From: an uncultured Pseudomonadota bacterium | Lineage (GTDB): Bacteria; Pseudomonadota; Alphaproteobacteria; Rs-D84 | NCBI GenBank assembly: GCA_902771095.1 | Contig: CACXVH010000009.1 | Coordinates: forward strand, 1-45,203 | Reading direction: 5' to 3' | DNA length: 45,203 bases | Part shown: in pieces, positions 1-45,203 of the stretch | Numbering within the stretch: position 1 is the stretch's first letter | How the letters are laid out: each line of letters begins with the position of its first letter | Position numbers and translations under genes: made by a program | Notes under the pieces: generated by a model | Told to the model about the DNA's origin: nothing | Database searches by the model: none | Seen by the model: the letters and a program-made list of their open reading frames with translations, nothing else

Positions 1-249
1 GCTGCTAATGCTGCTATGGCTGCTGCAGCGGCTGCACAAGATGATGCCGATACAGCAAACACAAATATTGGTACATTATCTAGCTTGACAACAACAGATC
101 AAAGTTCATTGGTTGGTGCTATCAATGAAGTTGCTGGTAGTGTTGCCACCCAAAGTGCTAAAGTGTTGAAAGTGTACACAACTTGGAATACTGATACGAA
201 CCAAGAAGTTACTTTGACTAATCCGACACCAGCACAGCAAGGTGATTAA
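1..249 (+). CDS. 3' end of an alanine-rich surface/appendage-like protein (partial)
   Basis: The frame is open from the first base and stops at 247-249, so only the last 82 residues are present and the start lies outside the window. The segment begins with an alanine-rich stretch and continues with a motif like SSLTTTDQSSLVGAINEV, a pattern I know from phage tail fibres and bacterial surface appendage proteins, where it often precedes a coiled coil. There is no membrane segment in the visible part. The next gene encodes a small secreted protein with a similar TKVVTRSYV/KQDKL flavour, so the two may belong to one surface-protein group. The function is not identified; a surface or fibre role is inference. 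Confidence 0.6.
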   Translation, partial: AANAAMAAAAAAQDDADTANTNIGTLSSLTTTDQSSLVGAINEVAGSVATQSAKVLKVYTTWNTDTNQEVTLTNPTPAQQGD

Positions 250-271
250 TAAAAATACCTAAATTTATGTC

Positions 272-301
272 TGGACAGTTATGATTGTTTTTTGATATAA
301 C
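272..301 (+). promoter_or_regulatory. Predicted promoter for the small secreted protein
   Basis: A TGGACA box at 272-277 is followed after 18 bases by TATAAC at 296-301. It lies 25 bases upstream of the ATG at 327. The same TGGACA-18 arrangement occurs upstream of folA at 18234. The match is by eye only. Confidence 0.4.
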
Positions 302-326
302 ATAGCTGTTCGGACATTTTTATAAG

Positions 327-620
327 ATGAAGAGAGTTTTTTGTGTTTTTATTGGAATTTTATTAGTTATACCGGCGGTTGCCGAAACTGTCCCTAATAC
401 AAAAGTGGTAACTAGATCCTATGTTGAAGGTGCATATGATTCCATAGATGCCGCAAAACAAGATAAATTATCATCATCAAATGTCGTTGAATCAAATTCT
501 GGGCCGGTTGTAACAGGGGTTACAGCAAGTAATGGAACTGTTACCGTTACCAAGGGTGAAGTGACTATACCTGTGGGTTCTACATCCAGCACAACCCGCG
601 CAACCATTTGGTTGGAATAA
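327..620 (+). CDS. Small secreted protein with signal peptide
   Basis: This 97-residue protein starts with a clear signal peptide (MKRVFCVFIGILLVIPAVAE, cleavage probably after the AVAE region) and continues with a threonine/serine/valine-rich mature part. Residues about 24-48 (TKVVTRSYVEGAYDSIDAAKQDKL) resemble the linker/coil segments of secreted appendage proteins. There is no good Shine-Dalgarno before the ATG at 327, but no other start would keep the signal peptide. A hairpin terminator follows the stop. I do not recognise a named family; a periplasmic or surface-exposed location is inferred from the signal peptide only. Confidence 0.6.
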   Translation: MKRVFCVFIGILLVIPAVAETVPNTKVVTRSYVEGAYDSIDAAKQDKLSSSNVVESNSGPVVTGVTASNGTVTVTKGEVTIPVGSTSSTTRATIWLE

Positions 621-660
621 AAATCAAACCTTTGTTGTTTTATTTATATGATAAAACTTA

Positions 661-683
661 ATCACATTTTGTGATATTTTTTT
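661..683 (+). terminator. Rho-independent terminator
   Basis: ATCACA (661-666) pairs with TGTGAT (670-675) around a TTT loop and is followed by seven T at 677-683. It closes the small secreted-protein gene and lies tail-to-tail with the large minus-strand gene. Confidence 0.6.
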
Positions 684-685
684 AG

Positions 686-3600
686 TTATTGGGTAATACG
701 CGTATTTGTTTCAAAATCACGTTCACCATGCAAAATACTGTCGTCATACATGGTATATTGCGTGTTACCCTGGGTCACATGCAACGTGGTCAGGGTTTGA
801 TCAGAATCACTGGCCCCAACATAAAATACTGTATTACCACCAACAGGTTGAATATTTATTGCAGGCTCACTCGGTTTCGTCGTTTTGGAATAAAGAACAT
901 AATTGCCAATATGCAATTTACGACCACAATCGCCAACTTCATTCGCACCATGTCCGTATCCAACCGTCGTTAATCCCGTCGTGCATTGTGTGTGCGTACT
1001 GGTTGAACCATAATTTACCACACCACCCGGGGCCCAATATCCCGCACCAGCATCGGTGCATGATGCGTCATTCGCAGTTGCAATGTATGAACCCGCAGGA
1101 CAGATAATTTGACACTGTTCTATATTGTCTTTGCCCGGTGTTATATTGGCATCATACCCCGTCGGGCAAGGTTCGCACACATTTGAATCTAAATATGTCG
1201 CGCCAGAGCATGTATTTGTAACTGTTTCGCATTCTGAAACATCAATCGCATTTTCTTTGTTTGTGGCACCACCGTCGGGACAACGCGTACGCGTGCCGGC
1301 ATCACCCCAGTTTATCAAACTGTCGTCCGCATAATAACCATTACCAACATTTGTGCACGTTGCATCATTAGCATGTGCCAGATATGTTCCTGCTTCGCAA
1401 TATATTTGACATTCATAAACAGATTGTTTGCCGTTTTGGGTATTATCGTCATAACCTGTTGGGCATGATGTGCATACGCCGGTGGACATATCTGGGTATT
1501 CTGCATTAGAACACGGTTGAACCCCATCGCATTGATATATATTGGTGGCATCATTTATAACAGCACCATTTTCCATTGTTGGGGATCCATTTGGACACTG
1601 GTTGCGTACAGGGGCAGAACCGTAATTTGTATAGGTTGCACCAACATAGTATCCATTACCCACGGGTCCACATGCGGCAAACGGATCACCGACATCAGCA
1701 CCAGCGATAAAGGTTTCAAACCCAGCATTTGTATAAAATTCACCGTTAACCTTGTTATACATACCCAATTCGCCGTCTGATTCACGTCGGGCAGGAATTA
1801 AATCTAATTTCAATACACCATTGTCATAAAGTTGCATTGAATATATACGTCCACCAAACAATACATCATTATATTGAACATCAATGCTATTAGTGTTGTC
1901 GTTTCTAACCGCAATACCATTCGTGAACAATTTCATCGTATTTCCTTCGTCGTTAATAGACACATTATTTACAGTTTTTTCTGGCGCAGTGTGAGTATCA
2001 ACCGTAAGGTTTGCTTTACCATTTTTCTTGTTACCAGAAACAGTCAAAGCGACATCATATGTTATCGTATAAACCTGATCTTGGTTCAATGGGGCGGTAT
2101 ACTGTGACTTACCACCACTGCCATTTACATTCTGTATCCATACACCAAAAACCTTCTTTTTCCATCCAGAACTAAATCCCCCGGGTCCATATATATTTCC
2201 AATAAAATTACCAGAATCTTCTTGGGCACCATTAAGTGTGACAGGATTTGATACTACTACTGTTCCGTTGACATGGTCACTTGAGATGCTGTATCCAGTA
2301 TCTATAAATTGTCTTTGGTTTCTGCTTTGCAAAAATTCAAGTCGCGTGTATGTTGCGGGAATTGTTCCAGCTGCGCAATAAATTTGACACTGGTTAATAG
2401 AACTCTTACCATCTATCACATTATCTTCGTATCCCGCTGGACAATCTTCGCATTGACCAGATGTAGAATCATAATATTGTGTGTTTTGACACGATGTTTG
2501 ACATTGCGACACATTCGTTGCAGTTTGTGTCCCTGTCATTTGACCATTTGGACATTGTTGACGTGCCGATGCGCTGTCTTGACCATAATTGACAGTAGAT
2601 GCCGCGGCATAATATCCATCGCCAACACTGGTGCATACTATATCACCAGCATTCGCGATATATGTTCCGGCATAACAATGAATCTGACATTCATTTATCG
2701 ATGTTTTCCCAGACAGTGTATGTGCATTATATCCAATTGGACATGGCTCACACGTATTTGTCCCAGCATTCATATATGTTGCACCATTGCACAGGTTTAT
2801 ACACTGTGATTCATCAGATGCGTTAATAATCCCGGTCAATCGACCATTTGTACACTGTTCACGCGTACTGGTTGAACCATAGGCGACTGTTGTTGCCGCC
2901 GCATAATATCCATCCCCCACATTAATGCAAGATGGCGCATTTGCCGTTGGCAACCATGTTCCACCACTACAGCGGATTTCACAATCACTGGCGGATGTTT
3001 TACCATCTTCGGTATTATAAGTATATCCTGTTGGACACGGAACACAGGAATTGGTTGTTTCATCGCGATATTTTGTGTCAAGGCAATATACAACACACTG
3101 TGATTCATCTGTCGCGTTGGTAATATTGTTTAATGTAGGCATGGCATGTGGACACTGTGAGTGTAAACCTGTTAAACCATATCCCACCGTGGATTCTTCA
3201 GAGTAATATCCAACACCAACATCTGTACATGTCGTGTCGCCAGCATTCGCAATATATTTACCGGCTGGACAATGAATCAAACATTGGTCAATTGAACCTT
3301 TGGTATCACTGTCATCATATGTGTATCCAGGTGGACACGGTTTACATTCTTCATCCGTTGAATCCCAATATTCCAGCCCCACACATGGGTTGTTCAATTC
3401 ACAGGAAACATGCCCAGCCCATGTAGAATTTGCCGTGGTTCCTTCGTATCCTGTCAAAAATTGATGCATTCTTGGCGGGCATTCTTTCACCAACCCGGTG
3501 CCGTCACTACAATCAAATGTCCTGGTCCACATATTGCCAGTAGTCGGATGAGGAGGATTTGCATTTATCAAACCAGTAAATGCGGACGGCGGAATATATT

Positions 3601-4390
3601 TGCCCGTCAAACCTGTTGTTCCAAAAAGTGTATACATAAATTCATTGTTCGCGGCAACAGTAATTCCAGCAAATAAATCATCAGGCAGGGATGTTATCCC
3701 CTTGCATTCATAGAATGTAGAACGGAACATATTTTGTGCGCCACCAGTAGCATTCGCAAACAGCCCATATGGTATGGCTGTTAAACCACTTTTATCAAAT
3801 GTAGAACGGAACATACCATCCGCGGAACCAGATACACCATTAAACAAGTTTGCCGGTATCGTGGTCAAATTGGTTGCAAGCTGGAAAGTGCTGCGAAAAC
3901 GGGGTTGTCCCGCCGGGGTATTAGATATGGTTGGAAATACCGACCCCAATGACCCAGATATCGATGCAATCCATTTAGAACTATAAGTTGAATCGTTTTT
4001 ATAAAACGATATTGCCGCAACAACATTATCCGCAACAGCGGTATTATATTCTGTTGCCTTGCCACAAATTTTGATTGTTTTAACACCACCTGCTGTATAG
4101 GTATGTGGGTAATCTGTCGCCGTTGTATTATCACGGTCTATGTTTTCTATTTCATCGCCCCAATCAACGGCAAAACTGCCCTTTGGGGACATTGTGAACC
4201 AGAATTCTGTATTGGCTGGCAAGCTGGTTGTTGTGATAGTAAATTCGTTTGTTCCACATGCGACACATTCTCCCGAATTGGCATCGTAATAATTCCAACC
4301 GCTGCACGTAGAAACTGCAAAAGCAGTGCCAGTGAACATCACTGTCAGCATACAAATCGTGAAAAAAAATGTTGTACACAATTTTTTCAT
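686..4390 (-). CDS. Large secreted cysteine-repeat protein with BspA-like and LamG-like regions
   Basis: The 1,234-residue product has an N-terminal signal peptide (MKKLCTTFFFTICMLTVMFTGTAFA); this start at 4390 is chosen over an upstream ATG because it places the signal peptide first. After a short Cys segment there is a VDWGD...HTYTAGGVKTI region as in PKD/BspA-type proteins (about residues 50-115). Imperfect leucine-rich repeats of the MFRSTF...LTxIPxxLF type follow (about 165-275). Then come six units of about 90-100 residues containing CPxGY...GK.S...CQIxC, CPAGTYIANAGDxxCT and GxGYYA...YGSTS..QCPNG. A concanavalin-like insert (YTRLEFLQSRNQRQFIDTGYSIS) interrupts the array in the middle. 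The C-terminus after about residue 1150 is Cys-poor and may be an anchoring or secretion domain. A cell-surface or adhesive role is inferred; no catalytic motif is seen. Confidence 0.75.
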   Translation of the reverse strand: MKKLCTTFFFTICMLTVMFTGTAFAVSTCSGWNYYDANSGECVACGTNEFTITTTSLPANTEFWFTMSPKGSFAVDWGDEIENIDRDNTTATDYPHTYTAGGVKTIKICGKATEYNTAVADNVVAAISFYKNDSTYSSKWIASISGSLGSVFPTISNTPAGQPRFRSTFQLATNLTTIPANLFNGVSGSADGMFRSTFDKSGLTAIPYGLFANATGGAQNMFRSTFYECKGITSLPDDLFAGITVAANNEFMYTLFGTTGLTGKYIPPSAFTGLINANPPHPTTGNMWTRTFDCSDGTGLVKECPPRMHQFLTGYEGTTANSTWAGHVSCELNNPCVGLEYWDSTDEECKPCPPGYTYDDSDTKGSIDQCLIHCPAGKYIANAGDTTCTDVGVGYYSEESTVGYGLTGLHSQCPHAMPTLNNITNATDESQCVVYCLDTKYRDETTNSCVPCPTGYTYNTEDGKTSASDCEIRCSGGTWLPTANAPSCINVGDGYYAAATTVAYGSTSTREQCTNGRLTGIINASDESQCINLCNGATYMNAGTNTCEPCPIGYNAHTLSGKTSINECQIHCYAGTYIANAGDIVCTSVGDGYYAAASTVNYGQDSASARQQCPNGQMTGTQTATNVSQCQTSCQNTQYYDSTSGQCEDCPAGYEDNVIDGKSSINQCQIYCAAGTIPATYTRLEFLQSRNQRQFIDTGYSISSDHVNGTVVVSNPVTLNGAQEDSGNFIGNIYGPGGFSSGWKKKVFGVWIQNVNGSGGKSQYTAPLNQDQVYTITYDVALTVSGNKKNGKANLTVDTHTAPEKTVNNVSINDEGNTMKLFTNGIAVRNDNTNSIDVQYNDVLFGGRIYSMQLYDNGVLKLDLIPARRESDGELGMYNKVNGEFYTNAGFETFIAGADVGDPFAACGPVGNGYYVGATYTNYGSAPVRNQCPNGSPTMENGAVINDATNIYQCDGVQPCSNAEYPDMSTGVCTSCPTGYDDNTQNGKQSVYECQIYCEAGTYLAHANDATCTNVGNGYYADDSLINWGDAGTRTRCPDGGATNKENAIDVSECETVTNTCSGATYLDSNVCEPCPTGYDANITPGKDNIEQCQIICPAGSYIATANDASCTDAGAGYWAPGGVVNYGSTSTHTQCTTGLTTVGYGHGANEVGDCGRKLHIGNYVLYSKTTKPSEPAINIQPVGGNTVFYVGASDSDQTLTTLHVTQGNTQYTMYDDSILHGERDFETNTRITQ

Positions 4391-4526
4391 TTTACAAATT
4401 CTGCAAGAATATAATGAATTACAACCCTTTCCCATTGTTACAGATGGAATATACTAAATACCGAAAATTAATACAAGTGCTTTTTATTTTAAATATTGTT
4501 ATTTTTTGTAACTATCATAAATCAAA

Positions 4527-4552
4527 AGAAAAACCGCTCTGATAAGCGGTTT
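4527..4552 (-). terminator. Hairpin terminator, minus strand
   Basis: AAACCGCT (4531-4538) pairs with AGCGGTTT (4545-4552). Read on the minus strand the hairpin is followed by a T-rich run (TTTTTCTTTT). It lies downstream of the tRNA-Pro and the tRNA-tail-like stretch. Confidence 0.5.
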
Positions 4553-4558
4553 GAACTC

Positions 4559-4640
4559 TCTGGTCGGGGCTCGTTTTCGCTTACTCATAGTCGAACCTAG
4601 CAACTTCGTTGCGATGTATCGAACCTTAAGACCCGCGCCG
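4559..4640 (-). other. Sequence resembling a decayed tRNA 3' end downstream of tRNA-Pro
   Basis: On the minus strand this stretch contains GGTTCGA twice and ends with GCCCCGACCAGA. It shares the 12-base plus-strand string TCTGGTCGGGGC (4559-4570) with the 3' end of the intact tRNA-Pro (4685-4696). A small GCAAC/GTTGC hairpin sits near 4600-4613. No cloverleaf can be folded, so it is not called as a tRNA gene. A tRNA remnant or an old integration scar is possible. Confidence 0.3.
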
Positions 4641-4642
4641 GG

Positions 4643-4684
4643 TTTAATAAAAAAGACCATCTTGTGATGGTCTTTTTTATTAAA
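4643..4684. terminator. Strong bidirectional terminator after tRNA-Pro
   Basis: A perfect 19-bp inverted repeat (4643-4661 with 4666-4684, loop TTGT) has A-rich and T-rich flanks, so it gives a U-tract in both directions. It starts just after the encoded CCA of tRNA-Pro on the minus strand. Confidence 0.75.
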
Positions 4685-4686
4685 TC

Positions 4687-4763
<77 letters not shown>

Positions 4764-4775
4764 AAAGCGAAACTT

Positions 4776-4803
4776 ATTATAACCCCAAATTTATAAAAAG
4801 CAA
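4776..4803 (-). promoter_or_regulatory. Promoter of tRNA-Pro
   Basis: On the minus strand TTGCTT (4798-4803) is followed after 16 bases by a perfect TATAAT (4776-4781). It ends 12 bases upstream of the mature tRNA start. Confidence 0.6.
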
Positions 4804-4880
4804 ATATATTTTTTAATCTCGTTTTTACCTGGACAAATTGTATAATTTTTATAGCATAAACCCTAAAGAGGTGCAGATAA

Positions 4881-5228
4881 ATGAATAAAAAATTAAAAAT
4901 AGCTTTGCGTGATGCCAAGAATGTTTTGTTTGGAAGATATGCTTTGATAAAAGAGTATCAAGATATTGTTGTCGCTGTCGAACACGCGATGAGTGCTGCT
5001 GATAAAGACCCAAAAAGAACAGAAGCCCTTAAAAAAGATTGGCAAAAATTAACTGATTTTGAATTGGTTTCAGATGGTAAAATTTTAAAAGCCAAAGGGT
5101 TTAATGAATATTCTGCTTCGCGTAAAGAATTGATAGAAAAAATTGATTATGGTTATCAGGTTATGGTCAGATATAATATTCAATTTAATGCTGTTAATCT
5201 GGCTTATTCTAATCAGAAAACAAGATAA
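4881..5228 (+). CDS. Hypothetical 115-residue cytoplasmic protein
   Basis: The ATG is preceded by a good ribosome binding site (AAAGAGGTG) and the gene ends at a strong terminator, so it is very likely real and monocistronic. The product is short, lysine-rich and mostly helical in appearance. It has no signal peptide, membrane segment, cysteine pair or nucleotide-binding motif. I do not recognise a family. It sits between tRNA-Pro and the aryl-polyene cluster, is convergent with the LpxL-like gene, and shows no clear link to either neighbour. Confidence 0.65.
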   Translation: MNKKLKIALRDAKNVLFGRYALIKEYQDIVVAVEHAMSAADKDPKRTEALKKDWQKLTDFELVSDGKILKAKGFNEYSASRKELIEKIDYGYQVMVRYNIQFNAVNLAYSNQKTR

Positions 5229-5230
5229 TA

Positions 5231-5260
5231 AATGCCCCAACCCAGGGCATTTTTATTTTT
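5231..5260 (+). terminator. Rho-independent terminator
   Basis: ATGCCC (5232-5237) pairs with GGGCAT (5245-5250) and is followed by TTTTATTTTT. The T run overlaps the stop codon region of the convergent acyltransferase gene (stop at 5253). Confidence 0.75.
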
Positions 5261-6149
5261 CAAAAAAATCAAAGAAATTAAACCATTGTTTCGGATACTT
5301 TAAAATCAATTTTTCAAGAAAATGTGCGTATTCTTGAATCATTTCTTTGATTGTGTCGCCTTTTATTTGTTTGACATAGACATTGTATTTTTCGCCACCC
5401 ATATTAAATACACAAATAGCAAATATCGGATGAGATTGAACCTTGGCAAATTTAAAAGTCCCAATTGGAAAACGACAATCAACCCCTAAAAAACTAACAG
5501 TTTCATATCTCGTTGGGGTGTTCGGCGAAGTCCTGTCACCAGCCATCATAACCAAATCCCCGTTTTGTAAATTATCATACATTTCCCCAGCGATGCCGAT
5601 GTTTATGTTTTCTGTGGGATAAATAATAGTGTTTTTCGAAATTTTATGTCGATTCATAAATTGATTAAAAGTGCTGGTTTGTGAAACCTGCATAAACGCA
5701 TGCATTTTTTTGTTTTGGCTGTCCGGGAAAGCAGATAATGCCTCAATATTCCCAAGGTGCGAACAAATAAGAAAAACACCAGTATTTGTATCGATATAGT
5801 TTTGAAATTGTTCCCAATCAGCATTTTTATTAACCGTGAATTTAATGGGTCTGCGTTTGTCGCAAGTGGCAGCCATTTTATCCACAGACGCGCACGCAAA
5901 CGCATAAATATGCGAAAATGATGAAAAACTTGTTTTTTGAATATTGTGTTTGCGCTGATATTCGTTTAATATTTTTCTGTATTTTTTTGATGCAATGCGC
6001 GCGTTTTTAGCAAAAGGCACAATAAACAAACATACAAACCACAAAACGATTTTTAAAAATTTTATACCAAATATTTTATACACAATCCAAAGTGCTTCTA
6101 ACCTGAACTTTCCGGCACTTTGTTCGCGTACATTATACCATTTTGTCAT
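5253..6149 (-). CDS. LpxL/HtrB-like acyltransferase of the aryl-polyene cluster
   Basis: The 298-residue product has a hydrophobic N-terminal segment (about residues 20-47) that would anchor it to the inner membrane. It carries the lysophospholipid acyltransferase HX4E motif (H131-L-G-N-I-E136) and a GDRTS motif at 204-208, as in LpxL-type lipid A acyltransferases. Aryl-polyene clusters usually carry such an enzyme; it is thought to attach the polyene or a fatty acyl chain to the membrane lipid anchor. It is the most distal gene of the minus arm and is separated from the exporter by the oppositely oriented phosphopantetheinyl transferase gene. The role in this cluster is inferred from family and position. 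Confidence 0.8.
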   Translation of the reverse strand: MTKWYNVREQSAGKFRLEALWIVYKIFGIKFLKIVLWFVCLFIVPFAKNARIASKKYRKILNEYQRKHNIQKTSFSSFSHIYAFACASVDKMAATCDKRRPIKFTVNKNADWEQFQNYIDTNTGVFLICSHLGNIEALSAFPDSQNKKMHAFMQVSQTSTFNQFMNRHKISKNTIIYPTENINIGIAGEMYDNLQNGDLVMMAGDRTSPNTPTRYETVSFLGVDCRFPIGTFKFAKVQSHPIFAICVFNMGGEKYNVYVKQIKGDTIKEMIQEYAHFLEKLILKYPKQWFNFFDFFEK

Positions 6150-6153
6150 TGTG

Positions 6154-6182
6154 TTGCCTTTTGATATTTTTCCTTTTATAAT
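6154..6182 (+). promoter_or_regulatory. Promoter in the divergent gap before the phosphopantetheinyl transferase gene
   Basis: TTGCCT (6154-6159) is followed after exactly 17 bases by a perfect TATAAT (6177-6182). Transcription would be expected to start at about 6189, at or next to the ATG at 6190, which suggests a leaderless or nearly leaderless message. Confidence 0.55.
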
Positions 6183-6189
6183 TTATCGT

Positions 6190-6690
6190 ATGAAAATATA
6201 TATGTCAAATATTGAACATATCAAAAACATACCTGATTTGGAAAAGAAATTGTCTGAATCAGAGCTGTTACAATACAACAGATTTACAAGCGAAAACCGT
6301 AAATTACAGTATTTATTGTCCCATGCGATTGTTCGGGATGTTTGTGGTGAAAACATAGTTGCCAAAAATGGTAAACCAATAATAAAATTTGGCTTTGTAT
6401 CAATCGCACATAAAGATAATTGGGTTGTTGTTGCGGTATCAAAAAAACAAGTTGGCATAGATATAGAAAACACAAATGTTGTACGGAATTTTATTGAACA
6501 AGCAGAATTGTTGGGATTGCCCAAAACACACGATAAACAAACTTTCTATCAAAATTTTGTAGAATTCGAAGCCAGGTTTAAATATGGTGACGGCGCAGAT
6601 AAAGCAAACACATACTTCTATGAAATGGATAATTATTTAATCGGTATTTGTACAAAAGAAAAAAATATTCAATTTATTTTTGGGGTCTGA
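6190..6690 (+). CDS. 4'-phosphopantetheinyl transferase (Sfp-like) for the aryl-polyene ACPs
   Basis: This 166-residue protein would transfer phosphopantetheine from CoA to the serine of acyl carrier proteins. It shows an SIAHK motif (71-75), the metal-binding GIDIE motif (89-93) and FVEFEARFKYG (123-133) in place of the usual KEAxxK helix. It is shorter than typical Sfp (about 220 residues). The start is set at 6190; a second in-frame ATG at 6202 is possible, and the longer open frame upstream overlaps the divergent gene and is not used. Its end overlaps the 3' end of the MMPL gene. Its place inside the cluster, next to two ACP genes, supports the role. Confidence 0.75.
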   Translation: MKIYMSNIEHIKNIPDLEKKLSESELLQYNRFTSENRKLQYLLSHAIVRDVCGENIVAKNGKPIIKFGFVSIAHKDNWVVVAVSKKQVGIDIENTNVVRNFIEQAELLGLPKTHDKQTFYQNFVEFEARFKYGDGADKANTYFYEMDNYLIGICTKEKNIQFIFGV

Positions 6691-8821
6691 ATAAAAACAA
6701 CGATATTAAATAAGATAATGCCAATCCCAATCCCAAAGTTATTCCCATAGATTTTATCAAAAAGAAACTGGTAAAAGCCAAAAGTCCAAAACCAACAAAA
6801 CTGGTTAAAAATGAAAATAAAACAGGTCGAATTTCTTTGTCTGAATCAGAATTTATGTTGAATATTGTATAATCTAACCCAAGACCAATCACTATAAAGA
6901 AACTTAGCATATGGAAAAAGGTAATTGGTTGACCGAACCATGTTAAAATACAAATTGATAATAATATCGCGAGAATTGACGGGATAAGATAAACAATTGC
7001 ACGTTTTTTATAAAATATAGAAAGCATGGCAATTAAACATATTGCACAGATTCCCAACAATTTGTATGTTTCATGACTATATTTTTCAATTTGTTGTGAT
7101 AATGTTTCAGACACCGATATAACGCGCGCATCATCATTGTTGATTTCTATGTCGGGTGAAACCTGAGCCAAAGAATATATATATTCACCATCGTTAATAA
7201 TCAATTTATTGATCCAATTATTCAAAAATTCTGATTTTATATTATCTGGGGTTAAATATTCTGTCTGAACAAATATAGGTTTTTTACGCAATTCTAGTTT
7301 TTGTTTTAAATATTGTGATTGTTTGTTATATAACTGTTTTACCAATTCTTGATTTTGTGATTGTTGCTTTATTGATGGTATAATGCTGGATAAAGAAAAG
7401 AAATTATTCCCATCTTTTTTTATTTCTTCTTCTGTTTCTAAAACCTGTTGAATATCTTTGCCACGAGCCATCAAAACAACAGAATCTTTGGTGTCATTTA
7501 ATTTTTGAACAATTTTTTCACTTTCAATAATTTGTGAATCTGGACGGTAAAGTTGATTCATATTATTTTCATGCTTTACAAAAGGTATGGTTGCTATAAT
7601 TATTACCCCAATAATGGAAAATATGATAATCTTTGCCTTTTTTGATAAAGAAATATCGAATTTCATTGGTTGTGGAATGATTTTTATTTTATTTGGCATA
7701 AATATACCCAGACCGACATAAATTGTTGTAAGTCCCACAATCGTAAAAACTGATATTTGTTGCAACAAAGATATACCAGAAAACATCAATGGTAAAAAGC
7801 AAACCAATGTAGTCAAAAAAGAATGCCACATATTTTTATGAACCGTGGTTGAATTTTTCAATGTTGCACCTGTTATAAAATGAAAAGAATAATCTATGCC
7901 CAACCCAATAAGTGTTGTTCCAAACACAAATGTCAATATATGTGGATGCGCAAAACATAAAAAAAGTGCGATTGTGCCACATAAAAAGCCAACAGATAAA
8001 CTGATTATCACGGTTAATAAAGTAAATATTTTCCTGAACAATAAATAACTAAATAACACAGCCATTAAACCAGCCAAAATGGATAAAATACCAATTTGAA
8101 TTTTGCTTTTTTGAACCATAACCGCGGTGTGTAAAGGGATACCGCTTAGATAAATATTAAGATTTTCTGATTTTTGATTTGATAATTCTTTGCGTAAATG
8201 GTTGATTTGTTCTGTTGATGCATCTGTGTTTTTTGTATCAACATCCACAGGTATCATAAAATAATGTTTAGAATTTGTATATTGCCAAAGCAAATTATTA
8301 TGCATTGTCCATGATGTGCCAATAGTATTTATGTTTATCAAATAATCGGATAACAATAAAAAAGGGTCTTGTTTGATTGGGACCAATGGCGGCATCATTG
8401 ATTCAGAAATTTGTTTTATCGCGTCATCAGCAATTTGTCTGGATTTATTTTGTTGTAAAAGTTCACGGTGTTTCACACTTAATAAACCGTTTTTATAAGG
8501 AATTAAATCTTTGGTTGTGTTTTTTAATGAAAAATTATTTGATTGAACATTTAACGCATTAAATTCATTGCTGTTTAATAAATTTACAATTTTATTGGTG
8601 TTTTGTAGCGCTGTTTTTTCGTTATCTGATTCCACAACTATATTCACAACAGATGAAAATTTATTAGATATTTTGTTTGTTGGCCATTGGTCGTTTTCGC
8701 TTGTTTCTATCAAAGACATTAAATCAGTTTGTGTGTGCAAAGGCATTCTGAACGCCAGCATTGAAATAATACCGATAACAATAACCAAACCAAACAAAAT
8801 TTTTTTAACAAGTGATTTCAT
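6674..8821 (-). CDS. MMPL/RND-type exporter of the aryl-polyene cluster
   Basis: The 715-residue membrane protein has the two-fold RND layout: an N-terminal transmembrane helix, a periplasmic domain, a bundle of helices (about 240-395), a second periplasmic domain, and a second bundle to the C-terminus. This is the size and arrangement of the COG4258-like exporters found in aryl-polyene loci, which are thought to move the lipid-linked polyene across the inner membrane. The ATG at 8821 is chosen over an in-frame TTG at 8827. The start overlaps the end of the LolA-like gene by 17 bases, which suggests translational coupling. Confidence 0.85.
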   Translation of the reverse strand: MKSLVKKILFGLVIVIGIISMLAFRMPLHTQTDLMSLIETSENDQWPTNKISNKFSSVVNIVVESDNEKTALQNTNKIVNLLNSNEFNALNVQSNNFSLKNTTKDLIPYKNGLLSVKHRELLQQNKSRQIADDAIKQISESMMPPLVPIKQDPFLLLSDYLININTIGTSWTMHNNLLWQYTNSKHYFMIPVDVDTKNTDASTEQINHLRKELSNQKSENLNIYLSGIPLHTAVMVQKSKIQIGILSILAGLMAVLFSYLLFRKIFTLLTVIISLSVGFLCGTIALFLCFAHPHILTFVFGTTLIGLGIDYSFHFITGATLKNSTTVHKNMWHSFLTTLVCFLPLMFSGISLLQQISVFTIVGLTTIYVGLGIFMPNKIKIIPQPMKFDISLSKKAKIIIFSIIGVIIIATIPFVKHENNMNQLYRPDSQIIESEKIVQKLNDTKDSVVLMARGKDIQQVLETEEEIKKDGNNFFSLSSIIPSIKQQSQNQELVKQLYNKQSQYLKQKLELRKKPIFVQTEYLTPDNIKSEFLNNWINKLIINDGEYIYSLAQVSPDIEINNDDARVISVSETLSQQIEKYSHETYKLLGICAICLIAMLSIFYKKRAIVYLIPSILAILLSICILTWFGQPITFFHMLSFFIVIGLGLDYTIFNINSDSDKEIRPVLFSFLTSFVGFGLLAFTSFFLIKSMGITLGLGLALSYLISLFLFRPQK

Positions 8822-9398
8822 CGTCAAAATCTTTCTTTGAACGGTTAAATTCTAATATAACAATAGTTCCATCATAATATGTCATGATAACTTTGGTTAA
8901 ATCTTTGCTGGTGCCATACATGGTCAAGTTTTGAATCATATCAGCCATCACTGTTAAACGGGGTGTTGCGACCATTGTCCAGGTATCTTTGTGTTCTGAA
9001 TAATCAACATTGAACACAAACAGAAAATCAGACATATCACCATTTAACATTTTATCTATCATAGATTGAACACGATAAAAATATGGCAAATCGCGCAGTT
9101 CTTTGTTTTCCCCATTTACGCAATATGTTGTTAATGTTGATGTGAAAACATCTTCGGATGGTTTTTGTTGGTGCCATGTGAACCCAACATTTTTTACAAA
9201 TTTTACATAACCTGTGGATATAAATCTTTTTGTAGATTCTGGCAATATCTTGGTCTGTTTGAATGTTGCGGATACAGATGTCAGATTATCAGCAAATGTT
9301 TTCAACTTTTCTGGCATTTCGTCTGTTATCGGATAAGCAAAAGCATTTATCGAAAACAAACACAAAAAAAGAGATATGATTTTATTTAATTTTTGCAT
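8805..9398 (-). CDS. LolA-like periplasmic carrier protein
   Basis: The 197-residue protein has a signal peptide (MQKLNKIISLFLCLFSINAFA). Its mature part has a LolA-type pattern: VSATFKQTKILPES...FISTGYVKFVKNVGFTWHQQKPS...FTSTLTTYCV, followed by a PRLTVMADMIQNLTMYG region. LolA-like proteins of aryl-polyene clusters are thought to carry the lipid-linked polyene through the periplasm toward the outer membrane. The gene overlaps both neighbours (glycosyltransferase upstream, exporter downstream), so all three are probably translated from one message. Confidence 0.8.
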   Translation of the reverse strand: MQKLNKIISLFLCLFSINAFAYPITDEMPEKLKTFADNLTSVSATFKQTKILPESTKRFISTGYVKFVKNVGFTWHQQKPSEDVFTSTLTTYCVNGENKELRDLPYFYRVQSMIDKMLNGDMSDFLFVFNVDYSEHKDTWTMVATPRLTVMADMIQNLTMYGTSKDLTKVIMTYYDGTIVILEFNRSKKDFDDEITC

Positions 9399-10116
9399 AA
9401 TCTCGCCCCCCTCTGATTAACCATAATGGTATTAAAGCACATAAATATGTGTGAAGTAAACTGATATAAAAATTATCGCGAAATCCGTTAAAATGGGAAA
9501 CCCCATTTTTCGGATAAATTACTTTTGTTGGAACAGAAATAATATTTATACCTTTTCTATATGCCTTTACAACAATTTCAATATCAAATCCCATGCGTTT
9601 GAATTTTATGGTTTTTAATACCGGTTCAATAAATTTTAATGGGTAAACGCGAAATCCGCACATTGTATCAGGCATTCTTTTGTTAAATGTTTCAACCATA
9701 ACCCAGAAATTAGTTATTTTTCGTCCAATTAACCTTGATTTTGGCGCAGATTCATCATAAACAGGATTGCCAATAATCAAATCGTCTGGATGAGATGTTG
9801 CGATTTTAAAAAACAAAGGAATATCACGAACATCATGTTGCCCGTCCGCATCAATTTGTAATGCGTGTGTAAAACCTTGGTCAATGGCAAAACGAAACCC
9901 AGTTAGCATAGCCGCGCCTTTGCCACCATTTTTTTCGTTTTTCAAATAAAAGAAATTATATTTGATGCAAATGTTTTTTATCTTTTTTGATTGTGTTTGC
10001 GTGCTGCCGTCATCCACAACAACAACAGGTGTGTTAAATTTACACAATTTATCCGCAACTGGCGCAAAATTATCTGCATGATTAAAACAAGGAATAATAA
10101 TAATCGGTTTTATCAT
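9382..10116 (-). CDS. Family 2 glycosyltransferase (GT-A fold)
   Basis: The 244-residue protein begins with PIIIIPCFNHADNF and carries the nucleotide-sugar motifs DDGS (35-38) and DADGQHD (89-95), typical of dolichol-phosphate-mannose-synthase-like GT2 enzymes. There is a weakly hydrophobic C-terminal segment (ISLLHTYLCALIPLWLI). Aryl-polyene clusters commonly include one such enzyme, which probably adds a sugar to the polyene or its lipid anchor. The gene lies 8 bases downstream of the ligase-dehydratase gene and overlaps the LolA-like gene. Confidence 0.85.
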   Translation of the reverse strand: MIKPIIIIPCFNHADNFAPVADKLCKFNTPVVVVDDGSTQTQSKKIKNICIKYNFFYLKNEKNGGKGAAMLTGFRFAIDQGFTHALQIDADGQHDVRDIPLFFKIATSHPDDLIIGNPVYDESAPKSRLIGRKITNFWVMVETFNKRMPDTMCGFRVYPLKFIEPVLKTIKFKRMGFDIEIVVKAYRKGINIISVPTKVIYPKNGVSHFNGFRDNFYISLLHTYLCALIPLWLIRGGRDYAKIK

Positions 10117-10124
10117 TTTCTATA

Positions 10125-11825
10125 TCAGCCCTTTATCACTATCTTAGCACCAGAATATTTTTTATCGCCACAACAATAATCAAAAGCAAATTCTTTTTCA
10201 CTATTTCTTTTTAATTCAAAATGCACAGGTGTATCTGGTAAAATCAGATTTGAAAATTTAAGTTTTATTATATGATAGTCGTTTGTTTCCATATTAAAAT
10301 ATTGCTTTATAAATAATAAAACAAAATGCATCTGGATAACCCCGGGCAAAACAGGGTGGTTTGGGAAATGCCCTTTAAAATAAGATGAATCTTTTAAAAA
10401 TGTTAAATCTGCCGACAAGTTAGAATCTGTTTTTGTGATGTTTTGCATAATTGGTTCTGCCAAATTAGATTCAAATATTGCGTTTATATCTGATTTTATA
10501 TATTTACCCTGGGTATTTACAGGAATCGTATTTACAATTCTTATCTTGCGTGGCAAACAAACATTTGGAAAATAGTTTAATAAATATTGTTTTAATTCTT
10601 TGATAAATTGATGACGGCCGTTTTTAATAATATTTTCTTTGCCAGAATCATTTAATGTGATTATTGCGCAAATAATGTTCCTGTCGTTGCTGGTCAGGGC
10701 GGATACATAGCTTTTATCAATATATTTATATTCACACAGTTTTTCTTCCATTTCGGGTAATGATACGCGTTCTTCTGCGATTTTTACCATACGGTCGCCG
10801 CGACCTTTTAATAAAAATGTATTATCTCCAGTTTTTTCAACGATGTCAGACATTAAATATGGGGTGCTACACGAAAAATCAGATTCAATCAATAATTCGC
10901 TTGTTTCTGTTAAAGATACTTTCACAGGTGGAAAAATATGCCATTCTGACCCGTTTTTTTGTTGCCTTCCAGCCACACCACCTGTTTCAGTGCTGCCAAA
11001 AATTTCAAATGGGGAAACACCGAACATTGTATAGGTATCATTGGATGTTTTGGTTTGTAATAAACTGCCAGAAGAATAAATACCAATACAATTATTCTTA
11101 AAAGTATATTGATTTTGATATCTGGTTATACCGTCCAAAAACGAAGGTGTGGTTGCAAACAAAATTTTATCATAAGTGTTTTGTTTATCTTGTAATTCTT
11201 CGGGGGTAAAAATTATATCCAAATCAGACGCGATATCGTTTGCCAACGGAAAGAAAAAACGCCAAAGCAAACCATACATATGATATGGCGCAACAGAAGA
11301 TACCATAACAGGTTTTTCATCAATTAAATATTTTTGATTTTGTGAATGGAAAGCAACCTCTGCCGATAACATTTTAAATTGCTTTTTTATGCGTTTTGGT
11401 GTCCCAGTTGATCCAGATGTAAAGAAATATAAAAATCTTTCATTTATATCTTTGAAATCCCAATCAGTATTGTTTTCGCAATTCATATTAACGATATTAA
11501 AATCTGTAAAAGAATCAAATTTATCTGATATTAAAAAGTTTGTCATTTCTAGCAAAGGTTTTGCATTCTGTTCTGTGAGTAATGCCGGCAATATAACATC
11601 TTTGTCTGCCTGTAATGCCGCCATAAAACAGACATAAAAAAGGTACAGGTTGTCTGGGATATAAATTACAACATTTTTGTTTGGAATATTTTTTGAAAAA
11701 TGATTTGCGTATTTCGCGACATCTTGCATAAAATCATCAAAACAAACAGCCCCATCAGATTTGTAAAAAACAATTCTGTTTTTGTTTTTCTTTTCAATAA
11801 AAAGGCGATTTATAGAATTGAACAT
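10125..11825 (-). CDS. Fused acyl-AMP ligase and hotdog dehydratase
   Basis: The 566-residue protein combines two enzymes. Residues 1 to about 455 form an adenylating ligase with the TSGSTGTPK motif (136-144), an FGSTETGG segment (276-283) and GRGDRMVKIAEERV (341-354). This half would load the aromatic starter acid onto an ACP. Residues from about 465 to the end form a FabA/FabZ-like hotdog dehydratase with FKGHFPNHPVLPG (483-495), including the likely catalytic His. In the E. coli aryl-polyene locus these functions are separate proteins, as I recall ApeH and ApeI, so this is a fusion of adjacent pathway steps. The gene slightly overlaps the upstream membrane protein gene. Confidence 0.85.
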   Translation of the reverse strand: MFNSINRLFIEKKNKNRIVFYKSDGAVCFDDFMQDVAKYANHFSKNIPNKNVVIYIPDNLYLFYVCFMAALQADKDVILPALLTEQNAKPLLEMTNFLISDKFDSFTDFNIVNMNCENNTDWDFKDINERFLYFFTSGSTGTPKRIKKQFKMLSAEVAFHSQNQKYLIDEKPVMVSSVAPYHMYGLLWRFFFPLANDIASDLDIIFTPEELQDKQNTYDKILFATTPSFLDGITRYQNQYTFKNNCIGIYSSGSLLQTKTSNDTYTMFGVSPFEIFGSTETGGVAGRQQKNGSEWHIFPPVKVSLTETSELLIESDFSCSTPYLMSDIVEKTGDNTFLLKGRGDRMVKIAEERVSLPEMEEKLCEYKYIDKSYVSALTSNDRNIICAIITLNDSGKENIIKNGRHQFIKELKQYLLNYFPNVCLPRKIRIVNTIPVNTQGKYIKSDINAIFESNLAEPIMQNITKTDSNLSADLTFLKDSSYFKGHFPNHPVLPGVIQMHFVLLFIKQYFNMETNDYHIIKLKFSNLILPDTPVHFELKRNSEKEFAFDYCCGDKKYSGAKIVIKG

Positions 11826-12367
11826 TTTTCCCTGCTTTTTCGAACAAAATATTCAACCAACATCATCAAACCGATTAAGATATAGGACATAAAACCATTA
11901 TATATGACCCAGATTTCATTTGATAAAAATACAGTTATCAAAGAAATTATGGTGTTGATAAACATAAATATTGCCCATGCCATTGTCACATTTTTTGTAT
12001 ATGTTAATGTTCTTGTATCCAGTGGTTCTTTGCGCATTTTTTTTGCGAATTGGGTTACAAGAGGTGTTGTCTTTAATGATAAAGCAAAAATAGCACAAAC
12101 AGATATGTTCATCAATACCGGGTAAAGTTTAAGGAATATTTCTTGATTAAACAATATTATCAAAAAACAAAGAGCTAGTCCCAACATAAACAAATATTTA
12201 TTTTTTGTGTTTATAAAGGAAAAAATTACCACCATCAACAAAACAAGACCCAAAAACCGGATTGCGATATTTTGTTGCAATGCGTAAAAAATCATAAAAG
12301 GATAGGCAACAACAAACGCACCAAAAAATATCTTAGTGATTATTGTTAACAATTTTTTCAGCGGCAT
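11810..12367 (-). CDS. Integral membrane protein of the aryl-polyene cluster (COG4648-like)
   Basis: The 185-residue protein is almost entirely hydrophobic, with about six predicted membrane segments and short charged loops. A membrane protein of this size and position (between ACP and ligase genes) is a standard member of aryl-polyene clusters; its biochemical role is not established to my knowledge. The ATG at 12367 is preferred over two upstream in-frame TTG codons. It overlaps the ACP gene by 35 bases and the ligase gene by 16. Confidence 0.7.
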   Translation of the reverse strand: MPLKKLLTIITKIFFGAFVVAYPFMIFYALQQNIAIRFLGLVLLMVVIFSFINTKNKYLFMLGLALCFLIILFNQEIFLKLYPVLMNISVCAIFALSLKTTPLVTQFAKKMRKEPLDTRTLTYTKNVTMAWAIFMFINTIISLITVFLSNEIWVIYNGFMSYILIGLMMLVEYFVRKSREKCSIL

Positions 12368-12587
12368 CAACAATATCCCCTATGGTGCGGATTTGTCTGA
12401 AATCTTCTGGATTAACCTTTTGATTGATTTTGCTTTGCAATTTAACGATTAAATCAACCGCATCAATACTGTCCAGGTCTAAATCTTCGACCAGATTAGA
12501 TTCCGTTTTAACTTTGGCTTCTTCACAGCCGAAATCTTTGACCAAAATATCTTTGATAGTGTTAAAAATTTCTTCTTTTGTATGCAT
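12333..12587 (-). CDS. Acyl carrier protein 2
   Basis: The 84-residue acidic protein has the ACP signature EDLDLDSIDAVDL, with the phosphopantetheine attachment serine at residue 40. The start at 12587 is four bases after the stop of the first ACP. A longer in-frame extension upstream reads into the first ACP gene and is rejected. Two tandem ACPs are usual in aryl-polyene clusters; one may carry the aromatic starter and the other the growing chain. Confidence 0.88.
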   Translation of the reverse strand: MHTKEEIFNTIKDILVKDFGCEEAKVKTESNLVEDLDLDSIDAVDLIVKLQSKINQKVNPEDFRQIRTIGDIVDAAEKIVNNNH

Positions 12588-12591
12588 TTGT

Positions 12592-12867
12592 TTACTCCAA
12601 TGTAATATTTTTAGATCCTGCGATATATCGTGCCAAACTTTCCACAGATTTAAAATATTGCTTGTTTTCTTCTTTATCTGATTTGAAATTAACCCCATAT
12701 TTCTTTTTCAGTGCCATACCGAGTTCCAACGCATCAATAGAATCAAGCCCCAAACCGTCATTAAACAAAGGGGCAGCAGAATCAATATCGGAAACGGTGA
12801 TATCTTCCAAATCTAAAGCAGATATAATCAGTTCTTTAATTTCTTGTTCAAGAATTTCTTTTTTCAT
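12592..12867 (-). CDS. Acyl carrier protein 1
   Basis: The 91-residue protein carries GLGLDSIDALELG with the attachment serine at residue 43, in the centre of a typical ACP helix II. It is followed by the second ACP gene after four bases. It is probably a substrate of the phosphopantetheinyl transferase encoded at 6190-6690 and a partner of the KS, dehydratase and ketoreductase enzymes of the plus arm. A 53-base gap separates it from the PlsC-like gene. Confidence 0.88.
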   Translation of the reverse strand: MKKEILEQEIKELIISALDLEDITVSDIDSAAPLFNDGLGLDSIDALELGMALKKKYGVNFKSDKEENKQYFKSVESLARYIAGSKNITLE

Positions 12868-12920
12868 TTTTTAACCTTATATGAACTATTGACAAATACT
12901 AGGAAAATAAACAAAGATTG

Positions 12921-13670
12921 TCAAGCAATCTGTGCCCTAAATAAAGATTTTTTTGTTGTTTCTGTGATTGAAATTGCGTTTTTTCTTTCTTTGGGGTCAA
13001 GATTTTTATCGAAAATAATCGCAGGCAACATTTTCAGAGTATAAACAGATGTTTTTTCCCCGACATCATACCATTTTGATCCTTTGCCCAATATATGCGG
13101 TTTGTTTTCTATGTGAATTGGTTGAATGTTGTGTTTTGAAAACATTTGTAAGTATGCAAAGCCACGATGAAAATGAACAGGTTTGTTTGTTAAAGTCCTT
13201 GTTCCTTCGGGAAAAATTATTATGTTATAACCAGCATCTAAATCTTTGGTTGCTTGATTCAGAAAATCTTCTGGGGTCATAGTATTTGAAAGATAAACCC
13301 GGCGAATTAAAGATTTTATAAAGAAATTTTTGAACAAACTGCCTTTTACCACACATATAGAGCGTGGTATTATGGATACCAATATAACAACATCTATTAA
13401 TGATGGATGGTTTGCGACAACTATATTACCACGCAGTTTTTTCATTTCTTTTTCGTTTTTTATTTTAACATCTATCAGTTTCAAAATACACATCAGTTTA
13501 ACAAAAAGCTTCCATAAACGATGAACTGTGCCAGATAAAATCTCTTTTTGTTTGGTTTTTGAACAGAATATTAAAAGCAAGGGGACAAGTGTTATACCAA
13601 CTAAGATTCCACCAATTCCGAATATGGAAAAACATAAGCCACTTAAAAAAGAACGCAAAAATCTTTTCAT
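12921..13670 (-). CDS. PlsC-like 1-acyl-glycerol-3-phosphate acyltransferase family protein
   Basis: The 249-residue protein has an N-terminal membrane segment and the PlsC motifs NHPSLID (HX4D, His88) and FPEGTR (153-158). Such acyltransferases are typical of aryl-polyene clusters and may make the glycerol-like lipid anchor. The ATG at 13670 is chosen; it overlaps the stop of the KS-like gene (TAATG), showing translational coupling, while an upstream TTG would lie inside that gene. Confidence 0.82.
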   Translation of the reverse strand: MKRFLRSFLSGLCFSIFGIGGILVGITLVPLLLIFCSKTKQKEILSGTVHRLWKLFVKLMCILKLIDVKIKNEKEMKKLRGNIVVANHPSLIDVVILVSIIPRSICVVKGSLFKNFFIKSLIRRVYLSNTMTPEDFLNQATKDLDAGYNIIIFPEGTRTLTNKPVHFHRGFAYLQMFSKHNIQPIHIENKPHILGKGSKWYDVGEKTSVYTLKMLPAIIFDKNLDPKERKNAISITETTKKSLFRAQIA

Positions 13671-14299
13671 TATTTCTTTGATAATTTCCAATTGGATGTT
13701 TCAATATCTTTTCTGTTTTCCAGATAATCGTGTAGTTGTTCAAAAGACAAAAGTGGCAAATCTTTATCGTTTGTATTTAATTCATATGCGTTTGTTCCGC
13801 TTTTATCCAGATATACCGCGCAACCATGTGTTAAAACAGGTTTGTCCAGTATTTTTGTGTATTCTTGTGGGCTTTTTTCTTCAGCATAAACGAACAATAC
13901 AGGTTTATCAGAAGTGATTGCATCTAATAATGCGTTTTCAATTGTTCTTTCCCCAGCCGCAATCGATGTATAAGAATTTTTGTTATGTGTTAACAAAGAT
14001 AAATGTCCCATTGATGCATTATGAACAGAATTACTGAATCCCGCAGGGGACATTTCTTTGTCGGTGTAAAATTGGCGAATAAGTTTGATTGTTTGTTCCC
14101 ATTCACCAAAACGCGAAGCAAAAACAATTCGATAATCATTGTGTTCGGGGGCGATTTTCGATGCCAATGCAATGGCTGTTTTTTCGATTACACTCATTCT
14201 GCGCCGCAACATAGCGGGAATAAAAGATACATCAGGAAGTTGTTCTGTATCACTTTCCGTCCAAAATATAAATTTATCAATATACAAGGTGCTGTTCAT
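13670..14299 (-). CDS. Beta-ketoacyl synthase-like protein (N-terminal domain only)
   Basis: The 209-residue protein matches the short ketoacyl-synthase-like family of aryl-polyene clusters (Ketoacyl-synt_2 type). It starts NSTLYIDKFIFWTES, then AMLRRRMSVIEKTAIALASK, VFASRFGEWEQTIKLI and FSNSVHNASMGHLSLL. It lacks the usual active-site Cys context (TACSSS), so it is probably a chain-length-factor or partner subunit for a true KS. The ATG at 14299 starts at the conserved LYID strand; another ATG at 14338 is possible. It is divergent from the KS gene starting near 14359. Confidence 0.75.
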   Translation of the reverse strand: MNSTLYIDKFIFWTESDTEQLPDVSFIPAMLRRRMSVIEKTAIALASKIAPEHNDYRIVFASRFGEWEQTIKLIRQFYTDKEMSPAGFSNSVHNASMGHLSLLTHNKNSYTSIAAGERTIENALLDAITSDKPVLFVYAEEKSPQEYTKILDKPVLTHGCAVYLDKSGTNAYELNTNDKDLPLLSFEQLHDYLENRKDIETSNWKLSKK

Positions 14300-14358
14300 A
14301 CTTGAAAAATCGATTTTTTTATAGAATACTAAGGTCATTATAAAAAAAAAATCCTGTT

Positions 14359-15450
14359 TTGCATCACGATGATATCGTGAAAAATGCGCGCGTTGGTGAT
14401 ACCAAGGGTATGTTTTCAGAAAAAGTCCTTGTTGATGGCGAAATTGTCCCTTTCGGCTGTGCACCTGTCCCAAGGAAACAAGAACTTCGTATGTATGATT
14501 TAATAGATTGTGCGATGAATCAAATTGCCGATGATATTGAATTATTAAAGAAAACCTATGCCAAAAATCGTGTCGGAATTATTGTTGGCTCTTCTAATAC
14601 CGGCGTGCATGAAGCACAAAAACTTATAGAAACCGCATTTCAAAATAATATAGATTTACCAAGGGATGTGATACAAGATTTAGAACTTGGAACACCTGTG
14701 GAATATATTTGCACCAAAACCGGTTTTTCTGGCCCTGCTTTTACTGTATCAACAGCATGTTCGTCCAGTTTAAAGGTTTTTCAATCTGCGCGTCAGTTGA
14801 TTGAAAATGATATTTGTGACGCTGTTTTGGTTGGTGGTGTTGATGGTCGCTGTGATTTTGCATTAAATGGTTTTAATGCACTGGGCGCGTTAAGCGCAAC
14901 ACACACAAATCCATTTTCAGAAAACAGAAATGGTATAAATCTTGGCGAAGGTGCCGCATTGTTTATATTGGAAAAGGGCGATAATGGAATAAAACTTTTG
15001 GGAATTGGTGAAAGTTCTGATGCGTATCATTTAACGAGTCCAGACCCAAGTGGTTCGGGCGCGATATCTTCTATGAAATATGCTTTGCAAGATGCCGGAT
15101 TAAAACCAAGCGACATAGATTTTATAAATATGCACGGAACAGGAACAACGGCAAATGATGCAATGGAATCTTTGGCGATAAATAGTGTGTTTGGTGAAGA
15201 TGTTTTATGTGCATCAACAAAACCATTAACTGGACATACATTGGGCGCGGCTGGCGCAATAAGTATGGGACTGTCATGGTTAATGTTGAAATATAATTTT
15301 GTTATACCGCATATTTATGACGGGCATTTTGCTGATGATTGTGCTGAAATTCGTCTGGCATGTAAGGAAGATTCCAAAGAAATAAATCGCATTTTATGTA
15401 ACGCGTTTGCTTTTGGTGGCAGCAATGCCAGCATAATTATGGGGAAATAA
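14359..15450 (+). CDS. Beta-ketoacyl-ACP synthase (first KS of the plus arm; N-terminus unusual)
   Basis: The enzyme has a full KS core: active-site STACSSS (Cys134 from the TTG at 14359), NMHGTGTTANDA and TGHTLGAAG, giving the Cys-His-His triad for decarboxylative condensation. The start is uncertain. TTG at 14359 gives HHDDIVKNARVGDTKGMF, which fits the second conserved block of aryl-polyene KS proteins; GTG at 14377 and ATG at 14410 are alternatives. The first conserved strand (an IND-GI--ALG-like block of about 20 residues) is missing. A run of ten A at 14342-14351 lies just upstream, behind an in-frame stop. A 5' deletion or an assembly/indel error is possible. Confidence 0.75.
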   Translation: MHHDDIVKNARVGDTKGMFSEKVLVDGEIVPFGCAPVPRKQELRMYDLIDCAMNQIADDIELLKKTYAKNRVGIIVGSSNTGVHEAQKLIETAFQNNIDLPRDVIQDLELGTPVEYICTKTGFSGPAFTVSTACSSSLKVFQSARQLIENDICDAVLVGGVDGRCDFALNGFNALGALSATHTNPFSENRNGINLGEGAALFILEKGDNGIKLLGIGESSDAYHLTSPDPSGSGAISSMKYALQDAGLKPSDIDFINMHGTGTTANDAMESLAINSVFGEDVLCASTKPLTGHTLGAAGAISMGLSWLMLKYNFVIPHIYDGHFADDCAEIRLACKEDSKEINRILCNAFAFGGSNASIIMGK

Positions 15451-15451
15451 T

Positions 15452-15919
15452 ATGAATTGGAATCCGATTGATTTATTACCGCAAAAAGCACCTATGGCAT
15501 TTATAACCGCGATAGAAGATGTTGATTTTGATAATCAAAAAATGGTTACGCGCATAGATATCAAAGATACAGATTTGCTTTTTCAAAAGAATACAAACGG
15601 TGTTCCATCCTGTGTTGCGCTGGAATATATGGCGCAATCAATCGCATGCTATATCGGTGCCCAAGATATACATGTGACTGGTGAAACAAAAGCAGTGGCT
15701 GGATTTATTATGGGATCGCGTGATTTACATTTCATGATTCCAAAGTTCAATGTGGGCGAAAGTTATTATGTTCATGTTCAATCTTTGTTTTGTGATAACA
15801 ATATTGCATCATTTGAATGTAAGATATATGATTCAAATAACAATGTTGTTGCAGATGGAAACTTGAACGCATTCAGACCAGATGATATAAACAACTTTAT
15901 GGAGTATGGAAATGAATAA
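15452..15919 (+). CDS. 3-hydroxyacyl-ACP dehydratase, hotdog fold (ApeP-like)
   Basis: The 155-residue protein has the LLPQKAPM segment and VALEYMAQSIACYIG, matching the ApeP-like dehydratases of aryl-polyene clusters. It should dehydrate the beta-hydroxyacyl intermediate to extend the conjugated polyene. Many relatives have HR-PM where this one has QKAPM, so one conserved His appears replaced. It begins 1 base after the KS stop and overlaps the ketoreductase gene by 8 bases, so the plus arm is a tight operon. Confidence 0.78.
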   Translation: MNWNPIDLLPQKAPMAFITAIEDVDFDNQKMVTRIDIKDTDLLFQKNTNGVPSCVALEYMAQSIACYIGAQDIHVTGETKAVAGFIMGSRDLHFMIPKFNVGESYYVHVQSLFCDNNIASFECKIYDSNNNVVADGNLNAFRPDDINNFMEYGNE

Positions 15920-16637
15920 GACAGTTTTAATTACAGGCGCTTCGCGTGGCATAGGACGCGCAATTGCGCTTTATCTTGCGCCGCTTGGTTATGATTTGGT
16001 TTTACATTATAATTCAAACAAAGCAGCCGCGGAACAAGTATTAAAGGAAGTTAAGACATTGGGGGCAGATGCGCGTTTATTATCGTTCGATATATCTAAT
16101 CGTGAAAATACAGAACAAGTTTTGACAAATGATATAAATGAACATGGTGCTTATTACGGTGTTATATGTAATGCAGGTATCGCTGCTGATACACCATTTC
16201 CAGCAATGAATGGCGACATATGGGATAAAGTATTACATACAAATCTAGACGGGCTTTATAATGTATTACATCCTTGTGTTATGCCTATGGTTGCAGCTCG
16301 TAAACCAGGTCGTATTATTGCGTTGTCATCTGTTTCTGGTGTTATGGGTAATCGTGGTCAGGTTAATTATTCAGCATCCAAAGCCGGCATAATTGGTGCG
16401 ATAAAATCTTTGGCTTTGGAATTGGCAAAACGCGATATAACTGTGAATGCAATAGCCCCTGGCGTAATCGAAACAGATATGACATCTGAATTGCCAATCG
16501 AAGAAATTCAAAAAATGATACCAATGCGTCGTATGGGAAAACCAAATGAAATTGCATCATTGGTTGCATATTTACTAAGTGAAGATGCATCATATATCAC
16601 GCGTCAGGTTATATCTGTAAATGGGGGATTGATTTAA
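15912..16637 (+). CDS. 3-oxoacyl-ACP reductase (FabG-like ketoreductase)
   Basis: The 241-residue short-chain dehydrogenase has the Rossmann motif TGASRGIG (residues 8-15), the NAG motif and the catalytic YSASK (Tyr153, Lys157), ending with the usual SVNGG. It reduces the beta-keto intermediate with NADPH. The ATG at 15912 is preferred over the one at 15906 because the GGAG ribosome binding site has proper spacing only to the former. Its stop overlaps the next ATG (TAATG). Confidence 0.9.
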   Translation: MNKTVLITGASRGIGRAIALYLAPLGYDLVLHYNSNKAAAEQVLKEVKTLGADARLLSFDISNRENTEQVLTNDINEHGAYYGVICNAGIAADTPFPAMNGDIWDKVLHTNLDGLYNVLHPCVMPMVAARKPGRIIALSSVSGVMGNRGQVNYSASKAGIIGAIKSLALELAKRDITVNAIAPGVIETDMTSELPIEEIQKMIPMRRMGKPNEIASLVAYLLSEDASYITRQVISVNGGLI

Positions 16638-17860
16638 TGAAAAGGGTTGTTGTCACAGGAATGGGCATTATCAGTGCGCTGGGTAATGATTTGGACAGCG
16701 CTTATAATCGTCTGCATACATATAAAAATGCAGTCGAAGAAAAAAACGAATTAAAAGAAATTCGTGGACTTAATGCCCATATCGTTGCACCTGTGAAAAA
16801 TTTTGTTATACCCGAACATTATAATCGTAAGGTATTACGCACAATGGGACCTGTATCAATAATGGCGGTTCGCGCATCAGAAATGGCTTTGATTGATGCA
16901 GGTTTATTAAATGATGAAATTATAGCTTCGGGCAGGACTGGGGTTGCATATGGTTCATCGTTTGGTTCTGCGGGACCTGTGCTTGATTTTTATTCAATGA
17001 TAAAAACGCATGAGGTTGGACCAATAAATTCTTCTTCGTATATAAAAATCATGCCACAAACAACAGCAGTAAATATATCGCTTTATTTCAAAACTACGGG
17101 TCGCTTGATACCAAGTGGGACGGCTTGTACATCGGGCAGTTTATCAATAGGTTATGCATATGAATCAATAAAATCTGGCGCCCAAGATGTAATGATTGCT
17201 GGCGGCGCCGAAGAATTAGATATGACCCAGGTTGCTGTGTTTGATACACTATACGCAACCAGTGTCAAAAATGATACACCAGATAAAACACCATCGCCTT
17301 TTGATGTAAATCGTGATGGACTTGTGATTGGCGAAGGTGCGGCAACTTTGATTTTGGAAGAATATGAACATGCGATAAAGCGCGGTGCAAAAATATATGC
17401 AGAAATCGTTGGCTTTGGAACGAATACGGACGGAACGCATATAACACAACCGAACAAAGATACAATGGCGCGGTGTATGCAGTTGTCATTAGATTGTGCG
17501 AACCTAAAACCAGAATCTATTGGATATATAAACATGCATGGAACAGGAACCAAGCATGGAGATATGGCGGAATCGTTGGCAACAGAAGCTGTTTTTGGCA
17601 ATAATACACCATGCAGCACACAAAAAAGTTATGTTGGTCATACTTTGGGGGCGTGTGGTGCGCTGGAATCAATTTGGTCTATTCAGATGATGAATAATGG
17701 ATGGTTTGCACCAACATTAAATCTGGAAAATATTGATCCGGAATGTGGAAAACTGGATTACATAATGGGGCATGGGCGTAATATTCAAACAGATTATGTA
17801 ATGAATAATAATTTTGCTTTTGGTGGTATAAATACATCAATTGTGTTTAAGAAAATATAA
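16637..17860 (+). CDS. Beta-ketoacyl-ACP synthase II-type (FabF-like) of the aryl-polyene cluster
   Basis: The 407-residue KS has a normal N-terminus (MKRVVVTGMGIISALGND). The catalytic residues are Cys164 (GTACTSGS), His301 (NMHGTGTKHGD) and His335 (VGHTLGACG), and it ends with NNFAFGGINTSIVFKK. It is the last gene of the plus arm, translationally coupled to the ketoreductase, and would perform chain elongation. It also gives a useful contrast: this KS keeps the N-terminal strand that the first KS (14359) lacks. Confidence 0.9.
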   Translation: MKRVVVTGMGIISALGNDLDSAYNRLHTYKNAVEEKNELKEIRGLNAHIVAPVKNFVIPEHYNRKVLRTMGPVSIMAVRASEMALIDAGLLNDEIIASGRTGVAYGSSFGSAGPVLDFYSMIKTHEVGPINSSSYIKIMPQTTAVNISLYFKTTGRLIPSGTACTSGSLSIGYAYESIKSGAQDVMIAGGAEELDMTQVAVFDTLYATSVKNDTPDKTPSPFDVNRDGLVIGEGAATLILEEYEHAIKRGAKIYAEIVGFGTNTDGTHITQPNKDTMARCMQLSLDCANLKPESIGYINMHGTGTKHGDMAESLATEAVFGNNTPCSTQKSYVGHTLGACGALESIWSIQMMNNGWFAPTLNLENIDPECGKLDYIMGHGRNIQTDYVMNNNFAFGGINTSIVFKKI

Positions 17861-17903
17861 TTAACACTATCTTACTTTATTCGGGTTCTCGTCCTGTGCC
17901 ACA

Positions 17904-17932
17904 AAAATAAAACACGCCCAAAAGGGCGTTTT
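17904..17932. terminator. Bidirectional terminator between the polyene operon and tRNA-Lys
   Basis: ACGCCC (17914-17919) pairs with GGGCGT (17924-17929) around AAAA. T-rich runs follow in both directions (TTTTTATTT on plus, GTTTTATTTTT on minus), so it can end both the KS operon and the tRNA-Lys transcript. Confidence 0.7.
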
Positions 17933-17938
17933 TATTTC

Positions 17939-18014
17939 TGGTGGAGGCACAGGGACTCGAACCCTGGACCCACTGATTAAAAGTCAGTTGCTCTACCAAC
18001 TGAGCTATGCCTCC
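17939..18014 (-). tRNA. tRNA-Lys (UUU)
   Basis: The minus strand reads GGAGGCATAGCTCAGTTGG as the acceptor/D-arm start. The anticodon loop CTTTTAA (anticodon TTT) lies in an ACTGA/TCAGT stem, the T-arm contains GGTTCGAGTCC, and the acceptor end TGCCTCCA is followed by an encoded CCA. All stems pair. A terminator follows within 10 bases. Confidence 0.95.
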
Positions 18015-18233
18015 ATCGCACTTTTTATGTGCATCGGGGGCAATTCTGCCACATAAAAAACGAAAAATCAAGAAATTTTTACATTTTTTTACAAATAATT
18101 GTGGATTCAGACATCAAATCGTGGTTTGAATTGGAAAACAAAATGTTGTTGTTGATATTAATGCCCAAATCCACATAAGTATTATCGGAAAAAAATGCCA
18201 ATCATACAATCAGTATGAATCCCTAGGTTTTTA

Positions 18234-18263
18234 TGGACAAATCATTAAAAAATGTTGCATAAT
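18234..18263 (+). promoter_or_regulatory. Promoter of folA
   Basis: TGGACA (18234-18239) is followed after 18 bases by CATAAT (18258-18263), 24 bases before the ATG. The remaining intergenic stretch 18015-18233 is AT-rich and shows nothing else I can name. Confidence 0.5.
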
Positions 18264-18286
18264 AAAAATCACAAAGGAAAGGTATA

Positions 18287-18850
18287 ATGAATAAAAAATC
18301 AACCATATGTGGTATTGTGGCGATTGGTCCAGATGATGTAATCGGTCAAAATGGGGTTATGCCGTGGTATTCTCGTCAAGATTTATATCATTTCAGGACT
18401 TTGACGACACCATATCCGTGTGTATTTGGAAAAACAACTTTTGAAAATTTACCTGTTCGACCGTTGCCAAACAGGTTGAATATAGTGTGCAGTTCCGCAT
18501 ACAAAAATCGATTGTATAATAATGTGTTGTATATAGATTCATTAGAAAATGCTATTAAATCTTGCAAGGTGTTTCCGTATGTTTTCATATGTGGTGGTGC
18601 CAAGATTTATGAATGTGCACTGAAACACGATTTAATAGATGTGATGTATATAACAAAAATTTATGATGATAAATTATCCGAAAATATCGCACAAAGCCGT
18701 GATGCATATACTCGTTTCCCGGTTAATACAAATGTTTTTTTTGATTCTGATAAATGGGTCGCAAAAAGAATGATATATCCAGAAAATGTTCTGCCCCAAG
18801 AATACCCAAATATCGTAACTAAATTTTACAAATGTGTTCGTGCAAGGTAA
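18287..18850 (+). CDS. folA: Dihydrofolate reductase
   Basis: The 187-residue protein would reduce dihydrofolate to tetrahydrofolate with NADPH. It shows the DHFR blocks in order: GIVAIGPDDVIGQNGVMPW, the acidic active-site residue in SRQDLYHFR (Asp32), VFGKTTFENLP, PLPNRLNIVCSS, YVFICGGAKIYECAL and a MYITKIY strand. It is slightly longer than the common 160-residue enzyme because of a C-terminal extension. A strong AGGAAAGG ribosome binding site precedes the ATG. No thyA gene is adjacent. It is followed by an AT-rich gap before the TolC-like gene. Confidence 0.85.
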   Translation: MNKKSTICGIVAIGPDDVIGQNGVMPWYSRQDLYHFRTLTTPYPCVFGKTTFENLPVRPLPNRLNIVCSSAYKNRLYNNVLYIDSLENAIKSCKVFPYVFICGGAKIYECALKHDLIDVMYITKIYDDKLSENIAQSRDAYTRFPVNTNVFFDSDKWVAKRMIYPENVLPQEYPNIVTKFYKCVRAR

Positions 18851-18921
18851 AAAATGCTTTTAATTTTTTTTTAACTTTGCTAGGATAGTATTCATCACGG
18901 TTGATTATGTATGGGGGATGT

Positions 18922-20211
18922 ATGAAAAAACTCTTTGTTTTTGCTTTTTTTATGCCATTTGTTGCGTTTGGAAACGATGATTGTGCGACAATGCGAAATG
19001 TCCCAAGTGGCGTTCAAACTTTGCAAGATGTTATCAATTTGGGGCTTTGTCGCAATCCGCAAACTGCTGCGGCATATGCTTCTTTGCGGTCCAGCCATTT
19101 TAACAAAAACGCGGGTTATGCGAATTATTTGCCAAGTGTAAGGGCGGGACTTTCTGCGGACAAAGGGTATGCTAATAAAGAGTGGGGTGATTGGGGATAT
19201 GGCGCTTCGATTTCTGCGTCTTATTTAATTTTTGATTTTGGCAAAAGAACGGCAGATATGAATCAAATGATTGCTGCGTATCGGGCGGCGGGCTTTGATT
19301 ATGATGAAAGTATACAAAATTTTGTGTATGGATTAATCGGGGCATATTATGAATTATTAAATGCAGATGCGGATGTGGAATCTGCTGAATCTGCGTTACG
19401 GGTTGCCCAGACCGCCAAAGATACCGCCGATAAAAAATTCAAAGCAGGTGCCGTGGGTACATTGGCATCGTCACAATTGTCATTGGAACGTGCGAAAAAC
19501 AATCGTGAAATTGTAAAGGGAACATTGCTGACGAAGTTATCTTTCCCTGCAAATCAAGATATAACTATTGCAGATATGCCGTCTAATTTCGGTAGTGCTG
19601 CTGAAAACAAAAGTATAGATGATTTGATAAAAATTGCACAAGAAAAAAGACCTGATTTATTAAAGGCATCGGCAAACAAAGATGCTGCGTGGCACAAAAG
19701 AAATTCTGCGTTTTTGAAAAATTTGCCATCAATTTCTGCATCTGCAAGTGCCAGATGGAACGATGATTCTTTGTCTGGTGTTTTTTCACCAGAATCAGAC
19801 AGAATCAATGGCTCAATTGGTATCAGTGTTTCAATGCCAATATTTGCTGGGTTTGCAAATATGTACGGATTACGCGCGGCTGAATCTGATTATGATCGTG
19901 CGAAATATAACGAACAGCAAACAAAAAATTCGGCGATGATGGATGTGTTTACTGCATATCAAAATTATAAGACAGCCCAAACTGTGTTAACCCAAACAGA
20001 AAGTTTATTGAAATCTGCAACGGAAAATGAACGTGTTACTTCTGGAATGTACAAGGTTGGTCGTGCAACAATGCTTGATTGGCAAACAGCGCAATCTGAA
20101 TTGATAAACGCGCAAAAGCAAAATAATGCCGCCAAATATGATTTGTTTGTGAAACGCGCGGCTGTTGCATTGGCAATCGGCGATATTAAATCGGAATTGG
20201 AGGATAAATAA
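18922..20211 (+). CDS. TolC-family outer membrane efflux channel
   Basis: The 429-residue protein has a signal peptide (MKKLFVFAFFMPFVAFG) and two repeated helical-hairpin/beta segments of the OEP family, with long heptad-rich helices around residues 115-195 and 315-400 (for example AESDYDRAKYNEQQ and TSGMYKVGRATMLDWQTAQSELINAQKQ). It should form the trimeric exit duct for the adaptor and ABC proteins encoded directly downstream. The ATG at 18922 is chosen because GGGGGATG lies just before it; a TTG at 18901 is upstream. Its stop is adjacent to the next ATG. Confidence 0.88.
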   Translation: MKKLFVFAFFMPFVAFGNDDCATMRNVPSGVQTLQDVINLGLCRNPQTAAAYASLRSSHFNKNAGYANYLPSVRAGLSADKGYANKEWGDWGYGASISASYLIFDFGKRTADMNQMIAAYRAAGFDYDESIQNFVYGLIGAYYELLNADADVESAESALRVAQTAKDTADKKFKAGAVGTLASSQLSLERAKNNREIVKGTLLTKLSFPANQDITIADMPSNFGSAAENKSIDDLIKIAQEKRPDLLKASANKDAAWHKRNSAFLKNLPSISASASARWNDDSLSGVFSPESDRINGSIGISVSMPIFAGFANMYGLRAAESDYDRAKYNEQQTKNSAMMDVFTAYQNYKTAQTVLTQTESLLKSATENERVTSGMYKVGRATMLDWQTAQSELINAQKQNNAAKYDLFVKRAAVALAIGDIKSELEDK

Positions 20212-21387
20212 ATGAAAAGAAATTGGTTTTTGCGACATAAATGGTGGACGCTATTTTTAATTGCCTTGATTGCGATGATTGTGACGATGTTTGTGGTGGG
20301 AAAAAAGGTTGAAAAGAAAAACTTTGTCACAATGGATATAACGCGTGGCGATATCGCCCAAACCGTAACAGCAACTGGTGAAATTATGCCGGTGAATACG
20401 GTAAGTGTCGGTTCCCAAGTATCTGGAACAATCGAAGAAATATTTGTTGATTATAATTCAACTGTTAAAAAAGGTGATAAATTATTAACAATTGAACCTT
20501 CTGTTTTACAAGCGTCTGTTGATGAAGCCAAAGCATCACTGGATTCTGCGATTTCACAACGCGATTATGCAAAAAACGAATATGAACGCAATAAATATTT
20601 GTTCGAAAGTGATTTCATCGCGCGTTCAACGATGGAACAATCACAAACTCAGTATGAACAGGCCCAGGCATCTGTTGTTCGTGCCCAATCTCAATATGAC
20701 AAAGCAGTCACTAATTTGGGATACGCAACAATTACTTCGCCTGTGGATGGGACTGTGATTTCGCGCAAGGTGGACAAAGGTCAAACAGTTGCAGCATCGT
20801 TTCAAACCCCAGATTTGTTTTACATCGCAGAAGATTTAACAAAAATGCAAATAGAAACAGCCGTAAGTGAGGCTGATATCGGTGTAATAAAGCAGGGGCA
20901 ATCAGTCACTTTTACTGTTGACGCATATTCGGGTTTAACATTTGAAGGTTCTGTGCGTCAGGTTCGACTTTCGCCGACAACAACATCTAATGTTGTCGTT
21001 TACACGGTGGTTATTGATGTTGATAATGGCGATTTAAAATTGATGCCCGGGATGACCGCGTTCGTGACGATAACGGTTAATTCTGCAAAAGATACTTGGA
21101 AAGCACAAAATTCAGCATTTTTAATTCGCAGTTTTGAAGGTATCGTTGAAACAAAAGATGAATCAATAACACCACAAAATCATTTGGCGATTATGCGTGA
21201 AGGTAAAATAATTTTGGTTCCTTATAAAAAAGGTTTGGCAACGGCCACAGAAACACAAATTATTTCTGATGAAATAATGGCGGGTGACAAGATTGTTATC
21301 GGATACATGGGACAAAAATCAAAAACAAAAACAAATAATAATCGTGGTGGCGGCATGATGGGCGGTCCTGGTGGCGGTCCGCGCTAG
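20212..21387 (+). CDS. MacA-like periplasmic adaptor protein
   Basis: The 391-residue membrane-fusion protein has an N-terminal membrane anchor (LFLIALIAMIVTMFVVG) and a lipoyl/hairpin region (TGEIMPVNTVSVGSQVSGTIEEI...VKKGDKLLTIE). A coiled-coil hairpin follows (about 95-165), then the second lipoyl half (ATITSPVDGTVISRKVDKGQTV) and a beta-barrel domain. The C-terminus is glycine-rich (RGGGMMGGPGGGPR). It links the inner-membrane MacB-like complex to the TolC-like channel. The start codon directly abuts the TolC stop, behind a TTGGAGG ribosome binding site. Confidence 0.88.
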   Translation: MKRNWFLRHKWWTLFLIALIAMIVTMFVVGKKVEKKNFVTMDITRGDIAQTVTATGEIMPVNTVSVGSQVSGTIEEIFVDYNSTVKKGDKLLTIEPSVLQASVDEAKASLDSAISQRDYAKNEYERNKYLFESDFIARSTMEQSQTQYEQAQASVVRAQSQYDKAVTNLGYATITSPVDGTVISRKVDKGQTVAASFQTPDLFYIAEDLTKMQIETAVSEADIGVIKQGQSVTFTVDAYSGLTFEGSVRQVRLSPTTTSNVVVYTVVIDVDNGDLKLMPGMTAFVTITVNSAKDTWKAQNSAFLIRSFEGIVETKDESITPQNHLAIMREGKIILVPYKKGLATATETQIISDEIMAGDKIVIGYMGQKSKTKTNNNRGGGMMGGPGGGPR

Positions 21388-21398
21388 GGGTGAATACA

Positions 21399-22145
21399 AT
21401 GAAACAAACACCGATTATATCGATGAAGAAAATCTGTAAAAGTTTCCCTTTGGAAGTTGGTGGGCAGCAGCAGGTTTTATTTGATATATCTTTCACAATT
21501 AACCCTGGTGAATTTGTTGCGATTATGGGGCCATCTGGTTCTGGGAAATCAACATGTATGAATATAATCGGCGCATTGGATTCCGCAACCAGTGGTATTT
21601 ATGAATTATATGGCAAAGATATAACAACTTTATTACCTGATGAATTGGCAAAAATAAGAAATGAATATATCGGTTTTGTTTTCCAAAATTTTAATTTATT
21701 ACCAAAAAGAAACATTTTGGACAATGTTATGTTGCCGTTAATGTATCGTGGACTTCCAATGGAAGAACGTCTTGAACGCGCACGCGAAATGTTACAACTG
21801 GTGAATTTGGAAAATTTCGAAACATATTTACCAACACAACTATCTGGTGGTATGAAGCAAAGGGTTGCGATAGCGCGTGCATTGGCTGGCGACCCAAAAT
21901 TGATTTTGGCGGACGAACCGACCGGTGCTCTTGATTCAAAAATGGGAAACGAAATTTTAAAATTCTTTAAAAAGTTAAACAAAGAATTGGGAATCACTAT
22001 TGTTATGATTACACATGAATTTGAAATCGCACAATATGCTAATCGTGTTATACACATTTATGATGGGCATATAACTTATGATGGCCCGATTCCAAAAAAT
22101 GAATCTGTGTTATTAAAATCGGAACAAAAGGTGCGCAAAAAATGA
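21399..22145 (+). CDS. MacB-type ABC transporter ATP-binding protein
   Basis: The 248-residue ATPase has Walker A GPSGSGKST (44-52), a Q-loop in GFVFQNFNLLP, the signature LSGGMKQR, and Walker B LILADEPTGALD with the following MITHEFEIA switch His. In classic MacB the ATPase is fused to the permease; here it is a separate chain, as in LolD/FtsE-like and many split MacAB systems. The ATG at 21399 fits the AGGGG site; an in-frame GTG at 21390 is less likely. It overlaps the permease gene by 4 bases. Confidence 0.9.
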   Translation: MKQTPIISMKKICKSFPLEVGGQQQVLFDISFTINPGEFVAIMGPSGSGKSTCMNIIGALDSATSGIYELYGKDITTLLPDELAKIRNEYIGFVFQNFNLLPKRNILDNVMLPLMYRGLPMEERLERAREMLQLVNLENFETYLPTQLSGGMKQRVAIARALAGDPKLILADEPTGALDSKMGNEILKFFKKLNKELGITIVMITHEFEIAQYANRVIHIYDGHITYDGPIPKNESVLLKSEQKVRKK

Positions 22146-23359
22146 CATTTTACGATATCGCACATGAATCTTGGTTATCCATAAGTGGAAACAAAATGCG
22201 TTCTTTTTTGACGGTTTTGGGTATTGTTATTGGTATTATGGCTGTGGTTGTAATGGTTGCAGTTGGTGAAACGGTTCAACAATCAATAACTGACCAGTTT
22301 TCTTCTCTGGGAACAAATACGATAATGATACGCGCAGGTGCCGCGCAAAGTGCCGGGGTGCGTGGTGGTAATCGTATGACTTTGACTTTGGATGATGTTC
22401 AATATTTATCGCAGTTGCCAGATGTTGCGGCTGTATCGCCCATCGAAAACAGTAGCGCCCAGGTTGTATATGGAAATAAAAATTGGTCTACATCTATGGT
22501 TGGTATATATCCCGGATATGCGACTGTTCAAAATCTTGAAATAGAATATGGGACTTTCATTGATATGTCCGCGGTGCGCAGTGCGGCAACTTATGCGGTG
22601 ATTGGACCTGATACAGCCGAAGAATTGGGAATGCCAAAAAATCCAGTCGGCGAAGTTATTCGTGTTCGCAATACACCGCTAACTGTCATTGGTGTAACAA
22701 AAGCCAAAGGCGCTTCTGGTATAATGTCCCAAGACGATATGATAATTGTTCCAATCACAACATTAAAGAAACGTATTACTGGTTCGCGTTTTCCAAATTC
22801 GGTTAATATGATTTCGTTGAAATTATACCAAGATGCCGATAATAATATCGCGACAGAACAAATCACAACCCTTTTGCGTCAACGACATAAATTAAAAGAC
22901 GGGGCTGCGGATGATTTTCAAATTACCGATATGAAACAGGTTATGGAGACGATGGAAACGGTAAGTGGTTATTTAACATTGTTATTGGTTGCGATTGCCG
23001 CAGTATCATTGTTGGTTGGCTCTATTGGTATTATGAATATGATGTTGGTATCGGTGGCGGAACGCACCCGTGAAATTGGCATACGCAAGGCGATTGGTGC
23101 CCAAGAAGGTACGATTATCACGCAATTTTTATCTGAATCTATTTTAATATCATTTATTGGTTCAATGTTTGGACTTTTTCTGGGGGTCGGTTTGTCCCAG
23201 GGGGTGGGGCGGTTTATATTGCACTATAATGTTCCTTTTTCAATTTGGCCTGTGGTGGTGTCAATATCTGTTGCGGTTGTGGTTGGATTGGCATCAGGTG
23301 TGATGCCTGCGATTAAGGCGGCAAAATTAAACCCCATAGACAGTTTAAGATATGAATAA
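22142..23359 (+). CDS. MacB-type ABC transporter permease
   Basis: The 405-residue protein has the MacB/FtsX layout. One N-terminal helix (MRSFLTVLGIVIGIMAVVVMVAVG) is followed by a large periplasmic domain (about 45-270) with the MacB_PCD pattern (SPIENSSAQVVYGNKNW). Three C-terminal helices carry the typical VAERTREIGIRKAIGAQ coupling segment. With the ATPase, MacA-like adaptor and TolC-like channel it completes a tripartite exporter, for drugs, toxins, peptides or siderophores in known cases; the substrate here is unknown. The gene is convergent with htpX, with an 11-base gap. Confidence 0.9.
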   Translation: MTFYDIAHESWLSISGNKMRSFLTVLGIVIGIMAVVVMVAVGETVQQSITDQFSSLGTNTIMIRAGAAQSAGVRGGNRMTLTLDDVQYLSQLPDVAAVSPIENSSAQVVYGNKNWSTSMVGIYPGYATVQNLEIEYGTFIDMSAVRSAATYAVIGPDTAEELGMPKNPVGEVIRVRNTPLTVIGVTKAKGASGIMSQDDMIIVPITTLKKRITGSRFPNSVNMISLKLYQDADNNIATEQITTLLRQRHKLKDGAADDFQITDMKQVMETMETVSGYLTLLLVAIAAVSLLVGSIGIMNMMLVSVAERTREIGIRKAIGAQEGTIITQFLSESILISFIGSMFGLFLGVGLSQGVGRFILHYNVPFSIWPVVVSISVAVVVGLASGVMPAIKAAKLNPIDSLRYE

Positions 23360-23370
23360 AAATTGATGTT

Positions 23371-24312
23371 TTAAAAACCACGCATAGATTTTAATCTTTT
23401 TATGCGGTTTTCTATGGAAGGATGCGTTTCGCCAATTCCTGCGAACATACGTTTTTTATCCAATGGGTTTGCAATACAAACATTTCCCATCAATTCACAT
23501 TTGTCCAGTGATTCAACGCGTGGGTCAATACTAATTTTTTTTAATGCAGAAATCAAAGCACTTGGGTTCCTGGTAATGTGTGCAGATGCAGCATCTGCGG
23601 CATATTCGCGTGTTCGTGACAGTGCAAAATAAATAATTGGTGCAAGTAATAAATTAAAAATAAGTAACGATAACCACAACACTAATAATACAAGTTGCAT
23701 ATTGTTTTGTTCTTTGTTGTCATTATGTTGTGTGTTGCTGGAATACGAGAAAGAACGTGCGATAAAATCAGCCAATAATGTCAATGCCCCAAGACAAGTA
23801 ATAATGATAACATCTAATCGAATATCACGATTTTTTATATGTCCCATTTCGTGTGCAATCACTGCTTCTAGTTCCAAAGGGGTTAATTTGTTTATGATAC
23901 CACTGGTCAAAGCAATAGATGCGTTATCAGGTGATGTCCCTGTTGCAAAAGCATTTAAACTGGTGTCGTCTATAACATATACGCGTGGTGTTGATAGACC
24001 TGCGGCCAAGGCGACATTTTCAACACATTTAAAAACTTTTTTGTTTTCGGTATCTTTTTCATTCAATTCATGTGCGCCAGCAAAGCCCAACATCATATTA
24101 CTGCCACAAGAATAAGAAATAATCGTCCATATAAAACATATGGCAATAATCACCGGAAAAGCGGTATATATCAAATTCAATGCTTCGTCAACAGACATAA
24201 AAGCACAGGATAATAAAAACACAATCATTCCCAACACAACAGGAAACAGTAAAACCAATAACACAGTTTTTATATTATTGCGTTTTATGTGTTGATAAAC
24301 ATCTTGAACCAT
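23371..24312 (-). CDS. htpX: M48-family membrane zinc metalloprotease (HtpX-like)
   Basis: The 313-residue protein has two N-terminal membrane segments (about 15-37 and 47-65), a zinc-binding HEMGH motif (His154, Glu155, His158), another hydrophobic pair, and the downstream SRTREYAADAASAHIT segment supplying the third ligand. HtpX-type proteases degrade misfolded membrane proteins on the cytosolic side. It directly follows lemA with a 10-base gap; LemA-M48 pairs are common in bacteria, and co-translation is likely. Confidence 0.85.
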   Translation of the reverse strand: MVQDVYQHIKRNNIKTVLLVLLFPVVLGMIVFLLSCAFMSVDEALNLIYTAFPVIIAICFIWTIISYSCGSNMMLGFAGAHELNEKDTENKKVFKCVENVALAAGLSTPRVYVIDDTSLNAFATGTSPDNASIALTSGIINKLTPLELEAVIAHEMGHIKNRDIRLDVIIITCLGALTLLADFIARSFSYSSNTQHNDNKEQNNMQLVLLVLWLSLLIFNLLLAPIIYFALSRTREYAADAASAHITRNPSALISALKKISIDPRVESLDKCELMGNVCIANPLDKKRMFAGIGETHPSIENRIKRLKSMRGF

Positions 24313-24322
24313 AAATCAAACC

Positions 24323-24877
24323 TTAGAATTTTACATTTGGTGCACGCTTTACTGCTTCGCGTTCTGTTTCGTCTAATTCAAAATATTTTTCTTCATTAAA
24401 ACGAAACATCGCCGCAACAATATTAGAAGGGAAAGATTTAACCTTGATATTCATACTTTGAACGACAGTGTTGTAAAATTGTCTTGCTGCTTGAATTTTC
24501 GTTTCTGTATCTGATAATTCTTGCTGTAATTCCAAAAAGTTTGTATTTGCCTTTAATTCAGGATAACTTTCTGACAATGCAAATAAAGATTTTAATGCGC
24601 CAGATAATGCACCTTCTTCTGCATTTTTGCCGTCAACTCCTTTTGCAGACATAGCTGCAGAACGTGCAGCCACCACAGCGGATAGAGTTTCGCGTTCATG
24701 TTTTGCGTATCCTTTGACAACTTCTACAAGATTTGGAATTAAATCATATCTGCGTTTCAATTGGGTGTTTACAGTCGACCATGCCTCTTTAACATTTTGA
24801 CGACCAGAAACCAAGGAATTATAAGTTAAAATAAAAAACAAAATCACACAAATCAATACAATTATTGCTATTGTCAT
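24323..24877 (-). CDS. lemA: LemA family protein
   Basis: The 184-residue protein has one N-terminal membrane helix (MTIAIIVLICVILFFILTYNSLV). It continues with the LemA helical domain: RQNVKEAWSTVNTQLKRRYDLIPNLVEVVKGYAKHE, LFALSESYPELKANTNFLELQQELSDTETKIQAARQFYNTVV and a C-terminal FPSNIVAAMF. The molecular role of LemA is not settled; it is often paired with M48 proteases as here. An AAGGA ribosome binding site precedes the ATG. Confidence 0.9.
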   Translation of the reverse strand: MTIAIIVLICVILFFILTYNSLVSGRQNVKEAWSTVNTQLKRRYDLIPNLVEVVKGYAKHERETLSAVVAARSAAMSAKGVDGKNAEEGALSGALKSLFALSESYPELKANTNFLELQQELSDTETKIQAARQFYNTVVQSMNIKVKSFPSNIVAAMFRFNEEKYFELDETEREAVKRAPNVKF

Positions 24878-24955
24878 AATGAATCCTTTTTGTTAAGTTC
24901 TTCATCAATACTATAACAATAGACCAGTATTTACAAGAAAAAACATTTATGTGTT

Positions 24956-25201
24956 TTATTGTTTTTCTTTTCCTTCGTTATTTATAAATTTGAAAAAATC
25001 TTGCGGTTGCGCACCTGTTGCATCAATTATTTTTGCAATGCTGTTGGTTGAAGGCCACCTTGGTTGTTCGTATTTGGAAAATCTTTTGCTTTTGTTGAAA
25101 GTAGTCGGATCTAAACCGCTTCGTTTAGCAAGACCAGAACAAGACAAACCGTGTTCTTTTGCGAATAATTCAATCGCGCGCCAGATTTGATAATGATTCA
25201 T
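24956..25201 (-). CDS. Small helix-turn-helix regulator (lone HTH domain)
   Basis: The 81-residue protein contains an XRE/Cro-type helix-turn-helix: IWRAIELFAKEHGLSCSGLAKRSGLDPTTFNKSKRF, then RWPSTNSIAKIIDATGAQPQDFFKF. This block is familiar to me as the N-terminal part of longer S24-peptidase (LexA/CI-like) repressors in Alphaproteobacteria. Here the peptidase half is absent and the protein stops right after the DNA-binding domain, so self-cleavage cannot occur. Targets are unknown. It is divergent from alaS, with about 260 bases between them. Confidence 0.7.
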   Translation of the reverse strand: MNHYQIWRAIELFAKEHGLSCSGLAKRSGLDPTTFNKSKRFSKYEQPRWPSTNSIAKIIDATGAQPQDFFKFINNEGKEKQ

Positions 25202-25289
25202 TGTGTTTTTCTCTCTATTGTTATTTTGTCACCAATTCAAAAGGGTATGTTATCATAATAAGAGAATAAAATCAATAAATACAACCATT

Positions 25290-25406
25290 ATGAGAATACA
25301 AACCTATGAATCAGCACAAATATCTGATTTGTTTGCCACTATGAATCTTTTTTTTAAACGACAAAAATGTGTTCAAAAACAGAGATTAGAGATTGACTTT
25401 GAATAA
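25290..25406 (+). CDS. Possible 38-residue small protein upstream of alaS
   Basis: An ATG at 25290 opens a 38-codon frame (MRIQTYESAQISDLF..., ending EIDFE) that lies 59 bases before alaS. There is no clear ribosome binding site and no recognised family. It could be a leader peptide or chance; I list it because the gap before alaS is otherwise empty. Confidence 0.2.
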   Translation: MRIQTYESAQISDLFATMNLFFKRQKCVQKQRLEIDFE

Positions 25407-25465
25407 AAGAGCGATTAAAGTTTTATGGATAAAAACTTATAAAAATAATTTCAAAAGAGGAACAA

Positions 25466-27241
25466 ATGACAGCTAATGAATTGCGTAGATTGTATATAGA
25501 TTTTTTTATAAAACGTGGTCACAAAGAAATTCCATCGGCATCGTTGATACCAGAAAACGACCCATCTGTTTTGTTTACTACTGCTGGGATGCATCCATTG
25601 GTTCCTTATTTAATGGGTGAATCTCATCCACTGGGACAACGTTTGGTTAGTTGTCAAAAATGTTTGCGTACAGGCGATATTGACGAAGTAGGTGATGCTA
25701 CGCATTTAACTTTTTTTGAAATGTTGGGTAATTGGTCGTTGAATGATTATTTTAAAAAAGAATCTATTGGATTTTCGCATGAATTTTTGACCCAGGTTTT
25801 AAAAATACCGCAAGAAAAAATAGCGGTGACTTGTTTTGCTGGTGATGAATCTGCGCCACGGGATACAGAATCTGCCAAGATATGGCAAGATTTGGGTTAT
25901 CCAAAAGAACGCATATTCTTTTATGGTAAAAAGGAAAATTGGTGGGGACCTGCAGGAACTACTGGACCTTGTGGACCAGATACAGAAATATTTTATATTC
26001 ACGATAAACCAGATTGTGGCCCGAATTGTGGTCCTGCGTGCGGTTGCGGCAAATATGTTGAAATCTGGAATAATGTGTTTATGCAATTTAACAAAGACAA
26101 AGACGGCAATTATGTCCCGCTTGGACGCCATAATGTTGATACTGGATTGGGGTTTGAACGTGCCTTTTGTTTTGTGAACGGTGTATCAAGTGTTTATGAT
26201 ACAGAATTATTCAAACCTATTATTGATAAAATAAGTGAATTAACGAACACAAAATACGAACCAAACAATTACAAGGCATATCGTATCATTGCGGACCATT
26301 TGCGTGCTTCTACATTTATATTGGGGGACGATCGTGGAATTGCGCCATCAAATGTAGACCAGGGCTATATCTTGCGTCGCTTGATTCGTCGTGCCTATCG
26401 TTATTTGACGCAGACGAACGCACCGGCAAACGCGATGGCAAAGATAGCAAAAGTTGTTATTGAAAAATACAAAGACATATACCCAGAATTGGAACGCAAT
26501 CAAGAATTTGTAATAAATTCATTAAATCGCGAAGAAGAAATATTTTCACGTACACTTGAATCTGGTATGAAAATCGCGAAAAAGTATCTTGAAAATGTGG
26601 CAAATAATCAACTTGCTGCGGCGGATGCGTTCAGATTATATGATACCTTTGGTTTTCCGCTTGAATTCACCCAGGAACTGGCAACTGAATATGGTGTATC
26701 TGTGGATGCCGATGGTTTCCATAAACTTTATGCGGAACACCAAGAAAAATCTCGTGCCGGGGCAGAACAAAAATTCAAAGGTGGACTTTCAGATGATTCA
26801 ATCGAAACAAGACGGTTGCATACTGCGGCTCATTTAATGTTGGCTGCATTGCGCCGTGTTTTAGGTGATTCTGTTATGCAAAAGGGGTCTAATATCACAC
26901 CAGAACGTTTGCGTTTTGATGTGTCATTTAACAGACGCATTGAACCAGCAGAATTGGCAGAGGTAGAAAAAATAGTGAACGATGCAATTGCGGCGGCTGT
27001 ACCCGTGGAATGTACGGAAATGCCATTGGATGAAGCACGTGCATCTGGTGCTATTGGTGTTTTTGGTGACAAGTATGGCGAAGTGGTAAAAGTTTACAAG
27101 ATGGGCAAGTGGTCAAATGAAATCTGTGGTGGACCACATGCCGCTAATACTGGTGAATTGGGCAGATTCAAAATATTAAAAGAAGAATCTAGTTCTGCCG
27201 GGGTCCGAAGAATCAAGGCCGTATTGGTCCAAGATAAATAA
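25466..27241 (+). CDS. alaS: Alanyl-tRNA synthetase, compact form
   Basis: The 591-residue enzyme charges tRNA-Ala. Its class II catalytic domain is complete (ELRRLYIDFFIKRGHKEIPSASLIPENDPSVLFTTAGM, TFFEMLGNWSLNDYFKKE, VDTGLGFERAF, IIADHLRASTF, GYILRRLIRRA). It carries a Cys-rich insert (PDCGPNCGPACGCGKY). The editing domain keeps its zinc ligands HTAAH (His452, His456) and CGGPH (Cys554, His558). Compared with the E. coli enzyme (875 residues) about 110 residues between catalytic and editing domains and the whole C-terminal C-Ala/DHHA1 domain are absent. The N-terminus resembles the short AlaRS I associate with candidate-phyla bacteria. A GAGGAAC site precedes the ATG. Confidence 0.9.
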   Translation: MTANELRRLYIDFFIKRGHKEIPSASLIPENDPSVLFTTAGMHPLVPYLMGESHPLGQRLVSCQKCLRTGDIDEVGDATHLTFFEMLGNWSLNDYFKKESIGFSHEFLTQVLKIPQEKIAVTCFAGDESAPRDTESAKIWQDLGYPKERIFFYGKKENWWGPAGTTGPCGPDTEIFYIHDKPDCGPNCGPACGCGKYVEIWNNVFMQFNKDKDGNYVPLGRHNVDTGLGFERAFCFVNGVSSVYDTELFKPIIDKISELTNTKYEPNNYKAYRIIADHLRASTFILGDDRGIAPSNVDQGYILRRLIRRAYRYLTQTNAPANAMAKIAKVVIEKYKDIYPELERNQEFVINSLNREEEIFSRTLESGMKIAKKYLENVANNQLAAADAFRLYDTFGFPLEFTQELATEYGVSVDADGFHKLYAEHQEKSRAGAEQKFKGGLSDDSIETRRLHTAAHLMLAALRRVLGDSVMQKGSNITPERLRFDVSFNRRIEPAELAEVEKIVNDAIAAAVPVECTEMPLDEARASGAIGVFGDKYGEVVKVYKMGKWSNEICGGPHAANTGELGRFKILKEESSSAGVRRIKAVLVQDK

Positions 27242-27252
27242 AAGATTCTTTG

Positions 27253-27281
27253 TTGCAATAATGTGATTTTTTTAGTATAAT
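27253..27281 (+). promoter_or_regulatory. Promoter of the small lysine-rich protein gene
   Basis: TTGCAA (27253-27258), a 17-base spacer and a perfect TATAAT (27276-27281) lie 73 bases before the ATG at 27355. Confidence 0.6.
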
Positions 27282-27354
27282 ATGCCTAGGTACAGGGATA
27301 TTGAATCGCTGTGCAACAATATGAAAATAAAGAACTATAAAAAGGGTGGGGGAC

Positions 27355-27585
27355 ATGTTCACAAAAAAAGAAGATCCATTTTACAAAAGATATTATCTGT
27401 TTGGTAAATGTGTTTGGAAAAAACAAAAATCAGCCAAAGAAATGGTTATGTTTATAATGAATGAAATGAACGGGCATTGTGCAGATATGCAGGCAACACT
27501 CAGAAAAAATACTAAAAAAATATTAAAATATGTTGATGAACATTACGAAGCCAAAAAAGTAATCCCAAAGAAACGCAAAAAATAA
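27355..27585 (+). CDS. Hypothetical lysine-rich small protein
   Basis: The 76-residue protein begins MFTKKEDPFYKRYYLFGKCVWKK and ends with a basic tail (KKVIPKKRKK). It is strongly positively charged and has no membrane segment. A very good ribosome binding site (GGGTGGGGG) sits just before the ATG at 27355, and it has its own promoter and terminator, so it is probably expressed. A nucleic-acid or membrane-surface contact is possible from charge alone; no family is recognised. Confidence 0.6.
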   Translation: MFTKKEDPFYKRYYLFGKCVWKKQKSAKEMVMFIMNEMNGHCADMQATLRKNTKKILKYVDEHYEAKKVIPKKRKK

Positions 27586-27623
27586 TTTGTTATTTATATT
27601 CGTTTCTTAATACAAAAGATATA

Positions 27624-27647
27624 AAAGCCGCCCATTTGGGCGGCTTT
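27624..27647. terminator. Bidirectional terminator between small gene and metK
   Basis: AAAGCCGCCC pairs with GGGCGGCTTT (core 27627-27633 with 27638-27644, loop ATTT). It serves the plus-strand small gene and probably the minus-strand metK, whose stop is at 27649. Confidence 0.75.
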
Positions 27648-27648
27648 C

Positions 27649-28659
27649 TTAATTCTGTATACCAGATATACCTTTTTTGCATAATTCGGCATAGATAGGT
27701 TTGTCTAACCCATATGCTTTGATCAGTGCACTGGGCTTTTGGTTGCACCAGAGATCCCGATAGGAAACAATGCTGTTTTTAACCGTTTTAATCAGCCCAC
27801 TGGGTAGTTCGGCACGTCCTATGCACGAAGACAGATAAACGAAACATTCGTCGTTGTCAGCCAGATTTTCACAGGCTAAAATACGGGCATAGACATTAAG
27901 GGTCAAATCTGCCTTACTGGCATCTTTGGTCCAAGGGCTGCCACCTCCAATCGGACAAGCGGTAGAATAAAAGTCACAGGCCAATTTTCGCCCTGTAATG
28001 CCGCAGTCTGCGATGGAACTGTGGTATGTATATCGTCCGGTGCCGTTTACTATTATGCGTTCCGGTCTTTCACCCAATACTGATACAATCAAATCCGTCA
28101 GGTCTTCATCCTGTAACATAGGGATTGCTACAATAGCGGTTTCTATCCGGTCATCATTAAGGGTAATTTGTGTCTTGATGTCCAGCCCCAGATTCTCAGA
28201 TCTGCGTGCCGCTGTGTACAGGGCATCGTTTAGCTTTCGTGCAAGGAATAATTCCCTGTTTATCTTACCTTCGCCTTTGCAGGCATATCCAACAAACACG
28301 CCTTGATCGCCCCAGCCATCTTGATCAACACCTTGGGCAATATCGGACGATTGTACACCGATCATATTGATAACTTTGATTTGCGCTGGGTCAATTGCAT
28401 ACTTGCCCCATATAGTCGCATACCGTTCATCGTATCCTATTTCGGATAGGGCATTCTTAACATGGGTAATCAAATCGCCTAGTAGGGCAGAGGTAGTAAC
28501 TTCGCCACCAAGGACAACGGTGTTATCTTTGATCATAACTTCAACGGCATATCTGGTATGTGGATCTTGTTCGATTAACCTATCAAGTATGAAACTTGAA
28601 ATGTAATCAGCAATTTTATCTGGGTGTCCCAATGACACTGCTTCAGCTGTTCTTTGCAT
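27649..28659 (-). CDS. metK: S-adenosylmethionine synthetase, short divergent form
   Basis: The 336-residue enzyme makes S-adenosylmethionine from methionine and ATP. It keeps AVSLGHPDKIADYIS (His12, Asp14), GGEVTTSA, GDQGVFVGYA, NGTGRYTYHSSIADCGITGRK and a glycine/lysine loop GGGSPWTKDASKADL, where the usual form is GGGAFSGKDPSKVDRS. It is about 48 residues shorter than the E. coli enzyme (384) and starts directly at the substrate-binding block. Its base composition looks less AT-rich than its neighbours, which may point to transfer. The ATG is preceded by AAAGGAG, which can be hidden in a hairpin (see the leader entry). Whether another metK exists in the genome cannot be seen. Confidence 0.85.
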   Translation of the reverse strand: MQRTAEAVSLGHPDKIADYISSFILDRLIEQDPHTRYAVEVMIKDNTVVLGGEVTTSALLGDLITHVKNALSEIGYDERYATIWGKYAIDPAQIKVINMIGVQSSDIAQGVDQDGWGDQGVFVGYACKGEGKINRELFLARKLNDALYTAARRSENLGLDIKTQITLNDDRIETAIVAIPMLQDEDLTDLIVSVLGERPERIIVNGTGRYTYHSSIADCGITGRKLACDFYSTACPIGGGSPWTKDASKADLTLNVYARILACENLADNDECFVYLSSCIGRAELPSGLIKTVKNSIVSYRDLWCNQKPSALIKAYGLDKPIYAELCKKGISGIQN

Positions 28660-28815
28660 GTTTTACTCCTTTGGTTTTTTTGCATTAGAACCAAAGGTGG
28701 ATTGCGACGTTGTACCACGCATAATGCACGTTGAAAAACGGGAAATAAGCATATAACAACTCCTTGTTTAGTCCATTTATAAGGCAGGACAAGTCAGGTT
28801 AAATCCACCTTTATT
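28660..28815 (-). promoter_or_regulatory. metK 5' leader with competing RNA helices
   Basis: Read on the minus strand, AAAGGTGGATT (28802-28812) is perfectly complementary to AATCCACCTTT (28693-28703), an 11-bp long-range helix. The 3' arm overlaps CCTTTGGTT (28689-28697), which is perfectly complementary to AACCAAAGG (28668-28676); the latter contains most of the metK Shine-Dalgarno AAAGGAG. The two helices cannot form together, so the leader can switch between an open and a sequestered ribosome binding site. A third small structure (CTTGT...ACAAG, GTCC...GGAC) lies between. I see no match to SAM-I, SAM-II or SAM/SAH aptamers from memory. Confidence 0.6.
28663..28752 (-). CDS. 29-residue leader peptide upstream of metK
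   Basis: An ATG at 28752 with a perfect AAGGAG site seven bases upstream opens a 29-codon frame (MLISRFSTCIMRGTTSQSTF, then a GSNAKKPKE end). Its TAA stop lies three bases before the metK ATG and is embedded in the metK ribosome binding site region. Translation through it would pass over both arms that form the sequestering hairpin. This is the layout of a regulatory leader peptide or a translationally coupled small protein. There is no run of methionine codons. Confidence 0.55.
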   Translation of the reverse strand: MLISRFSTCIMRGTTSQSTFGSNAKKPKE

Positions 28816-28821
28816 GAATGT

Positions 28822-28850
28822 AGTATAACAAACTTAAATGATAAAATCAA
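28822..28850 (-). promoter_or_regulatory. Promoter of the metK leader transcript
   Basis: On the minus strand TTGATT (28845-28850) is followed after 17 bases by TATACT (28822-28827). The expected start near 28815 gives a leader of about 155 bases. Confidence 0.6.
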
Positions 28851-28971
28851 TAAGTAACTAGGGTCATAATTGGCCGTTTGAGGCAAAAGTGGTATGCAAA
28901 TATGTACAAATTTGGTTGGTTCTGGTTGTATGTAATGTAGTTTGGGGCAATTTTGTAATAAAAACAAACAT

Positions 28972-28995
28972 AAAAAAATCCGCAGAAATCTGCGG
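28972..28995 (-). terminator. Terminator of the 29113-29961 gene
   Basis: CCGCAG (28980-28985) pairs with CTGCGG (28990-28995); on the minus strand the hairpin is followed by a run of seven T (after one A). Two more hairpins precede it in the 3' untranslated stretch: CTCGA/TCGAG (29005-29029) and AAAATC/GATTTT (29033-29049). The rest of 28851-29112 shows nothing else. Confidence 0.6.
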
Positions 28996-29112
28996 AAATC
29001 TTGGCTCGACATAACTCACGCATATCGAGTTGAAAATCCTGACGATTTTATTAGTTTAGGTAGAGTATGTGAGATCTTTTTGAATAATTGGATGAATACA
29101 CTATAGGGCGCT

Positions 29113-29961
29113 TTATTCTTTTATTCGTTTTAAAAGTTCATCTGCTACTTTTTTGCGTTCCGCGTTTTCTTTTGTTAAAACACAGAACAGAAGCAATTGA
29201 TATAATTCATCATATTGTTTTTCCAATTCTTCTTTGGACATGTTTTGTACCAAATCATTTTTATTTTTACCGCTTTTATTATTATGACGAATATTCAAAT
29301 TATTTAATAAGCCACGAGTTGTTTTAAAATAGTCGCCAAATCCAGTTATTGGATGATCCAATAAATCTTCATATTCATTAGCAATAGAATGTAATAACTT
29401 ACGTTTTTCTTCTATTTGACCTTTTAATGATGCATGATTGTATTTTAATATTGCAAAAGCGATTTCTTTGGGTGCAATTTCTGCGACAGCAGTTGTTGCT
29501 GGATTGTTTGGAATCAGTATAACTTTTTCTTCTTCTGCTACAATGTGTTTAGTAAAATTCATATGATCAATTAATATATTGATATTTCTTTGTAAAATCA
29601 ATAAATCATTACTGGTTTTAAATTCTTCTGATAAGGGAAAGCATTTTTTTACAAAAACGAACAAAATATTTATATAATATTCTAAACACAAAACAATTTG
29701 ATTAAATGATGGTTTTTCAAGTTTAGTAATTGTGTCTATTTCAAGTTCCCTGCGCATATCTGCACAATTTATACAACTACCTCGAGCTTTCCAATCATGA
29801 AAAGATTTGTTCACAAACCATTCAATTGGGTATCCATAACCAATACGATTTACCATATTGCAATTAAATAAATAATTAATTTTTTGAAACTCTTTATTAA
29901 AATCGTATTGATCTTCAAGAATTTCAAAAATTGATTTCTGGCCAATATTTTTCTTTTTCAT
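29113..29961 (-). CDS. Unknown 282-residue protein at the start of the accessory region
   Basis: I do not recognise this protein. It is soluble in appearance and mainly helical. Near residues 60-70 it has a short Cys pair (GSCINCADMRREL) that could bind metal. A hydrophobic helical middle follows (ECYINILFVFVKK-like segment; the real string is LEYYINILFVFVKKCF). The C-terminal half is charged, with a TTRGLLNNLNIRHNNKSGK segment and a long final helix. It has its own promoter and terminator. It lies beside an HNH endonuclease and a WYL-regulated module, so a role in genome conflict is possible but only by position. Confidence 0.6.
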   Translation of the reverse strand: MKKKNIGQKSIFEILEDQYDFNKEFQKINYLFNCNMVNRIGYGYPIEWFVNKSFHDWKARGSCINCADMRRELEIDTITKLEKPSFNQIVLCLEYYINILFVFVKKCFPLSEEFKTSNDLLILQRNINILIDHMNFTKHIVAEEEKVILIPNNPATTAVAEIAPKEIAFAILKYNHASLKGQIEEKRKLLHSIANEYEDLLDHPITGFGDYFKTTRGLLNNLNIRHNNKSGKNKNDLVQNMSKEELEKQYDELYQLLLFCVLTKENAERKKVADELLKRIKE

Positions 29962-29985
29962 ATTTATACCTTTTTTATCAATTTT

Positions 29986-30013
29986 ATTATAGGTATAAAA
30001 GCAGTTTTTTCAA
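29986..30013 (-). promoter_or_regulatory. Promoter with flanking inverted repeat for the 29961 gene
   Basis: On the minus strand TTGAAA (30008-30013), a 16-base spacer and TATAAT (29986-29991) precede the ATG at 29961. TTTATACC (29963-29970) and GGTATAAA (29992-29999) form an 8-bp inverted repeat around the -10 box, which could be an operator. Confidence 0.5.
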
Positions 30014-30121
30014 GGTTTGTATGGTGTTTTTGAATGCACCTTAGGGGGCTTTTGATGTCGGTATTGAATTTTGTCTTCACTGTGGTACAATATGTTTAAT
30101 AAAAAAACAAAGGGCAAAAAT

Positions 30122-30748
30122 ATGACCAAAATATATCAAAAAATTTACACAGATGAATCTGGGACAAAGCCTAAAGAAATCGAATGGACTATTGAAGAAT
30201 TGCAAAATAGTGTTGTAAATAGTGAATCTATAAATAATTACTATTGTGCCGACAGAAACAAAGGAGCTTGGTTGTTTACAGATAAGATCAATTTTAAATT
30301 AGAGAATGAACAGTGGAGAAAATGCGATAAGATACAGTATTATGGTTATGAGATATATGCCAGCAATCGTGGTCGTATAAAAGTTAGAAAAGATGGCTGT
30401 GAGTGTATTTGTGCACTTTGTGAAGAGATAACCCCAGGGAAAGATATAAATTCTGCCTTGTTCAAATTTTTAATAGACAATAACGAGAAACATATAGGAT
30501 GGTTGAAAGCTAAAATTTCGGGGAATAAACGTTGTCTGGGACCATACGTTTATCAAATGGTCGCGGATGCTTGGTTCCCAGATTATGCCTACGGAGAAAC
30601 AGATGGTCAAATACATCATATAACAAACGATGGATATGATAATCGCCCTGAAAATTTAATTATATTGAAAGAGAACGAGCATAAGAAGATCCAGCATTAT
30701 GGACTGTCAGATCCTAGATATTATCCTGGCAAATATGATAAAAAATAA
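30122..30748 (+). CDS. NUMOD4-HNH endonuclease
   Basis: The 208-residue protein has a NUMOD4-like motif in the middle (CDKIQYYGYEIYASNRGRIKVRK) and a C-terminal HNH nuclease motif starting at about residue 161 (DGQIHHITNDGYDN, then RPENLIILKENEHKKIQH). This resembles phage and intron-type homing endonucleases that cut double-stranded DNA. The start at 30122 is chosen because the longer frame from 30071 would begin inside a promoter-like TACAAT region. It is convergent with the WYL regulator gene. It could be a free-standing homing endonuclease or part of a defence locus. Confidence 0.75.
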   Translation: MTKIYQKIYTDESGTKPKEIEWTIEELQNSVVNSESINNYYCADRNKGAWLFTDKINFKLENEQWRKCDKIQYYGYEIYASNRGRIKVRKDGCECICALCEEITPGKDINSALFKFLIDNNEKHIGWLKAKISGNKRCLGPYVYQMVADAWFPDYAYGETDGQIHHITNDGYDNRPENLIILKENEHKKIQHYGLSDPRYYPGKYDKK

Positions 30749-30771
30749 AACATCCAAAGTTTGTGCACGTT

Positions 30772-31827
30772 TTAGTTTTTCATAGAATCCAGACATTTGT
30801 TCAACAATTTCTTGTATTCAATCAGTAATTCTTTTGGTTTAACAGGGATTATATCACCACCCCATTGCGTTAAATATATACATATAGCACGCAAACCACC
30901 AGTACGCATTTTTACTGTCATTGTGCCATCTGGGTTATTTATGAATTTTTGGGTTGGATGAAATTGATATTTTTTGACTATTTTGATTACTTCTGGATCT
31001 TTAATTAACCATTCTATATCATACATTGTGCCATCGTTATAGATGCCAAACATATCTTTTGCATATGATTTAAGTGAAAAACTGTTGTCTTTATTAAATC
31101 TATTACCTGTATCAACCACATTGGTAATATTTGCCATGATATAATGTCTAGGATCGGTGCAGACTTTGCCGTTTTTACAAATATAAGCAACAAGATAAAC
31201 ATTATTAGGGCCATACATAATTCCCAAAGGACAGACAGTATGTTCACGATTGTTATACATAAAGCGTATTTCATGCTGTTTACTTATTGCAGAATCTAGC
31301 AATGATTTAATATTTGGATCAAATCTTATGTCTGGGCGCGGACCAACAAAAGCAAAATCAGCATTTATCATTTGATCAATATCGTTTATCTTGCTCGCTG
31401 CTCGTTTCGGTTCTGTATGTTCGATTTTACGGTATAATCTGGTGGTAAGTTTTGCTTTCAAATTTTCCAATAATTTGTGTTCATTTAGATTATTTGCTGT
31501 TTTTTGAATGGCAAATTCCAAAGCCCGAATTTCAGTATCATCAATTGTGTCTGGAAAATCATGTAAATCTAATTTATAAGCACCAGCTTCTTCTTCCAGT
31601 TGGTCACCATATGAATCTTTGATAGAATCTAGTGTGCGTTTAACCGTTCTCTCACTTACCTTGTATTCCGCAATGTTTTTACAATCTGCAGGGGTTTTAC
31701 CCAAACGTTTATATTCAGAAGATAAAAAATTCCGAATATCTTCACGTGTCATATAATTGGCACGTAATGCGTTAATAAGGTTTAATTTTATATCGGTTTT
31801 CTTGTAATTGTTGCGCGATTCAGACAT
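30772..31827 (-). CDS. WYL-domain transcriptional regulator
   Basis: The 351-residue protein has an N-terminal winged-helix region (about 1-90: TDIKLNLINALRANYMTREDIRNFL...VSERTVKRTLDSIKD), a WYL domain in the middle (about 185-250: KQHEIRFMYNNREHTVCPLGIMYGPNNVYLVAYI) and a C-terminal WCX-like part (about 285-345). WYL proteins sense nucleic acid or nucleotide ligands and often repress defence genes. It is divergent from the AAA+ ATPase operon with a 123-base gap that holds a palindromic motif, so it probably controls that operon and itself. Confidence 0.85.
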   Translation of the reverse strand: MSESRNNYKKTDIKLNLINALRANYMTREDIRNFLSSEYKRLGKTPADCKNIAEYKVSERTVKRTLDSIKDSYGDQLEEEAGAYKLDLHDFPDTIDDTEIRALEFAIQKTANNLNEHKLLENLKAKLTTRLYRKIEHTEPKRAASKINDIDQMINADFAFVGPRPDIRFDPNIKSLLDSAISKQHEIRFMYNNREHTVCPLGIMYGPNNVYLVAYICKNGKVCTDPRHYIMANITNVVDTGNRFNKDNSFSLKSYAKDMFGIYNDGTMYDIEWLIKDPEVIKIVKKYQFHPTQKFINNPDGTMTVKMRTGGLRAICIYLTQWGGDIIPVKPKELLIEYKKLLNKCLDSMKN

Positions 31828-31890
31828 TTTTGCTTCTCCGGTTTATATACCGATATGATATCAAATATTTGTTTATAAGTAAAGAACAAT

Positions 31891-31905
31891 GGACCAATTC
31901 TGTCC
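31891..31905. promoter_or_regulatory. Candidate operator, copy 1
   Basis: GGACCAATTCTGTCC is a near-palindrome (GGAC...GTCC) between the divergent WYL regulator and AAA+ ATPase genes. A 13/15 match occurs upstream of the FtsK-like gene (36863-36877, reverse strand). It is a candidate binding site for the WYL protein. Confidence 0.45.
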
Positions 31906-31950
31906 AAAAGATTAATTATATTAAATGTAAACCAGGCAAAAGAGGCTATT

Positions 31951-34029
31951 ATGAACATAAAAGATAGACAAATTATTTTGCGTTATTTAAGAAATATGGT
32001 GAACAGCGAATATGAACCAGAAGATATGGATTTTTTTATCCGTAAAATTTCGCAATATTCTTCTGATTTATTCGGGTTTTGCTTGAGAGATGTATTAAAT
32101 GGTAACGATAAATTGACTTCTGATGATGACAAGGCTGTTTTTGTCACGAATTTATTAGACGGCAAATTATGGCGTAATGTTTTGTCATCAGAAGACGGTT
32201 TGCACCAACATGTATCAAAAATATTTGATGCTAGAAAGGATGATTATAAAGTCGATATAACTAAACCAGATTTTGATAAAAATTTTACAATGATATGTGA
32301 TACTTTTGATTTGCCAGATAATTGCAGACGTTTATTACAGTTTTTGGTTTGTATGAAAAATAACATGATGCTACGCAGATTGCTGGGGTGTTATAACGAT
32401 GATATAGATCGTGATTATTTTTTGAATGAAAATAATTCGGATTTTATAGCAACTGTATGCAAAATGCCTGCCCAAGAAATCAGGGAAGCATTTGCTCAAA
32501 ATGGACCATTGTTTGAGTCAGGTATATTAAAAAATCGTTATGGTGATAATGAATTTAATAAAACATTTTTGGGGTTATTAACTATGAACTTTAAAAGTTG
32601 TAAAGAAGTGCGTGATGTTTTGGTTGGTAGTCCTTTATCAACAATGCTAAAACGTGAAAATTTTGATTATATGTTGGATGATTTTGATAAAGTATCCGAA
32701 ATTTTAACCAACGGAATTAATACAAACAGCAAGGGTATAAATATCCTTTTGTATGGTTTGCCAGGAACAGGAAAAACAGAAATAGCAAAAACAATTTGTA
32801 ATCGTGCAGGGTTAAATTTATATACCACATCTGAAAAACAAGAAGAAAAAGATGGTAGATTATCAAATCTGGCGCAGATGCAAACCGTATTGAAAAATGA
32901 AGAAAAATCGGTCATTTTGTTTGACGAAGCAGAAGATGTGTTTTCTCTCTATCCGTTTAGTAGGCATAGCCCCAGTAAATTATATATAAATCGTATATTA
33001 GAAAACAATAAACGCCCGGTGATATGGATAACAAATAATTTGGAAGACATGGATAAAGCATATGTTCGTAGATTTTCGGTTGCGCTGGAAGTATCTAACC
33101 CAGATGAACGTGCAAAAATTAATGCCTGGAAACGTATATTTGAAAAGTACGAACTTGAAATTTCTGATGAAGATATCAAAGGATTAATAAATAAATATCA
33201 GGTTCCAATATCTATGATAGAAACGGCTGTGAAAAACGCAAAAATTGTGAACAATATTAATTTCGTCGATTATACTTTGGAACATTTAACAATGGCTATG
33301 ACTGGCAAAGTAAAGAGAAAGAAAAAATCAAACGGTGTAAAATTCAATACAAAACTGTTGAATACGGATATTGATTTAGAAAAATTAGCAAATCAAATCA
33401 ATAACAAGAAATTGAATAATTTTTCGTTATGTCTTTATGGTGCGCCCGGAACCGGAAAAACAGCTTTTTGTGAACATTTGGCGGACTTGTTAGGATTAAA
33501 TATAATAAAAAAACGCGCAAGTGATATAAATAGTAAATGGGTTGGCGAAACTGAACAAAATATTGCAAAAGCATTTCAAGAAGCCCATGCTCAAAAAGCT
33601 ATGTTAGTTTTTGATGAAGCAGACAGTTTCCTTATGGATCGAACACGTGCCGGCCATTCATGGGAAATTAGTGGTGTTAATGAAATGTTAACCCAAATGG
33701 AAGCGGCAGAATATCCGTTTGTTTGTACAACCAATTTGATGGATAATATAGATAAAGCAGCACTGCGTAGATTTTCTTTTAAGGTTAAATATGATTTCTT
33801 GAAACCAGATCAAGTGATAACCGCCTTCAAAGATTTTTTCAAACAAGATGTAACACGCGATGAAATTGTTGATTTGGTAAATCTTGCACCTGGGGATTTT
33901 GTGGTGGTAAAAAATCAAGCCGATTTACTGGATATTACTGATAAATCTGAATTATTATTCAGATTGCGCCAGGAACAACAAGTTAAAAATTGTCGTGAAC
34001 ACAAAGTAAAAATAGGATTTCATTTTTAA
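31951..34029 (+). CDS. Double AAA+ ATPase (SpoVK/Cdc48-like)
   Basis: The 692-residue protein has a helical N-terminal domain (about 1-240) and two AAA+ modules. Module 1 has Walker A GLPGTGKT (269-276) and Walker B ILFDEAED (Asp325, Glu326). Module 2 has Walker A GAPGTGKT (497-504), VGETEQNI and Walker B LVFDEAD (Asp555, Glu556). Both contain RRFS arginine-finger-like segments (YVRRFS, ALRRFSF). Such proteins form rings that remodel or unfold partners. It is the first gene of a three-gene operon with a nuclease and a DNA glycosylase; the next gene follows after 46 bases. A remodelling role on DNA or protein is inferred; the substrate is unknown. Confidence 0.82.
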   Translation: MNIKDRQIILRYLRNMVNSEYEPEDMDFFIRKISQYSSDLFGFCLRDVLNGNDKLTSDDDKAVFVTNLLDGKLWRNVLSSEDGLHQHVSKIFDARKDDYKVDITKPDFDKNFTMICDTFDLPDNCRRLLQFLVCMKNNMMLRRLLGCYNDDIDRDYFLNENNSDFIATVCKMPAQEIREAFAQNGPLFESGILKNRYGDNEFNKTFLGLLTMNFKSCKEVRDVLVGSPLSTMLKRENFDYMLDDFDKVSEILTNGINTNSKGINILLYGLPGTGKTEIAKTICNRAGLNLYTTSEKQEEKDGRLSNLAQMQTVLKNEEKSVILFDEAEDVFSLYPFSRHSPSKLYINRILENNKRPVIWITNNLEDMDKAYVRRFSVALEVSNPDERAKINAWKRIFEKYELEISDEDIKGLINKYQVPISMIETAVKNAKIVNNINFVDYTLEHLTMAMTGKVKRKKKSNGVKFNTKLLNTDIDLEKLANQINNKKLNNFSLCLYGAPGTGKTAFCEHLADLLGLNIIKKRASDINSKWVGETEQNIAKAFQEAHAQKAMLVFDEADSFLMDRTRAGHSWEISGVNEMLTQMEAAEYPFVCTTNLMDNIDKAALRRFSFKVKYDFLKPDQVITAFKDFFKQDVTRDEIVDLVNLAPGDFVVVKNQADLLDITDKSELLFRLRQEQQVKNCREHKVKIGFHF

Positions 34030-34075
34030 TCGTATTTAGGATATCATAACAATAGATTAAACAAATGGATTATAT

Positions 34076-35542
34076 ATGATAAAAATATCAAAATCAGATT
34101 ATGTACTTGGTATAAAATGTCCAAATGCAATATGGTTCAAGAAATACCGCAAAGATTTACAGCCAGAAATGAATCAGGCAGTATTAGATAATGGAACCGC
34201 GGTTGGTGAATTGGCTTGTGATAGATTCCCAGGTGGTGTTCGTATTGTCGCTAAACCATGGGAAGATACTGCAATTACACAAACTAAATCAGCAATATCA
34301 GGAAACGTGCCATTTATTTATGAAGCAACATTAAGTACTGATACAGGTGAATATTGTGCTGTGGATATTTTGCGTAACAACAATGACGGAACATGGGATA
34401 TACTAGAAGTCAAATCAACCACAGAACCCCACGATTATCATTACATAGATGCATCTTTTCAACGTTATGTATTTACCAAATGCGGAATTAATGTTCGTAA
34501 TTGTTTTATCATGACGTTAAATAAAGAATATGTTCGTCATGGGAATTTAGATTTGGAACAATTATTCGCCTTGCATGATGTAACAGAAGATTTACAAGAT
34601 ATTGAAACCGTACAGCATGAAATCGAAAGAATAAGAGCTGTTTTGGGCGGCACAGAGCTTGGTATCGCGATATCCAAAGTAAAATGTAACAAATTCTATG
34701 AATGTCCGTATAAACATCATTGTTGGAAAGATGTACCACAATATTCTGTGTTTGATGCTTTTAAAGGCGCAATGGCAGATAAAGTATATTCTGAATATGG
34801 TGCAGATTTAAGCAATGTTCCTGCTGGTGTTCGCGCTAATCAATCACATCCTGGTGATATAGAAGCATTTTTGAAAAATACAGATGTGATAAATAAAGAT
34901 ATTTTACGTGATTTTACCAATGGGTTGCGCTGGCCACTATATTTTTTGGATTATGAATCAATAATGTCTGTTGTCCCAATGTTTGATAATTCCAGACCGT
35001 ATCAACAGATTTGTTTCCAGTTTTCATTGCATGTGCAGCGTGAACCAGGTGCAGAATTGGAACACTATGAGTATCTTCATAATGAGTCTGGTATAGACCC
35101 CAGACCTGGATTGATAAAAAAGTTAATTGAAATCATAGGCAATGCTGGATCTGTAATTGTTTATAACCAAATATTTGAACAAGGTCGTAATACAGAAATG
35201 GCGCGTGATTTTCCAGAATACGCAGAACAATTAAATGCGATAAATGCCCGTATGGTTGATTTGTTGATACCTTTTCGTGCACGTGGATTGTATCGTCCGT
35301 GTCAGAATGGGAGTGCCTCGATCAAACAAACATTACCAGCATTTGTGCCAGAAATGTCTTATGAAAATCTTGGAATACATAATGGAACCGAGGCTAGCGA
35401 TCAGTTTATGGCATTCATGACAGGAAAACAAACGGCAGAGCAGACCAAAGAAATGATGGCCAATCTGCACGAATACTGTGGACAAGACACAATGGCAATG
35501 GTAAGATTGTTAGAAGTGATACAGAAAGTTATAAAGGAATAA
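34076..35542 (+). CDS. DUF2779 protein: Fe-S PD-(D/E)XK nuclease plus DEDD-type exonuclease-like domain
   Basis: The 488-residue protein has two nuclease-like halves. The first (about 1-225) has a PD-(D/E)XK core (Asp97, then Glu111-Val-Lys113 in EVKSTT) and four cysteines (Cys15 and Cys204/Cys210/Cys216 in CNKFYECPYKHHC) placed as in Cas4/AddB-type Fe-S nucleases. The second (about 280-488) starts with YFLDYES (Asp292, Glu294), continues with VYNQIFEQGRNTEMA and ends with HEYCGQDTMAMVRLL, as expected for the RNase H-like domain of DUF2779. DNA or RNA end processing is inferred. It is the second gene of the AAA+ operon. Confidence 0.8.
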   Translation: MIKISKSDYVLGIKCPNAIWFKKYRKDLQPEMNQAVLDNGTAVGELACDRFPGGVRIVAKPWEDTAITQTKSAISGNVPFIYEATLSTDTGEYCAVDILRNNNDGTWDILEVKSTTEPHDYHYIDASFQRYVFTKCGINVRNCFIMTLNKEYVRHGNLDLEQLFALHDVTEDLQDIETVQHEIERIRAVLGGTELGIAISKVKCNKFYECPYKHHCWKDVPQYSVFDAFKGAMADKVYSEYGADLSNVPAGVRANQSHPGDIEAFLKNTDVINKDILRDFTNGLRWPLYFLDYESIMSVVPMFDNSRPYQQICFQFSLHVQREPGAELEHYEYLHNESGIDPRPGLIKKLIEIIGNAGSVIVYNQIFEQGRNTEMARDFPEYAEQLNAINARMVDLLIPFRARGLYRPCQNGSASIKQTLPAFVPEMSYENLGIHNGTEASDQFMAFMTGKQTAEQTKEMMANLHEYCGQDTMAMVRLLEVIQKVIKE

Positions 35543-35545
35543 AAT

Positions 35546-36061
35546 ATGAATATAAAAACCTTGTTGAAAAAAACAATTTTGTCTCGTCATAAAATAAAAC
35601 CGTTTAATATTGATGCTGCAAAAGTTGTAATATTGGGAACATTTCCAGGCGAAGAATCATTAAAGTGCAATAAATATTATTCAAACCCCACAAACAAATT
35701 TTGGGAACTTTTAGGAATAAAATTTGGCGATTTTGAAGCATTAAAAGACAAAGGTATCGGTTTGTGGGATGTAATAAAATATTGCGACAGAGACGATAAT
35801 GGTAAAAATACGAGCGCTGATAAACATATAAAAAACGAGGTTTATAACGACCTTTTTAAATTAAATGGCAAGAATATACTTTTTAATGGTAAGAAAGCGT
35901 ATAATTACTACATAAAAGCAAAGAAAAATCCTAAATATGCAAATTGGCCAGAAGTTGACGAAGATAAAATATTAAAATCAAGTAGTGCGGCTCTTTCTAT
36001 GAAATTTGAAGAAAAACAAAAAGATTGGAATAAAAAACTGAAAAAATTGGGGATTAAATAA
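35546..36061 (+). CDS. Hypoxanthine/uracil-DNA glycosylase-like protein (UDG family 6 type)
   Basis: The 171-residue protein has the UDG-superfamily motif 1 in the form VILGTFPGEESLKCNKYYSNPTNKFW, close to the ILGS-PG--SL----YY--P-N-FW pattern of family 6 (HDG), and a late SSSAAL segment in the motif 2 position (LPS-SPA in relatives). Family 6 enzymes excise hypoxanthine from DNA. It follows the DUF2779 gene after 3 bases and ends at a terminator, so it is the third gene of the AAA+ operon. In this context it may act on modified or deaminated foreign DNA; that is inference. Confidence 0.78.
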   Translation: MNIKTLLKKTILSRHKIKPFNIDAAKVVILGTFPGEESLKCNKYYSNPTNKFWELLGIKFGDFEALKDKGIGLWDVIKYCDRDDNGKNTSADKHIKNEVYNDLFKLNGKNILFNGKKAYNYYIKAKKNPKYANWPEVDEDKILKSSSAALSMKFEEKQKDWNKKLKKLGIK

Positions 36062-36075
36062 ATCTCCATTTTTTT
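36049..36075 (+). terminator. Terminator of the AAA+ operon
   Basis: GGGGATT (36049-36055) pairs with AATCTCC (36061-36067, one G-U pair) and is followed by seven T. It overlaps the last codons of the glycosylase gene and the stop of the convergent FtsK-like gene. Confidence 0.55.
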
Positions 36076-36823
36076 ATTCTTCAATATATGGTGTGTTTAT
36101 AAGAACAGGTATTCTTCCGGCATTGCTGAACAAGGCTTCATTATGTGTAGTTAGTTTTTCTGCACCGGGTTCGCCTAGTATTTTGATCGCTTCTCGTTTG
36201 TATGCAACCCAAAAAGCCAATCTGACTGGTAAATACGCTTTCAATAAATTGCTGATTTTATCAAAATTATAAGATGTGATGATTAAATGTATGCCTGTGG
36301 CACGAGATTTTTCCGCTAGATTTATGATATTTTTTTCTACTTTTTTACCAAAGAAACTAATCATCATTGATAATTCGTCAATCAATATAATATGAAAAGG
36401 CAGTTCGTTGTCAGAATGTTGTTGGTTATATTCAATAATATTTTTTACACCATTGTTCGCAAACAAAGTGTATCTATTGTCCATTTCTTCAACGATATTT
36501 TGTAAAGATTGCATACATTCATCGACATCATCCACAATTGTGGTCAGGTTCGAATAATTTTCAAAATCTATACCTTTGGGATTTAATACAGTGATTTCAC
36601 AATCTTCGGTTGAATACATGTTCCTAATTGTATGAATCACAGATTTCAAAAACATCGTTTTTCCTGTCCTGGCACCACCACCAATCAATAAATGTGGCAT
36701 TTTGTGTAAATCTTGTATAAACGGTTTATCGTTTATATCTGTGCCTAAAATTATGGGTAAGGTAGCTTTGGATTTTTTATATTCTTGGCTTTGTAATAAT
36801 TCTGATAACGGTGTGTTTTTCAT
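36074..36823 (-). CDS. Stand-alone FtsK/SpoIIIE-type DNA translocase ATPase domain
   Basis: The 249-residue protein corresponds to only the motor domain of FtsK: LPIILGTDINDKPFIQDLHKMPHLLIGGGARTGKTMF (Walker A), TVLNPKGIDFENY, ILIDELSMMISF (Walker B), AEKSRATGIHLIITS, and a late GEPGAEKLTTHNEALF. No membrane segments and no gamma domain are present. The ATG at 36823 fits the GGAG site; further upstream ATGs lie at 36829 and 36835. A copy of the motif found upstream of the AAA+ operon precedes it, so it is probably co-regulated. It could translocate DNA for the nuclease module. Confidence 0.82.
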   Translation of the reverse strand: MKNTPLSELLQSQEYKKSKATLPIILGTDINDKPFIQDLHKMPHLLIGGGARTGKTMFLKSVIHTIRNMYSTEDCEITVLNPKGIDFENYSNLTTIVDDVDECMQSLQNIVEEMDNRYTLFANNGVKNIIEYNQQHSDNELPFHIILIDELSMMISFFGKKVEKNIINLAEKSRATGIHLIITSYNFDKISNLLKAYLPVRLAFWVAYKREAIKILGEPGAEKLTTHNEALFSNAGRIPVLINTPYIEE

Positions 36824-36862
36824 ATACATCTCCATGTTTGTTCATATTATAAAACACACATG

Positions 36863-36877
36863 TGACAAAATTGGTCC
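36863..36877. promoter_or_regulatory. Candidate operator, copy 2
   Basis: The reverse strand reads GGACCAATTTTGTCA, matching the motif at 31891-31905 in 13 of 15 positions. It lies 40 bases upstream of the FtsK-like start codon. Confidence 0.45.
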
Positions 36878-36988
36878 GTTTTGCTAATTTTTATCTGGGT
36901 GGGTGGTGGTAGGCGGGGGCCCCATGCGATATTGTGGTGTATGTTTATAACAAATATTTTATGATATTCTGATTAAAATCATAAAAAG

Positions 36989-37141
36989 TTGCAAAACAAG
37001 AAAAAGAGCTTTCTCTTAAACCGTATCATTGATATAGCAAGATATACGGCTGAGATTACAAACGGTTCGATAAATGCTAAAAAACGCGAATTCTTTAAAA
37101 TGATATTATCGAACGGAGAGCTAAAAGGCAAAAGTGTTTAA
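36989..37141 (+). CDS. Doubtful 50-residue frame, possible gene remnant
   Basis: A frame with a TTG start encodes about 50 residues, including NRIIDIARYTAEITNGSINA and KKREFFKMILSNGELKGKSV, which reads like protein sequence rather than chance. There is no ATG before residue 37 and no clear ribosome binding site. It may be the tail of a lost gene. Confidence 0.25.
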   Translation: MQNKKKSFLLNRIIDIARYTAEITNGSINAKKREFFKMILSNGELKGKSV

Positions 37142-37195
37142 AAAACCTTTCGAAAAGCTACTTTTTTGAAAGGTTGTAAATTGTGGATCAGAAGT

Positions 37196-37354
37196 ATGAA
37201 CTTTGGTAGTGTAAGAGAAGTCTTAGATTTACTTGGTATGGGTAAGAATGTTTCAGATCTTATGCGGCGTCTTCGAACAGAAAATGTGTCAACCCAGCAG
37301 AACTCTGGCAAAAACAGTCAAAATGACACCAATGCCGACAATCAGCTCACCTGA
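37196..37354 (+). CDS. Doubtful 52-residue frame
   Basis: An ATG at 37196 opens MNFGSVREVLDLLGMGKNVS, followed by a polar Asn/Gln-rich tail that ends at the tRNA-Asn-like repeat. There is no ribosome binding site. It could be a truncated coding sequence interrupted at the attachment-like site. Confidence 0.2.
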   Translation: MNFGSVREVLDLLGMGKNVSDLMRRLRTENVSTQQNSGKNSQNDTNADNQLT

Positions 37355-37369
37355 CACACGGATTAACAG
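37352..37369. other. Left attachment-like direct repeat (tRNA-Asn anticodon segment)
   Basis: TGACACACGGATTAACAG matches TGACATACGGATTAACAG at 44807-44824 in 17 of 18 positions and in the same orientation. The right copy lies inside the 3' half of a tRNA-Asn and covers its anticodon loop, anticodon 3' stem and variable loop, a classic crossover site for tyrosine recombinases. Confidence 0.5.
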
Positions 37370-37442
37370 TTATGAACTGGTTGATCAAAAAGTGCCGGAT
37401 TTCTGCGGGTTTGCGAAGGTTTTTATAGTGTGTAACGAAAAC

Positions 37443-37680
37443 CCGTATGTCAAATGTATGTTTTAAAGAACATATATAGAAGATATAAAAACCAATCTCC
37501 ATACACCATTTTTTGTGTGTTCCCCAATAACTTAAATGAATTCTCATTTGAGAAATGAAATAAACATACATTTCAATCAAACATACATGTATAGAAAATG
37601 GGACCAAAATGCCCCAAAATTGCAATGTTTCGACCTGGTGAAATTGGCGGTTTTGACATACCGTATGTGCACATACATGT
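37443..37680. repeat. Left cluster of CGTATGT/ACATAC repeats
   Basis: Exact CGTATGT occurs at 37444 and 37662. The longer form CCGTATGTCAAATGTATGTT (from 37443) matches elements near 44460, 44648 and 44909. Further ACATACAT motifs occur near 37563, 37581 and 37671. Confidence 0.5.
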
Positions 37681-37860
37681 ATGCATTTTTAAGGGATTAA
37701 ATCGGTATGAAAGACATATTTGGCTGGTTATTTATATTGAAAAGAATATGTTTTTTTACTACGTTATGTATGTAAAAATAATCGTGAAATAAAATCATCT
37801 AAAATTTGCAAATATAATATATAGGAACAGTTATAACTTTGTTGAGTTTTTTAATAAAAA

Positions 37861-38481
37861 TTATTTCTTTATACTTTCGACAAGTTTGTAAATTCCGGCA
37901 AAAGGCGAAATGTCGTATTCTTGTGAATATATTGCAGATTGTTGCCAGTTTTTTGCACGTTGTAATGCGTAACTGCATCCTTTCTCCATCTGTTTCATAT
38001 CAAAATAAGGTTTGCATGCTTTTTCGTTGGATCTGGTTTTATGTATGTAAGAAGGCATTTTCTCATGAAGCAAACTTTGGCACTCTTTCTTTGTATTTGG
38101 AATGTTTTGTACGTTGCAGCATAGCAGTCCCCATGTTTCTATTGTTGGGGCATTAAATGCAATATTTATGGGTGTACATCCTCGTTTTAAGTTTTTATTA
38201 AAATCATCGATTTTCTTGTAAGCAACTTTGACCTTGTCGTGATCGTCGTTATCAAAAATTACCCATAATTCTGATTTTTTACCCAACCAACGATTGCGTT
38301 CAGAAAAATCTATAGCTCTCATAGCAAGAGTTTCTGGATCTGCCGATTTTTTGTAAACAAACACATACGAGCAATCATACAAATTGCATAGATTGGTTAT
38401 ATAGTTTGCTTCTGTTCCTATATCTCCTCCTTCACAAGCTAAATATATTGTTTTCTTTATTCTGGAAACATCTCTTGCCAT
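37861..38481 (-). CDS. rloB: RloB-like protein
   Basis: The 206-residue protein has the RloB pattern: TIYLACEGGDIGTEANYI, then ELWVIFDNDDHDKVKVAY and an INIAFNAPTIETWGLLCC segment. These acidic clusters suggest a Toprim-like nuclease fold. It overlaps the 3' end of the AAA15-type ATPase gene by 25 bases and has a very strong GGAGGAG ribosome binding site inside that gene, so the pair is translated together. AAA15-RloB pairs occur in restriction loci and as AbiL-type phage-exclusion systems; that function here is inference. Confidence 0.8.
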   Translation of the reverse strand: MARDVSRIKKTIYLACEGGDIGTEANYITNLCNLYDCSYVFVYKKSADPETLAMRAIDFSERNRWLGKKSELWVIFDNDDHDKVKVAYKKIDDFNKNLKRGCTPINIAFNAPTIETWGLLCCNVQNIPNTKKECQSLLHEKMPSYIHKTRSNEKACKPYFDMKQMEKGCSYALQRAKNWQQSAIYSQEYDISPFAGIYKLVESIKK

Positions 38482-39743
38482 TGCTTTTCTCCTCCAGGAA
38501 ATGGAATAGCGCCATATTTCCCATTTATGTAATCCCTTTCTAGGTTTTTATCAAAGCGAGGGTTTATATCTGTTAAAGGATATATACGACTTTCTCCGTT
38601 GCTATTTTTTTCAGTGAACCATATTTCGTCAACCCTCCAGATTTTATGAGATAACAAATATGTGTTATGTAATGCCGCAATTATTTGTCCTTTTCCGTTA
38701 TCGTTCAATAACATATTTAAAATTGCCTCTGTAATCAATGGATGCAAAAGGCTATCTAATTCATCTAAGAGTAAAATTTTTTCAAGTTGTTTTTGCATAA
38801 ACAAACTCAGAGACAAATGGATTAGTTTTTGCGTTCCGGCAGACTCATAAGCTAGTTCAAACGGTATATCACAACCAGAATGTTTAATCATAAGTTGCTT
38901 GCACTTTATTTGGTTGTTTTCATTACTAAAAACAAATAATCGATCAGTTGTTACTTGTGCTATATGTTCTCCTGGATTCAAGGTAATAACAGGAGAGTTA
39001 ATAGAAAGTGCTGGAGTTGGCACGTCTTCAAACATAACATTTTCTATCCCAATATCTGCATTATGAAGCAACTTTACTAAGAATGTTCGGAATGTCTCTG
39101 TTTGAAACGCTTTATAAAACTGTTCGCCTACAGTCACAGATTTTTCATTTATGTATTCAATACTATGAAAAAAATCTAATGCCGCTTTAATATGTTCATA
39201 TCCGTCGATTTTATTGGGAATTACACCATAATACGCCTCTAAAGAAGAAATCCACGGCACAAAGGGTTGAGCAGTTTTGTCCTTGTTATACCAAGAAGAA
39301 GACAGTGTTTTTCCGTATTTTATATTTAATTGGTTGCGTTCAAATAACAGTTCCTCTTTGTCTCCCTTTTGAAAACAAAAACGTTCTGTGTGAATTTGGC
39401 CCGCATAAACAGATAATGTGTATGAATATTTTGTGCCATTTTTCAAAAAATGTACTTCAAACACAGGATTGGCGGACTGATCTTTATTAAAAAAATTTTG
39501 AACCAATAATTGAATCGGATTTATGTTACCCAACCATGGTGCTTTGATTATATCCGCAAAGATTTTTAATGCTTGTAATATGTTTGTTTTTCCTGAAGCA
39601 TTGGCTCCATAAATAACAGCTCCAGACAACAAATTATCGCTAATGATGTGCTCTGGATGTTGTTGAATTTTTGATTTTTCCATGGAAATTGTGGCTTTGT
39701 CTTTGAATGATGTATACCTAGAAATAGAAAAATCTATCAACAT
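38457..39743 (-). CDS. rloA: AAA15/OLD-like ATPase (RloA/AbiLi-type)
   Basis: The 428-residue ABC-class ATPase has Walker A GANASGKT (46-53) and Walker B LLLDELD (Asp327, Glu328) followed by SLLHPL, with the signature-like SAGTQKLIHLS before it. The D-loop and H-loop region (IAALHNTYLL) follows. RloA-type ATPases act with RloB as a presumed phage-sensing and nuclease pair. The ATG at 39743 is preceded by AAAAGGAG. It is divergent from the DUF2188-GIY-YIG operon with a 383-base gap. Confidence 0.82.
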   Translation of the reverse strand: MLIDFSISRYTSFKDKATISMEKSKIQQHPEHIISDNLLSGAVIYGANASGKTNILQALKIFADIIKAPWLGNINPIQLLVQNFFNKDQSANPVFEVHFLKNGTKYSYTLSVYAGQIHTERFCFQKGDKEELLFERNQLNIKYGKTLSSSWYNKDKTAQPFVPWISSLEAYYGVIPNKIDGYEHIKAALDFFHSIEYINEKSVTVGEQFYKAFQTETFRTFLVKLLHNADIGIENVMFEDVPTPALSINSPVITLNPGEHIAQVTTDRLFVFSNENNQIKCKQLMIKHSGCDIPFELAYESAGTQKLIHLSLSLFMQKQLEKILLLDELDSLLHPLITEAILNMLLNDNGKGQIIAALHNTYLLSHKIWRVDEIWFTEKNSNGESRIYPLTDINPRFDKNLERDYINGKYGAIPFPGGEKQWQEMFPE

Positions 39744-39886
39744 GTTCGACTCCTTTTGGTATCCTTAATTTTAATAAAAAAAAACGCCATGTCAAGACAT
39801 TTTTGTTAAAAATGCGTAAAATTGTCGTTGTTTTTATGACCGCTGACGCTGTTTTTGGTTGTTGGTGTGATTTTTTCACATTTTGC

Positions 39887-39915
39887 TTGACATTTTTGTT
39901 TTTCTGATATATAAT
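39887..39915 (+). promoter_or_regulatory. Perfect consensus promoter for the DUF2188-GIY-YIG operon
   Basis: TTGACA (39887-39892), a 17-base spacer and TATAAT (39910-39915) match the sigma-70 consensus at all 12 positions, the strongest promoter I see in the window. Transcription would start near 39922, about 205 bases before the first ATG. Confidence 0.8.
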
Positions 39916-40126
39916 GTGCTCGATGTTTGTGGTTGATACCAACAAGCACAAAAAAATCCCCAAAAATCCCGGCAAGATTTAAGGGGTACAATCAGAAAAA
40001 CTGATGTATTTGATGCTTAAAGCAACATCATTATATCATAATTTTGGTAAACAATCAAGCCAAAAGCGTTTTTCTGATTATGTGTGGACTCAACCCACGT
40101 AAAATAATGAGGTAAAGGAGACGCAA
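39916..40126 (+). ncRNA. Long structured 5' leader (possible regulatory RNA)
   Basis: Between the consensus promoter and the DUF2188 ATG lie several hairpins. GTGCT/AGCAC encloses a GGT/ACC stem (39916-39952). CCCC...GGGG closes a stem near 39957-39986. TCAGAAAAACTGA lies at 39992-40004. A long-range 11-bp pairing joins AATCAGAAAAA (39990-40000) to TTTTTCTGATT (40069-40079). No known riboswitch class is recognised and there is no internal T-run terminator. Confidence 0.4.
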
Positions 40127-40360
40127 ATGGCGAAACAAATTCATGTTGTTAGGCAAGAACCTGGTCGCTGGGCCGGAAAATTGCCGGGCGAAACAAAACC
40201 CGTTTTTGCCGGTATTGCCACGCAAAGGGAAGCGATACAGCAGGCGAATCGCTTTGCTCTGTCGCATGGTGGATCTGAAGTTGTGATTCATGGTACTAAT
40301 GGGCGAATTCGTGAAACCAATACCATAGGCAAACGCGATCCGTTCCCACCAAGGGGTTAA
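40127..40360 (+). CDS. DUF2188 domain protein
   Basis: The 77-residue protein matches the DUF2188 pattern throughout: IHVVRQEPGRWAGKLPGE, TQREAIQQANRFALSHGGSEVVIHGTNGRIRETNTIGKRDPFPPRG. The family is small, widespread on mobile elements and of unknown function. GGAGACGCAA before the ATG is a good ribosome binding site. It is followed after 80 bases by the GIY-YIG gene and is probably co-transcribed. Confidence 0.8.
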   Translation: MAKQIHVVRQEPGRWAGKLPGETKPVFAGIATQREAIQQANRFALSHGGSEVVIHGTNGRIRETNTIGKRDPFPPRG

Positions 40361-40370
40361 CAGGTTTGCC

Positions 40371-40396
40371 AAACGGGTGGTTCCGGACATCCGTTT
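40371..40396 (+). other. Hairpin between DUF2188 and GIY-YIG genes
   Basis: AAACGGGTG (40371-40379) pairs with CATCCGTTT (40388-40396) with one mismatch. It shares AAACGGGTGG with the hairpin after the GIY-YIG gene (40830-40856), but has no T run, so it may be a processing or attenuation site rather than a terminator. Confidence 0.4.
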
Positions 40397-40440
40397 ATAT
40401 TTGAAATATTAACATAACTTCACAAAATAAAGAGGTAAAA

Positions 40441-40824
40441 ATGGCAGAAGTTAAATTATATTGGAAAAAGTGCAGCCCAAAAACAGATTTTGAAACTGTT
40501 CCGGGAAAAGCAGGGGTTTACATCATATCGACGTTACAGAAAAGTGATGATAAATATGAGGTAAAATACGTTGGGCAAGCGTCAAACTTAAAAGAGCGTG
40601 CACAACAACATTGGTCAAAAAACGAACAAAATGTCGAACTGAAAAATCATATTGCAGATGGATATGCAATGAAATTCAGTTACGCAGAACTACCATCTCA
40701 ATCTGATCGTGATGGGGTAGAATTGTTTTTGTTTAAACATTTTGACCCTGTGTACAATAAATGTACCCCTTCGGCCAAAACACCAATGGCGTGTAATTTG
40801 CCGGAAGTGCGAAAGCATAAATAA
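40441..40824 (+). CDS. GIY-YIG nuclease domain protein
   Basis: The 127-residue protein is a minimal GIY-YIG domain: AGVYII (24-29), KYVGQ (42-46), the catalytic Arg in LKERAQQHW (Arg53) and the catalytic Glu in DGVELFLFKHFDPVYNK (Glu94). There is no added DNA-binding domain, so target choice must come from the domain itself or a partner. An AAAGAGG site precedes the ATG. It sits between an RloAB pair and a restriction-modification enzyme, which suggests a restriction or defence role. Confidence 0.8.
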   Translation: MAEVKLYWKKCSPKTDFETVPGKAGVYIISTLQKSDDKYEVKYVGQASNLKERAQQHWSKNEQNVELKNHIADGYAMKFSYAELPSQSDRDGVELFLFKHFDPVYNKCTPSAKTPMACNLPEVRKHK

Positions 40825-40829
40825 TCGAA

Positions 40830-40856
40830 AAACGGGTGGCTTTATGCCACCCGTTT
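40830..40856. terminator. Terminator-like perfect hairpin
   Basis: AAACGGGTGGC (40830-40840) pairs perfectly with GCCACCCGTTT (40846-40856) around TTTAT. It lies between the convergent GIY-YIG and restriction-modification genes. Confidence 0.6.
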
Positions 40857-40879
40857 CACAACGTTCCATGCATCATATA

Positions 40880-43800
40880 CTATATTTCTTTCATGATTCT
40901 GTCTGTTTCCTGTAATACGGTTATGATATTTTCATAATGCATTACTTCTTCTGGGGTTAATGTACGGCCTTTGCGGTCTTTCAGGTACTTTTGTGCTGGT
41001 TGATAACCACCAATATAGAATTCCCATGCCGTTTGTGGCACATTGTCAAAATACTGGGTACCATTGATATAAACACGTCCATTATCATACGTTGGTTTAT
41101 CAACAACGCAATCTCCACCAATCGGGAAATGGACGTCAGATTGTGGAACGTCGGTCATTAAATGTAATTTACGTAGTTGCTCCCCGTATTTACGATAATG
41201 TTCGAATTTATCTTTGTTTTCTGGGTACGGTATGCGTGGAAAATCAATCTTTAAAAACTCACGATATTTTTCACGATACGATGGACTGTGCAAAACACCA
41301 TAGATATAATCAAATATTGCTTCTGGTGTTGTTTGTCCAATATTTCTTTCGATTTCACGCACAATTTGCGGGTTCAAATTTGGGTTTTTGTCGTCATTGG
41401 TATATATATATAATGGAAAAACATAAGTTTGTGCACCAATGAAGTGTTTGTCCGATATGTGTGAAGCAACACACCAGCCAATATTATTTGTGGTTCTCGG
41501 CAAACACAATGCGTAATTCGTTTTCAGCATATGTTGCATCACAGTAAATCTAGGATATGCAACCAAACTTTTTTTATTTGTATAATATGTATAACGCAAG
41601 TCAAACGGTCTATAAGATATCTTTACCAATTTTCTTATATCGTAATCAACGCTGTTTAGGTTATTTTGTACGTCTTTTAATACCCAATCTCTGCCGTCAT
41701 CACCAATATCATATTTGTTTCTTATCGTTGTTTCAGGATATTTTCTCAAATCATCTATAATTTCTTTTAGCTTTTCTTGATCAAATTGTATCGCGAGCAA
41801 ATCTTTCTGTGTTTCAATACCCGTCGTATTAGATAAGAATAAATCGCAAATATAAAAGCCTTTATTATAAGATGTCTTTATGGAAAAATCTTTTGGTGTA
41901 AAGAAATAATATGGCTCAACCGGTTTTAAGATTTTTAACTCTGAATTTGTTAAATTATGATCAGTTAAGAAATCATATTTTTTATCACGTTTTCCATACA
42001 CATCACGGTAATATACGTCTGCTAATTTTTTGCTTTTGCTATTTTTTATGAATATGTTTATAGAAACCCCAGTTCTTATATCAAATACATTTTCATCTTT
42101 GGTGCCGTCGGGTGCCGTTTCATGTGCGCGCGAATTTCCGTGAAGATTAACAATATAAATTTTATCAAACGACTCCATTAAGCTTTTACGCATTTGTCGG
42201 TGTGTTATTCCATCTAGAAAACTATTGTTAGAAATGTAAGCCAAAATACCACTGCCGTTTTTTTCAATATAATGTTGCCCAAGCGCAATAAATTTTATGT
42301 AGTCGTCATCTAAATTGAGCTTTTTTTCGTTCAATCCGATTTTATACTTTTCTATCAATTGTCGTGCAAAATCATTCATGTTCGCACTGGATACAGAATA
42401 CGGAGGATTTCCTAACACGCACATGACAGGGACGTTTTGTTTGATGTTATTTGCTTCTTTTGCTTCGTCCGACAACCATTGCGCCGCCCAAAGTGTCTGC
42501 GTGTCTGGATCTGCTTCTTCCAATGAATTTGTTAAATAAACCCCCACACGATTGTTACTGTTCAATATGGCAGAATTACGTTTCACAGTAACCAAATTGG
42601 TATCAAATAAATTATCTTGGCGGAATATCTTGTCATTTATACGTGCATCATCCTGAATATAACCCGTTTCACGTAAAACTAAATCCAATTTCAAATGTGC
42701 CATGGTATAGCTGGACATCATAATTTCAAATCCATGCATGCGTGGCAACAGATCATTTTCAACGTAATTCGGCCAAATACCAGCATTGTTCTTAAATTTA
42801 TCATGAATATAATTCACTGTGGTTGCCAAAAACGTTCCTGTACCAGTTGCTGGATCAAGCAATTGCACACGGTGGAATTCCTTATCTTCGGCTTTGGCAT
42901 GACCTTGTAAATGGACTTTCTTTGTGATTTTTGATTTGTCTGCCAATCCATTTGGTAATTCAAAATCCGTTTTCAATATGTCGTCCATCGCACGGACTAT
43001 GTAATCAACAACTGGTTGTGGGGTATAATAAACACCACGTATTTTACGCAACTTCCTATCGTATTTGCTTAAAAACGTTTCATAGAAATGGATTATCGGG
43101 TCGGTTGTCTTGGTTTTACGTCCGAAATCTTTCAAAATATCAGCAACGTCGGTATAACTGAAAATGCTTGCCAAACTATCAACAGACCACACAATACGTT
43201 CATCTATATCATTCCCGGCAATATAATCAAACATTTTACGTAAAAATGGAACTGTCTTAGGTATCAAGGTGGCGGCTTCCTGACGGGTAAAATCATGCAT
43301 AGTTTTATCGTGCAAACGGGCAACAAACATACCATACGCAACCGTCTGAGCATAAATATCTGCAAATTCTTGTTCTGTCATTGTACGAATAAGAATTTTT
43401 CGAAATGATTCCAACTGTTCATATAATGATTTGTTTTCTGATTGTTCGGCCAGTGCACCTTTTATCACGTCTGCAATCAAACGCGCTTTACCGGCCATCA
43501 ATTCGGCCAATTTCAATGGCGATTTTATAGTTGCGGTTTTGACTGTATAAAAATCTTTTATCAAATCAATTAACGTATGATACTTTTCTGGTAATGGCGT
43601 GATTGTTTTACCATCAAAATCTGCTATTCTGATTCTGGCTGTTTCTTTACCTTCTTGGTAAAATCTAAATTCCAGGTAATCTGTGTATATTAAATTTGGC
43701 AACCCACCAAGATAACGTTCTTTTTGTTCTATTTCACGATCAAACAGATTATCAAGACGATTAACGCCAATATCTTTGGCTTCTGCAAAACCGATAACCG

Positions 43801-43993
43801 CATCGCCGGATTTAATCATAAAATCTGGCGCGCCAAATGTTCCCCTTTGTGGTTCGTTAATGGCAGTAATAGGTTTAGATGTACTTATTGATTCAAATAA
43901 TTTCTTTAATGCCGGACGATAAGAATGCTCTTTGGCAACGCCCGTTTTGAACTCTCTGTCTATATCAACCAAATATTCTGCAACGCCATACAT
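40880..43993 (-). CDS. Single-chain restriction-modification enzyme (type ISP/IIG-like)
   Basis: The 1,037-residue protein combines restriction and modification. An N-terminal PD-(D/E)XK nuclease has PDF (Asp57) and EAK (Glu71, Lys73). A helical region and YTPQPVVDYIVRAMDDIL lead into an N6-adenine methyltransferase with motif I DPATGTGTFL (Asp380) and motif IV NPPY (Asn529). A C-terminal target-recognition region follows from about residue 640 (SYRPFDLRYTYYTNK). No separate helicase block was identified with certainty. The ATG at 43993 is chosen because AGGAG lies eight bases upstream. No specificity subunit is adjacent. Confidence 0.85.
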   Translation of the reverse strand: MYGVAEYLVDIDREFKTGVAKEHSYRPALKKLFESISTSKPITAINEPQRGTFGAPDFMIKSGDAVIGFAEAKDIGVNRLDNLFDREIEQKERYLGGLPNLIYTDYLEFRFYQEGKETARIRIADFDGKTITPLPEKYHTLIDLIKDFYTVKTATIKSPLKLAELMAGKARLIADVIKGALAEQSENKSLYEQLESFRKILIRTMTEQEFADIYAQTVAYGMFVARLHDKTMHDFTRQEAATLIPKTVPFLRKMFDYIAGNDIDERIVWSVDSLASIFSYTDVADILKDFGRKTKTTDPIIHFYETFLSKYDRKLRKIRGVYYTPQPVVDYIVRAMDDILKTDFELPNGLADKSKITKKVHLQGHAKAEDKEFHRVQLLDPATGTGTFLATTVNYIHDKFKNNAGIWPNYVENDLLPRMHGFEIMMSSYTMAHLKLDLVLRETGYIQDDARINDKIFRQDNLFDTNLVTVKRNSAILNSNNRVGVYLTNSLEEADPDTQTLWAAQWLSDEAKEANNIKQNVPVMCVLGNPPYSVSSANMNDFARQLIEKYKIGLNEKKLNLDDDYIKFIALGQHYIEKNGSGILAYISNNSFLDGITHRQMRKSLMESFDKIYIVNLHGNSRAHETAPDGTKDENVFDIRTGVSINIFIKNSKSKKLADVYYRDVYGKRDKKYDFLTDHNLTNSELKILKPVEPYYFFTPKDFSIKTSYNKGFYICDLFLSNTTGIETQKDLLAIQFDQEKLKEIIDDLRKYPETTIRNKYDIGDDGRDWVLKDVQNNLNSVDYDIRKLVKISYRPFDLRYTYYTNKKSLVAYPRFTVMQHMLKTNYALCLPRTTNNIGWCVASHISDKHFIGAQTYVFPLYIYTNDDKNPNLNPQIVREIERNIGQTTPEAIFDYIYGVLHSPSYREKYREFLKIDFPRIPYPENKDKFEHYRKYGEQLRKLHLMTDVPQSDVHFPIGGDCVVDKPTYDNGRVYINGTQYFDNVPQTAWEFYIGGYQPAQKYLKDRKGRTLTPEEVMHYENIITVLQETDRIMKEI

Positions 43994-44087
43994 AACAAAA
44001 ACTCCTGTATTCATTACCTTAAGGGTAGCAGATGCCGATAAATTTATCAACAGTTATAATAACAAAGTATCATAGAGTTCTATTAGT

Positions 44088-44300
44088 TTAATGGATTTTC
44101 TTTTTCCACAATGCAGCTATCTGCATTAGCTTGCGCTGGATGCGGCGGAGCAACCATGCTTGCCGGCAGGTTAGGTTACCGTTGTTAATTCTGCGTATGG
44201 CGTTTTCTAACTCGTGCAGCGATCTGCACGCCGCAAAGTAAAGCATGATAAAATCGGTTTTATTACTGGGTTCAATTTCCCGAAAATGTTTATACTTCAT
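44088..44300 (-). CDS. Hypothetical 70-residue helical protein
   Basis: The product starts MKYKHFREIEPSNKTDFIML and has a basic helical C-terminus (TCRQAWLLRRIQRKLMQIAALWKKK). An AAAGGA site lies six bases before the ATG at 44300; a longer frame upstream is less likely. It overlaps the end of the next frame (44290) by 11 bases. No family recognised. It could be a small accessory protein of the mobile element. Confidence 0.45.
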   Translation of the reverse strand: MKYKHFREIEPSNKTDFIMLYFAACRSLHELENAIRRINNGNLTCRQAWLLRRIQRKLMQIAALWKKKIH

Positions 44301-44478
44301 AGAAAATCCTTTTAAGGTTGTCGCATTCATCAATATCTTTCGGCGAAAGTCCAGTCTTTTGTTCCGAAAAAACCGACATACGGACTGGTGGGTCGTATTT
44401 CAGGTTTTTTTCTAAATTTGGTATGTTTTTGTATGTGAAATATGTCGATTGTTGATTATAAAAACATACATTCGACAT
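44290..44478 (-). CDS. Doubtful 62-residue frame overlapping the repeats
   Basis: The frame ends KDIDECDNLKRIFYEV and overlaps the start of the downstream small gene, which argues for coupling. Its possible starts (ATG at 44478 or 44379) both fall inside the CGTATGT repeats and lack ribosome binding sites, so the coding part may be shorter or absent. Confidence 0.3.
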   Translation of the reverse strand: MSNVCFYNQQSTYFTYKNIPNLEKNLKYDPPVRMSVFSEQKTGLSPKDIDECDNLKRIFYEV

Positions 44479-44536
44479 ACGCAAAATTGCCAAAATTAGT
44501 CGTTTATTCCCTATATTCAATGGGTTATGCTTCGCA

Positions 44537-44563
44537 GACACACGGACAGCACGTCCGTGTGTC
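44537..44563. other. Perfect 11-bp hairpin beside the repeats
   Basis: GACACACGGAC (44537-44547) pairs perfectly with GTCCGTGTGTC (44553-44563) around AGCAC. It has no T run. It contains the same ACACACGGA core as the left attachment-like repeat at 37352, so it may be a recombinase or relaxase site rather than a terminator. Confidence 0.45.
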
Positions 44564-44779
44564 AGTAAAAAGTGACACAAAAACGATAAAACCCTTGGTG
44601 TGCGTGGCTTTGAAATGATTTTTGCATAGGCAAATTAGATGACATTTTCGTATGTAAATGTATGTTTTTGTATGTAAAAATGGGGCATTTTGGGGGCAAA
44701 AAACATACTATGCCGGAACAGATTGCCGTGGAGGCGGATAAAATAAATGCCGTAAATACAAAGACTTACGGCTAATTCG

Positions 44780-44824
44780 TGGCTCGGGCAACTGGACTCG
44801 AACCAGTGACATACGGATTAACAG
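44780..44824 (-). pseudogene. 3' half of tRNA-Asn (GUU), attachment-site remnant
   Basis: On the minus strand the 45 bases fit a tRNA-Asn from position 32 to the end: loop CTGTTAA (anticodon GTT), stem TCCGT, variable ATGTC, T-arm ACTGG-TTCGAGT-CCAGT, acceptor TGCCCGA, discriminator G and CCA. The 5' half is absent; upstream sequence is unrelated and cannot pair. This is what remains at one end when an element integrates into the anticodon loop of a tRNA gene. Confidence 0.75.
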
Positions 44825-44858
44825 GCATAACTATTGAGCAGTTTTAACACTCGCAACA

Positions 44859-44880
44859 CCGCAGAAATCTGCGGTTTTTT
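44859..44880 (+). terminator. Terminator-like hairpin, plus strand
   Basis: CCGCAG (44859-44864) pairs with CTGCGG (44869-44874) and is followed by six T. The 16-base palindrome is identical to that at 28980-28995. Confidence 0.55.
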
Positions 44881-45083
44881 GTGTTTGTATACAGCATACG
44901 GATCATAGTCCGTATGTAAATATATGTTTTTATAAATATGGTCTAACTATATGAGAACGAACTTTCATACGCTTTAGAAACCTTGTTTTGGCGAAATTTG
45001 TAAGAATTGAAATAACATATGATTTCAGTTTTCATATAAGAACTTATTACATACGAATATGCATAAGTTTTTTTAACAAACAG

Positions 45084-45113
45084 TGATAAAAGTTGATAAA
45101 AGTTGATATTTCT
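45084..45113. repeat. Tandem 10-bp direct repeat upstream of the last gene
   Basis: TGATAAAAGT occurs twice in tandem (45084-45093, 45094-45103) and is followed by TGATATTTCT, a partial third unit. It lies about 60-90 bases before the ATG at 45172 and may be a regulator or replication-protein binding site. Confidence 0.5.
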
Positions 45114-45171
45114 ACCTAGAAAAAAGCGAAATTAAAAAATAATGTTCGTATGTAAAACCAAGAGGTGCGAC

Positions 45172-45203
45172 ATGAACTATAGAAATAAAATTTTAACACC
45201 AAA
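45172..45203 (+). CDS. Start of a gene cut by the window edge
   Basis: ATG at 45172 follows a good AAGAGGTG site and begins MNYRNKILTP before the window ends. Its place next to the tRNA-Asn fragment and repeats makes a mobile-element gene (for example an integrase or replication protein) plausible, but ten residues cannot show it. Confidence 0.5.
   Translation, partial: MNYRNKILTP

Follow-up and report, generated by a model that had tools for sequence, protein, structure and literature searches.

A SAM-II/SAM-V-type pseudoknot in the leader of a phage-type metK gene of gut alphaproteobacteria as a probable translational switch

Introduction

How is synthesis of S-adenosylmethionine (SAM) controlled from the leader of metK in the 45,203-nt stretch of alphaproteobacterial DNA analysed here, which is termed the window throughout? 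The gene (positions 27649-28659, minus strand, as are all leader elements below) encodes a phage-type S-adenosylmethionine synthetase of 336 residues, which carries the domains PF00438 and PF02773 and matches phrog_1569 with an E-value of 5e-73. Against TIGR01034 it scores 175 bits, below the 309-bit cut-off. An original prediction, made from the window alone, had described two mutually exclusive RNA helices and a short open reading frame (ORF) in the leader, and had left the choice between a riboswitch matching no known SAM class, stalling on a leader peptide, and an RNA-binding protein. We gathered relatives of metK at 80 loci and compared their leaders.

Results

Two mutually exclusive helices are nearly invariant among relatives

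The leader can form an 11-bp helix between the 5' strand AAAGGTGGATT (28802-28812) and the 3', anti-aptamer strand AATCCACCTTT (28693-28703), or a 9-bp hairpin between the 5' arm CCTTTGGTT (28689-28697) and the 3' arm AACCAAAGG (28676-28668), the latter running into the metK Shine-Dalgarno sequence (SD) AGGAG so that arm and SD together span 28666-28676. Both helices are present on the minus strand as predicted and have the five bases 28697-28693 in common; the hairpin indeed buries the metK ribosome-binding site (RBS), covering AAAGG of the SD AAAGGAG (28672-28666). A helix of 11 bp is only moderately unusual in the window alone, being reached in three of 100 shuffles, and its significance therefore lies in conservation. 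Across the leaders of 36 distinct relatives, identity to the window reaches 99-100% in the pairing segments (99% for the anti-aptamer strand and the hairpin 5' arm, 100% for the 3' arm with the SD), whereas it is 41% in the loop of the hairpin and 60% in the interior of the ORF. The anti-aptamer bases 28703-28698, which lie outside the hairpin, are 94-100% conserved.

A search for compensatory changes in the long helix and the RBS hairpin among these relatives found none, because both are almost invariant; the rare changes, in L018 and L036, retain pairing as G-U. The covariation proposed as a check on the original prediction is thus absent from the two helices that it named, but present in the pseudoknot described below. 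An apparent full-length long helix in L029 and an apparent hairpin in L034 were scoring artefacts, and by sequence these leaders have 10-bp and 8-bp forms, respectively. In a nearest-neighbour model that folds RNA without pseudoknots, the ensembles with the long helix and with the hairpin have energies of -43.0 and -39.3 kcal/mol, so that the long-helix state is favoured by ~3.7 kcal/mol in the absence of ligand. Ligand and pseudoknot, both outside the model, could surmount this gap.

The leader begins with a covarying H-type pseudoknot

The 5' strand of the 11-bp helix also forms the beginning of an H-type pseudoknot aptamer of 52 nt (28760-28811) that is of the SAM-II/SAM-V type. It lies at the start of most leaders of the metK relatives, where the window's clade reads GGUGGAUUUAACCUGACUUGUCCURCCU...GGACUAAACAAGGAG, and 81 distinct copies were aligned; searches used a covariance model of the aptamer, R1. 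The P1 strand AAGGUG (28806-28811), which is also part of the long helix, pairs with UGCCUU (28781-28786) and is followed by the third strand GAUUU (28801-28805). The P2a strand CCU (28796-28798) pairs with AGG (28764-28762) inside the first SD of the leader, AAGGAG (28760-28765, SD1), whereas the P2b strand UUGUCC (28787-28792) pairs with GGACUAA (28768-28774), leaving U28770 bulged.

Both P1 and P2a covary, a single position showing as many as four kinds of Watson-Crick pair, as in a SAM-II fold with a P1 stem and a pseudoknotted P2. Among the 81 copies, the fourth P1 pair occurs as G-C, U-A, C-G or A-U, and the first P2a pair as U-A (56), C-G (16) or A-U (7). The whole pseudoknot has 97.6% of its cells paired in 52 sequences, against 91.6% in shuffled and 29-55% in slid alignments, all shuffle comparisons being inflated by the relatedness of the genomes. 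Since core bases and P2b complementarity were partly fixed by the search pattern with which copies were collected, pairing percentages in P2b do not count as evidence; the change of its fifth pair from C-G to U-A in L128, L130 and L134 does.

The ligand core matches those of SAM-II and SAM-V

In the crystal structure of the SAM-V riboswitch, U47, the bulge in P2, pairs with the adenine of SAM and is in contact with U8. The ligand is flanked by the triples U20:A48.U9 and U19:A49.U10, its aminoacyl end is bound by A50, and the SD lies under P2a (PMC6061858). Every one of these contact bases has an equivalent in the window, and all are invariant in our alignment A1: U28770 for U47, U28803 for U8, U28791:A28769.U28802 and U28792:A28768.U28801 for the two triples, in which U28802 and U28801 correspond to U9 and U10, and A28767, just 3' of the P2b strand, for A50. 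The core thus has the U-rich third strand, the UUG and the C-U-A-A-A with a bulged U of the SAM-II and SAM-V ligand sites, with equivalents of G21 and C46 of SAM-V as well. GAUUU, CUUG and CUAAA are also common to canonical SAM-II copies; at the position preceding UUG, SAM-V has A18, whereas most aptamer copies have C, as do canonical genomic copies of SAM-II. Moreover, the P2a 3' strand (28764-28762) lies within AAGGAG, as in SAM-V, and covaries.

The Rfam models do not detect this likeness. Their SAM families gave no match in 75 nt of the window at E<=10, nor did all Rfam families, searched both at gathering thresholds and at E<=10, return a SAM family. The SAM-II model (RF00521) matched neither the 75 nt (E<=10) nor 16 relatives (E<=5) nor this genome, the SAM-V model (RF01826) failed to match on score, and R1 in turn detected none of the canonical SAM-II loci. 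Matches to STnc40, mir-9, rli60 and anti-hemB were weak and far below thresholds. We therefore agree with the original prediction that no SAM class matches, as far as sequence scores go, but the structural core is that of SAM-II/V. Judged by its conserved residues the aptamer would function like SAM-II/V, while membership of either Rfam family fails on score.

These residues point to SAM as the ligand. Sensing of another compound by the same fold, such as S-adenosylhomocysteine, methionine or another SAM derivative, is unlikely: aptamer variants of riboswitches can change ligand, as reported for a SAM-like spermidine class (PMC10853860), and part of the copies precede a protein family other than MetK (below), yet the residues that contact SAM or flank its sulfonium in SAM-V are all kept, and the main target is metK.

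The aptamer accompanies a mobile-like metK and a second protein family

We located the aptamer at 106 distinct sites, most of them in alphaproteobacteria from rumen and gut; three IMG/VR contigs are included. Their neighbours are metK at 86 sites, a family that we call GSPLSG at 15 and other or unreadable genes at five, counts that do not represent independent events as the genomes are related metagenome-assembled ones. With R1, two copies score 74.4 and 73.6 bits in the genome of the window, both preceding metK-like genes, and the next best match scores 17.1 bits. That match and another of 14.6 bits (G000:C1 and C3), together with weak ones at L125, L127, L132 and L133, look like chance. Within the order, the same model detects the aptamer in 60 of 201 genomes; across the class, it does so in 11 of 385 sampled genomes, four of them weakly.

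Members of the GSPLSG family (L115, L118, L121, L128-L131, L151, L158, L164, L169, L171-L173 and L175) have 145-193 residues and an invariant F-N...G...LW...W...G-x-x-LSG pattern (alignment A2), and are encoded directly under the aptamer. The family has no match in Pfam or the PDB, single members match a phrog and an NCBIfam entry without confidence (E 0.07 each), and the one member queried against viral contigs found no relatives there. A looser relative of the aptamer (L123, L124) precedes a longer protein that joins a GSPLSG-like N-terminus to a SprT-like domain. At another locus (L134:1019-2203), the aptamer stands before a 394-residue protein with a very weak Pfam match to S-AdoMet_lyase (E 0.04, below the cut-off).

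Aptamer and metK occur together on the three IMG/VR contigs. On one of them (L142), the gene immediately downstream of metK encodes a ParB-DNA methyltransferase, and terminase-like and recombinase-like ORFs can be read from the sequence. Within the order, metK is present in 50 of 190 genomes; the domain S-AdoMet_synt_C is absent from the other 140, so metK looks horizontally acquired, and the absence suggests SAM import or another source of SAM in the lineage. Could the leader then be non-regulatory, its conservation reflecting the recent spread of a mobile gene? The patchy, phage-linked occurrence of metK would suit this reading, but the hairpin loop and the ORF interior have diverged while the pairing elements have not, and the pseudoknot covaries and precedes unrelated genes as well. 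We consider it barely credible.

Other relatives of metK have no aptamer (L043, L065, L066, L068, L073, L074, L081, L082 and the phage record MT837927, L182). Their leaders of ~100 nt hold one or two terminator-like hairpins with U-runs just 5' of the metK RBS, which may be an attenuator of a different kind.

In the window, metK adjoins an island (30071-44050) with HNH-like, WYL, AAA, DUF2779/Cas4-like and FtsK-like genes, an Abi-like pair of RloB and an AAA_21 ATPase, and a type ISP restriction-modification enzyme. In addition, the alaS gene at 25466-27241 encodes 591 residues, shorter than the usual bacterial alanyl-tRNA synthetase, and its match to the tRNA-synt_2c model is confined to the first part, ahead of the SAD domain.

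The leader ORF is kept open through the metK ribosome-binding site

A sigma-70-like promoter (28850-28822) with the -35 box TTGATT, a 17-nt spacer and the -10 box TATACT preceded by TG lies ~10 nt 5' of the aptamer, and by sequence match the transcript is predicted to start at ~28815. Promoters scoring at least 9 of 12 were found in 52 of 70 distinct leaders of relatives, whereas ~12% of random positions score as high; the -10 box ends 10-11 nt 5' of P1 in 26 of these 52. Because the promoter is upstream of the aptamer, the whole leader is probably transcribed; a start 3' of 28752, named in advance as speaking against the original prediction, is unlikely.

The leader ORF (28663-28752) has 29 codons and a stop, exactly as described before. 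Served by SD1, which is partly inside P2a, it starts with the ATG at 28752, spans the anti-aptamer strand and the metK RBS hairpin, and stops with the TAA at 28665-28663, three bases 5' of the metK ATG (28659) and in the same frame as metK. Across 34 distinct leaders, its frame contains two stops, both of which end three bases 5' of metK, while the other two frames contain 44 and 33. In 33 of the 34 leaders the ORF ends between -3 and +85 relative to the metK ATG, in any frame relative to metK, and in L033 its frame continues into metK. The upstream ORF thus traverses the metK RBS to or past the metK start, as translational coupling entails, and its kept openness reads as a mark of ribosome passage through the RBS hairpin and not of peptide conservation.

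Attenuation by a leader peptide, in which stalling on a specific nascent peptide would control the helices, is accordingly very unlikely, even though start, SD and open frame are conserved and pN/pS is ~0.45 in close pairs. The peptide sequences diverge, their frame relative to metK is 0, 1 or 2, they have neither a conserved methionine run nor an arrest-like motif, and the leader ORF is missing altogether from more distant relatives. Since neither peptide nor frame is conserved, we reject the stalling proposed earlier; nor does anything in the evidence call for an RNA-binding protein.

Another alternative accepts a real SAM riboswitch but explains the extended leader by translational coupling alone, the 11-bp complementarity being a by-product or a minor structure. 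The ORF is open in the 34 leaders regardless of frame, as coupling needs, the two helices are invariant and do not covary, and the SD of the Sinorhizobium meliloti metA riboswitch serves a distant start without such a helix (PMC9373788). However, a need for the hairpin alone would leave bases 28703-28698 unconstrained, yet they are conserved, and the rare changes in L018 and L036 preserve pairing. We hold coupling alone to be rather unlikely and favour coupling combined with helix exchange.

Two expression platforms suggest a relayed translational OFF-switch

The aptamer is joined to metK in two ways. In the short platform, found in 42 distinct leaders or about half of the metK leaders, the SD of the aptamer is that of metK itself. 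In the long platform, which includes the window, 70-130 nt are inserted in about 39 leaders. The insert carries the anti-aptamer strand, the hairpin that buries the metK RBS, and the leader ORF, which starts 7-11 nt 3' of the aptamer GG and stays open as far as the metK start or beyond it. In two divergent aptamers (L075 and L077), L3 is longer and P1 is extended, and a leader ORF comes after the aptamer; in L075 the metK RBS is also covered by a CCTTTT/AAAAGG hairpin. They are perhaps an independent version of the architecture seen in the window.

Taken together, we propose that the metK leader is probably a SAM-responsive SAM-II/SAM-V-type pseudoknot acting as a translational OFF-switch, whose signal is relayed by coupling and helix exchange. 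In the short platform, SAM would stabilise P2a together with the triplex, so that the SD directly before metK is hidden. The insert of the long platform would relay the signal over ~100 nt. At low SAM, the 5' strand of the aptamer would pair with 28703-28693, breaking both the aptamer and the metK RBS hairpin; SD1 would be free, and ribosomes translating the leader ORF would pass through the hairpin into metK. At high SAM, P1 and P2 would form, SD1 would be covered, the anti-aptamer strand would be released, and the 9-bp hairpin would close to turn metK off. The ligand-bound aptamer is expected to favour the hairpin because the anti-aptamer strand, part of which also belongs to the hairpin, can pair only once the aptamer has opened. 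The coupling and helix-exchange layers would act in one direction. Riboswitch control of SAM synthesis, as originally suggested, is well supported; the sensor, though, is the overlooked 52-nt pseudoknot, and the two helices belong to the platform downstream of it.

Discussion

The aptamer adds an unlisted subfamily to the SAM-II/SAM-V superfamily, and a search of the open-access literature found no description of the motif. It sits on a mobile-like metK in reduced-genome gut alphaproteobacteria, most sampled relatives of which show no metK, and it points to the GSPLSG family as being under the same control. The two platforms form a natural before-and-after pair: the simple one would just hide the SD, whereas the derived one would work as a relay through ORF coupling and helix exchange; as both forms exist, the evolution of expression platforms is directly testable. 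The broadest picture is evenly balanced in our judgement: a mobile phage-type SAM synthetase gene would carry its own SAM-II/V-type sensor, absent from Rfam, whose folding in one clade gates a leader ORF and an exclusive helix, and the same sensor would control the GSPLSG family.

Among known systems, the SMK box (SAM-III) of Lactobacillales metK is a translational switch that sequesters the SD. The leader analysed here resembles it as a proposed translational metK switch but has another fold and no Rfam match to it.

With SAM-V (RF01826) the aptamer shares the H-type pseudoknot, the short P1, the single bulged U in P2, the U-rich third strand, a two-base P2a over the SD and, as proposed here, translational control. 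It differs in that SAM-V has a P3 stem, which nearly all aptamer copies lack, L3 being 5-8 nt in most copies and longer only in L075 and L077. Its P2b is UUGUCC/GGAC(U)AA, the aptamer as a whole is of another sequence and has no Rfam match, and its hosts are gut and rumen alphaproteobacteria and phages, whereas those of SAM-V are marine SAR11. The likeness to SAM-II (RF00521, SAM_alpha) extends to the GAUUU of L1, UUG, CUAAA, P1 and the pseudoknotted P2, as well as to alphaproteobacterial hosts and methionine or SAM genes. Compared to SAM-II, however, the aptamer is shorter (52 nt against 79 model positions), with a shorter P1, P2a and L3, it would control metK directly, and the RF00521 model misses it.

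The closest parallel to the long platform is S. meliloti metA, where the SD of a SAM-II riboswitch is needed for a start 74 nt downstream, the upstream AUG1 is not used in context, and an intrinsic terminator lies between the two AUGs (PMC9373788). In both systems, the SD of a SAM-II-type aptamer acts, or in the window would act, on a distant start. No such terminator lies in the leader of the window, which instead has an anti-aptamer strand, a hairpin that covers the second RBS, and an ORF that is open and probably coupled to metK.

Follow-up and report, generated by a model that had tools for sequence, protein, structure and literature searches.

Five genes in an Enterousia-like gut alphaproteobacterium with a small genome probably constitute, and we say so with modest confidence, a system directed against DNA of phages or mobile elements, repressed by WYL and shuffled horizontally, with both its protective role and its target presumed. 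A defensive role is favored because the genes are patchy in distribution and shuffled, occur on plasmids as well as in viral contigs, and are accompanied in the window by restriction-modification (RM) and Abi-type genes. Precedents are available in WYL regulators of defense systems and in UDG-superfamily defense glycosylases. The argument is built on the genes and their intact active-site residues, a common operator sequence, the recurrence of the module, one swap of cargo, and gene fusions, all of which are observed. The window, that is, the whole stretch of 45,203 nucleotides that was analyzed, belongs to a genome of 818 kb that is 92.5% complete.

A gene for a WYL-WCX transcription regulator (351 aa, 30772 to 31827, minus strand), which matches the Pfam WYL profile and, weakly, WCX and has an N-terminal HTH-like stretch, is divergent from that of a p97/CDC48/NVL-like tandem AAA+ ATPase (692 aa, 31951 to 34029, plus strand) with two Pfam AAA domains and a helical N-terminal region. 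Next come genes for a DUF2779 protein (34076 to 35542, plus strand), assigned Cas4/Exo5-like four-cysteine PD-(D/E)XK and DnaQ-like DEDD exonuclease domains on the basis of conserved residues and a model, and for a UDG-superfamily, family-6-type (hypoxanthine/deoxyinosine) DNA glycosylase (35546 to 36061, plus strand). Intergenic gaps of 46 bp (AAA-DUF2779) and 3 bp (DUF2779-UDG) make these three genes operon-like. A lone FtsK/SpoIIIE-type motor domain (253 aa, 36074 to 36835, minus strand), without membrane or gamma domain, is convergent to them. All five genes are intact in the window. The open reading frame map bears out a preliminary description of this locus, in which a WYL repressor-type gene faced an operon and a lone FtsK motor was convergent to it; the positions given there for the five genes, 30772 to 36823, also hold, except that the FtsK gene runs to 36835, and 36823 is its third in-frame ATG. 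An HNH endonuclease-like gene adjoining the WYL gene (30071 to 30748, plus strand; weak Pfam HNH_3 match, PHROG HNH) is a possible accessory of the module. Its relatives adjoin the WYL-AAA pair at two other loci (L022, L296) and lie upstream of the AAA gene at four (L081-L083, L086).

The regulator's WYL domain scores 22.6 bits, over the Pfam cut-off of 21.8 (PADLOC WYL, 4.8e-18), and its WCX region scores 17.2 bits, below the Pfam cut-off of 23.9; both domains exceed their cut-offs in a homologue (L308). In the AAA protein (two Pfam AAA domains, 1.3e-41), an alignment of 57 homologues shows little or no variation at the Walker A motifs (G269-T276, G497-K503), the Walker B acids (D325, E326, D555, E556), N595, and two arginine pairs, R373/R374 and R606/R607. 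The DUF2779 protein matches PF11074 at 1.8e-45 (154.7 bits, with a curated cut-off of 23.3), and its Cas4-like N-terminus falls just under the Pfam family cut-off (0.00021). Alignments of 15 and 16 sequences show as invariant or nearly so C15, C204, C210, and C216, the PD-(D/E)XK residues D97, E111, and K113, and the DEDD-type residues D292, E294, D395, and D471. An AF2 model (pLDDT 90) yields Foldseek matches to Cas4, EXO5, and DnaQ folds. The two nuclease-like folds that had been proposed for this protein are recovered with both residue sets kept, and residues and fold matches agree with the published placement of DUF2779 among 3'-5' exonucleases with a DUF83 domain, in RNase H-like family F.17 (PMC3985635).

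The glycosylase matches the Pfam UDG superfamily (7.6e-11) and, as judged by sequence membership, appears to be of the family 6 type that had been suggested, because it passes NCBIfam TIGR04274 for DNA-deoxyinosine/hypoxanthine glycosylases (89.5 bits, cut-off 80). Other copies in the genus also exceed this cut-off, and a search of PDB sequences matched 2l3f (5e-12) and 2c2p/2c2q only. The motor domain matches FtsK_SpoIIIE (PF01580, 7.8e-27, 94.6 bits), with Walker A (GGGARTGKT) and Walker B (ILIDE) motifs in its sequence. At 253 aa, it is not the division FtsK of the cell, a long multidomain protein that is found separately as a 756-aa frame (G000:C1).

The preliminary description recognized no named defense system in this combination, and PADLOC, run on the locus, likewise matched none. 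Profiles from PADLOC, NCBIfam, PHROG, and Pfam identified no named system and gave partial matches only, to IetA, SspH, MAD8, and Cas4. Our literature search found no paper that combines WYL, an AAA ATPase, a nuclease, and DUF2130 in a defense-island operon. The CDC48-type AAA domain of IetA (PADLOC PDLC02196, 3.5e-34) matches best over the second ring of the module ATPase. However, the latter has two rings and another N-terminal region, and it scores 99.9 bits with the IetA equivalog NF042959, below the cut-off of 510. The subtilisin-like protease IetS is absent among the operon genes. Two tandem AAA domains are also found in CDC48/p97, NVL, and Rix7, which an AF2 model of the ATPase (pLDDT 86) matches in fold over residues 232-682 (p97 Z 19.6), whereas the module protein is bacterial, has its own helical N-terminal region, and is linked to nucleases.

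Comparisons were also made for the other proteins. Three reports (PMC9122589, PMC9122601, PMC9122588) describe WYL regulators that sit on other phage-defense systems, and the module regulator resembles two of these, BrxR and CapW, in its HTH-WYL-WCX layout, its position adjoining a defense-like operon, and an inverted repeat between regulator and operon; this repeat is present at the divergent WYL-AAA promoter and conserved in the genus. Unlike BrxR and CapW, the module regulator would control scattered nuclease and motor genes and not BREX or CBASS. Brig1 and Brig3 are UDG-superfamily glycosylases and proven phage defenses (PMC11078745, PMC13160076). Their likeness to the module enzyme is at the superfamily level, with a UDG-superfamily enzyme in a defense-island setting and base excision as the proposed attack, but the module enzyme is of the family-6/TIGR04274 type, and relatives of it occur in coupling or fusion with a two-domain nuclease or with WYL. 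The DUF2779 protein is a member of DUF2779/UU173 (PF11074) and shares the Cas4-like plus DEDD exonuclease architecture of that family, for which the literature found gives no function; it differs in its placement within a putative WYL regulon.

In a wide survey, at least 531 relatives of the AAA protein were confirmed, of which the best 80 were kept; 48 relatives, many of them weak, occur in viral contigs. Within 7 kb of the AAA homologue, WYL was found in 50 of 100 loci and DUF2779 in 12 of 100, the latter always co-directional, compared with one and none, respectively, of 39 control regions that come from the same genomes but are mostly contig starts, not defense islands, and so leave the island-wide background unmeasured. 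DUF2779 occurs in 17 of 49 AAA genomes and, by comparison of contigs and positions, within 8 kb of the AAA gene in ten of these. A Diaphorobacter plasmid carries AAA, DUF2779, and WYL in a row; on a Sphingobium plasmid, AAA is divergent from WYL and DUF2779; and on Fuscovulum and Novosphingobium plasmids, AAA and WYL are paired with AddAB-like nuclease-helicases. AAA-WYL pairs are also present in viral contigs. Elsewhere, direct partners of DUF2779 or AAA include PDDEXK_4, DUF2130, GmrSD, PIF1, and RecBC-like proteins, and most AAA loci outside the host genus lack UDG and FtsK. WYL-AAA is the widespread core, and DUF2779 is its commonest nuclease partner. The idea that the five families form an equal core had to be abandoned, and other nucleases (MBL-fold, DUF2130, RecBC-like, PDDEXK_4, HNH) adjoin WYL-AAA with or without DUF2779. 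AAA-DUF2779 pairs on Helicobacter plasmids (L019, L031) were not counted, because their ATPases are of the AAA_2/ClpB type and gave no blastp match at E 1e-3. Loci of a Kiloniellaceae type (L133, L136, L146, L150) have the tandem AAA gene in a common gene order without WYL and are perhaps a housekeeping branch.

Among 156 genomes of the host genus, most of them metagenome assemblies in which contig ends cut some key loci, 31 carry a WYL homologue, 27 carry DUF2779, and 10 carry the glycosylase; gene calls in the fetched loci are mechanical open reading frames labeled by local profiles. Genomes with DUF2779 carry WYL more often than chance (p=4e-6), in a genus whose loci are related, so that Fisher tests overstate independence. 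The co-occurrence of the five families suggested earlier is substantiated insofar as their linkage recurs in other genomes; the full set is rare, being limited to the window, G177, and G226, with a remade version in G047. One G177 locus (L280) repeats the window layout, with WYL divergent, then AAA, a 644-aa DUF2779-UDG fusion, and FtsK convergent. G226 has all five genes on two contigs that both end inside the module, one with FtsK, UDG, and DUF2779 (L295/L320) and the other with HNH, WYL, and AAA (L296). Elsewhere, DUF2779, UDG, and FtsK run in one direction (L309, G205), a WYL-UDG fusion lies between FtsK genes (L308, G170), and UDG adjoins FtsK-like genes at three more loci (L312, L318, L319). 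Pfam confirms both the DUF2779-UDG and the WYL-UDG fusions. UDG follows or is fused to DUF2779 in 5 of 11 genus copies, a DUF2779 remnant in G047 included. Pfam also detects a NUDIX-UDG fusion in G177 (L310:1943-2962), adjoining a metK-like gene.

Protein identities between the window and G177 or G226 are 88 and 93% for WYL, 91 and 95% for AAA, and 87 and 90% for DUF2779, compared with only 50 and 53% for UDG, which indicates that the UDG slot holds old, different alleles. The module genes are under purifying selection, with dN/dS of 0.05-0.28 among diverged copies, and this low ratio, together with recurrence in other genomes and the gene fusions, places the combination beyond chance. A congener, Candidatus Enterousia merdequi (G047; loci L030, L072), matches the window at 87% through WYL and AAA to the first DUF2779 bases (30778-34094) and at 99% from the last DUF2779 bases through UDG into FtsK (35508-36167). 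Between these blocks, G047 has FtsK, two unknown genes, and only a remnant of DUF2779; an FtsK-containing cassette has taken the place of the DUF2779 body. The glycosylase belongs with DUF2779 and the lone FtsK. The view taken from the wide survey, that UDG and FtsK are passengers, was ruled out by the fusions and by the DUF2779-UDG and UDG-FtsK pairs across the genus.

The main rival to defense is a DNA-damage repair regulon, in which the module enzymes would mend deaminated or broken DNA of the cell itself and WYL would sense damage as PafBC does; we regard it as possible, if on the whole unlikely. DNA repair, too, employs WYL, Cas4-like, DnaQ-like, and UDG proteins, family-6 glycosylases are themselves repair enzymes, RecBC- or AddAB-like enzymes also occur at AAA loci, and the fusion of NUDIX to UDG (L310) would suit such a role. 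Two reports add that the WYL regulator PafBC, which is responsive to ssDNA, drives the DNA damage response (PMC11804915) and that SiwR answers genotoxic stress (PMC10693628). However, carriage by so few of the 156 congeners is unusual for housekeeping repair, cargo is swapped within the operon, and the window copy adjoins RM and Abi-type genes.

The regulation of the putative defense system can be approached through a palindrome, TGGAC-N7-GTCCA, situated between WYL and AAA (TGGACCAATTCTGTCCA, 31890 to 31906) and kept in divergent loci of the genus. A second, less perfect copy (GGACCAATTTTGTCA, 36863 to 36877, minus strand) lies 29 bp upstream of the FtsK start. These are the only window sites with at most one mismatch to GGACCNNTTNTGTCC, and because 0.08 would be expected, the pair is not attributable to chance. 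The palindrome also occupies the divergent gaps of L022, L072, L073, and L074, and one arm is varied in L075 and L061; TACGAC-type repeats are present instead in L063 and L078, whose WYL is more distant. In the first genomes tried, sites were present in 9/9 WYL-positive and 0/6 WYL-negative genomes. At least two sites occur in 14 of the 19 genomes with a close WYL, as split from distant ones by an E-value cut that we set, compared with 1 of the 137 others (p=5e-15); the single exception (G001) has a distant WYL.

Sites lie upstream of AAA alone, a 185-aa-DUF2130-DUF2779 operon on other contigs (L271, L275, L279), MBL-fold operons (L273, L285), HNH-DUF2779 (L025), and lone FtsK genes (L280, L062, L285), and several site-bearing contigs are without WYL. 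In G177, the site is 23 bp upstream of FtsK (L280), and G226 also has one at its FtsK gene (L320). Bases left unfixed by the search pattern complete the palindrome (T at -1 in 46/63 sites, C at +14 in 51/63). We read the palindrome as the operator of a scattered regulon, to which WYL presumably binds, and FtsK appears to be tied to the module by this common candidate operator rather than by the operon. A chance motif was ruled out by clustering, WYL dependence, and gene position; totals of a loose 14-base pattern over the genus are about those of a reversed control, and the operator claim is not built on them. Sites at L269, L288, L289, L302, and L303 were treated as off-target; they come from genomes that have no close WYL and sit in a single conserved sequence context. 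At one island (L285), five operator-pattern sites accompany WYL-AAA, FtsK-DUF2130, an MBL-fold gene, and genes for an HSP70-like protein and an ankyrin protein of 1288 aa.

FtsK matches were found in all 18 genomes searched. The cell's own FtsK (approximately 205 bits in a long frame) is present in every genome except G047, where the module copy alone matches. An extra lone FtsK over the Pfam cut-off occurs in 7/9 genomes with module genes and 0/9 without. In the FtsK-like genes beside UDG at L309, L312, L318, and L319, Walker A is degenerate and its lysine is lost, which suggests that the motor may not always be active. This loss weighs against the defense reading, as do the rarity of the full five-gene set, the lack of UDG and FtsK at most AAA loci in other genera, the repair roles of related proteins, and the operator-like sites at L269, L288, and L302.

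For the defense reading, we infer a series of events in which operator binding by WYL, each biochemical step, the target, and the protection are all presumptive. WYL would bind TGGAC-N7-GTCCA and hold both the FtsK gene and the AAA-DUF2779-glycosylase operon silent until an invasion or DNA-damage signal releases repression. The glycosylase would then excise a non-canonical base, either a hypoxanthine-like one or one modified by a phage, creating abasic sites. Starting at such a lesion, the DUF2779 nuclease, with its Cas4/Exo5-like and DnaQ-like activities, would degrade the DNA; protein bound there might be stripped or remodeled by the p97-like AAA+ ring, and the DNA might be fed along by the lone FtsK motor. 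In a more specific form, which we offer tentatively, this would be a base-excision-guided DNA defense, in which the glycosylase marks the invader's DNA by excising a particular base, the coupled and in some cases fused Cas4/DnaQ-like nuclease, p97-like remodeler, and FtsK destroy it, and one WYL silences exchangeable cassettes at several places in the genome.

If the WYL protein instead silences a toxic nuclease set whose induction destroys the cell's own DNA, the module would be an abortive-infection or suicide system. A common operator before every part suggests costly expression, and CapW is a WYL regulator associated with CBASS, a cell-killing system (PMC9122588). We nonetheless judge this improbable, since the presence of a base-excision enzyme points to a target that bears a chemical mark and not to indiscriminate cutting. 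Still less probable is that the genes serve an integrative element or phage satellite in its own replication or competition, and not host defense: AAA homologues do occur on phage and plasmid records (PHROG 10401), and an insertion place beside metK recurs, but a scan of the window genes identified no integrase, replication, or capsid gene adjoining the module, and the putative regulon is spread over separate contigs. Coincidental neighborhood with no functional link is highly improbable: defense islands do gather unrelated genes, and downstream genes differ between loci, but this is contradicted by two fusions within the set, the common operator on distant contigs, the unvarying orientation of DUF2779, and the return of the set in several genomes, and, because the control regions are not defense islands, the evidence against mere island clustering is the operator (for WYL, AAA, DUF2779, and FtsK) and the fusions (for UDG).

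Should the WYL-repressed defense be correct, it would add to bacterial immunity a WYL-run regulon that extends beyond a single operon, and a natural fusion protein would join base excision and a nuclease directly. The operator offers a concrete handle for listing further unknown defense genes in these genomes. A testable role is also gained for the DUF2779 and tandem-AAA families, which are widespread and uncharacterized in the literature found.

The surroundings of the module in the window hold several further genes. A RloB-like gene and an AAA_21 ATPase gene (37861-39743, minus strand) form a pair with PADLOC AbiLi/AbiLii matches, an AbiL-type neighbor, and a Type IIG/ISP RM enzyme follows at 40880-44050 (minus strand; PADLOC REase_MTase_IIG, E 2.7e-292). 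On the other side, a metK-like gene (S-adenosylmethionine synthetase, identified by eye) lies at 27649-28659; such genes adjoin the module or its parts in L296, L309, L310, L313, and L023, and the place beside metK is probably an insertion hot spot. An alanyl-tRNA-synthetase-like frame at 25466-27241, also identified by eye, encodes only 591 aa and is shorter than usual.
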